From: Marivita sp.
Lineage (GTDB): Bacteria; Pseudomonadota; Alphaproteobacteria; Rhodobacterales; Rhodobacteraceae
Length of the DNA: 36,167 nt
Assembly (NCBI RefSeq): GCF_017643905.1
Contig: NZ_JAEPMO010000023.1
Span: forward strand, 1 to 36,167
Reading direction: 5' to 3'
Shown piece after piece: positions 1-36,167 of the stretch (position 1 is the first letter of the stretch; each line of letters begins with the position of its first letter). The position numbers and the translations under genes were made by a program. Under the pieces are notes generated by a model. It did not search any database. It was given only the letters and a program-made list of their open reading frames with translations, and was not told the origin of the DNA.

Positions 1-453
1 CAGGGTGTCCGCTAGGTGACGTGCTCCAAGACAGCCAACCTCTTCGTCATAGGTAAAGGCGAAATGCAGCGGTCTGTCGCCAATGCGATCCGCGAAATGG
101 GGGGCCATCGCAAGTGTCGCTGCGATGAAGCCCTTCATGTCGCAGGTGCCCCGTCCATAAAGCAGCCCGTCTTCCGCATCCATGACAAACGGATCGCGGG
201 TCCAGGCCTGATCCGCAACGGGCACGACGTCGCTGTGCCCTGACAGCAGGATCCCTCCGTTTCGATCCGGCCCTAACGTGGCAAACAGATTGGCTTTCGT
301 GCCGCACGGGGATGAGATCACCTCGCACCGCGCTCCTGCATCCTCCAGCAACCCCGCCATGTGTTGGATCATGTCGAAATTGCTGTCCGCCGAAATGGTC
401 GGATAGGCGATCAGATCGCCAAGAATGTCGATTGTACGTTGCAGGTGATCCAC
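1..453 (-). CDS. ArgE-like M20 amidohydrolase (N-acyl-diamino acid deacetylase), partial
   Basis: Only the N-terminal 151 codons are present; the 3' end lies beyond the left edge. The frame reads as an ArgE/DapE-type M20 zinc deacetylase. The metal-ligand blocks are SGHSDVVPV (His73), GRGTCDMKGF (Asp105) and YDEEVGCLG (Glu137/Glu138, catalytic base and ligand). The start is GTG at 453, preceded by AAGGA and lying 4 bp after the doeA-like stop, so the two genes are probably co-transcribed and translationally coupled. ArgE removes acetyl from N2-acetylornithine. N-alpha-acetyl-2,4-diaminobutyrate, the product of ectoine ring opening, is a two-carbon-shorter analogue. From context I infer that this protein may do the DoeB step, which in characterised clusters is done by an AstE/aspartoacylase-type enzyme. 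A housekeeping acetylornithine deacetylase is the alternative. Confidence 0.85.
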   Translation of the reverse strand, partial: MDHLQRTIDILGDLIAYPTISADSNFDMIQHMAGLLEDAGARCEVISSPCGTKANLFATLGPDRNGGILLSGHSDVVPVADQAWTRDPFVMDAEDGLLYGRGTCDMKGFIAATLAMAPHFADRIGDRPLHFAFTYDEEVGCLGARHLADTL

Positions 454-457
454 GATC

Positions 458-1642
458 CTAATCCTTGACGAACAGTTTGCGCTCGACGTTGCACAGGGCT
501 TCGGCGGGTCCGTTTTCCTTGATCAGGATCGTTTCCGTGGTTTCGAGGCCCCACGTGTCCATCCAAAGCGCAGGCATGAAATGGAAGGTCATACCCGGCT
601 GCAGGATCGTCTGGTCTTCGACCCGGATCGACGCGGTGCGTTCGCCCCAGTCCGGCGGATAGCTGAGACCGATGGGATAGCCACAGCGGCCTTCGCGGAA
701 GATCCCGTGTTTTTGCAACACGTCGACCAGCGCTTGGGCGATATCGCAGGTTCGATTGCCGGCGCGGGCCGCGTTCAACGCCGCCTCGATCCCTTCTAGC
801 TGGGCCTCCTCGGCATCGCGCATTTCTTTCGGTGGTTTGCCCAGGAACACGGTCCGGCACAGTGGCGCGTGGTAACGGCGATAGCAGCCGGACAATTCGA
901 AAAAGGTTGCCTCGCCTTCGCGCATCGGATCGCCGTTCCACGTCAGATGTGCGGCTGTCGCATCGAGACCTGATGGCGTCAGCGGAACAATCGCCGGGTA
1001 ATCGCCCCAGATATCGTCCACCCCGGTGATCCCGGCATGCATGATGTCGGCCACCACATCATTCTTGCGCACACCTGGCGCGGCCCGGTCGATGGCGGTT
1101 TCAATAACACGTTCCGAGATCCGGGCGGCTTTGCGGATGAAGGCAATCTCTTCCTGAGATTTAATCAGCCGCTGCCAATTCACCAGCGCGGTCGCATCGA
1201 CAAAGCGCGCTTCGGGCAATTCGGTGACAAAGACCTCATGCGCTTTGGCGGAATAATAGTAGTTTTCCATCTCGACGCCGATGGTTGCAGAGCCAAGACC
1301 CATGTCCCGAAGGCGTGCCGCGAGGTCTTGCATCGGGTGCCTTACGGTCGATTGCACGTAACTGTCGGCATAGCCAAAGATGTTGTCTTCAGACATCCAA
1401 CAGGTTCGCAGACCGCCGATCGAGTCCATGTAGCGCCCCCACCAGATCGGCTCCCCCTCCATCCTGAGCAGCACACCCTGATGGACGTAGAAGGACCATC
1501 CGTCATAACCCGTAAGCCAGGCTTGGTTCGACGGGTCGGTCACGAACATGGCATCAAGACCGGCCTCGCTCATCGCGGTTCGTGTCAGCGCGATGCGACG
1601 ATCATATTCTGTTTGACTAAAGGGGGCATTTCCCTTGGGCAT
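458..1642 (-). CDS. doeA: Ectoine hydrolase-like M24 family protein (DoeA/EutD)
   Basis: A 394-residue protein with the creatinase N-domain followed by a pita-bread (M24) domain. Its length and sequence resemble ectoine hydrolase DoeA, which opens the ectoine ring to N-acetyl-2,4-diaminobutyrate in the cytoplasm. Near-diagnostic segments are TGYDGWSFYVHQG, WWGRYMD and GYPIGLSYPPDWGE. The usual M24 metal-ligand block (D-x10-D) is altered: it reads ELSGCYRRYHAPLCRT, with Glu in place of the first Asp and no second Asp. That fits the metal-independent creatinase-like branch. I chose ATG 1642 rather than an upstream in-frame start because GAGGT sits 6 nt before it. It is divergent from the aminotransferase at 1798, and the 155-bp gap holds a repeated operator-like element. 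The assignment to ectoine rests on homology recalled from the family, so a related cyclic amidine substrate is possible. Confidence 0.85.
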   Translation of the reverse strand: MPKGNAPFSQTEYDRRIALTRTAMSEAGLDAMFVTDPSNQAWLTGYDGWSFYVHQGVLLRMEGEPIWWGRYMDSIGGLRTCWMSEDNIFGYADSYVQSTVRHPMQDLAARLRDMGLGSATIGVEMENYYYSAKAHEVFVTELPEARFVDATALVNWQRLIKSQEEIAFIRKAARISERVIETAIDRAAPGVRKNDVVADIMHAGITGVDDIWGDYPAIVPLTPSGLDATAAHLTWNGDPMREGEATFFELSGCYRRYHAPLCRTVFLGKPPKEMRDAEEAQLEGIEAALNAARAGNRTCDIAQALVDVLQKHGIFREGRCGYPIGLSYPPDWGERTASIRVEDQTILQPGMTFHFMPALWMDTWGLETTETILIKENGPAEALCNVERKLFVKD

Positions 1643-1670
1643 GGTTGGACCTCGACCGAGTTTCACGTAA

Positions 1671-1682
1671 GATGTACACAAC
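1671..1682. promoter_or_regulatory. Operator-like element, copy 1 (GATGTRCACAAC)
   Basis: GATGTACACAAC with palindromic core TGTACA, 29-40 bp upstream of the doeA-like start. An almost identical copy lies 84 bp away on the same strand. The TGTnnACA core resembles operators of FadR/FCD-type GntR regulators. No such regulator gene is in the window. Confidence 0.5.
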
Positions 1683-1729
1683 TCGACAGGCGATTTGTCG
1701 AATGGCGCACAGATTCAGCGTCTGACTTC

Positions 1730-1759
1730 TTGACATGATCGTGAATCATCGCCTGATGT
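1730..1759 (+). promoter_or_regulatory. Putative promoter of the aminotransferase gene
   Basis: A perfect TTGACA (1730-1735) lies 63 bp upstream of the aminotransferase ATG. The -10 candidate around 1753-1759 (CTGATGT) is poor. An ATGAT/ATCAT inverted repeat with a 5-bp spacer (1735-1749) fills the spacer, and the second operator-like copy (1755-1766) overlaps the -10 position. A protein bound there would be expected to repress. The promoter itself is a tentative call. Confidence 0.3.
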
Positions 1760-1766
1760 GCACAAC
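1755..1766. promoter_or_regulatory. Operator-like element, copy 2 (GATGTRCACAAC)
   Basis: GATGTGCACAAC with the 8-bp palindrome TGTGCACA, 32 bp upstream of the aminotransferase start and over its presumed -10 region. The spacing to copy 1 is 84 bp, about eight helical turns. This would place two bound proteins on the same DNA face. Confidence 0.5.
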
Positions 1767-1797
1767 GATTTGCTACCTTTAATGACTGGAAAACGAC

Positions 1798-3171
1798 ATG
1801 CTCCGGAACGACCAACTTGATCAGTGGGATCGCGACAACTTCTTCCACCCGTCGACCCACCTTGCCCAACACGCTCGCGGCGAAAGCCCTAACCGCGTGA
1901 TCAAGACGGCATCCGGCGTGTTCATCGAAGACCGGGATGGCAACCGCCTGCTGGATGCCTTTGCGGGCCTTTACTGCGTCAATGTCGGATATGGCCGTTC
2001 CGAAATTGCCGATGCCATCGCAGCGCAAGCGCATGAGCTGGCGTATTACCATTCCTATGTCGGGCACGGCACCGAGGCGTCGATCACTCTGTCCAAGATG
2101 ATCCTCGACCGCGCACCCGATCACATGTCCAAGGTCTATTTCGGGCTCGGCGGGTCGGACGCGAACGAGACAAATGTCAAACTGATCTGGTATTATAACA
2201 ACATCCTGGGCCGCCCGCAGAAGAAAAAGATCATCTCGCGGTGGCGCGGGTATCATGGGTCAGGTCTGGTCACCGGATCGCTCACCGGGTTGGAACTGTT
2301 CCACAAGAAATTCGACCTGCCGGTCGAACAGGTCTTACACACCACAGCACCCTACTACTATCGCCGCGAAAACCTCGACCAGACCGAGGCTCAGTTTGTC
2401 GCGCAGTGCGTGGCCGATCTCGAAGCCCTGATCGCTCGCGAAGGCGCCGACACCATCGCCGCTTTCATCGGAGAACCGATGCTGGGCACCGGGGGTATCG
2501 TGCCACCGCCCGCTGGATATTGGGCCGCCATTCAGGAGGTTCTGAACAAACACGACATCCTGCTGATTGCGGACGAGGTCGTCACCGGGTTCGGTCGTCT
2601 TGGAACGATGTTCGGGTCTGAACATTACGGGATCAAGCCGGACATCATCACCATCGCCAAAGGTCTGACCTCAGCCTATGCGCCGCTGTCGGGCTCCATC
2701 GTTTCGGACAAGGTCTGGTCCGTTCTGGAACGGGGTACAGACGAAAACGGCCCGATCGGCCATGGGTGGACGTATTCCGCGCATCCCATTGGGGCGGCCG
2801 CAGGCGTGGCCAACCTCAAACTGCTTGACGATCTGAACCTTATCTCCAACGCAGGCGAGGTCGGGGCGTATCTGACCAAAACCATGACAGACGCTCTGGC
2901 CGATCATCCGCATGTCGGCGAAGTGCGCGGCGAAGGCATGATCTGCGCGGTGGAGTTCGTAAAGGACAAGGACAACCGCGTGTTCTTTGCCCCCGCAGAC
3001 AAGATCGGCCCGCAGATCTCGGCCAAGCTTCTGGAGCAAGACAAGATCATCGCGCGTGCGATGCCGCAAGGCGACATACTTGGCTTTGCGCCACCATTCT
3101 GTCTGTCCCGTACGGAAACCGACCAAGTCGTCGAAGGCACTGTGCGCGCGGTCAAGGCCATCCTCGGCTAA
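1798..3171 (+). CDS. Class III (omega) aminotransferase, PLP-dependent
   Basis: 457 residues, fold-type I class III aminotransferase of the putrescine/beta-alanine/diaminobutyrate-pyruvate type. Visible landmarks are FAGLYCVNVGYGR near the N-terminus, GGSDANETNVK (PLP phosphate region), RWRGYHGSG, the ADEVVTGFGR block with the cofactor-ring Asp, and IAKGLTSAYAPLSG with Schiff-base Lys288. The GHGWTYSAHPIGAAA segment is also typical. It is cytosolic. It is divergent from the ectoine-hydrolase-like gene and ends with a strong terminator. Its likely job is transamination of 2,4-diaminobutyrate to aspartate semialdehyde (the DoeD role). Sequence alone cannot exclude putrescine, beta-alanine or taurine as the amine donor. 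The start ATG 1798 has only a weak GGA upstream. Confidence 0.85.
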   Translation: MLRNDQLDQWDRDNFFHPSTHLAQHARGESPNRVIKTASGVFIEDRDGNRLLDAFAGLYCVNVGYGRSEIADAIAAQAHELAYYHSYVGHGTEASITLSKMILDRAPDHMSKVYFGLGGSDANETNVKLIWYYNNILGRPQKKKIISRWRGYHGSGLVTGSLTGLELFHKKFDLPVEQVLHTTAPYYYRRENLDQTEAQFVAQCVADLEALIAREGADTIAAFIGEPMLGTGGIVPPPAGYWAAIQEVLNKHDILLIADEVVTGFGRLGTMFGSEHYGIKPDIITIAKGLTSAYAPLSGSIVSDKVWSVLERGTDENGPIGHGWTYSAHPIGAAAGVANLKLLDDLNLISNAGEVGAYLTKTMTDALADHPHVGEVRGEGMICAVEFVKDKDNRVFFAPADKIGPQISAKLLEQDKIIARAMPQGDILGFAPPFCLSRTETDQVVEGTVRAVKAILG

Positions 3172-3196
3172 ACACCTCCGTAACATGCAAAACGAT

Positions 3197-3224
3197 CCGC
3201 TGGGATACCCTTCCCGGCGGTTTT
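3197..3224 (+). terminator. Rho-independent terminator after the aminotransferase
   Basis: An 8-bp stem (CCGCTGGG paired with CCCGGCGG, one T-G wobble) with the 8-nt loop ATACCCTT is followed directly by TTTT. It lies 26 nt after the aminotransferase stop and 41 nt before the kinase start, so the kinase is probably transcribed separately or by read-through. Confidence 0.75.
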
Positions 3225-3264
3225 CATTTGCGTCTCGGCCAGTGCATCATGCTAAACCCGCTGC

Positions 3265-4143
3265 ATGGCAAAAAGAGCAGGTTTCGTAATTGGCATTGAC
3301 GGCGGCGGAAGCGGCTGCCGCGCTGCGATCAGTGCGGCGGACGGAACGATTGTCGGCACCGCATCGGCGGGTCCCGCCAATGTCACCACCGATCCGGACC
3401 AAGCTATAAGGAATATCCTTACCGCCCTTGAAGCAGCAGCGAATGCAGCCGATCTGCCGTTTGATGCGGTGCTTGGCATGCCCGCACATCTGGGATTGGC
3501 GGGGATCGTGACCCAGGAAGTTGGGCAGAAACTGGCAGACCAATTGCCGCTGAAGTCATGTCGCGTAAGCGATGACCAACTGACGTCCACCATCGGCGCG
3601 CTGAAAGACAGGGATGGTGCCTTGATTGCGGTGGGCACCGGATCTTTCGTCGCTCACAAACGTGGCGCAGCCTATCGGACGCTTGGCGGTTGGGGTCTGC
3701 AACTAGGAGATCAGGCATCGGGCGCGTGGCTCGGCCGCAACGCCTTGCAACGGAGCGCAATGGTTGCAGACGGATTGCAGAAATCGTCGCCTCTTGTGGA
3801 ACGCCTGCTGACGCGGTTCGGCAATGACGCAGGGCAAATGATTGCATTCGCCAAGACTGCGGCTCCGGCGGACTACGCGCAGTTTGCACCACTTGTTTTC
3901 GATGCGGTTGACACCGACGATCCACATGCCGTCAGCTTGATCGCCGAAGGCGCAACCTATCTGAACAACTGCCTCGACTCGCTGGCGCTAAACGAGCACG
4001 AGATCATCTGCATTACCGGCGGTCTGGGACGGTTATACGCACCTTGGATCAGCGCTGCGCATCAATCGCGTCTTGCCGAACCGCTGGGCACCGCGTTGGA
4101 CGGCGCGCTGAATCTGGCCCGACAGATCGGGGACGCGTCCTGA
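3265..4143 (+). CDS. BadF/BadG/BcrA/BcrD-type sugar kinase (glucosamine/N-acetylglucosamine kinase-like)
   Basis: 292 residues of the ASKHA fold. The phosphate-1 loop is IGIDGGGSGCRAA near residue 10. The phosphate-2/adenosine elements appear as AVGTGSF, GGWGLQLGDQASGAWLG and ITGGLGRLY. The family phosphorylates GlcNAc or glucosamine at O6 using ATP in the cytoplasm. This could serve cell-wall amino-sugar salvage or catabolism, but no amino-sugar partner gene is nearby. There is no clear Shine-Dalgarno before ATG 3265. It converges on the btuF-like gene with only 3 bp between the stop codons and no terminator in that gap. A BadF-type ATPase with another substrate is possible. Confidence 0.8.
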   Translation: MAKRAGFVIGIDGGGSGCRAAISAADGTIVGTASAGPANVTTDPDQAIRNILTALEAAANAADLPFDAVLGMPAHLGLAGIVTQEVGQKLADQLPLKSCRVSDDQLTSTIGALKDRDGALIAVGTGSFVAHKRGAAYRTLGGWGLQLGDQASGAWLGRNALQRSAMVADGLQKSSPLVERLLTRFGNDAGQMIAFAKTAAPADYAQFAPLVFDAVDTDDPHAVSLIAEGATYLNNCLDSLALNEHEIICITGGLGRLYAPWISAAHQSRLAEPLGTALDGALNLARQIGDAS

Positions 4144-4146
4144 AAA

Positions 4147-4965
4147 TCAGTCCGTTCCGCTCGCTCTCAGTTCGCCAACGCGGTCTTGCACCGAAGCAAT
4201 CGCGTTCATCACCAATGGCGTGCCGCACACCCAGTCGACCGAGGTCTGCAAGACCGGAAATCCCGTCAAGGCAGGATGGCTGACCATTTCTTCGGACAGC
4301 GAGAACCCGTCAAAGCGTTGCGACCCGATCAGCAAATCCGGTTGGTGCAGGATCACCTGCTCCAGTGTGAGTGTACCGATCCCGTCAAATCCAAGGTCAT
4401 CGGACAGGTTCCGGGCACCTCCGGCAGTCAGGATGTCATGGCTCAGGGTTCCCGCGCCCACTGAAAACCCGTTCGGCATGAAGAAGGCCGCAAGTGGCGC
4501 ATCCTCTTGCACCGCGGGCAAGCCTTGCAACTCGGCATCCAAATCCGCCGCAAGCGCCCGCGCCTTGTCCTCTTGCCCCAATAACGCGCCCATGCGCCGG
4601 ATGTCGTCCGGGATTTCCCGCAAAGACTGCGTGATCGGAAACTGGACGACCTCGATCCCGATGGACCGCAAGAGGGCGACCAAAGATGGATTGGTGTAAG
4701 CCCCGGCAACCACTATGTCCGGGTTCTGCAACGCGATCACTTCGGCCTGGCTGTTGTTCTTGGGAAACTGTGCGGCGTCTTCCGCCATGGCTGATGATCG
4801 CGGGTGGTCGGAAAGGTCGCTCAGCGAAATAATCTGTGCGGGCTCTGCCAGCAGCATCACAAGCTGATCCGTGCAGACATTGACCGACACGACGCGTGGC
4901 GCGTCGGATGCGCTGGCCCCGAACGAGGCCAGCGCGAAAGCCACCGGCGTCACCACACGCCACAT
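4147..4965 (-). CDS. btuF: Periplasmic cobalamin-binding protein, BtuF-like ABC substrate-binding protein
   Basis: 272 residues with a Sec signal peptide (positively charged start, hydrophobic stretch to about residue 19, cleavage near ASA/SD). Two lobes of the helical-backbone class III binding fold (Fhu/Btu type) follow. The RVVSVNVCTDQLVMLL block after the signal is characteristic of this clade. It should capture cobalamin delivered through the outer membrane receptor and pass it to an inner membrane BtuCD. The gene starts 3 bp after the btuB stop, so it belongs to the riboswitch-controlled transcript. No btuC or btuD follows; the unit ends here and converges on the kinase gene. Specificity for B12 is inferred from the riboswitch and btuB. 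Other corrinoids or haem are less likely. Confidence 0.83.
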   Translation of the reverse strand: MWRVVTPVAFALASFGASASDAPRVVSVNVCTDQLVMLLAEPAQIISLSDLSDHPRSSAMAEDAAQFPKNNSQAEVIALQNPDIVVAGAYTNPSLVALLRSIGIEVVQFPITQSLREIPDDIRRMGALLGQEDKARALAADLDAELQGLPAVQEDAPLAAFFMPNGFSVGAGTLSHDILTAGGARNLSDDLGFDGIGTLTLEQVILHQPDLLIGSQRFDGFSLSEEMVSHPALTGFPVLQTSVDWVCGTPLVMNAIASVQDRVGELRASGTD

Positions 4966-4968
4966 GGT

Positions 4969-6801
4969 TTAGAACGAGGTTTCAACACCGAAACGGATCG
5001 TCCGCTCCGGCGCGTTGAACCCGCGCACTGTTTGATAAGACACATCCGTCACGTTGTGGATTGCCCCGTAAACGTTGGCCGTATCGGTGATCTCGTACCG
5101 TGCGGACACATCCCAGACCGTGTAATCATCCAGTGCTTCGAGTGTGCCGAACCCGTCCAACGTGTCGGCAACACGGGTCATGTTGACCCCCAGCTGCAAG
5201 CGATCTGTCACGTCTGCTTCGAGCGCCAATGAAAGATCATGACGCGGTACCCGGACAACCCGCTCGCCATCGTTTTCCGTGTTGGTCAGCGTGTACGCCC
5301 CGGACAGACGCACCCGGTCCGTGATTGCGTAAGAGCCACTGATCTCTAAACCGCGTGTTTCGGTTATGCCATCAGTCTGGATGTAGCAGCCAAACGCATG
5401 TGACGGCAGACAGGTGGGCGCGCTGCCAAACCCGATCAGATTGTCGATCTCGGCCCAGAACAAGGTCGCCTTTACCGAACCCCGGTCGCCATAGCTGTGC
5501 TCGATCCCCAGATCGAAGCTGAGGCTTTCTTCGGGGTCGAGCGGTGTAGAGCCGGCATACGGCCCAAACCGCTCGTAGAGCGACGGCGCGCGATAGCCCG
5601 TACCCAGCGACGCACGAATCAGTGTGGCATCGTTGATCTGGTACGAAAGCGCCGCGCGACCGCTGAACTGCCCGTCGAAATCCGAATAATCGTCATAGCG
5701 CAGGGTCAGCGAGACCTCCATCGCGTCCGTCGGGTTGGCTTTAAACTCGGCGAACACCGCCGAATTCGACGCGTCATACGCTTCGGCGTCCAGTTCAGCG
5801 CGTTCTTCAGTCCAATCCGCGCCCAGCGCGAGCGACATGCCCGACGACAATTCTCCGGTGGCAAGATAGGCGGCCGTATCGCGCTCCCCAAGAAAATCGC
5901 GGGTAAAGCCAAGGTCATCAAACCTGTCGATCTGATAACGGCTGAAAGACAATTCATGCGTCCAAGCCCCAGTCTGCGCTTCACCGAACAGGCGGAAACC
6001 CTTGCGTGTCTCGTCAATCTCGCCGCGCGGGTCGGTTGCCGCCTGATCGTACTCTGCGGTGCCATCGGACCATAGTCCGGTGACGCCGATACGGATTGTG
6101 TCACTAACCTGATACGCGGCAAAAAGGTTCATCGTGCTCTGCTCGAACCCGTCATTTTCGTCGTCCGTATCTCGGGCCGAGAAACCTTCGCTTGTCACGC
6201 GGCCCAGGCTCACAGCCAGTTCGGCGCGGTCATCAAGATATCCAAAGCTCAGGTTGGCCGCGCGCGTCTCGAAGCTGCCCACTTCCAACTGCGCTTTGCC
6301 GGACAAGCCGGTCACCTCGGGGCGCCAGGTTTCGATTTCGACGACCCCTGCGATGGCCTCGGACCCATAGACCGCCGATTGCGTGCCTTTGACGACCGCA
6401 ACGCGATCCAGCGCACCCGTGGTCAACGTCCCGAAGTTGAAGGCTGTCTGCGGTCCCGAAGGGTCTGCCACATCGATGCCGTCGACGCGGACACCAACAT
6501 ACGGACCACTCAGTCCGCGAATTCGAACGGTCGCACTGCCGCCCAATCCGCCATTTGCACTGACAGACACACCTGGAAGCGCGTCCAAGGCTGTTGTCGC
6601 ACTGGGACCAGCGCGCTGAATATCCTCGGAGTCCGCAACATCAATGGTAGCGCCGGTTGTGTCGAGGTTCATTGGAAGCAAACCGCCGAAGACGACAATG
6701 TCCTCAAGTTCGATAACGGTGCCACCCGCATCCTGTGCCGCCACGAGAGACGGCGCGATCAGAGTGGAGCAAAGAAGTAGTTTTGACGTGAGCCGTGCCA
6801 T
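4969..6801 (-). CDS. btuB: TonB-dependent cobalamin receptor BtuB
   Basis: 610 residues. Signal peptide to about residue 22 (LLLCSTLIAPSLVAAQ). A TonB-box-like EDIVVF follows, then a plug domain (DALPGVSVSANGGLGG, VRIRGLSGPYVGVRVDGI, VVKGTQSAVYGSEAIAG) and a 22-strand barrel ending in the terminal-Phe signature RFGVETSF. It imports cobalamin across the outer membrane using TonB energy. The start at ATG 6801 is chosen because the signal peptide begins there. Reading further upstream would run toward the riboswitch and add residues without signal-peptide character. Transcription is probably controlled by the cobalamin riboswitch ending about 135 nt upstream. btuF follows after 3 bp. Confidence 0.9.
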   Translation of the reverse strand: MARLTSKLLLCSTLIAPSLVAAQDAGGTVIELEDIVVFGGLLPMNLDTTGATIDVADSEDIQRAGPSATTALDALPGVSVSANGGLGGSATVRIRGLSGPYVGVRVDGIDVADPSGPQTAFNFGTLTTGALDRVAVVKGTQSAVYGSEAIAGVVEIETWRPEVTGLSGKAQLEVGSFETRAANLSFGYLDDRAELAVSLGRVTSEGFSARDTDDENDGFEQSTMNLFAAYQVSDTIRIGVTGLWSDGTAEYDQAATDPRGEIDETRKGFRLFGEAQTGAWTHELSFSRYQIDRFDDLGFTRDFLGERDTAAYLATGELSSGMSLALGADWTEERAELDAEAYDASNSAVFAEFKANPTDAMEVSLTLRYDDYSDFDGQFSGRAALSYQINDATLIRASLGTGYRAPSLYERFGPYAGSTPLDPEESLSFDLGIEHSYGDRGSVKATLFWAEIDNLIGFGSAPTCLPSHAFGCYIQTDGITETRGLEISGSYAITDRVRLSGAYTLTNTENDGERVVRVPRHDLSLALEADVTDRLQLGVNMTRVADTLDGFGTLEALDDYTVWDVSARYEITDTANVYGAIHNVTDVSYQTVRGFNAPERTIRFGVETSF

Positions 6802-6935
6802 TTTAATGATCCCAGCTTTGCCCGACGCGATGCGCCGGAATGATAGAATAATCTGGAATGCCAAAGCATCCGCAGACGGTGATAGACACCACTGCGGACG
6901 ACGCCGCCGCCTCATCGCACCCCGCGATCAGACTG

Positions 6936-7115
6936 GGTGTTGGCTTACGGCAGGTCTCCTGACTTGCGGGTCACTGCTCTGCTGGCCTTCCCAGAATCCT
7001 TGTCGAACACCAGTGGCACATTCAGCGTCGCTCACCGCTCACAGTTGCGGGGGCAGTCGCGGATTTTTCTGACGAAGCACCGCGTTCCCTTTTCACCGAA
7101 TGCTGTGACACATCC
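6936..7115 (-). promoter_or_regulatory. Cobalamin riboswitch (AdoCbl-type)
   Basis: Read on the minus strand, the leader contains the conserved blocks in order: GGTGAAAAGGGAACGCGGTG, then CTGCCCCCGCAACTGTGAGC, the B12-box segment TGCCACTGGT (around 7010-7019), GGGAAGGCCAGC, and GTCAGGAGACCTGCC near the 3' end. GTGT near 7110 can pair with ACAC near 6937 to close P1. These are the signature elements of the cobalamin riboswitch family. It precedes btuB by about 135 nt and should repress btuB-btuF when adenosylcobalamin is abundant. The end points are approximate. An expression platform was not resolved. Confidence 0.95.
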
Positions 7116-7210
7116 GGACCGTAAACATGATCATCTGCACCCGCGAAACCCGGCGCGTCAAGTGGGGTTTAAACTGACCGGCACCACAATTGGTCGCAGA
7201 TGACAGCGCG

Positions 7211-7321
7211 CTGAACCGGAAAATTCGTTTAAATTCTTCGCGTTTTTCATGGGTTACCGCCGCATTGAGATCAAATTATTGCCGAACTTCGCAAGCATCG
7301 TGAGCAGACTTTCCGGTTCAG
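7211..7321. repeat. Perfect 12-bp inverted repeat upstream of the RTX protease
   Basis: CTGAACCGGAAA (7211-7222) and its exact reverse complement TTTCCGGTTCAG (7310-7321) flank 87 bp. The right arm is 36 bp before the GTG start of the RTX protein and overlaps a second small palindrome, CCGG-TTCAGA-CCGG. The intervening DNA is AT-richer than its surroundings. It may be a pair of regulator half-sites that loop, or a long-range RNA stem in the leader. Neither is established. Confidence 0.6.
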
Positions 7322-7357
7322 ACCGGGATCGAGAGTGTCGGGTAGAAGGTTTGGCCG

Positions 7358-9571
7358 GTGTCATTTACGCTTAGCTTCGATTACCGTTTTGACAGTACGG
7401 GGTTCTTCGACGATCCCGCGCGTCGCAGCGCGCTGGAAGCGGCGGCGGCAAAATGGCAAGCGATCATCGAAGACGACTTCGCCGATGTTCCAGCGGGCAC
7501 AGAATTCGAAATCCGGAATCCCTCGACGTTTGCCACTGAAACCGTAAGGTTGGACCAGCCGATTGACGATATTCTTATCTTCGTTGGCGCACGCGCGTTC
7601 GACTCCTCGACCTTGGCCATTGCCGGACCAGATGGCGGCACCGTCACAGGCGACATCTATGCAGCGCGGATCAGCCAGGACTTTCGAGGTTCGGGTGCGG
7701 TCACTGACTTCGAACCATGGACCGGGTCGATCACCTTCAACTCCAGATCGAACTGGTCGTTCGATCTGGACGGCCCGGTTTCAGGCCGCAGCGACTTTGT
7801 TTCTGTTGCCGTCCATGAAATTGGCCACATTCTTGGGATTGGCACGTCGGCAGCCTTTGACCAATGGATCCGCGACGGACACTTCACAGGCCCCAATGCC
7901 ACGCGGGTCAACAATGGACAGCCCATTCCGATCGAAGATGACCACGCGCATGTCGAAGAAGGCTTCGCCGATAACTCCGCGGCGCTCGATCCCATTCTCA
8001 CCACGGGGTCTCGCGTGGTCCTGAGCGCGTATGACGCGGCGATGCTTGCGGATATCGGTTACCAGATCGCAGGCTTCGATAAGCAGGGCAGCACACCCGC
8101 GCTTGCGTCCCCCGATGCAGAGCGCATTTTCGGGACCGATCTTGCCGACAGCATCGACGCGCTTTCCGGGAACGACTCGGTTCAGGGCGCAGGCGGAGAT
8201 GACCACCTTGACGGAAACGCCGGGCAGGATGACTTATTTGGCCAGTCGGGCAACGATACGCTTTTCGGAGGCGACGGGGATGACTACCTTGACGGTGGCG
8301 CGGGCAATGACGAGTTGCGCGGTGGGCCGGGTGCAGATGTCTATTTTGGACATGCTGGACAGGATGTTTTCGTCATCGCAGCCGGGGATGGCGGCAACAG
8401 GCTTTCGGATTTCGATCTGGACGAAGACAGGATCCGATTGATCGACAGCGGCTTTTCTTCTGCGGAAGACGTGTTGGCCGCGATATCCAAACCGTTCAAC
8501 AACGTGTCGCGCATTACGTTTACAGACGGAACAACGGTCGACGTGTTTCACGGAAGTCAGAGCGGGACGCCTTTGACGGAGACACATCTTTTCCTTGAAA
8601 CACCTGGCCAAGTGACGACTGTCGAGGACGTGTCCCGACCCGAGCCCCGCACGGACACGCCATCCACCACATCTACAATAGCGACGTTTCTGGAGGGCTC
8701 GTCGTCTGACGACTACATCGTTGCAACCGCAGGGCACGACCGGATCGACGGCTTTGACGGTATCGACACGGTCCAGTTTTCGGGACACCAGTCGCGCTAT
8801 ACGGTTGAGTTCGGCGCAAACGGTCTCAGCGTGACAGACCGGGGTGTCGGCGGTCTTGGAACCGTTCACCTCGACAATATCGAATTGATTGACTTCGAGT
8901 TTTCTGATGCCGACTTCGGCGGCCCACTCGATCTTAGGCTGTTCGGCGGGCACACCGACCTCGATCAAGCGGAGCTGAATGCATTTGTCGAAATGTATAT
9001 CGCGTATTTCAATCGAGCGCCCGATGCTGTGGGACTTGCCTTCTGGGGAACCGCGTTTGCGAACGGAACGCCACTGGAAGAGATCGCGGTGCTTTTCGCC
9101 GAACAGGACGAAACCGCAGCTCTCTACCCCGACGATTTCGGGAATCTGCGGTTCATCTCCGAAATTTATGACAACGTTCTGGGACGCGCCCCGGATATGG
9201 AGGGCCTTTTGTTCTGGGATGCCGCACTGGACTCGGGCTTTGTCAGCAGTGGCGCATTCATCCTCGAACTGCTCATGGGTGCAAAAGCCGATCTCCCAGC
9301 CTCGGCCACGGCCAGCCTAATCGCGCGGCAAGCCGAAGATCAGCGATATCTGGAGATGAAAACGGATCTGGGCGTTCAGTTCGCATTGGATCGCGGCATG
9401 TCCGATACGGACGCTGCACTGCAGGTCATGCAGATTTTCGAAGGGAGCACAGAGTCATTTGAACGCGCCGGTGCTCTGATTGACGACCTGTATTCAGCGG
9501 CTTTGGACCCGGAAAGCGGTTCCTTCCTTATGCCATTGATCGGCATTCACACTGACTTCGCTGAGATCTGA
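7358..9571 (+). CDS. Secreted metzincin-like metalloprotease with RTX repeats and DUF4214 domain
   Basis: 737 residues. Residues about 1-245 form a matrixin-like protease domain with the zinc motif HEIGHILGIGT (His153, Glu154, His157). The usual third metzincin ligand at position 163 is Thr. His196 or His198 in DDHAHVEEGF may supply it, as in related families with a distant ligand. Residues about 265-342 hold GGxGxDxLx calcium-binding RTX nonapeptides (for example GGDGDDYLDGGAGNDEL). A second short RTX-like block lies near 450. Residues about 541-650 match DUF4214, with FVEMYIAYFNRAPDAVGLAFW followed by YDNVLGRAPDMEGLLFW. There is no Sec signal, consistent with type I secretion through a C-terminal signal. 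No HlyB/HlyD pair is nearby. The start is GTG with AGAAGG upstream. The likely role is extracellular calcium-stabilised proteolysis; its substrate is unknown. Confidence 0.87.
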   Translation: MSFTLSFDYRFDSTGFFDDPARRSALEAAAAKWQAIIEDDFADVPAGTEFEIRNPSTFATETVRLDQPIDDILIFVGARAFDSSTLAIAGPDGGTVTGDIYAARISQDFRGSGAVTDFEPWTGSITFNSRSNWSFDLDGPVSGRSDFVSVAVHEIGHILGIGTSAAFDQWIRDGHFTGPNATRVNNGQPIPIEDDHAHVEEGFADNSAALDPILTTGSRVVLSAYDAAMLADIGYQIAGFDKQGSTPALASPDAERIFGTDLADSIDALSGNDSVQGAGGDDHLDGNAGQDDLFGQSGNDTLFGGDGDDYLDGGAGNDELRGGPGADVYFGHAGQDVFVIAAGDGGNRLSDFDLDEDRIRLIDSGFSSAEDVLAAISKPFNNVSRITFTDGTTVDVFHGSQSGTPLTETHLFLETPGQVTTVEDVSRPEPRTDTPSTTSTIATFLEGSSSDDYIVATAGHDRIDGFDGIDTVQFSGHQSRYTVEFGANGLSVTDRGVGGLGTVHLDNIELIDFEFSDADFGGPLDLRLFGGHTDLDQAELNAFVEMYIAYFNRAPDAVGLAFWGTAFANGTPLEEIAVLFAEQDETAALYPDDFGNLRFISEIYDNVLGRAPDMEGLLFWDAALDSGFVSSGAFILELLMGAKADLPASATASLIARQAEDQRYLEMKTDLGVQFALDRGMSDTDAALQVMQIFEGSTESFERAGALIDDLYSAALDPESGSFLMPLIGIHTDFAEI

Positions 9572-9661
9572 ACTTGCCTCGAGCATTTGACGGCCGGAGT
9601 TACGCCGAGATGGCGCGCGCAAGCTCCATCATGCGCACGGGAAATAATTCTGACAAATTTA

Positions 9662-9711
9662 CTCGGGATGTATTGATCGCGCCCGAGAATCATGTAACTG
9701 ACTCTTTCAGT
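9662..9711 (+). promoter_or_regulatory. Paired small inverted repeats upstream of the ferric-binding protein gene
   Basis: CTCGGG/CCCGAG (9662-9667 and 9682-9687) and ACTGA/TCAGT (9697-9701 and 9707-9711) lie 27-76 bp before the fbpA start. Such positions could be an iron-responsive operator or 5'-leader hairpins. I cannot match either confidently to a known Rhodobacterales iron box. Confidence 0.3.
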
Positions 9712-9737
9712 AAGAAATTCGCAGAACGGAGAGTCTC

Positions 9738-10763
9738 ATGCGCGTCCTATGGACAACTTCGACGCTGGCACTTGTTGCCAGCACCGCACTCAGCACCGCA
9801 GCAATGGCACAGGGGGAAGTGAACCTTTATTCGTCGCGTCACTATGATACCGACGAACGGCTCTATTCGGACTTCACCGAAGCGACCGGCATCACGATCA
9901 ACCGGATCGAAGGCAATGCCGACGAATTGATCGCACGCATGCAGGCCGAGGGCGCCAATTCGCCGGCGGACATCCTGCTGACCGTGGACACATCGCGGCT
10001 CGAGCGCGCCAAAGCGGCAGGTGTGCTGCAATCCATCGACAGCGACGTGCTTGAGCAACGAATTCCCGACAGTCTGCAAGACGATGACAACCAGTGGTTC
10101 GGCTTCAGCCAGCGTGCGCGTATTATCTTCTACGACAAGAACGACGTCGAAAATCCACCGCTCGACTACGTTTCGCTGGCCGATCCCCAGTACAAGGGCA
10201 TGGTCTGCCACCGTTCGTCGACAAACGTCTACTCCCAGACGCTGCTCAGCGCGGTAATCGAAAACCACGGCGAAGAGGCAGCCAAGGCATGGGCGCAGGG
10301 TGTTGTCGACAACTTCGCGCGCGACCCGCAGGGTGGCGACACCGACCAGCTGCTGGGTCTTGTCTCGGGCGAATGCGATATTTCGATCTCGAACACCTAT
10401 TACTTCTCACGTGCGTTGCGCATTGATGTCGAAGGCCTGTCCGAAGCAGACCGCGCCAATATCGGCTGGGTGTTCCCGGCGCAGAATGCCGAAGGCGCGC
10501 ATATGAACTTGTCCGGCGGTGGCGTTGCAGCCCATGCCCCGAACCGCGAGAACGCGATCAAATTCCTCGAATACCTGTCGTCAGATCAGGCGCAGCAGTA
10601 TTTCTCGGCAGGCAATGACGAATACCCGGCTGTTCCCGGCGTTGGCTTGTCCCCGTCGGTTGCGGCGCTCGGGATGTTCCGGCCGGACGATGTGAACCTG
10701 TCCGAAGTGGCGCAGAACCTTGACACCGCCCAGAAGATCTTCAACGAGGTCGGCTGGAAATAA
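9738..10763 (+). CDS. fbpA: Periplasmic ferric-iron-binding protein (FbpA/FutA-like)
   Basis: 341 residues. Signal peptide to about residue 24 (STAAMAQ), then the class II periplasmic-binding fold beginning EVNLYSSRHYDTDERLY, the typical FutA/FbpA opening. The adjacent tyrosines in SNTYYFSRAL correspond to the Fe(III)-ligating Tyr pair of transferrin-like binding proteins. It would bind Fe3+ in the periplasm and hand it to an FbpB-type permease, and such a gene lies immediately downstream in convergent orientation. GGAGAG precedes ATG 9738, and a strong terminator follows. The ATPase FbpC is not found in the window. Confidence 0.9.
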   Translation: MRVLWTTSTLALVASTALSTAAMAQGEVNLYSSRHYDTDERLYSDFTEATGITINRIEGNADELIARMQAEGANSPADILLTVDTSRLERAKAAGVLQSIDSDVLEQRIPDSLQDDDNQWFGFSQRARIIFYDKNDVENPPLDYVSLADPQYKGMVCHRSSTNVYSQTLLSAVIENHGEEAAKAWAQGVVDNFARDPQGGDTDQLLGLVSGECDISISNTYYFSRALRIDVEGLSEADRANIGWVFPAQNAEGAHMNLSGGGVAAHAPNRENAIKFLEYLSSDQAQQYFSAGNDEYPAVPGVGLSPSVAALGMFRPDDVNLSEVAQNLDTAQKIFNEVGWK

Positions 10764-10786
10764 GCGGACACATCTGATGCTGAACG

Positions 10787-10810
10787 GAGGGCGCTCAGGC
10801 GCCCTCTTTT
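10787..10810 (+). terminator. Rho-independent terminator after fbpA
   Basis: GAGGGCGC and GCGCCCTC form an 8-bp perfect stem with loop TCAG, followed by TTTT. The right part overlaps the last codons of the convergent fbpB-like gene, whose stop is at 10795-10797. Confidence 0.85.
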
Positions 10811-12474
10811 CTGTGGCCCTGTTCATTTCGGATCCGACGGCACAGCAGGATCACAGGCAATGTGCCAATCGCCACAATCACAAGGCTTGGCACGGCGGCC
10901 CCTGCCAGCCGCTCGTCTGCCGCCAAGCGGTGCGCCTGAACAGCAAGGGTATCAAAGTTGAAGGGCCGCATGATCAGCGTTGCGGGCAATTCCTTCATCA
11001 CATCGACAAAAACGATCAGAAGCGCGGTAAAAAGACTGGGACGCAGAAGCGGGAAATGCACGCGCCGCAGCAACCCCCATTCGCTTTGCCCCAGAACCCG
11101 AGCCGCAGCATCCATATTCGGGTTGATCACGGCAACCCCGCCTTCATAGGCCCCAATGGCTGCAGCAAGAAAACGGATCATGTAGGCGCAGACCAGCAAC
11201 CAGATCGACCCGGTGAACAAGAGCCCGGTCGAGATCCCGAAAGTCTCGCGCATATAGGCGTCGAGCGTGTTGTCGAAAAAGGCAAAGGGCACCAGCAACC
11301 CGACAGCAATCACGCCACCCGGCACGGCGTATCCCATGCGCCCGATATATAGGACTGCTGTTGCAACCCACGAGTCCCGTGTCCGGGCCAGACTGCCAAA
11401 CAGCAAGGCCACCGAAACCGTGATCACCGCAGCACAGACACCCAACGTGACCGAGTTCTTCGCGAATTGCAGGTAGCGCGGGCTGAGCAGATCCTGTTCG
11501 GACGCAAGCGCCATTTCAGCCAGCATGAAGACCGGCAGAAAGCATCCAAGAAACGCAGGCAGAAAACACATGGCAAAAGCAAGAAACCCGCGGCCTCCGG
11601 TCAAAACGGACCGAGGCATCTGTTCGAACTTGCGACCGTACGCATACCGCGCCTCACCGCGGTTGATGCGTTCGACTATGGCCAAAAGCAGAGCGAACGC
11701 CAGCAAACCCAGCGAAAGCTGCGCGGCAGCGGCGCGGTCGGCAAATGAGAACCAGCTGGAGTAAATTCCGACCGCAAAGGTCTGCACACCGAAATACGAC
11801 ACCGTCCCAAAATCGGCGATGGTCTCCATCCCGACCAGCATCGCACCCGACGCGATGGCAGGGCGAGCCATTGGCAAAGACACGCGCCAGAACGCCCCGA
11901 TCCGTGTCTGTCCCAGCGATTGCGCGGCATAAAACGTGGTCGCGCTTTGCGAGGCGAATGCAGCTCGCGCCAAGAGATACACATAAGGATAAAGCACCAA
12001 CGTCAGCATCGCAGCGGCTCCGCCCAAGGACCGAATTTCCGGGAACCAATAGTCCCGTGGCCCCCATCCCGTCACAGCCCGCAGCGTGGATTGCACGATC
12101 CCCGGATGATCCAGAACATGCGTGTAGGCATAGGCCAAGACATACGCCGGAAACGCCAGCGGCAGGACTAAAGCGATTTCCAGAACTCTGCGCCCCCGGA
12201 ATTCGGTTGTGGTGACGAGCCACGCCGTCACTGTTCCGATGATGGTGCTGCAGATCACAACCGTCACCAGCAGAACAAGCGTCGCGCGCGTGTAGCGGCC
12301 AAGCACAGTTTCAGCCAGCGACTGCAAAGTGTCCGTCGATCCCATGAAGGCCGCAATCAATACGCTGACATGCGGGAGCACACAGATCGCAGCAGCCAAT
12401 CCAGCAATGATCCAGGCAAACCGGCCTGTCCAGGATGCGCGCTGCTGTTTGAGGATGAGTGAAGTCTCTGCCAT
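10795..12474 (-). CDS. fbpB: Iron(III) ABC transporter permease (FbpB/SfuB-like, fused two-domain)
   Basis: 559 residues with about twelve transmembrane helices in two homologous halves, as usual for FbpB-type permeases. Each half carries an EAA-type loop contacting the ATPase: AAQSLGQTRIGAFWRVSLPMARP in the first and AARVLGQSEWGLLRRVHFPLLRP in the second (each given here as landmark text). The segment FVDVMKELPATLIMRPFNFDTLA is also characteristic. It works in the inner membrane with a ferric-binding protein such as the convergent fbpA product. The two genes overlap at the fbpA terminator. No ATP-binding subunit gene is adjacent, so it must be supplied from elsewhere. The start ATG 12474 has a weak CGGGAT upstream. 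Confidence 0.9.
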   Translation of the reverse strand: MAETSLILKQQRASWTGRFAWIIAGLAAAICVLPHVSVLIAAFMGSTDTLQSLAETVLGRYTRATLVLLVTVVICSTIIGTVTAWLVTTTEFRGRRVLEIALVLPLAFPAYVLAYAYTHVLDHPGIVQSTLRAVTGWGPRDYWFPEIRSLGGAAAMLTLVLYPYVYLLARAAFASQSATTFYAAQSLGQTRIGAFWRVSLPMARPAIASGAMLVGMETIADFGTVSYFGVQTFAVGIYSSWFSFADRAAAAQLSLGLLAFALLLAIVERINRGEARYAYGRKFEQMPRSVLTGGRGFLAFAMCFLPAFLGCFLPVFMLAEMALASEQDLLSPRYLQFAKNSVTLGVCAAVITVSVALLFGSLARTRDSWVATAVLYIGRMGYAVPGGVIAVGLLVPFAFFDNTLDAYMRETFGISTGLLFTGSIWLLVCAYMIRFLAAAIGAYEGGVAVINPNMDAAARVLGQSEWGLLRRVHFPLLRPSLFTALLIVFVDVMKELPATLIMRPFNFDTLAVQAHRLAADERLAGAAVPSLVIVAIGTLPVILLCRRIRNEQGHRKEGA

Positions 12475-12756
12475 ATCCCGTATTCGTCAATTTGCTATGG
12501 ATGCCCGATTTCCGATAGGATCACTCAGGTATGGCAACGCTCATAACATCGAGAACTTGCGAGCGAAATCAGATTCCTTTCCACCCATCGTGTCAGGACA
12601 TGTGCCGATCCCGCGGTTCACTCTTCGCGACGGCGCTGAGGGCAAAATGCCACTCCTTATTGCGCCATCTTGCACGTCAGATAGGGTTGTGGCCGCTCAG
12701 GAATACCGCGATGGTGTCCCCCAATAACGAAAGCCGCGAGATTGAAGAGGTCTGAC

Positions 12757-14262
12757 ATGCCCCTGATCCGAGAAGACGATCTGATCGAATCCATTGCCGA
12801 AGCACTTCAGTACATCTCGTACTTTCATCCACCAGACTTCGTGCGTGCCATGTCCGCAGCTTGGGAGCGCGAAGAAAACCCCGGCGCAAAACAGGCGATG
12901 GCGCAGATCCTCGTCAACAGCCGCATGTGCGCCATCGGGCGGCGACCGATCTGTCAGGACACCGGGGCGGCAAACATTCACGTCAAGTACGGTGTCGAGG
13001 CGAAAACCGATTTCAAACGCTCGCTTCAGGACATCTGCGACGAGGGCACACGACAGGGCTATCTGCGCGACACCAACCCTCTGCGGGCCTCGGTGGTGGT
13101 CGACCCGTTCGGCGCGCGCAAGAACTCAGGTGACAACACTCCATGTATGCTGACGGTCGAAATGGTCGCGGGGGACACGATCGAAGTCGAAGTTGCGGCC
13201 AAAGGCGGCGGGTCCGAAAACAAGGCGAAATTCACGACGCTGAATCCAAGCGGTTCTGTCGCTGACTGGGTTGTAAACACGGTCGAAACTCTTGGCGCGG
13301 GTTGGTGCCCACCGGGTATTCTGGGCATCGGGGTCGGAGGCAATGCCGACCGTGTGATGGCGCTGGCGAAAGCCGCGCTGTCAGAACCGATCGACCTGCA
13401 CGACCTGCAACGGCGCGGTCCGTCGAACCGGACAGAAGAATTGCGGTTGGAGATCGCGGAGCGCGTCAACGCGCTTGGTATCGGTGCGCAAGGTCTGGGC
13501 GGAGTGACCACCGTGCTTGATGTCAAGATCCGGTCGTTCCCGACACATGCAGCGTCCTTGCCCGTTGGACTGATCCCGAATTGCGCAGCGACCCGGCATG
13601 TCCATTTCACACTGGATGGCTCCGGTTCAGCCGAGTTCACGCCGCCCGATCTGGCAGATTGGCCCGAGATCCTGCTGGATCAGGCCAGCGCGCAAGCACG
13701 ACGCATTGACCTTGATGCGTTGTCGGATGACGTTCTCGCGTCGCTTGAACCCGGTCAAACGCTGCTATTGTCCGGAACGCTCTACACTGGACGTGATGCG
13801 GCACACAAACGGATGATCGACATGCTTGACCGGAGCGAAACCTTGCCCGTCGATCTGAGGGGCCGCGCGATCTATTACGTTGGACCGGTTGACGCGGTTG
13901 GTGATGAGGCAATTGGCCCAGCGGGCCCCACCACATCGACACGGATGGACAAGTTTACAGATCGCATTCTGGCCGATACCGGCTTGAAGGTGATGGTGGG
14001 CAAAGCGGAACGTGGTCCTGCAGGGTTGGAAGCCATCGCCAAACACAAGGCGGTGTACCTGATTGCCGTTGGCGGCGCGGCCTACCTTGTCTCCAAGGCG
14101 ATCAAACAGGCGCGTCCCGTGGCGTTCGAGGATCTCGGAATGGAGGCGATCTACGAACTCAAGGTTGAGGACATGCCCGTGACCGTTGCCGTGGATACAA
14201 ACGGCAATTCGATCCACAAAACCGGTCCGGCGGCATGGAAACGCGTACCGGTTCTCGCATGA
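12757..14262 (+). CDS. fumA: Fumarate hydratase class I ([4Fe-4S], FumA/B type)
   Basis: 501 residues, single-chain class I fumarase; the E. coli enzymes are about 548. The N-terminal alpha domain carries the cluster cysteines in RRPICQDTGAAN, NTPCMLTVEM and GLIPNCAATRHVH. The C-terminal beta domain contains the LSGTLYTGRDAAHKRM and GPAGPTTSTRMD blocks. It hydrates fumarate to L-malate in the TCA cycle and is oxygen-sensitive through the labile Fe. ATG 12757 is chosen over an in-frame TTG 15 nt earlier because GAAGAGG lies 6 nt before it. The 282 bp upstream (12475-12756) holds no credible gene and presumably the promoters of this gene and of fbpB. A strong terminator follows. Confidence 0.93.
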   Translation: MPLIREDDLIESIAEALQYISYFHPPDFVRAMSAAWEREENPGAKQAMAQILVNSRMCAIGRRPICQDTGAANIHVKYGVEAKTDFKRSLQDICDEGTRQGYLRDTNPLRASVVVDPFGARKNSGDNTPCMLTVEMVAGDTIEVEVAAKGGGSENKAKFTTLNPSGSVADWVVNTVETLGAGWCPPGILGIGVGGNADRVMALAKAALSEPIDLHDLQRRGPSNRTEELRLEIAERVNALGIGAQGLGGVTTVLDVKIRSFPTHAASLPVGLIPNCAATRHVHFTLDGSGSAEFTPPDLADWPEILLDQASAQARRIDLDALSDDVLASLEPGQTLLLSGTLYTGRDAAHKRMIDMLDRSETLPVDLRGRAIYYVGPVDAVGDEAIGPAGPTTSTRMDKFTDRILADTGLKVMVGKAERGPAGLEAIAKHKAVYLIAVGGAAYLVSKAIKQARPVAFEDLGMEAIYELKVEDMPVTVAVDTNGNSIHKTGPAAWKRVPVLA

Positions 14263-14295
14263 TGCCTTGATGGCACCCTGATAGCGGCGAAAATC

Positions 14296-16407
14296 TCAGA
14301 GCCTGCCGCACCCGGCAGGCTCTTCGCTTATTGGTAAGCAAGAACGGGCGCGGACAACGGCGTCCACGGCAACAGCGTTTTCCGCGTTCACGATGATCGG
14401 ATTGATCTCTATTTCCGCAAGGACATAGCGCATGTCCCATGCGAGCCGGGACAGCGCAGCTGCGGACTGCGCCAGTTTCTCCGTGGCCAGCACAGGGCGT
14501 CCCCGATATCCGGACAGCAATTTGGCCGCCCGCAATCTGGCGATTGCCGCCGTGGCGTCCGCTTCTGAAAACGGCGCCATCAGGAGGGCTTGTTCATCAA
14601 GCAAGTCGACAAAGATGCCCCCCGGCGCGATTCGTATTGCTGGGCCGAAATCGGGGTCATTGATTGCCCCCAACGACCACTCGACGCCCGGCGCGACCAT
14701 TTCGGCAACCAGAACCTCACCGGTAAACCGGGCAGACAGATCATCATACTGGTCAGCGACAGCTTGCAGGTCTTTAAGGCCAGCCTTGACGCCGCCTACA
14801 TCTGACTTGTGCGAAAGCCCCGGCTGCGCGGTTTTGAGAACGACGCTCCCCCCGATCCGGCGAGCGGCCTCAACAGCCTCTGCTTTGGACGCTGCCAACA
14901 CGTGTGAAGCACATTGGATGCCGTAGTCGGAGAAAAGCGCGTACCCTGCCGCCTCTCCGATCCAGTCCCGACCTCGAAGGGCGTCGCTCCAATGCTGCGC
15001 GCGCGGGTTCGACGGTTCGGCCAGTCGAAAGGGTTGTACCGGACGACGGTTGTGCAGTGCGCGCACGGCAGACAGCGCGTTCTGCATGCCGCTGATCAGG
15101 GGTATCCCCAAATCTGCAAGTCGGTCGGCAAGACCAGCGTCGTCGCTTCGGGAAAAGTTCGATACGGCGGCAAGGGGTTTTTCGGTTTCATCTATGGCGT
15201 CAGCAAGGGCTCGTGCGTGCATCTCGTGCAGGTAATAGCTTCCGCGCCAGTTCAGCACGTAGAGACCCGTTCCGACAGCTTTGTCTCCCATCATCGCTGT
15301 GATGGCGCGGGTGTATGTGGACTGTGCGTCCTGGCCTGTACCCCATGCGTCAAGCGGATTGTCTGCCACGATACCCGGCTCAAGGACCGATTGGATCGAC
15401 GCCTTGGTCTCTGCGGATAACGTGGCATAGGACAGGCCGTGATCCTCGGCCATGTCAGCCATCAATTCACGCTCACCGCCGGAATCGTGAATGGATGCGA
15501 TGCCCGGTGCGGGGGCCCGTCTGCCTTGCGCAAACAGAACAAGCATCGCGGCCATTTCATCGACCGAGGAGGCCATGTGCCCGCCCAGCCGTTCGACAAG
15601 GCTGCGGAACACATCGTCATTGCCGACCAACGCGCCGGTGTGCGAAATGGCCATCCGCGCGCCCAGCGCGGAGCGGCCGATCTTCAAGATGACGATAGGA
15701 ATGTCGCGAGCCGCCGCCGCCTCCATAGCTGCGACAAATCTTTCGGGATCGCGCACGGTTTCCAGAAAGAGGCCGACGCATCGGGTTTCAGGCTGGGTGA
15801 CCATCCAATGCAGATAGTCGGCTGCGGTGGTGACGGTTTCCGACCCGGTGCTGACCGCCTGCGAAAACCGCAACCGTCTGTCGTTGTTCATCAGCGCCCC
15901 AAGGATCGAGCCGGATTGCGCGATCAGTCCGATCCCTCCGGGTTTGAGATCGAGTGGAACGGGAAAGGGTGTCACCCTAAGGCCCAGGGTGATGTTGTGG
16001 AACCCCATGCTGTTCGGCCCACACAAGGCCGCCCCGGCCGCTCGAACCCTGTCGCCGATGCGGTGACGCATGGCCACGTCCGGGCATTCCGAAAAGATCG
16101 TAAGGGCCCGCGGACCGACTGAAAGCGCCTCGTCCACAGCTGCCTCCACACGCGCGGTCGCCACTGACAGGACAACATGCTCGGGTGCGCTGGGGCAATC
16201 ACCGAGACTTTCTGAAATGCGGCCGTCTGACCCTTTGGCCAGCCGTGGATTGACCCGCGTGATCCGACCTGCAAAACCGCCTTCACTGACCATGCGATCC
16301 AGAGCGTGCCCGTAAGAGTCCGGGCGGTCCGAAACACCGACAAGCGCAATGCTTTTCGGTGCCAACAGCGCGTCCATGGACGATCTCGGAAAACTCTGGT
16401 CCTGCAC
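14296..16407 (-). CDS. Acyl-CoA synthetase (NDP-forming), acetate/CoA ligase family
   Basis: 703 residues. Domain order: CoA-binding Rossmann domain (SIALVGVSDRPDSYG, residues about 15-110), succinyl-CoA-synthetase-like domains with the phosphohistidine motif AISHTGALVGNDDVF (His256), and a C-terminal ATP-grasp domain (about 480-700, with GGSVVLKTAQPGLSHKSDVGGVK and FGPAIRIAPGGIFVDLLDEQ). There is no GNAT domain, so it is not a Pat-type acetyltransferase. It would convert acyl-CoA plus ADP (or GDP) and phosphate to acid plus NTP, or the reverse. The substrate is unknown. GTG 16407 has AAAGGG at good spacing; an internal ATG at 16377 is the alternative start. The C-terminal codons coincide with the fumarase terminator. 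Confidence 0.88.
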   Translation of the reverse strand: MQDQSFPRSSMDALLAPKSIALVGVSDRPDSYGHALDRMVSEGGFAGRITRVNPRLAKGSDGRISESLGDCPSAPEHVVLSVATARVEAAVDEALSVGPRALTIFSECPDVAMRHRIGDRVRAAGAALCGPNSMGFHNITLGLRVTPFPVPLDLKPGGIGLIAQSGSILGALMNNDRRLRFSQAVSTGSETVTTAADYLHWMVTQPETRCVGLFLETVRDPERFVAAMEAAAARDIPIVILKIGRSALGARMAISHTGALVGNDDVFRSLVERLGGHMASSVDEMAAMLVLFAQGRRAPAPGIASIHDSGGERELMADMAEDHGLSYATLSAETKASIQSVLEPGIVADNPLDAWGTGQDAQSTYTRAITAMMGDKAVGTGLYVLNWRGSYYLHEMHARALADAIDETEKPLAAVSNFSRSDDAGLADRLADLGIPLISGMQNALSAVRALHNRRPVQPFRLAEPSNPRAQHWSDALRGRDWIGEAAGYALFSDYGIQCASHVLAASKAEAVEAARRIGGSVVLKTAQPGLSHKSDVGGVKAGLKDLQAVADQYDDLSARFTGEVLVAEMVAPGVEWSLGAINDPDFGPAIRIAPGGIFVDLLDEQALLMAPFSEADATAAIARLRAAKLLSGYRGRPVLATEKLAQSAAALSRLAWDMRYVLAEIEINPIIVNAENAVAVDAVVRARSCLPISEEPAGCGRL
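14298..14324 (+). terminator. Terminator hairpin of the fumarase gene, inside the convergent CDS
   Basis: An 11-bp perfect stem (AGAGCCTGCCG / CGGCAGGCTCT) with loop CACC lies 35 nt after the fumarase stop, followed by only a short T run. The same bases encode the last codons of the convergent acyl-CoA synthetase, whose stop is at 14296-14298. It may act for both transcripts. Confidence 0.75.
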
Positions 16408-16498
16408 GCCGCACCCTTTCTGAATGGATCAGAAGGGATATTGGTCGCAAGACGCGAACAGTTGAAATTCCGATTTTGTAAGGAGCGATTTATTCGGC

Positions 16499-17413
16499 TT
16501 ATACCGGGACCACATCCGGCAAGGTGGCCCTTGCTTTCATCTCGTCGCGGATGATCTGGATAAAAGCCTGCGACGGAAGCGACAGCTCTGCGCCTGCCTT
16601 CACAACTAGGGCTGTGTCATATCGGATCTCGGGTTCAAAAGGACGCCAGCTGACGCCGTCTTGCAGCGGCATGCACCCGTTCAGCGCGTCAACGATGGCA
16701 ATCCCGGCCCCTTCGGCCACCATTCTGCGAACGACCGCGAAAAAGAACCCATGGACCGGCGCACGCACTTCGAACCCGGCCTCCGCGCAGATCGCGCGCA
16801 CTTGCCGGTCCACCTGGTTGCTGTCCTGAATACCAACCAAACGATGATCGGTAAGGTCCGCAGGCGTAATGCGATCTTTCTGCTCAAGGGCAGAGCCAGA
16901 TGGAAAAATGCAGACGCATGGTAACGAGAACTGTTCCACCTCGAGCGTTGGCGCAGCGACGGGGGCTTCGACAAGACCGATGTCGCATTGTCCGTTGCTT
17001 ACCAAGTAAGAGATCTGATGCGAGCTTCGGACGCGAAGATCAATTTCGACCAGTGGGTTATCCCTAGTATATCGCGCCACAAGCTCTGGCAAAAGACCGA
17101 ACGCCGCTGCGCCGATGGCACCGATCCGAAGCAGGCCCGTACCACCCTGCTTGATGAGGCGTGCCCGGTTGGAAAACTGTTCGACGGCAAGGATCGACAG
17201 CTCGGCATCCATGTGAAGTAGATACGCCTCGGGCCGCGGCGCGAAATGCCCCTTGGAGCGGTGGAACAGCGGAAAACCCAGCATGTCTTCAAGACGCGAC
17301 AGCGCGATGCTGATGGCCGGTTGCGTGAGATGCAGCCGATCCGCGGCCTTGGAAACCGAGCCCTCTTCCATGACGGCGTGAAAGACTTCGAGGTGGCGCA
17401 GCTTGAGATGCAT
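16499..17413 (-). CDS. LysR-family transcriptional regulator
   Basis: 304 residues. An N-terminal winged helix (LRHLEVFHAVMEEGSVSKAADRLHLTQ, then PAISIALSRLEDMLGFPLFHR) is followed by a LysR substrate-binding domain (about 90-295). ATG 17413 matches the usual family N-terminus; an upstream in-frame start would add 13 unlikely residues. It lies 65 bp downstream of the cupin gene on the same strand, with an AT-rich gap that may hold its own promoter. It may regulate the preceding oxidase-ABC operon or the downstream acyl-CoA synthetase (92 bp further). The inducer cannot be told from sequence. Confidence 0.88.
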   Translation of the reverse strand: MHLKLRHLEVFHAVMEEGSVSKAADRLHLTQPAISIALSRLEDMLGFPLFHRSKGHFAPRPEAYLLHMDAELSILAVEQFSNRARLIKQGGTGLLRIGAIGAAAFGLLPELVARYTRDNPLVEIDLRVRSSHQISYLVSNGQCDIGLVEAPVAAPTLEVEQFSLPCVCIFPSGSALEQKDRITPADLTDHRLVGIQDSNQVDRQVRAICAEAGFEVRAPVHGFFFAVVRRMVAEGAGIAIVDALNGCMPLQDGVSWRPFEPEIRYDTALVVKAGAELSLPSQAFIQIIRDEMKARATLPDVVPV

Positions 17414-17478
17414 GACCCAACTATAAGAAAAGGTCAGAAATCTGCTACTCAAATTATCGTTTTGTTACACGGTCTCGG

Positions 17479-17886
17479 TCAACCGTTCACCGAAGCGCTG
17501 ATCACGAACAGCTTGCGCATATGATCATGGATCACCCATTCGCCGGTCCAGCCCTGTGGCAGAACCAACAGATCTCCCGGTCCGATGTCACGGCTGCGGC
17601 TGCCGTCGGAATTGGTGACCGTGGCCCGGCCGGACAGGATATGGCAGTATTCACCGGTAGTGGTGCGATCCGCGGTGAACCGCCCCGGCGTGCATTCCCA
17701 GACGCCGATCTTGGTCAGGCCGTCCGGCGAACTCCACAGCACGGAGGACGCTTCGGTCTGCCCGTCGGTGAGGGTCGTCGGCTTGGGGGCAAAATCGCCC
17801 AAGGGAACCGATGCTAGACCGGCAAAGGATTCGAGGTTGATCATGGCGGAGCTTTCAATGAGTGCCAGCGCGCCTTCAAGGCGCAT
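17479..17886 (-). CDS. Small cupin-domain protein (DUF861/EutQ-like)
   Basis: 135 residues forming a single beta-barrel cupin. The two halves are visible as GVWECTPGRFTADRTTTGEYCHIL and DIGPGDLLVLPQGWTGEWVIHD (landmarks; metal ligands only partly conserved). It sits last in the ABC/oxidase operon, its start overlapping the preceding stop as TGATG. An internal ATG at 17844 would give 121 residues and a more typical family N-terminus, so the start is uncertain. Cupins of this type often accompany FAD amine oxidases in proteobacterial polyamine-type clusters. A role as lyase, isomerase or binding protein for the pathway intermediate is inference. Confidence 0.75.
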   Translation of the reverse strand: MRLEGALALIESSAMINLESFAGLASVPLGDFAPKPTTLTDGQTEASSVLWSSPDGLTKIGVWECTPGRFTADRTTTGEYCHILSGRATVTNSDGSRSRDIGPGDLLVLPQGWTGEWVIHDHMRKLFVISASVNG

Positions 17887-18722
17887 CAGTCTTTCGGTTT
17901 CGACGGTTCTTTCTGCTGCCCGAACAGCTGCGCCAAAACCATCATGCCCGTCGTGACGAGGATCATGATGGTCGAGATCGAGGCAATGGTCGGGTCGATC
18001 TGATCGCGCAGCGCGTTGAACATGTTGCGGGTCAGCGTCGGATTGTCGCCACCTGACACGAACATCGCCACCACCACTTCATCGAACGAGGTGAGGAATG
18101 CCAAAAGCGCGCTGGTCACCACGGCAAACCGGATCTGCGGCAACGTCACGGTCAGAAACGCCTTCCAACGCGGTGCGCCAAGGCTACGGGCCGCCTCTTC
18201 CTGGCTCATGTCATAGCTCTTGAGCGCTGATCCCGTGACGATCACGACGAGCGGCAACGCGAGAACCGTATGCGCCAGCACAAGGCCGGTCATGGTGTAG
18301 AGAATCTTGAGCTGCACATAGGCGTAGAACGCGCCAATCGCGACCAGCACAACAGGCACCATCATCGGCGTGATCATCAGCACAAATGCTGCCCGGATGA
18401 AGCGGACTTTCGAACAATGTAGCCCATACGCCGCCAACACACCGATGGGCGTTGCGACCAGCATTGTCAGGAAAGCTGCCTTGAACGACGTGCGCGTCGC
18501 CTGCATCCATTCAGGTGATCCGAAATAATGATCATACCAGCGCGTCGACCAGGTTTCCGGTGGAAACTCGAGGTATTGGCTGTCGGAGAAGGACATGGGC
18601 ACGACAATCAGGGTCGGCGTGACCAGCAACACCATTGTGATGACCGCAAAAACATAGAGCCACAGGCGCTGCCCATGCGTGACCTGCGTTTCGGTGGCCG
18701 GTGCATTGAACCAACGGAACAT
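17886..18722 (-). CDS. potC: ABC transporter permease 2 (PotC/PotI-like)
   Basis: 278 residues with six transmembrane helices. The EAA loop is EEAARSLGAPRWKAFLTVTL, followed by LLAFLTSFDEVVVAMFVSGG, a hallmark of PotC-type permeases. It is the second inner-membrane subunit of a polyamine-type (class I SBP) importer. ATG 18722 overlaps the stop of permease 1 (TGATG), and its own stop overlaps the cupin start, so the genes are translationally chained. A long upstream in-frame extension reads as non-coding and was discarded. Confidence 0.9.
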   Translation of the reverse strand: MFRWFNAPATETQVTHGQRLWLYVFAVITMVLLVTPTLIVVPMSFSDSQYLEFPPETWSTRWYDHYFGSPEWMQATRTSFKAAFLTMLVATPIGVLAAYGLHCSKVRFIRAAFVLMITPMMVPVVLVAIGAFYAYVQLKILYTMTGLVLAHTVLALPLVVIVTGSALKSYDMSQEEAARSLGAPRWKAFLTVTLPQIRFAVVTSALLAFLTSFDEVVVAMFVSGGDNPTLTRNMFNALRDQIDPTIASISTIMILVTTGMMVLAQLFGQQKEPSKPKD

Positions 18723-19606
18723 CAGTGCCCTCCTCCGGTCATCTTCTCGAGGTTCAGGAAACGCGAGGCAATCCAGAGGATCACCATTGTCGAAACCAAC
18801 AACACGACGCCCAAAGCGCTGGCGGCCCCCCAGTTCACAAAGAGTTCGATGTTCGAGACGATCTGCATAGAGACCATGATCACCTTGCCACCACCCAAAA
18901 CCGCAGGTGTCACGAAGAACCCGAGGCACAGGATGAACACCATCAAGGATCCGGCAAACAGCCCCGGAAGGGTCAGCGGAAAGAGTACCGTCCAGAACGC
19001 GCGCTTTGGACTGGCGCCAAGATTGGCAGCCGCCTTCATCAGGTCCCGGTCGATGGCCCGCATCGCGCCGTAGACCGGCAGGATCAGGAATGGCAGCATG
19101 ATATGGACCATACCGATCAACGTACCGGTCATGTTGTGAACCATCTTTATCGGTTCGTCCCACAGTCCCAGAGAAATGCCCCAGTCATTCACCAGCCCGC
19201 GCTTTTGCAAAAGCACGAGCCATGCGTAGGTGCGCACAAGAAGCGAGGTCCAGAACGGCAAGAGCACAGTGATCAGGCAAAGATTGGCGATCCGGGTCGG
19301 CAAACCAGAAATGAAATAGGCCAACGGATAGCCAATCAGGATGCAAAGGCCGGTGGTGAGGAAACTGATCTCGAAGGTCGTTTGAAAAATCCGGGCGTAG
19401 GATTTTCGCTTCAGCATCCGTTCGTAGTTTTCCAGCGAAAACGTTCCGTCGGCCCCAATGAAGGACACATAGAAAAGCCACCCCACCGGAATGACGAGAA
19501 TGACAAGGATCAGCAACATCGCCGGTAAGCCAAGGCCGAAAAGCTTCAGCTGCTCCAGCCGTTCATCGCGCCGCAATCCTGTTTCATTGATCCGCGCGGC
19601 CACCAT
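18722..19606 (-). CDS. potB: ABC transporter permease 1 (PotB/PotH-like)
   Basis: 294 residues. A cytosolic N-tail, then six helices (LGLPAMLLILVILVIPVGWL first), with the EAA loop KAAANLGASPKRAFWTVLFP and the PotB-type sequence LLPFWTSLLVRTYAW. The start ATG 19606 is preferred to an in-frame TTG 21 nt earlier: it falls directly after the ATPase stop and has GGAAGCGAG upstream. Its stop overlaps the permease 2 start. It should pair with permease 2 as the transmembrane channel for a polyamine-like or other cationic solute. The ligand is not deducible from the permease. Confidence 0.9.
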   Translation of the reverse strand: MVAARINETGLRRDERLEQLKLFGLGLPAMLLILVILVIPVGWLFYVSFIGADGTFSLENYERMLKRKSYARIFQTTFEISFLTTGLCILIGYPLAYFISGLPTRIANLCLITVLLPFWTSLLVRTYAWLVLLQKRGLVNDWGISLGLWDEPIKMVHNMTGTLIGMVHIMLPFLILPVYGAMRAIDRDLMKAAANLGASPKRAFWTVLFPLTLPGLFAGSLMVFILCLGFFVTPAVLGGGKVIMVSMQIVSNIELFVNWGAASALGVVLLVSTMVILWIASRFLNLEKMTGGGH

Positions 19607-19607
19607 C

Positions 19608-20696
19608 CTAGCGCTCGCTTCCGTCAATCAGGACCGTATCCTCAGGAGCCAGACACAACGTCAACGACTCTCCAACAGCCGGCAGCGCGGTCACATTTGC
19701 TCCGCGCATTGCACCGCGCAGCACCATCTGCCCGCCGCCGGGCAAATCTGCATGAAGCAGGAAACTATCGCCTTGATAGACGACCTCGGTTGCAGTTGCG
19801 GCGAAGTTGTTGACGCCATCGCGCGGACCTTCCCGTGACAGAACCACCCGTTCGGGACGGACCATCAACAAGAGATTGTCGGTTTCAATCTGGGGAACCT
19901 CACAGAGCAACCGCTGCCCGTCGTAAAGCACGTCCTTGCCGCTGCGGGATACCGGCAGAAAGGTGGATTCGCCGATGAAATCGGCAACAAACCGGTTGGC
20001 GGGGCGCTCATAAAGGTCGCGCGGGGTCGCAAGTTGCATGATCCGACCGTGGTTCACCACGGCGATGCGGTCCGACATGGTCAACGCCTCGCGTTGGTCA
20101 TGCGTGACGTAAACCGTGGTCATCCCCAGCTTTTCGTGCAGGTGGCGCAATTCGATCTGCATCTGGTCGCGCAACTTCTTGTCGAGCGCGGACAGCGGTT
20201 CGTCCATCAGTAGGATTCGGGGTTCAAAGACAATGGCGCGGGCGACAGCAACGCGCTGACGCTGCCCGCCAGATAGTTGGTCGATGCGGCGATCTCCGAA
20301 CCCACCCAACTGTACCGTTTCCAGCGCCGCCTCTACCCGTCTGCCGATCTCCGTTTTGGGCACCTTGCGCAACCGCAGAGGGTAACCCACGTTGCCCGCC
20401 ACGGTCATGTGGGGAAACAGGGCATAGCTTTGAAAGGTCATGCCGACATCGCGCAGATGCGGGGGGGTACGGATCACTTCGCGGTCACCGAATTTCAGGC
20501 TTCCGCAATCGGGCCGCGTGAATCCCGCGAGCACCATCAAGAGTGTTGTCTTGCCTGACCCGGACGGACCAAGCAGCGTGAGGAACTCTCCGCTGCGCAC
20601 CTCAAGCGACACATCGTCGAGCGCGTGTACGCGACCATAGGTCTTGGTGATGTTCCTGACCGAGATCGGCAGCGCTTCGGACGTTCTGTCGGTCAA
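19608..20696 (-). CDS. potA: ABC transporter ATP-binding protein (PotA-like)
   Basis: 362 residues. Walker A GPSGSGKTT near residue 44, Q-loop region MTFQSYALFPHMTV, signature LSGGQRQRVAVARAI, Walker B ILLMDEPLSALD and H-loop TVYVTHDQ. A C-terminal TOBE-type domain follows (about 285-355). It is the cytosolic motor of the polyamine-type importer. The start is TTG 20696 with GAGGG 6 nt before it; the frame has no better ATG upstream of Walker A. It lies 79 bp from the binding-protein gene, and that gap contains a strong hairpin. Confidence 0.93.
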   Translation of the reverse strand: MTDRTSEALPISVRNITKTYGRVHALDDVSLEVRSGEFLTLLGPSGSGKTTLLMVLAGFTRPDCGSLKFGDREVIRTPPHLRDVGMTFQSYALFPHMTVAGNVGYPLRLRKVPKTEIGRRVEAALETVQLGGFGDRRIDQLSGGQRQRVAVARAIVFEPRILLMDEPLSALDKKLRDQMQIELRHLHEKLGMTTVYVTHDQREALTMSDRIAVVNHGRIMQLATPRDLYERPANRFVADFIGESTFLPVSRSGKDVLYDGQRLLCEVPQIETDNLLLMVRPERVVLSREGPRDGVNNFAATATEVVYQGDSFLLHADLPGGGQMVLRGAMRGANVTALPAVGESLTLCLAPEDTVLIDGSER

Positions 20697-20728
20697 GTCG
20701 AACCCTCGTCTTCTTTACTTGAGAAACA

Positions 20729-20750
20729 TGCGGGCGCCAGAGCGCCCGCA
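20729..20750 (-). promoter_or_regulatory. Intercistronic hairpin between binding-protein and ATPase genes
   Basis: TGCGGGCG and CGCCCGCA form a perfect 8-bp stem with a 6-nt loop. On the transcribed (minus) strand it is followed by TGTTTCTC. It lies 25 nt after the binding-protein stop. Such hairpins either partly terminate transcription or protect the upstream mRNA 3' end, giving more binding protein than membrane subunits. Confidence 0.65.
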
Positions 20751-20775
20751 GTTGCGATTTGCCAGAGCGACAGGA

Positions 20776-21816
20776 TCACTCGGTCATCATTTCCTGATAC
20801 ATCTCGGCCGCGATGGTTTCCCATTTGGCGTACCAGTCCAGCGACACCGGCAGCTGCATGGCCGCGTTATCCGGCGAAGACGGCAGGCCCATTGCGACTT
20901 CTGCAGTGATTTCACCCGTGTCATAGGCGGCCTTGTTTGTCGGGCCGTAGGTGATGTATTTCGGCAAGTCGTCCTGATACTCGGGCTTGGAGATTTCGTT
21001 CAGGAATGCCATCGCCGTGTCCCGGTTGGGCGCGCCTTTGGGAACAGCAAAGCAGTCGTAATCCAACAGCGCCTGATTGAAGCTGTACTTGACCATGGCG
21101 CCGTCCTTGGCGGCATTATCAAAGCGGCCGTTCCAACCGGTGGTCATGTCGACCTCACCGTCCTTCATCAACTGGGCGTGCTGCGCACCCGAGGTCCAGA
21201 ACACCGAGATATTCGGCTTCAACTCACGGATCTTGTCGATGGCGCGCTCAATGCCTTCTTCGCTGTCCAGCACGGAATAGACATCCTCTGGCGCCACACC
21301 ATCAGCCATGAGCGCCGGTTCCAAAGCACCGGCGACCCCGCCGCGATAGGCACGGCTTCCCGGAAACTTCTCAACGTCCCAGAAATCCGCCCAGCTCTGC
21401 GGGCCCGCGTCGCCATACGTGTTGGTGTTCCAGGCGTAGACAGTCGAGAACACATCACCGCCCACACAATAATCAGTGTAGAGGCCCGGATAGAACGTAG
21501 ACACGTCGATCACGCTGTAATCCAGTTTTTCAAGCAGACCCTCTGCGGCGGCACGCGCCGCGGACCCCGATCCGCTCGCCACGATATCAAGCGTCACCTG
21601 CCCCGACGACACCTGAAGTCGAACATCGGACATGCCGCCGTAGGTTTCCTGTTTGACCTCGATCCCGGTGTTGGCAGCGGCAGGTTCGAAAAGCGCCTTG
21701 CTCTGTGCTTCCTGATAAGAGCCGCCCCAGGATGCGATTGTAACGCTCTTGTCTTGTGCAAAGGCACTTGTGGCCATAACGGCGGCCGAGATCGTCAGAA
21801 GTGTTCTGGTTTTCAT
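20776..21816 (-). CDS. potD: Periplasmic substrate-binding protein, PotD/PotF-like
   Basis: 346 residues. Signal peptide to about residue 20 (LLTISAAVMATSAFAQ), then a class I (spermidine/putrescine/Fe) binding fold starting VTIASWGGSYQEAQSKALFEP. That opening resembles a subgroup annotated as polyamine or opine/amine binders rather than classical PotD. ATG 21816 has the strong ribosome site AAGGGAGG. The upstream 193 bp to the oxidase gene contains a hairpin (21849-21878). It is the first transporter gene of the operon, ahead of ATPase, permeases and cupin. The acidic residues that bind amines in PotD cannot be assigned with certainty here, so the ligand is open. Confidence 0.88.
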   Translation of the reverse strand: MKTRTLLTISAAVMATSAFAQDKSVTIASWGGSYQEAQSKALFEPAAANTGIEVKQETYGGMSDVRLQVSSGQVTLDIVASGSGSAARAAAEGLLEKLDYSVIDVSTFYPGLYTDYCVGGDVFSTVYAWNTNTYGDAGPQSWADFWDVEKFPGSRAYRGGVAGALEPALMADGVAPEDVYSVLDSEEGIERAIDKIRELKPNISVFWTSGAQHAQLMKDGEVDMTTGWNGRFDNAAKDGAMVKYSFNQALLDYDCFAVPKGAPNRDTAMAFLNEISKPEYQDDLPKYITYGPTNKAAYDTGEITAEVAMGLPSSPDNAAMQLPVSLDWYAKWETIAAEMYQEMMTE

Positions 21817-21848
21817 TGGTTTCCTCCCTTTGGATTGTTTTGACGGTC

Positions 21849-21878
21849 GTGCCAGCCCGGCGCGTGGCCGGTGGGCAC
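21849..21878 (-). promoter_or_regulatory. Leader hairpin upstream of the substrate-binding protein gene
   Basis: GTGCC/GGCAC (21849-21853, 21874-21878) and CCGGC/GCCGG (21857-21861, 21867-21871) form one hairpin with a small internal loop. It ends 33 nt before the binding-protein ATG. It could be a processing or attenuation element in the oxidase-transporter transcript. Its function is not established. Confidence 0.4.
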
Positions 21879-22009
21879 AGATCCGTTTCGTCCTCCACTT
21901 GTCTCGATTGTGCTGGCACGTTCGGAACAAATGAAATTTCGAATCCTAAACCTTGGTTTCGATCCGTTAATACCGGGGGAAAGACCGGATCATGGCCCTG
22001 CCCGGCGTG

Positions 22010-23338
22010 TCATCCCATGCGCAGTGCCCTTTCAAATTGTCGTTGATCGTTCCACCGGTACCAGGACACGGCGGCAGGCAAGAACCATGGCTTGCCGCGA
22101 TAAAGCGGACGTGTCGGGAACGGCAGGCCATCAAAGGCCGTAACGCCCTCGGCCAGGCCGAGAACCTTCTGTCCCGCCCGCATCCCCAGATAGGGCGCCA
22201 TCGACACCCCGGACCCGCAATAGCCCATCGCGTAATGTACGCCGTCATACACGCCCGTATGCGCCAGTTCGTCGAAACTGTAGGCGACGGTGCCGCTCCA
22301 GGCATGAGACAGGGCCACGCCTTCGAGTTCGGGAAAGATACGGCACATATCCTGCCTGATCCGGGTCGCTCCGGCCAGTGCAGTGGTCTCGGATGCCGAC
22401 ACTCTGCCACCGAACAGGACGCGCCTGCGGTCCGGAGATGCGCGATAATAGTAGACAACCTTGCAGGTATCGCTGGCGATGCGATCACCCGGAAACAGGG
22501 TGTCGATCGTGCTTTCCGGCAATTCCTCGGTTGCGATGATGTAGCTGCCAATGGGGATCACGCGGCGCTGCAACCACGGCGTCAGCGCGGTGGTATAGCC
22601 ATTGGTCGCGACGATCACATCGCGTGCCTCGACGGACCCCTTTGCGGTCTCGACGCGAAAGCCTGATCCCTGTCGGGCAATATGCGTCACGCGGCAATGA
22701 CCAACAACCAAAGCCCCTGCATCAAGCGCAAGACGCAGCAGTTCGCGGTGAAACTTGCCCGGATGAAGCGAACAATGTGCCGAAAACACGACTCCGCCGA
22801 AATAGGTGTCTGTTCCCAATTGGGCACGCTGTTCGCTGCGGGGCACGGCGAAGCTTTCGATCCCTTCCTGCCTACGCATCTTTTCAGCGTCGCGGACAAG
22901 CGTTTCGTAATGCTGCGGCGTATGTGCTGCATGAAACCGTCCGACACGGCGAAAATCGCAGTCCAGCCCTTCGGCCGCAACGAAGTCACCGATCCATTTC
23001 AGCGCGTTGGAACCTTCTGCGCGGATCCCCTGCGCACGCCCGGCACCGAATTTCTCGGTCAGCTTTTCCAGTGAGGGCTTCACGCTTGTGCTGATCTGCC
23101 CGCCATTGCGGGTGCTGCATCCGAAGCCCGGATCTTCGGCATCCACAACCAAGGTAGACCGCCCGGCGCGCGCAGTGACTAAAGCAGCGCTCAGCCCAGT
23201 ATACCCTGACCCGACGATCAGAACATCTACCTTGGCAGGCAGGTCTGCTGCCAACGGGGGCGGCGCACCGATTTGGTCATGCCAATAGGGACTTTGTCTG
23301 ATCTCGGTCAGTTGCATTGAATCGAACCCGGTTCCCAT
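22010..23338 (-). CDS. puuB: FAD-dependent amine oxidase (PuuB-like, DAO family)
   Basis: 442 residues. FAD-binding Rossmann motif VDVLIVGSGYTGLSAALVTARAG near residue 38, then the GFGCSTRNGGQI block typical of gamma-glutamylputrescine oxidase-like enzymes. The second FAD/substrate domain contains DVIVATNGYTTALTPWLQRR and the C-terminal GYCGSGVSMAPYLG. It would oxidise a secondary or N-substituted amine to an aldehyde or imine with reduction of O2 or another acceptor. It precedes a polyamine-like ABC transporter on the same strand, but PuuA, PuuC and PuuD homologues are absent, so the substrate may not be gamma-glutamylputrescine. ATG 23338 is used; an internal ATG (residue 8, MQLTEIRQSPYWHD) matches common family starts. 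A two-block operator-like element lies 68-98 bp upstream. Confidence 0.85.
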   Translation of the reverse strand: MGTGFDSMQLTEIRQSPYWHDQIGAPPPLAADLPAKVDVLIVGSGYTGLSAALVTARAGRSTLVVDAEDPGFGCSTRNGGQISTSVKPSLEKLTEKFGAGRAQGIRAEGSNALKWIGDFVAAEGLDCDFRRVGRFHAAHTPQHYETLVRDAEKMRRQEGIESFAVPRSEQRAQLGTDTYFGGVVFSAHCSLHPGKFHRELLRLALDAGALVVGHCRVTHIARQGSGFRVETAKGSVEARDVIVATNGYTTALTPWLQRRVIPIGSYIIATEELPESTIDTLFPGDRIASDTCKVVYYYRASPDRRRVLFGGRVSASETTALAGATRIRQDMCRIFPELEGVALSHAWSGTVAYSFDELAHTGVYDGVHYAMGYCGSGVSMAPYLGMRAGQKVLGLAEGVTAFDGLPFPTRPLYRGKPWFLPAAVSWYRWNDQRQFERALRMG

Positions 23339-23405
23339 AGCTCGGGCAAGACATTTCCGCCCGCTGGCTTGATCCGAAGGCTAGGCGACTATTGGCACGC
23401 AACTC

Positions 23406-23436
23406 ATATCCAATATGATAAAACAATCAGACCAAT
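23406..23436. promoter_or_regulatory. Two-block MocR-type operator candidate, copy 1 (oxidase promoter)
   Basis: ATATCCA at 23406-23412 and ACCAAT at 23431-23436, with the two CCA cores 22 bp apart (two helical turns). The first block is also part of a CATAT-CCA-ATATG palindrome. The element overlaps the mocR stop codon and lies upstream of the amine oxidase operon. The same arrangement recurs at 24944-24974. Confidence 0.5.
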
Positions 23437-24944
23437 CTTCGCGTCTGGTCAGCGCGAAGCGCGGGCAGATCGCGCAAAACACCGATGCCCCATGCGATGT
23501 CCTCGGGCGTGGCGCAGCCAAAGCCAAAGACCACCCCGGATTGGGGGTTCGGGGACAGGCAATACCGCCCCAAGGGCGCAAGGGTAACACCCGCCTGTCT
23601 GGCCTGCTGCACGATATCGGTTTCGCTGAAACCAGCCTCAAGGAAAGCGGGCGTATGAAACCCGCTGGTCGTCTTTTGCAGGCGAATGCTGTCGGGCAGG
23701 GTTCGTGAGGCATCTTGCAGGGCTTCGTGACGTGCCTTGTAGAGCTGTCGCATCAAACGGATATGAGTCGCGAAATGGCCCTCGTCCATGAATTCGGCGA
23801 CCACCGCTTGGGTCATTGTAGACGGCCCGCTGGCCCATGTGTCAAACATCTTGTCGAAGTTGTCTACCATGCGGTCGGGCACCAAGACAAAGCCCAATCG
23901 CAGCGATGGGAACAGCGATTTCGAAAACGTGCCGACATATAACACGCGGCCATTGGCATCTATGCTGTGGAGCGCCGGACCCGGAGCGTTGCCAAAGTAA
24001 AACTCGCCATCATAGTCGTCTTCGATGATAAGGGCCTGTGCCTTTTCCGCTGCCTGCAACAGTTCCAACCTGCGCGGCAAGGACATCACGTGCCCAAGTG
24101 GCTGTTGATGCGACGGGGTGACGAAGGCCAGTCGGAAATGCGGTGCCTTGGCCAAGCCATCGGCGACAACCAGTCCCTCCTCGTCAACAGCGACAGGCAC
24201 CATTTCCGCACCCTCGGACAAAAGCGCGTTGCGCGCGCCCGACGCCCCAGGGTTTTCCATCCAGACCCTGTCGCCGGGATTCAGGAAAAGCCGCCCAATC
24301 AAGGAAAACGCATGCTGTGCCCCCGAGGTGACGAACACCTGCTCGGGATGGCACCGGATTCCCTTGAGCGCACCAAGATGGGTTGCAATCGCGCGGCGAA
24401 GCGCCGCCAGTCCTTTTGGTTGCCCATAGCCCATGACATCGCTGCGAGCGCCCCGCAGGTGCCGGGCCGACAGACGCGCCCAATGCGCCATCGGAAACGC
24501 GTCCAGCGCAGGCAACGCCGTGGTGAACGCCCGCGGTTTGTGCGGCAACCACGACCGATGGGCAAAACCGGTCTGCGCTTCGCTGATCACGTAGGACAAC
24601 CTTGGCTGTCGCCCCGCAGACCCGGAGGCCTGACGCGGAGCAGCGACAAGGTTCTGGTTCTCAAGCGTATCGCTGACGAATGTCCCTGCACCTATGCGAG
24701 AGACAAGCATACCTTCCGACACAAGTCGGTCGATCGCGTCGATTACAGTGGTGCGCGATACTCCGATTTCGCGGGCCAGCACACGGGTCGCCGGCAACCG
24801 ATCACCGGCACCCAGCGCGCCCGACAGGATCTTGTCACGCAAGGCCATATAAAGCTGAACACTGACGCTGCGCCTGAGCGAACGGTCAAGCCGGATCGAG
24901 GACAACAGCGCTCCGGCGGCATGTTTCAAGGTCGGCCCCGACAA
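23427..24944 (-). CDS. MocR/GabR-family regulator (GntR wHTH fused to aminotransferase-like domain)
   Basis: About 505 residues. The N-terminal GntR winged helix (about 27-92) contains RSVSVQLYMALRDKILSGAL, LPATRVLAREIGVSRTTVID and the wing GAGTFVS. The C-terminal fold-type I aminotransferase domain has VTSGAQHAFSLIGRLF, the IEDDYDGEF cofactor block and GTFSKSLFPSLRLGF with Schiff-base Lys342. MocR proteins bind PLP and use it to sense amino compounds or PLP. It lies between the amine oxidase operon and the divergent dehydratase gene. The start shown (TTG 24944) is doubtful: it overlaps a candidate operator and lacks a good ribosome site. A start a few codons downstream is likely. Confidence 0.88.
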   Translation of the reverse strand: MSGPTLKHAAGALLSSIRLDRSLRRSVSVQLYMALRDKILSGALGAGDRLPATRVLAREIGVSRTTVIDAIDRLVSEGMLVSRIGAGTFVSDTLENQNLVAAPRQASGSAGRQPRLSYVISEAQTGFAHRSWLPHKPRAFTTALPALDAFPMAHWARLSARHLRGARSDVMGYGQPKGLAALRRAIATHLGALKGIRCHPEQVFVTSGAQHAFSLIGRLFLNPGDRVWMENPGASGARNALLSEGAEMVPVAVDEEGLVVADGLAKAPHFRLAFVTPSHQQPLGHVMSLPRRLELLQAAEKAQALIIEDDYDGEFYFGNAPGPALHSIDANGRVLYVGTFSKSLFPSLRLGFVLVPDRMVDNFDKMFDTWASGPSTMTQAVVAEFMDEGHFATHIRLMRQLYKARHEALQDASRTLPDSIRLQKTTSGFHTPAFLEAGFSETDIVQQARQAGVTLAPLGRYCLSPNPQSGVVFGFGCATPEDIAWGIGVLRDLPALRADQTRRLV

Positions 24945-24974
24945 TTGGTATGAAGAAAAAGCCTAAATGGATAT
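24944..24974. promoter_or_regulatory. Two-block MocR-type operator candidate, copy 2 (mocR/dehydratase region)
   Basis: Read on the minus strand: ATATCCA (24974-24968) followed by ATACCAAT (24951-24944), again with CCA cores exactly 22 bp apart and in the same order as copy 1. ATACCA is also the half-site described for GabR, a MocR-family member. The element lies between mocR and the divergent enolase-superfamily gene, suggesting autoregulation and shared control. Confidence 0.55.
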
Positions 24975-25048
24975 ATCTGGCATCCCGATTTTTCGCCAGC
25001 TTTTTCACAGAACCGCCCAGCCCGGACGGTCGTAGCCAGTGGTGGTCA

Positions 25049-26152
25049 ATGAAACTCGTCAAGCTTGAAACCTTTTCCAACCAATATGTCTGTTTCGTGC
25101 GTGCGACCGCCGAAGACGGCGCGCAAGGCTGGGGTCAGGTCGCGCCATACTATGCCGACATAACGGCGCAGGTCGTGCACCGGCAGGTCGCGCCATATGC
25201 CTTGGGCATGGAGTGCGGCGATATCGACGCCATGCTTGAAACGGTGCGCGACCGTGAACACAAGTTTCCCGGATCCTATCTGCGGCGGGCGATGGGGGGT
25301 GTCGACACGGCGCTCTGGGACATGCGCGGAAAACGCGAAGGCAAACCGGTCTGCGCCCTAATCGGAGGCACTCCGGGTAAGGTGCGGGCCTATGGGTCGT
25401 CAATGAAACGCGACATCACACCGAAGGACGAAGCGGAACGGCTGCTGAGATTGCGTGACACCCAAGGTTTCGACGCCTTCAAGTTCCGCATCGGAGCAGA
25501 GGTCGGGCACGATCAGGACGAATGGCCCGGAAGAACCGAAGAGATCGTCCCCACGATGCGGAAGGCCATGGGGGATAGCGTTGCGCTGCTTGTCGATGCC
25601 AATTCCTGCTATTCGCCAGCCCGCGCCATCGAAGTCGGGCGCATGCTGCAGGACCATGGAATCTCGCATTACGAAGAGCCTTGCCCCTACTGGGAGTTTT
25701 CCCAGACAAAGGAAGTGACCGACGCGCTCGAGATCGATGTAACCGGCGGCGAACAGGACTGCATGATGGAACGGTGGCAGACGATGATCGCGGACCGCGT
25801 CGTCGATGTGCTGCAACCCGACATCTGCTATCTCGGCGGTCTGTCACGCACGTTGCGCGTGGCCCGCATGGCAGAAGCCGCAGGACTTCCGATCACTCCG
25901 CACGCGGCAAACCTTACGATGGTGACGCTGTTCACCATGCACCTGCTGCGCGCGATCCCGAACGCCGGAAAGTATCTGGAGTTTTCGATCGAAGGGCTGG
26001 ATTACTATCCTTGGCAGGATGGTCTTTTTACGTCCGATCCGTACCGGATCGAAGACGGTTGCGCCACGGTCACCGATGCCCCCGGTTGGGGCGTCGAGGT
26101 CTCGCCCGAATGGTTGGCGAAGTCCGACTACCGGGTGTCAGAGCCGGGGTGA
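25049..26152 (+). CDS. Enolase-superfamily dehydratase/racemase, mandelate racemase subgroup
   Basis: 367 residues, capping domain plus (beta/alpha)7-barrel. Barrel residues visible: Lys145-x-Arg147 (KFR in place of the usual KxK), metal ligands Asp183 (LLVDANS), Glu209 (HYEEPCPYWE) and Glu235 (GGEQD), then Asp258 and His285 (ITPHAAN), the Asp-His dyad of the mandelate racemase subgroup. Glu311 or Glu315 follows. Such enzymes abstract the alpha-proton of a carboxylate, usually to dehydrate sugar acids or racemise hydroxy acids. ATG 25049 is chosen because KLVKLETFSNQYV is a normal family start; an upstream in-frame ATG adds 33 residues that run through the candidate operator. It is divergent from mocR and converges on the ThDP-enzyme operon. 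The substrate is unknown. Confidence 0.87.
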   Translation: MKLVKLETFSNQYVCFVRATAEDGAQGWGQVAPYYADITAQVVHRQVAPYALGMECGDIDAMLETVRDREHKFPGSYLRRAMGGVDTALWDMRGKREGKPVCALIGGTPGKVRAYGSSMKRDITPKDEAERLLRLRDTQGFDAFKFRIGAEVGHDQDEWPGRTEEIVPTMRKAMGDSVALLVDANSCYSPARAIEVGRMLQDHGISHYEEPCPYWEFSQTKEVTDALEIDVTGGEQDCMMERWQTMIADRVVDVLQPDICYLGGLSRTLRVARMAEAAGLPITPHAANLTMVTLFTMHLLRAIPNAGKYLEFSIEGLDYYPWQDGLFTSDPYRIEDGCATVTDAPGWGVEVSPEWLAKSDYRVSEPG

Positions 26153-26189
26153 ACATCCGCGTGCCGACACCAGATCGCATGCAGATCTG

Positions 26190-26213
26190 AAGCGGGCGCT
26201 CCTTCCGCTTGTT
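26190..26213 (+). terminator. Possible terminator between the dehydratase and the ThDP enzyme
   Basis: AAGCGG/CCGCTT 6-bp stem with a 9-nt loop, followed by GTTCTT. It lies 38 nt after the dehydratase stop in the 82-bp convergent gap. The weak U-run makes this tentative. Confidence 0.4.
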
Positions 26214-26234
26214 CTTCTGCGTCTGACGATCGGC

Positions 26235-27953
26235 CTATCGGAAATACGACAGGCCCTTGTTACGTGCGGCATTCACCCAATTTGGCACAAACGGGACGAT
26301 CTTGTCCTGCGTCGGCACCATCATTTCGATGAAATTCGCGCCGGGATGTGCAAGAGCGGCCGCAAGCGCCGGTTCGATCTGTTCTTCCGACGTCACGCGG
26401 GTTGCCGAGAAGCCAAATCCTTCGGCAACCTTTACATAATCGACAGCGCCGAAATCGGTGGTCCACGGTGCATCGACGTCGTCCAGAAGGATGGCTTCGC
26501 CCCGGATCCATCCATAGCTGTCATTGCGCATCAGGATCACGGTGATGTTTTTGCCGCTGCGCCGGATGGTTTCGAAGTCACCCAGAACAAAGGCCAAAGA
26601 CCCATCGCCTGTCAGACAAATCACTGGACCGTCGCTGGCATAGGCCGCGCCGATGGCTGCAGGCACGGAATAGCCAAGCGCCCCCATGGAGTAGTTCGTC
26701 AGATAGCGTCGCCCGGCTTTGCGCACCGACATGAGCGCAGATGGATAGATCGCGGCAACACCCGGTTCGGCCGTGACGATCCCATCATCGGGCAACAGCC
26801 GATCCAGTGATTGAGCCAGCCGGACCGGCGACAAAGTGCCTTTCGGCATGGGGATATTGGCGTTGAACACCGCATCCAGCGCCGATTGCTTCAGTTCGGT
26901 CAAATCCACGCTTGGGCGATCAAGATCAGGATGCCCAAGGCGAAGCAGCTCCAGCAGGTATTCCAGCGTTGCCCGCGCATCGCCGACGAGTCCAACGGCA
27001 AGCGGGAAGTTGTTTCCCATATGGGCTTCGGCGATGTCGAGTTGGATGAACGTCTTGGACTGTGGCGCTCCGTACAGCGTCCAGTGATTGGTGGAACTGG
27101 AATCCGTGTTTGACCCAATGAGAAAGATGGTATCGGCGGCACCGGCATAGTCGTTGGCATACCCCATACCACCCCGCGCACCGATCACACGCAGCGACAG
27201 TGGGTGGGTCTCGGGGACCGTGCCTTTGCCGGGCGTTGTGGTTGCGACGGGGATTTGCAACAGCTCGGCGAGTTCGAGCACCGCAGCACCAGCCCCGGAA
27301 ATGAGCGCGCCCTGACCACACACGATCAACGGCTTTTCGGCAGCAAGGAGCAAGGCCATTGCCTGTCTGATCTTCGCATGATCCGCGACAGGGCGGTGGG
27401 CCGGGTAGTGCCGATACTCCGGCTCTGCATAAAGATCGGTGATCTCGGCCTCTTCGTGGAAGACATTGATCGGCACCCGAACATGCACCGGTGCAGGGCG
27501 TCCCGAGGTTGCGACCCGAAACGCCCGGCGCAGGAGGAAGGGGATATCTTCCACGCGCGTGAGGTAGAAGGATTCCTTGCAGATGCTCGAATACAGCGCC
27601 GTCTGGTCAAGGCCCGTCAGGCCGTGCTTCTTGTCCTGATTCACTGGAATATCCGAGCTGAAGAAGATCACCGGAACCGACGACAAATACGCTTCGGCAA
27701 TGCCGGGCGCGCAATGGGTGACGCCGGGACTGGGCGCTTCAAGAACGGCGGGCCGGCCCGTGACCTTGGCAAAAGCCTCGGCCGCGAAGGACGCGGTGCG
27801 TTCATCACGCGTCAGAACGAATTTGATCGGTGACGAGTTTTGCCACTCCTTGTACCAGCCGATGGTTGTTTCGCCCGGCAATCCGAACACACACCCGACC
27901 TCGTGCAGCTTCAGCATCCTGAGAATGACTTGCGCGCCGTTCATCCGTGTCAT
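26235..27953 (-). CDS. Thiamine-diphosphate-dependent enzyme (acetolactate synthase/decarboxylase-like)
   Basis: 572 residues with the three-domain POX/AHAS architecture. The N-terminal PYR domain has GCVFGLPGETT and the cofactor-activating Glu51 (TRDERTASFAAEAF). A central domain (about 195-330) and a C-terminal PP domain follow, with the ThDP-binding GDGS...N motif around residues 449-475 (LTGDGSLAFVLGDFETI, then MRNDSYGW). ALGYSVPAAIGAA is also typical. It should decarboxylate a 2-oxo acid or carry out carboligation in the cytoplasm. ATG 27953 has AAGGAAAG upstream and lies 10 bp after the preceding gene, so it is the last gene of the TRAP operon. AHAS, phosphonopyruvate decarboxylase, oxalyl-CoA decarboxylase or sulfoacetaldehyde acetyltransferase activity cannot be assigned by eye. 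An upstream reading start overlapping the previous gene was rejected. Confidence 0.85.
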   Translation of the reverse strand: MTRMNGAQVILRMLKLHEVGCVFGLPGETTIGWYKEWQNSSPIKFVLTRDERTASFAAEAFAKVTGRPAVLEAPSPGVTHCAPGIAEAYLSSVPVIFFSSDIPVNQDKKHGLTGLDQTALYSSICKESFYLTRVEDIPFLLRRAFRVATSGRPAPVHVRVPINVFHEEAEITDLYAEPEYRHYPAHRPVADHAKIRQAMALLLAAEKPLIVCGQGALISGAGAAVLELAELLQIPVATTTPGKGTVPETHPLSLRVIGARGGMGYANDYAGAADTIFLIGSNTDSSSTNHWTLYGAPQSKTFIQLDIAEAHMGNNFPLAVGLVGDARATLEYLLELLRLGHPDLDRPSVDLTELKQSALDAVFNANIPMPKGTLSPVRLAQSLDRLLPDDGIVTAEPGVAAIYPSALMSVRKAGRRYLTNYSMGALGYSVPAAIGAAYASDGPVICLTGDGSLAFVLGDFETIRRSGKNITVILMRNDSYGWIRGEAILLDDVDAPWTTDFGAVDYVKVAEGFGFSATRVTSEEQIEPALAAALAHPGANFIEMMVPTQDKIVPFVPNWVNAARNKGLSYFR

Positions 27954-27963
27954 GCGCTTTCCT

Positions 27964-28914
27964 TCACTGTTTGAGATTGTCCGCACCCACAGGGTCGCGG
28001 GGGCGAAGTGCTTTGCCAAGCAAAATGGGCGTCAGGTACATCGGGAATTGGTAACAGCCAATGAACAGCAGAACCCGGTCCATCACCTCGGGCGGCAGGG
28101 CGACAAGGAACAGCGCGATATTGCGGTTCCCAGCGATGATGCTTGTACCCGTGCGATCACGCGTTTCGTCTTCGACCGGGACAAAGCGATGCGCCAGAAG
28201 TTGTAGCCCGAAATTGATGACAAAGGCGAAAGCCAGCCAGGACGCGAAATGCAGCGGTGACGAAAGCAACGCAGGACCGGCAGCGCTCATCAGGCCGATG
28301 ACGACGACAGCCAGCAAAATGGCCGACCCACCATCAAGCGCGGTACGACCGGTCTCACTCATATCGCGCCAGAGGAACCAGCGCAGAGCAAAGGCCGTTC
28401 CGACGGCACCAAACACCACGCCGATCAATCGGACCGTGCCAAGCAGAGCCTGCACTGGGGACTCTACAATTGGAGACAGTGTCAAAACCGCCAAAGCGGT
28501 GAGGGGGAACAGCGCTGTCCCGACCAGCATGATCCGCATGGCGACTGACGGGTCCTGCCCCATGAGGATTGTGAAGTTGGCGCTTCCCGTGACAGACGGT
28601 GCCGCCAAGACCAGAACAAGGGCCATGCCCCACGGCGTTGAGGCCATCCCCATAGCTGTCAGGACACCTAACGCCAAAAGCGGTGCAAACAATTGGTATC
28701 CGATCACCGTACGTAGCGTGTGACCCACTGCCTTGAAGCTGCCAAGCGTGGCGCGCGGCCCGATGCGCAATGCGGCCACGAACAGCAATCCACTGACCAG
28801 TTCCGGCAGCCAGGGCCGCATCGTCTGTGCGACCCCGGGCAAGGCAAGCCCCGCCGCCAAACCGGCGACAAGGCTCCAGCGTCCGTGCCGGGCAGCGAAG
28901 GCGAGCGGGCTCAC
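27964..28914 (-). CDS. BASS-like (bile acid:Na+ symporter family) membrane protein
   Basis: 316 residues with about nine or ten hydrophobic helices. The segments LVLVLAAPSVTGSANFTILMG and GNRNIALFLVALPPE (near residue 263) resemble the two crossover motifs of the BASS/SbtA-type fold. It is an inner membrane protein probably moving an organic anion. The start is GTG 28914, overlapping the DctM stop by one base (TAGTG), so it is coupled to the TRAP genes. A second carrier inside a TRAP operon is unusual; it might export a product or import a related acid. The family assignment is moderate. Confidence 0.7.
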   Translation of the reverse strand: MSPLAFAARHGRWSLVAGLAAGLALPGVAQTMRPWLPELVSGLLFVAALRIGPRATLGSFKAVGHTLRTVIGYQLFAPLLALGVLTAMGMASTPWGMALVLVLAAPSVTGSANFTILMGQDPSVAMRIMLVGTALFPLTALAVLTLSPIVESPVQALLGTVRLIGVVFGAVGTAFALRWFLWRDMSETGRTALDGGSAILLAVVVIGLMSAAGPALLSSPLHFASWLAFAFVINFGLQLLAHRFVPVEDETRDRTGTSIIAGNRNIALFLVALPPEVMDRVLLFIGCYQFPMYLTPILLGKALRPRDPVGADNLKQ

Positions 28915-30218
28915 TATCTTTGTCGGATGTTATCAGGCAGCCACGTCGCCAGTTCGGGGAAGGCGATCAGGACAAAGACCATAACCACCATGATGAGGAA
29001 CATCGGGATCGCCGCCTTGGCGATGAAGTTCATCTCGTGGGTCGTCATTCCCTGAAGCACGAACAGGTTGAACCCGATGGGCGGCGTGATCTGTGCCATC
29101 TCGACAACCACCACGATGAAGATGCCGAACCAGATGATGTCGATGCCGGCATCCCGGATCATCGGCTCGACCACAGCCATGGTCAGAACCACCGAGGAGA
29201 TGCCATCAAGGAACATGCCGAGGATGATGTAGAACACCAGCAGCGCCATCAGCAATTCGAAACGGCTGAGCTCAAGCGAGGCGATCAGGTCCGCCAATCC
29301 GCGCGGCAAGCCGGTGAATCCCATCGAAAGAGACAGGAACGCTGCACCCGCAAGGATGAGCGCGATCATGGCAGATGTGCGGACCGCACCCATCAGGCTT
29401 TCGGTGAAGGTGCTCCAAGTCAGCGAGCCTTGCGTAGCCGCCAGCACCATCGATCCAATGACACCAAAGGCCGCGGCCTCGGTCGCCGTGGCAAAGCCCA
29501 GATACATCGAGCCGATCACCACAAGGATCAGACAGATGACGGGGATCAGAAAGCGCGAGTTCTTGACTTTCTCGACAAAGCTCATGGGTTCTTCGGGGAT
29601 CGGATTGAAGTCTTTGGACACGAAAGACATCACGGCCACATACGCCATGAACATCGAGGCCAGCACCAAGCCCGGCAAAATGCCCGCCATAAACAGTTTG
29701 GTGATCGATTCATTGATCGTGACGCCATAGACGATCAGAGTCAGTGACGGGGGGATCATCAAACCCAGCGTTGCGGCACCAGCCAGCGTGCCGATCACCA
29801 TGTTTTCGGGATAGTTGCGTTTGCGCAGTTCCGGGATCGACATCTTGCCGACTGTGGTCAGCGTCGCGGCGGACGAGCCAGACACAGCCGCAAAGACCGT
29901 ACACCCCACGATGTTGGTGTGCACCAGCCCACCTGGCAATCGCGCAAGCCAGGGCGACAGTCCACGGAACATGTCCTCGGACAATCGCGTTCGGTACAGG
30001 ATCTCGCCCATCCAGATAAACAAAGGCAGCGCGGTCAGCGTCCACGACGACGACGCGCCCCAGACGCGGGTGATCATGGCATCGCCGGGTGGACGGGATG
30101 TAAACAACTCCATCCCGACAAAGGCGACGCCCATAAGTGCAAGCCCGACCCAGACACCGGAACCGAGCAGGAAGAACAGAACGAAGAGGAAGATGGCAAT
30201 CGGGGCAAGCTGTTCCAT
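28914..30218 (-). CDS. dctM: TRAP transporter large permease (DctM)
   Basis: 434 residues with about twelve transmembrane helices. DctM family landmarks: FTSRPPGDAMITRVWG, GCTVFAAVSGSSAATLTTVGKMSIPELRKR, GTLAGAATLGLMIPPSLTLIVYG and TPPIGFNLFVLQGMT. It is the ion-coupled channel of a tripartite ATP-independent periplasmic transporter. It follows dctQ after 6 bp and is coupled to the BASS-like gene. The substrate is set by the binding protein; the context suggests a carboxylate or amino-acid-like solute. Confidence 0.95.
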   Translation of the reverse strand: MEQLAPIAIFLFVLFFLLGSGVWVGLALMGVAFVGMELFTSRPPGDAMITRVWGASSSWTLTALPLFIWMGEILYRTRLSEDMFRGLSPWLARLPGGLVHTNIVGCTVFAAVSGSSAATLTTVGKMSIPELRKRNYPENMVIGTLAGAATLGLMIPPSLTLIVYGVTINESITKLFMAGILPGLVLASMFMAYVAVMSFVSKDFNPIPEEPMSFVEKVKNSRFLIPVICLILVVIGSMYLGFATATEAAAFGVIGSMVLAATQGSLTWSTFTESLMGAVRTSAMIALILAGAAFLSLSMGFTGLPRGLADLIASLELSRFELLMALLVFYIILGMFLDGISSVVLTMAVVEPMIRDAGIDIIWFGIFIVVVVEMAQITPPIGFNLFVLQGMTTHEMNFIAKAAIPMFLIMVVMVFVLIAFPELATWLPDNIRQR

Positions 30219-30224
30219 GATGCG

Positions 30225-30755
30225 TTACTCCGCGTGGCTCTGTTCAATCAGATCGGATTTGATCCCGTGTTCGCCTTTGAAGAGCAGTTGAACCAGATGG
30301 TCCCAGAAAGCGATGGCCAACAGAATGGCGCCAACGGACATCGAGATCTGGGGAACCCAGATCGGGGTCTTATCCAGCCCTTGGCTGATCTCATTCCAGC
30401 GCCATGACACATACGTGCCTTTGACGGCGTACCAGGCAAAATAGGTCGCGATCAGCGTTCCCATGCCAAAGCAAAACGTCTCGCCCCAGCGTCGCTTTGG
30501 CCCCAAAGCGCTCAGAACAAGGGATACCCGAATGTGCGCGCCATGGTTCAGAGCATAGGCAAAAGCGAAGAACGATGCGGCCGCCATGCAGTACCCGGCA
30601 TAATCGGTTGCTCCGGGAAAAGTGACACCTGACCAACGCGCCAGCATCTGCAAGACAATGATGGCCAGAATGCCAACGAGGAAAAACGCAGCGATGATCC
30701 CACCTGCCAGATAGAGAAAGTCAAGAATACGTCTGAGCGCGCGCACTGCCGCCAT
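30225..30755 (-). CDS. dctQ: TRAP transporter small permease (DctQ)
   Basis: 176 residues with four transmembrane helices, the first at about 13-38 (YLAGGIIAAFFLVGILAIIVL). It has the DctQ fold features FPGATDYAGYCMAAASFFAFAYAL, NHGAHIRVSLVL and a C-terminal helix before KTPIWVPQISMSVGAILLAIAF. It is 6 bp from dctM and forms the membrane complex with it. GGACCGGGAAA precedes ATG 30755. The 85-bp gap to dctP holds a long GC-rich hairpin. Confidence 0.93.
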   Translation of the reverse strand: MAAVRALRRILDFLYLAGGIIAAFFLVGILAIIVLQMLARWSGVTFPGATDYAGYCMAAASFFAFAYALNHGAHIRVSLVLSALGPKRRWGETFCFGMGTLIATYFAWYAVKGTYVSWRWNEISQGLDKTPIWVPQISMSVGAILLAIAFWDHLVQLLFKGEHGIKSDLIEQSHAE

Positions 30756-30787
30756 TTTCCCGGTCCTGTCTGTGAATGATTTGAAAT

Positions 30788-30828
30788 GGGCCGGGGCGAC
30801 GTCTTGATTTAGACGATCATCCCGGCCC
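30788..30828 (-). promoter_or_regulatory. Intercistronic hairpin between dctP and dctQ
   Basis: GGGCCGGG (30788-30795) and CCCGGCCC (30821-30828) form a perfect 8-bp GC stem. Inner GTC/GAC pairs bracket a short loop. It begins 12 nt after the dctP stop on the minus-strand transcript and has no strong U-run, so it looks more like an mRNA-stabilising or partial-termination element than a full terminator. Confidence 0.65.
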
Positions 30829-30840
30829 GTTCAGCTATCT

Positions 30841-31818
30841 TCAGTTTCCGGCCTTATAGGCATCCACGATGGCTTTTCCGGCATCGCCGGCAACAGCAAG
30901 CCATTCGTCGGTCATCGTCGCACCGATGGCCTGAAGCTCGCCCACAAGGGTGTCACTTGCGGCCTCGACGGTCATGCCGCCCTCACGAAGACCATTCAGG
31001 GTAAAGTCGGTGTAATCCTTCGAGCGCTGAAGCCCTTCTGCCTTTGCAGCGGCCGCGCAATCGTTCATGACGGCCTTGTTTGCGTCATCCAGATCATTCC
31101 ACGCGTCCATGTTCACAAAGACTGCGTTGCGCGGCAGCCATGCATCCACGATGTAGAAATGGTTGAGATGTTCCCACACCTTGCGGTCGTAGCCCGTGGC
31201 ACCCGAAGAGATCATCGAATCCGCCACGCCGGTTGCGAAAGCCTGGCTGATTTCGGCAGCTTCGATCTGAACCGGGATCATGCCTGTGAGTTCGGCCAAC
31301 CGCGCGGTTGCGGTTGAATAGGACCGGAATTTGACCCCGTTCATATCCGCGACCGAATTGACCGGGTTACGGAAGTACAGACCCTGCGGCGGCCACGGCA
31401 CCGAATAGAGGTAGTGCAGGTTATCTTCGGCCAGGACTTCAGCAACGGCTGGCCCTGCGATTTCCCAAAGCTTTTCGTGCTCGTCAAAAGACGACACGAG
31501 GAATGGGATGGAGTCCACGCCGTAGAGCGGGTTCTCATTCTCGTGGGCCGACAGAAGGCGTTCGCCGATATTGGCCTGACCGGTCTGGACGGCGCGCTTG
31601 ATTTCGTTGCCCGGGAACAGCGAACCCGATGGGTGGGTTACAATCTCAAGATTGCCGCCGGTTCCATCGGTGACGCACTTGGCAAAATTCGCGCCGACTT
31701 CCGAGTGGAAGTTCGAAGCGGCATAGGCCATCGGCATATCCCACGTCTCGGCCATGACCGGAGCGGCCACGGTGGTCGCCAGCGCGACACCTGCGGTTAA
31801 GTTCATTAGCATTTTCAT
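30841..31818 (-). CDS. dctP: TRAP transporter substrate-binding protein (DctP)
   Basis: 325 residues. Signal peptide to about residue 23 (TTVAAPVMAE), then the DctP fold with ETWDMPMAYAASNFHSEVGANF, VKFRSYSTATARLAELTGMIPV (containing the conserved carboxylate-binding Arg) and ISQAFATGVADSMISSG. It captures the solute in the periplasm for DctQM. ATG 31818 has GGGAG upstream. The ligand-anchoring Arg implies an organic acid, which includes amino acids and ectoine-like zwitterions in known TRAP systems. The gene order is oxidase, dctP, hairpin, dctQ, dctM. Confidence 0.93.
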   Translation of the reverse strand: MKMLMNLTAGVALATTVAAPVMAETWDMPMAYAASNFHSEVGANFAKCVTDGTGGNLEIVTHPSGSLFPGNEIKRAVQTGQANIGERLLSAHENENPLYGVDSIPFLVSSFDEHEKLWEIAGPAVAEVLAEDNLHYLYSVPWPPQGLYFRNPVNSVADMNGVKFRSYSTATARLAELTGMIPVQIEAAEISQAFATGVADSMISSGATGYDRKVWEHLNHFYIVDAWLPRNAVFVNMDAWNDLDDANKAVMNDCAAAAKAEGLQRSKDYTDFTLNGLREGGMTVEAASDTLVGELQAIGATMTDEWLAVAGDAGKAIVDAYKAGN

Positions 31819-31865
31819 TTTTTAGTCTCCCTGTGGTTTGGTTCGGTTTTCTTGATTTGATCCCG

Positions 31866-33116
31866 TCACGCAGAGAAGCGTGCGGGAGAATAGGGGCTCA
31901 GGTCAATGTTTGGCTTGGTCTTGGACATGAGTTGAGCCACGATTCTTCCAGTTCGGGGGCCGCCAGTCAGTCCGACGTGATCGTGCCCGAACGCAACGTA
32001 GGCACCGGCAAGCTTCGGAACCTCGCCAATCACCGGAATCGAATCTGCCATGGACGGGCGGTGGCCCATCCATTCGACAGTTTTCTTCCAGGTGATCCCC
32101 GGAATGGCGGCCCGGATGTTGCGTTCCAACAAGTTGAACGGGGCACGCGACGGTGGTGCGTCCAACCCTCCGAATTCAACGACTCCGGCAAGGCGCAAAC
32201 GGCCTTCCATCGGGGTAGCAACGAATTTCCCCGATGCCACCATGACCGGCGCACGGGGCATCACAGATGGCTCCCAAAGCTCCAGATGGTATCCCCGTTC
32301 GCTTTCCAAGGGTGCATTCAGCCCAAGCTTGGAAGCAAGCTGTTTTGACCAAGCTCCGGTACACAGCGCGACAGCATCGCAGGCGATTGTTTCGCCACCC
32401 GCACGCACGCCAGTGACTTGGCCATTTTCCTGCGCGAAATCGGTCACCTCGGCGCGGATGAATCTCGCACCCTGCGCCTCCGCATGAGCGGCAAGTGCTT
32501 TGACATAGGCGCCCGGATCACGAATGCGACCATGATCGCCCACCCGCGCCGCAAGGCCGATGTTATGAGCGAAGATCGGATCATATGCGCGAAACGCATC
32601 GCCTTCGAGGATATCCCAAGCAAACCCGTGTTCCTTGCGCACGGACCAACCAAGGGCGTCGCCCTCGTAATGCGCGCGATCGCGGTAAAGAAACAGATAG
32701 TCACTGGGCACGATCCACTTTTCGGCCCCGGTGCCAGCGGCAAGTGCTTGGTGGTCCGCAAGGCTGTCACCGATGATAGGGGCCAAAGCCGCTGCGCGCC
32801 GCCGCACCGCGGTTTGGTTGGTTGTCTTCAGGAACGACACCAGCCAAGGCATCAGCTTGGGCAAATACCCCCATTTCATGAACAGTGGCTGATCGGCACT
32901 GAACAGCATGCCTGGAGCCTTGCGCAAGAGGCCCGGAACCGCGACTGGAATGATGGAACAACTGGCAAGCACACCGCCATTGCCGTGGCTGGCGCCCGCT
33001 GCAGGACCGTCGCGGTCGATCAGAATAACCTTGTGACCGTCACGCTGGAGCCAAATGGCGGTCGACACGCCAACGATGCCGGCACCGATGATGGCGATGG
33101 TTTTGGCCTCGCTCAT
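31866..33116 (-). CDS. FAD-dependent D-amino-acid dehydrogenase-like oxidoreductase (DadA family)
   Basis: 416 residues. N-terminal FAD motif [21 protein letters not shown], then [14 protein letters not shown] typical of DadA-like enzymes. The [12 protein letters not shown] segment and the C-terminal [23 protein letters not shown] complete the DAO fold. It would oxidise an amine or D-amino acid to the 2-oxo acid or imine, passing electrons to the respiratory chain. ATG 33116 overlaps the stop of the enolase-superfamily gene (ATGA), so translation is coupled. A long upstream extension in this frame is antisense-like and was discarded. cis-4-hydroxy-D-proline oxidase-like activity is another possibility. 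Confidence 0.87.
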
Positions 33117-34246
33117 GCCGCGCGTCCCTGGCTGATGCAGTAGTGGTTGAGCTTGTCGAGATCCGGCTGGATGCCAAGCCCCGGCACATCCGGCACTTGC
33201 ACGTGACCACCATCGCAGGGAAACGGCGTCTCTAGAATATCCTCCGCCAGATAGTAGCGGGCCTGATAGAACTCGCATCCGAGGTCGATGGCCTGAGTGG
33301 CCGCGATCAGGTGCGTACCGGCAAGGTGTGCAATCCCTGCTTCGAACATGTCGCCGCCATAAGCGCCCAAACCATGTCTGGCCGCCATCGTGGCGACAGA
33401 TTGCGCGCGCGCAAAACCTCCCGATTTCATCAGCTTGATCGACACCCCATCGCAAATGCCTTCGCGCAGGGCGCGTGACATGTCTTCTGGACCAAAAACG
33501 CTTTCGTCCGCCAAGAGAGGTACGTCGATGGCCTCGCGGATTTGCGCCATGAGGTCGTAAAGCGGCGCGCGCACTGGCTGTTCGATGAAATCCGGCCGGA
33601 ACGTCGCCACATCGCGGACACGCGCCAAGGCCTCCTCGGGATCTAAGCCCTGATTATAGTCCACGCGCACTGCGAATTCGGGATAGTCCTGCGCCAGCGT
33701 CTCAAGGCGCATCACGTCAAAAGCGTGATCCCGGAAACCCGTCTTGAGCTTGACGATGCGAACGTCATCCTCGCGCAAACGATCCAGCAAAGCGCGGTCC
33801 TGCGAAAAGTCCGGGTTGGCCAGGGAGACCGAGAGCGGGATCGCATCGCGACACTTCCCACCGAGTAGCTGGTGAATTGGTTGTTTGGAAATGTGCCCGG
33901 CAAGATCCAGAAGAGCCGTATCAAGCGCTGCTTTTGCCTCGGTGCAATGCGCCACCGCCCGGTCGGCGTCGAGCATGATCTTTTCACGATCCCCAACTTT
34001 TCGACCCAAGACCAATGGCCGGATATACCGATCCAAAGCGGCATAGGTCGCTTCAGGGGACCCCGTGAACACCACCCAAGGAGACGCCTCTCCCCAACCG
34101 GTTTCACCGCCTTCCGAGGTCAGTCGCAGAACGACGACTTCACACGCGCCATCGACCCGCCCAATGCCATGATCTCGGGCCGAAACAACGGGCAGCGAAA
34201 GGTACCACAGGTCAAAGCCGGTGATGTTCTGGTCTGTGTCGCTCAT
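33113..34246 (-). CDS. Enolase-superfamily enzyme, muconate lactonizing/Lys-Lys subgroup
   Basis: 377 residues. Barrel catalytic residues: Lys166-x-Lys168 (VKLKTG), metal ligands Asp196 (VDYNQG), Glu222 (FIEQP) and Asp247 (LADES), and the opposing Lys271 (SIKLMKSGG). The Lys-Lys pair places it with cycloisomerases, dipeptide or N-succinyl-amino-acid epimerases, hydroxyproline-betaine epimerase and cis-3-hydroxyproline dehydratase. The capping-domain segment [16 protein letters not shown] lies near residue 28. Being first in a TRAP/DadA operon it probably acts on an imported amino-acid-like substrate, by epimerisation or dehydration. The exact reaction cannot be read from sequence. It is divergent from the LysR gene at 34347. 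Confidence 0.85.
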
Positions 34247-34278
34247 CCGCGGAAGTCCCCCATTCCAATGAGCGTGCC

Positions 34279-34299
34279 TTGAGGATTACATCATTTCAA
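34279..34299. promoter_or_regulatory. LysR-type operator candidate in the divergent promoter region
   Basis: TTGA (34279-34282) and TCAA (34296-34299) form an interrupted dyad around 13 bp in the 100-bp AT-rich gap between the enolase-superfamily operon and lysR. The position suits LysR autoregulation plus activation of the divergent operon. The match is short and could be chance. Confidence 0.3.
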
Positions 34300-34346
34300 A
34301 TACAAAGATTTTGCGACTTCATAATTTTTCTTGATACATAGGGTAC

Positions 34347-35267
34347 ATGTCTACACCGTTTCGCCAATTCCAAGCCTTCCACGCCATCATGGAGCGCGGC
34401 ACCGTAACGGCAGCCGCTGAACACCTCGGAGTGTCACAGCCCGCCATCAGCAACCTGCTGTCGCAACTGGAACGGCGCACCAAGTTCAAGCTTTTCGAAC
34501 GCAGAAGGGGCCGACTTGTCCCGACGCCCGAAGCGGCGGTGTTGTTTGAAGAGATTGATACGATTGTGCGGGGGCTCGACCATGTGAACCAAGCGGTGGC
34601 GGACCTGCAAAATCGCACCGCGGGCCAGCTACAGGTTGCAACCAACCATGCCTTGGCATTCGGCTTTATCCCAGCAGAAATCGCTGTGTTCTGCGAGAAA
34701 CGACCGAACCTGACCCTTGCCGTTCAGTCTCAGTATTCCGGCAAGATACAGGAATGGGTCGCCGCAGGTCTGTATGAGATCGGGATCTGCGAACGCCCCA
34801 TCCTGCACGAAGGTCTTGAAGAGCGTCGATTCACCTTTGAAACCCTCTGCGCCATTCCGGAAGGCGCTGGTCTGGCCGAGGATGCAACCGTGACACCGTC
34901 CGCATTGGACGACTACCCGTTCATCATCATGGGTGCAGATCACATGGTCACCCGCCGAACGCGCGAGGCCTTTCATTCGAACGGGGCACATTTCAGAGTG
35001 CGATGCCACACTGACCTGTTTCGAAATGCGCTTAACCTCGTAAAACAGGGGTTAGGGGCAGCAATGATCGACCCCTTTACACTCGCGAGCGACGACGGAC
35101 AGGGATACGTGGTCCGGCGATTGGAGCCGACAGTTCATCTCGACATCGTCATCGTGACACGGCGCGATCGACCGATTTCGGTTGTCGGGCAGGAATTTCT
35201 TGATCAGATCATTCCCGAGATGGAGAAGATCGCAATAGACGTAACGCAGGACAGGATAGACGCATGA
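34347..35267 (+). CDS. LysR-family transcriptional regulator of the TRAP catabolic locus
   Basis: 306 residues. Winged helix at the N-terminus (FRQFQAFHAIMERGTVTAAA, EHLGVSQPAISNLLSQLERR), effector domain about 90-295. It is divergent from the seven-gene TRAP/enolase/DadA/ThDP operon and is followed by the racemase gene with a 4-nt ATGA overlap. It is therefore probably the pathway-specific regulator. AGGG lies 3 nt before ATG 34347, tight for a ribosome site. The inducer is presumably the imported solute or a pathway intermediate. Confidence 0.9.
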   Translation: MSTPFRQFQAFHAIMERGTVTAAAEHLGVSQPAISNLLSQLERRTKFKLFERRRGRLVPTPEAAVLFEEIDTIVRGLDHVNQAVADLQNRTAGQLQVATNHALAFGFIPAEIAVFCEKRPNLTLAVQSQYSGKIQEWVAAGLYEIGICERPILHEGLEERRFTFETLCAIPEGAGLAEDATVTPSALDDYPFIIMGADHMVTRRTREAFHSNGAHFRVRCHTDLFRNALNLVKQGLGAAMIDPFTLASDDGQGYVVRRLEPTVHLDIVIVTRRDRPISVVGQEFLDQIIPEMEKIAIDVTQDRIDA

Positions 35268-35974
35268 AAGCGCAAGGTGGCAAGGCGATTTACGGTGCGA
35301 CCGTGGGCATTCTCATGCTTGAAGCGCGGTTTCCCCGCATCCCGGGGGACATGGGGAATGCAACAAGTTGGGACTTTCCCGTCCATTACAAGATCGTGCG
35401 CGGAGCATCTCCAGACAAGGTCGTGCGCAGGAATGCTGAAGGACTTTTGCCGGACTTCATCGCCGCCGCGCGGGAACTGGTCGCTGATGGTGCCGACGGG
35501 ATCACGACGAATTGCGGATTTCTGTCGATTTTCCAGAAGGATATCGCAAAAGCCGTCGGGGTGCCCGTCGCGACGTCCTCTCTGATGCAGACCGCGATGG
35601 TCAATGCCCTTCTCCCCCCCGGCAAGAAGGCGGGGATTCTGACGATCTCCGGGAGTTCTCTGACACAAGCCCACCTGAACGCAGCCGGAGTGCCACTGGA
35701 TACACCAATCGGCACAACGGAAGGCGGCCGCGAATTCACCCGCGCCATTCTGGGAAACGAACCCGAGTTGGACGTCGCCGCGGCCGAAGCAGACAATGTC
35801 GATGCCGCCCGACGGCTCGTGGCAAGCAACCCGGATTTAGGAGCCTTGGTGCTCGAATGCACCAACATGGGACCCTACGCATCCGCGATCCGCGCTGCGA
35901 CGGGATTGCCCGTTTTTTCGATTCTCAATTTTGTGTCGTGGTTCCAGGCTGGCTTGTCGCCAAGGAAATTCTGA
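35264..35974 (+). CDS. Aspartate/glutamate/hydantoin racemase-family protein
   Basis: 236 residues, Asp/Glu racemase fold of two lobes, each with a catalytic Cys: Cys84 (TTNCGFL) and Cys199 (LECTNM). These two thiols act as opposing acid/base pairs in cofactor-independent racemases. Family members act on aspartate, glutamate, hydantoins or maleate. It is coupled to the lysR gene by an ATGA overlap and divergent from the DadA-like gene. This suggests it inverts an imported L-amino acid (or derivative) to the D-form that the oxidase uses. An IS element begins about 45-55 bp downstream. The substrate is unknown. Confidence 0.85.
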   Translation: MKAQGGKAIYGATVGILMLEARFPRIPGDMGNATSWDFPVHYKIVRGASPDKVVRRNAEGLLPDFIAAARELVADGADGITTNCGFLSIFQKDIAKAVGVPVATSSLMQTAMVNALLPPGKKAGILTISGSSLTQAHLNAAGVPLDTPIGTTEGGREFTRAILGNEPELDVAAAEADNVDAARRLVASNPDLGALVLECTNMGPYASAIRAATGLPVFSILNFVSWFQAGLSPRKF

Positions 35975-36030
35975 AAAGCAACAAGCGGCAACGACAATGA
36001 ACCGCATCAGTGAAGCGGTGTAAGACGGTC

Positions 36031-36167
36031 TGAACCGCGCCGGGTTTGCCGGAGGCTTCAACTCATGAGTAGGATGGAGCATTATGACGAAGACAACGAA
36101 CAAGTATTCACCAGAAGTGCGCGAGCGTGCCGTGCGAATGGTATTGGATGGCGCAGGTCAGCATGAG
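36031..36167 (+). mobile_element. Left end of an IS3-family insertion sequence (partial)
   Basis: From about 36020-36031 the sequence TGAACCGCGCCGGGTTTGCC and the following GGAGGCT resemble the terminal inverted repeat of IS3-family elements common in alphaproteobacteria. An OrfA-like reading frame begins at 36084. The precise outer boundary is uncertain: TG at 36020 is another candidate terminus. The element runs off the right edge, so its right repeat and target duplication cannot be seen. Confidence 0.7.
36084..36167 (+). CDS. IS3-family transposase OrfA, partial (N-terminus)
   Basis: The first 28 residues, containing KYSPEVRERAVRMVLD, which is the helix-turn-helix start of IS3-family OrfA (HTH_Tnp_1). 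GGAG precedes the ATG. In intact elements OrfA is followed by OrfB (DDE integrase) through a -1 frameshift; that part lies outside the window. It is unrelated to the neighbouring metabolic genes. Confidence 0.8.
   Translation, partial: MTKTTNKYSPEVRERAVRMVLDGAGQHE

Follow-up and report, generated by a model that had tools for sequence, protein, structure and literature searches.

In the analyzed window, a stretch of 36,167 nt from a Marivita genome, the nine open reading frames of the proposed module were all found at the expected places: seven on the minus strand and two, for a LysR-type regulator and a racemase-like protein, on the plus strand. The minus-strand genes encode a ThDP enzyme (26235–27953; the ATG at 27953 was preferred to a TTG that gives a longer version of 594 aa), a membrane protein that looks polytopic by eye and was called BASS-like (27964–28914), the TRAP large permease DctM (28914–30218; PF06808, and TIGR00786 above cut-off), the TRAP small permease DctQ (30225–30755; PF04290), the TRAP solute receptor DctP (30841–31818), a DadA-like FAD oxidoreductase of the DAO fold (31866–33116; PF01266), and an enolase-superfamily enzyme (33113–34246). 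From the ThDP gene to the enolase gene, the gaps are 10, −1, 6, 85, 47, and −4 bp. The LysR gene (34347–35267, plus strand; PF00126, PF03466) diverges from the enolase gene across 100 bp and overlaps by 4 bp with the racemase-like gene (35264–35974, plus strand), whose product belongs to the Asp/Glu/hydantoin racemase family (PRK07475) and has two cysteines, C84 and C199, that are invariant in 31 sequences. Pfam domains covered DctM, DctQ, DctP, DAO, both MR_MLE halves (N and C), three TPP domains, LysR, and Asp_Glu_race. The layout given in the preliminary description, namely seven minus-strand genes with gaps of −4 to 85 bp diverging from a LysR gene coupled to a two-Cys racemase, was thus borne out. 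Co-transcription of the minus-strand genes is predicted from spacing and conservation only, because simple scans of positions 26000–36167 did not rise above shuffled sequence (1 promoter-like site versus 3.8 expected, and 12 terminator-like sites versus 10.4 expected).

The 100-bp divergent promoter between enolase and LysR carries a conserved two-part operator. The operator half TATTNGAANTGAT (34289–34303, minus strand) was present in 60 of 69 enolase/LysR intergenic regions, and wherever the two halves were measured together (58 regions), their starts were 33 bp apart. The pattern ATCA-N6to9-T[GT]AT occurred in 67 of the 69 regions, and the spacer was N7 in those 58. The conserved inverted repeat ATCA-N7-TKAT (34320–34336, minus strand) is a likely recognition site of LysR. 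A single perfect genomic site was found for GTATTNGAAATGAT, at the enolase/LysR promoter; two near-matches with one mismatch lie in the same genome.

We compared the neighborhood with related loci, taking the best 80 of 482, many of them from Ruegeria; 58 of the 80 had full flanks. The enolase, DadA-like, and DctPQM genes occurred together in 58/58 full-flank loci, which rules out a chance neighborhood, and the set cannot be put down to chance also because it recurs across several alphaproteobacterial families. Conservation beyond the Marivita genome was therefore clear, and it supports the earlier proposal of one catabolic module for an amino-acid-like compound. In the enolase tree, which omits L042 (its enolase is split over two frames) as well as the Shinella and Thioclava enolases, the window enolase falls in a clade of 29 rows, every one of which adjoins module genes. 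The earlier remark that no named pathway has this set holds for the record of Ruegeria sp. AD91A, where the genes carry generic annotation names; the literature matches listed include 5-oxoproline systems and not this gene set. A GntR-type regulator is present in many of the related clusters. The 22 largest unmatched neighbor groups at 115 loci, which also reflect genus-level synteny, include ABC ATPases (24/115 loci) and, at 8/115 each, one group of aldehyde dehydrogenases and one of class III aminotransferase-like proteins. No common further partner was found among them, and the five aldehyde dehydrogenases scanned had their best matches in four different NCBIfam families.

The import substrate is suggested by DctP. 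Pyroglutamate, or 5-oxoproline, is cyclized glutamate. Against PDB chains, DctP matched 6wgm (344 bits), 2pfz (264 bits), and 2pfy (236 bits), and the next match reached only 61 bits; by this wide margin it groups with three solved receptors in the pyroglutamate-binding DctP subfamily. We take 2pfz and 2pfy to be DctP6 and DctP7 of Bordetella pertussis, and the ligand of 6wgm is likewise our assumption. The motifs WPxQG and RxY[NS], read off the alignments of DctP with these chains and regarded as sequence motifs with a candidate role in binding, were present in 76/76 DctP proteins found in the 80 related loci; in the wider subfamily, RxY[NS] was kept in 42/43 and WPxQG in 30/43, with 13/43 lacking the latter. 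As a 2026 paper states in its discussion, B. pertussis DctP6 and DctP7, for which Rucktooa 2007 is the source (as cited in PMC4646407, PMC13274462, and PMC11574862), were solved with 5-oxoproline, DctP7 having a KD of 0.3 uM (PMC13274462; also PMC11574862), and their genes lie near a eukaryotic-type oxoprolinase (PMC13274462). Import of 5-oxoproline by DctP, predicted from its subfamily, is thus well supported, and this likely substrate is the new result of the present analysis.

Linkage to oxoprolinases points in the same direction. In 16 of the 80 related loci, the BASS-like gene is followed by pxpB, pxpC, and pxpA (5-oxoprolinase), the first of which either overlaps it or lies no more than 25 bp away; these loci occupy two separate positions in the enolase tree. 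At one representative locus, PxpA scored above cut-off (351.6 versus 226), whereas PxpB (80.7 versus 145.55) and PxpC (179.1 versus 500) scored below. Some relatives therefore encode within the operon itself the 5-oxoprolinase that the module would otherwise miss. No oxoprolinase gene was found in the 36,167-nt window, where PxpABC is not part of the operon; the pxpBCA operon of this genome sits on another contig (C221). For enolase loci devoid of pxp genes, pxpA and pxpC were found elsewhere in 9/9 genomes fetched, a set that counts the window genome apart and leaves out G098, G109, G014, and G009. Among family genomes, a PxpA orthologue (E 1e-90) was present in 18/20 enolase-positive versus 48/129 enolase-negative ones. 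Across the phylum, a PxpABC- or OplAH-type oxoprolinase accompanied 21 of 40 DctP-subfamily stretches (PxpA in 8, a fused oxoprolinase in 13), whereas TRAP loci of other kinds gave 0 of 20 (Fisher 2.4e-5, genome relatedness ignored); with five stretches of the module itself removed, the count was 20/35. The fused type had first come to attention on visual inspection of these 40 stretches, one of which supplied the query. PxpA alone, which had been chosen beforehand, gave 8/40 versus 0/20 (Fisher 0.043, again ignoring relatedness). The 40 stretches cover 43 of 50 DctP places, the window, G512 (identical to L171), G151, and the four weakest being omitted, and the 20 controls are the first listed place in 16 genomes plus four second ones, that is, best-scoring among the matches listed and not random. 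No oxoprolinase was found in 19 of the 40 stretches. D-glutamate-cyclase homologues occurred at 7/40, and a glutamate dehydrogenase-family gene at one DctP-subfamily locus (L254).

The enolase-superfamily enzyme had its closest solved relatives in 3i6e (598 bits) and 3i6t (552 bits). K166-x-K168, K271, D196, E222, and D247, presumably the catalytic lysines and metal ligands, were invariant in 14 aligned homologues; this KxK motif, the three acidic ligands, and the second lysine, together with the MR_MLE domains, place the protein in the MLE subgroup and confirm its earlier assignment as a Lys-Lys enzyme. It scored below cut-off for muconate cycloisomerase (TIGR02534, 204.7 versus 334.95), cis-3-hydroxy-L-proline dehydratase (102.4 versus 500), and DgcA (NF042940, 86.1 versus 400). 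Both nearest PDB relatives, as well as 3my9, bear the name muconate cycloisomerase, a plasmid of Ruegeria conchae has an hpa ring-cleavage cluster next to the module, and locus L101 contains an HpaE gene, all of which would suit a muconate cycloisomerase in a cluster for aromatic breakdown; but the family model does not support the name, and apart from these exceptions no recurring ring-cleavage gene was seen by eye among the 22 groups. We rejected this reading, which is highly implausible. To our knowledge, 3i6e, 3i6t, and 3my9 have no assigned function. Other substrates of the MLE subgroup are of a kind with 5-oxoproline, a cyclic N-acyl amino acid, and DgcA is an enolase-superfamily N-acetyl-D-glutamate racemase in D-glutamate use. 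Its route resembles our proposal in using such a racemase of an N-acyl glutamate, although its gene set differs from that of the module. We know of no named enzyme with 5-oxoproline racemase activity, and no such phrase occurred among the literature matches listed. That the enolase is a 5-oxoproline racemase, and the module a pathway in marine bacteria dedicated to D-5-oxoproline, itself a cyclized relic of D-glutamate from bacterial cell walls, is a tentative possibility.

For the DadA-like protein, the best NCBIfam match was D-amino acid dehydrogenase (NF001933), at 188.8 bits below the cut-off of 383, with a DAO domain present; it is probably a D-amino-acid dehydrogenase. The ThDP enzyme is acetolactate-synthase-like, with three TPP domains, and no specific family was found among the 25 of 54 NCBIfam matches listed, all below cut-off. 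Its stretches TRDER and GDGS, which we take to be catalytic, are conserved across 8 aligned homologues, and the protein is probably a 2-oxo-acid decarboxylase or carboligase. We rejected a role as bystander, since rearranged clusters (L160–L163, L165, L166, and L175) repeatedly have homologues (73–76% identical) next to relatives of the enolase; all of these clusters except L166 also hold a racemase gene. The racemase-like protein matched NF005679 above cut-off (312.7 versus 231), which agrees with PRK07475, and its gene was found in 19/20 enolase-positive versus 15/129 enolase-negative family genomes. Where the enolase locus lacks it, it lay elsewhere, beside a ThDP gene, in 6/6 stretches fetched, from 6 of 7 genomes (G133 gave no match at 1e-30). 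In 8 of 9 Pxp-bearing full loci, racemase and ThDP genes are missing from the cluster. The idea that they and Pxp form alternative routes, which rarely share a cluster, was weakened by the presence of the missing unit elsewhere in the genomes checked. The BASS-like gene was present in 45/58 full loci, but its product matched no Pfam or NCBIfam family, only 2 of 12 homologues touched the SBF family (best E 0.12), and a profile of the homologues matched none of the PDB chains, even at E values as high as 10. Thus the preliminary interpretation stands as to a conserved catabolic module, while the BASS assignment, made by eye, is weak.

Tool results support the gene set, its conservation, the DctP subfamily, the oxoprolinase linkage, and the operator; what each of the enzymes does, in which order they act, whether the D form is involved, and what the BASS-like protein contributes are inferred. 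As the best explanation, to which we give an even chance, the nine genes may form a LysR-controlled module for import and breakdown of 5-oxoproline, probably including the D form. DctPQM would import 5-oxoproline, the enolase would interconvert its D- and L-forms, this being a cyclic N-acyl amino acid, and PxpABC, encoded elsewhere in the Marivita genome but within the operon of some relatives, would open the lactam to glutamate. The racemase-like protein might act on glutamate or a close analogue, so that enolase and/or racemase would equilibrate the enantiomers; the DadA-like enzyme would oxidize a D-amino acid to a 2-oxo acid, which the ThDP enzyme would decarboxylate or ligate. As counterpoints, 2-oxoglutarate use needs no ThDP step, and Pxp lies inside the cluster at only the minority of loci given above.

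A different cyclic or proline-like amino acid, such as a hydantoin-type compound or a hydroxylated or substituted pyroglutamate or proline whose lactam would be opened by Pxp or OplAH relatives, would make the link to 5-oxoproline one of shape only. The racemase-like protein shows a remote relationship to hydantoin racemase (2eq5, E 0.001), the MLE subgroup is known to use proline-type substrates, and Pfam assigns the fused oxoprolinase no further than to the hydantoinase/oxoprolinase family, with all five of its NCBIfam matches below cut-off. We nevertheless find this substrate rather doubtful: DctP is closest to receptors described as binding 5-oxoproline; two unrelated oxoprolinase types, the D-glutamate-cyclase homologues, and the glutamate dehydrogenase-family gene occur at DctP-subfamily loci; and hydantoinase subunits are reported to be unfused, unlike those of the oxoprolinases (PMC8453981).

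Distant relatives of the cluster bear on another alternative. In these, amino-acid ABC transporter genes precede the enolase and FAD-oxidase genes, and a gene for a ThDP enzyme or other genes come after them: the order on Shinella and Tistrella plasmids is ABC transporter, enolase, FAD oxidase, ThDP, and Thioclava has a D-2-hydroxyacid dehydrogenase and an aminotransferase in place of ThDP. Both arrangements fit the earlier suggestion that the DadA-like enzyme makes a 2-oxo acid. Because import in these clusters is by transporters of the amino-acid ABC type, the substrate of the enolase may be a different amino acid. The enolase would then be a racemase or dehydratase of an imported free amino acid, DadA would oxidize its product, and ThDP would decarboxylate the result, the TRAP transporter being a later swap and 5-oxoproline incidental. 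This is unlikely, because the distant enolases are only 42–45% identical to that of the window, the Tistrella enolase (row L189, matched by its record length and position) is not a member of the 29-row clade, and we know of no racemase in the enolase superfamily that acts on free primary amino acids.

With respect to known systems, 5-oxoproline utilization as such is known, and what is found here is the set of TRAP, LysR, enolase, DadA, ThDP, and racemase genes. The B. pertussis receptors share the family of the window DctP and the nearby oxoprolinase gene; unlike in the window, no enolase, DadA, ThDP, or racemase partner is mentioned in the text available, and 5-oxoproline use could not be demonstrated (PMC13274462, PMC11574862). 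In Corynebacterium glutamicum, pxpTABC/PxpR combines 5-oxoproline uptake with PxpABC under a GntR-type regulator, a type shared with many of the present clusters, whereas its transporter is of the APC superfamily and the compound is 5-oxo-L-proline, in contrast to the TRAP transporter, LysR regulator, and often unlinked pxp of the module; the available text names no racemase or oxidase (PMC13274462). Studies of how bacteria use 5-oxoproline are described as rare (PMC13274462). Our analysis offers a function for a group of enolases with solved structures under a doubtful name, linking it to a probable import substrate, and gives a testable role to enzymes that carry only generic names. It suggests how pyroglutamate, and perhaps also residues of D-glutamate, may be recycled by marine alphaproteobacteria, Ruegeria, Marivita, and Roseibium among them.

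The nine genes and the spacing claimed for them in the preliminary description were borne out when ORFs and gaps were rechecked: enolase (33113-34246), the DadA-like FAD oxidoreductase (31866-33116), DctP, DctQ, DctM, the BASS-like membrane protein (27964-28914) and the ThDP enzyme on the minus strand, divergent from LysR and the racemase-like gene (35264-35974) on the plus strand. The window is one entire contig from a draft genome of 4.44 Mb, and the same nine genes occur in Marivita cryptomonadis with protein identities of 90-99%, which suggests a Marivita-like source. Enolase was matched at E 1e-100 in 20 of 149 sampled Rhodobacteraceae genomes, its own included. Nineteen stretches were fetched around the matches outside its own genome; TRAP genes (DctP/Q/M) were present in 17 and DadA in 18. 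The exceptions were L044, with a 47% enolase and no module gene, and L028, where the contig end falls within DadA.

From a scan of named genomes, the best 80 of 482 enolase relatives were retained, with Ruegeria heavily represented; 58 of these 80 loci had at least 7 kb to the left and 8.5 kb to the right of enolase. Enolase, DadA and DctP, Q and M occurred together in 58/58, so that the neighbourhood comparison proposed in the preliminary description found the core set recurring beyond its own genome. These full-flank loci also carried BASS-like (45), LysR (52), racemase (48), Pxp (9) and ThDP genes of either type (35; 5 + 30, never both together). Among divergent enolases of 43-51% identity from order- and class-level searches, part retain the same partners in a different order, for example ThDP-enolase-racemase divergent from DadA-DctPQM-BASS; for the remainder, partner genes were not found inside the fetched stretch. 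When 58 enolase rows were placed in a maximum-likelihood tree, the window's enolase fell within a 29-row clade (support 100/99), every row of which adjoins module genes. We conclude that the module is a real, conserved and generically annotated gene set.

The enolase/LysR intergenic region (~100 bp) contained ATCA-N6to9-T[GT]AT in 67 of 69 cases and TATTNGAANTGAT in 60 of 69. Where both elements were measured (58 regions), the ATCA repeat was invariably of the N7 form and the starts lay 33 bp apart. GTATTNGAAATGAT had its single perfect site genome-wide in this region, with two further sites at one mismatch. We take this two-part layout to be the recognition and activation site arrangement of LysR.

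Racemase (E 1e-75) was found in 19/20 enolase-positive versus 15/129 enolase-negative family genomes, and a PxpA orthologue (E 1e-90) in 18/20 versus 48/129; a weaker PxpA homologue (E 1e-40) was present in all 20 positives. Where the enolase locus lacks racemase, that gene adjoins a ThDP gene elsewhere in 6/6 stretches, with GntR in 5; where the locus lacks pxp, it was found elsewhere in 9/9 stretches (PxpA and PxpC in 9, PxpB in 8). The module parts travel as two or three units. One of these nine genomes, G070, has a TGA inside the PxpA frame (contig C7). Likely broken or frameshifted copies, each in a single genome and possibly sequencing errors, were seen in G070, L042 (enolase split over two frames) and L036 (DctM in two pieces).

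A second enolase-superfamily gene of the window (24950-26152, plus strand; PDB relatives 3t8q and 3u4f, ~650 bits) is divergent from a MocR-type regulator (23427-24944, minus strand; by eye) and convergent with the ThDP gene; beside the enolase cluster it was not found in the 80 relatives, bar one weak 25% match. At 36084-36167 the contig breaks off within what resembles, by eye, the beginning of a transposase gene of the IS3 type. Upstream genes (12742-16407 and 4147-12474) encode a class I fumarase, an ADP-forming acyl-CoA synthetase-type protein, periplasmic binding proteins, a permease, a TonB receptor and an RTX/M10 peptidase, as far as seen unrelated to the module.

DctP matched 6wgm (344 bits), 2pfz (264) and 2pfy (236) in the PDB, the fourth match scoring 61. 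We take 6wgm to be a structure solved with pyroglutamate, and 2pfz and 2pfy are presumably B. pertussis DctP6/7. Two papers describe B. pertussis DctP6/7 as having structures with bound 5-oxoproline or as being specific for pyroglutamate (PMC13274462, PMC11574862). PxpB, PxpC and PxpA lie downstream of the BASS-like gene in 16 of the 80 loci, PxpB at most 25 bp away or overlapping (families assigned on a representative, only PxpA passing the curated cut-off). The DctP subfamily occurred in 45 of 349 genomes of a phylum sample. Oxoprolinase was present in 21 of 40 fetched DctP-subfamily stretches (PxpA in 8; a fused hydantoinase/oxoprolinase of ~1200 aa, its domains checked on one example, in 13) versus 0 of 20 loci that encode other TRAP receptors, drawn from 16 genomes (Fisher 2.4e-5, uncorrected for genome kinship, the fused type having been spotted in the same 40 stretches prior to counting). 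PxpA alone gave 0.043, likewise uncorrected, and dropping five stretches of the module itself left 20/35. D-glutamate-cyclase homologues occurred in 7/40 and a MarR-like regulator in 13/40, the latter also in some Ruegeria enolase clusters. The best-supported functional statement is that the module would import 5-oxoproline or a near analogue.

Pyroglutamate-subfamily TRAP genes adjoin the fused oxoprolinase in L228, L230, L231, L235, L236, L243, L245, L254 and other loci, often with a MarR-like regulator or D-glutamate-cyclase homologue and once with a glutamate dehydrogenase-family gene; these are probably 5-oxoproline operons in other Pseudomonadota. The window's genome holds a second TRAP set with PxpA, PxpB and PxpC-like genes and a GntR regulator (G000:C92, L049, 764-6500), whose DctP is just 29% identical to the window's.

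The closest PDB relatives of enolase, 3i6e and 3i6t, are both named muconate cycloisomerase; this assignment was rejected, the score being under that family's cut-off. Enolase relatives adjoin a racemase-like gene in L176, L177 and L178; a Glyoxalase_3-domain gene is present in L177 (a similar one by eye in L176), an FAD-type oxidoreductase in L178 (similar genes in L176 and L177), and fused TRAP-like genes are close by in L176 and L178 (by eye).

Plasmids of Shinella, Tistrella and Thioclava carry enolase relatives (42-45%), with amino-acid ABC transporter genes followed by enolase and FAD oxidase. A ThDP enzyme follows in Shinella and Tistrella; further downstream in Shinella, the opposite strand carries a gene annotated as succinate-semialdehyde dehydrogenase. 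On the Thioclava plasmid (L301, 6566-13809) the row of genes runs on from the transporter, enolase and FAD oxidase to a D-2-hydroxyacid dehydrogenase and an aminotransferase, a related route with a different end. The genes around these enolase and FAD oxidase pairs support the reading that DadA would yield a 2-oxo acid, with decarboxylation as one fate.

The Lys/Lys catalytic set, which suits 1,1-proton transfer, is present in enolase. Because 5-oxoproline, a cyclic N-acyl amino acid, resembles known substrates of related racemases, we hypothesize that enolase is a racemase. That the module is centred on the D form is likewise a hypothesis.
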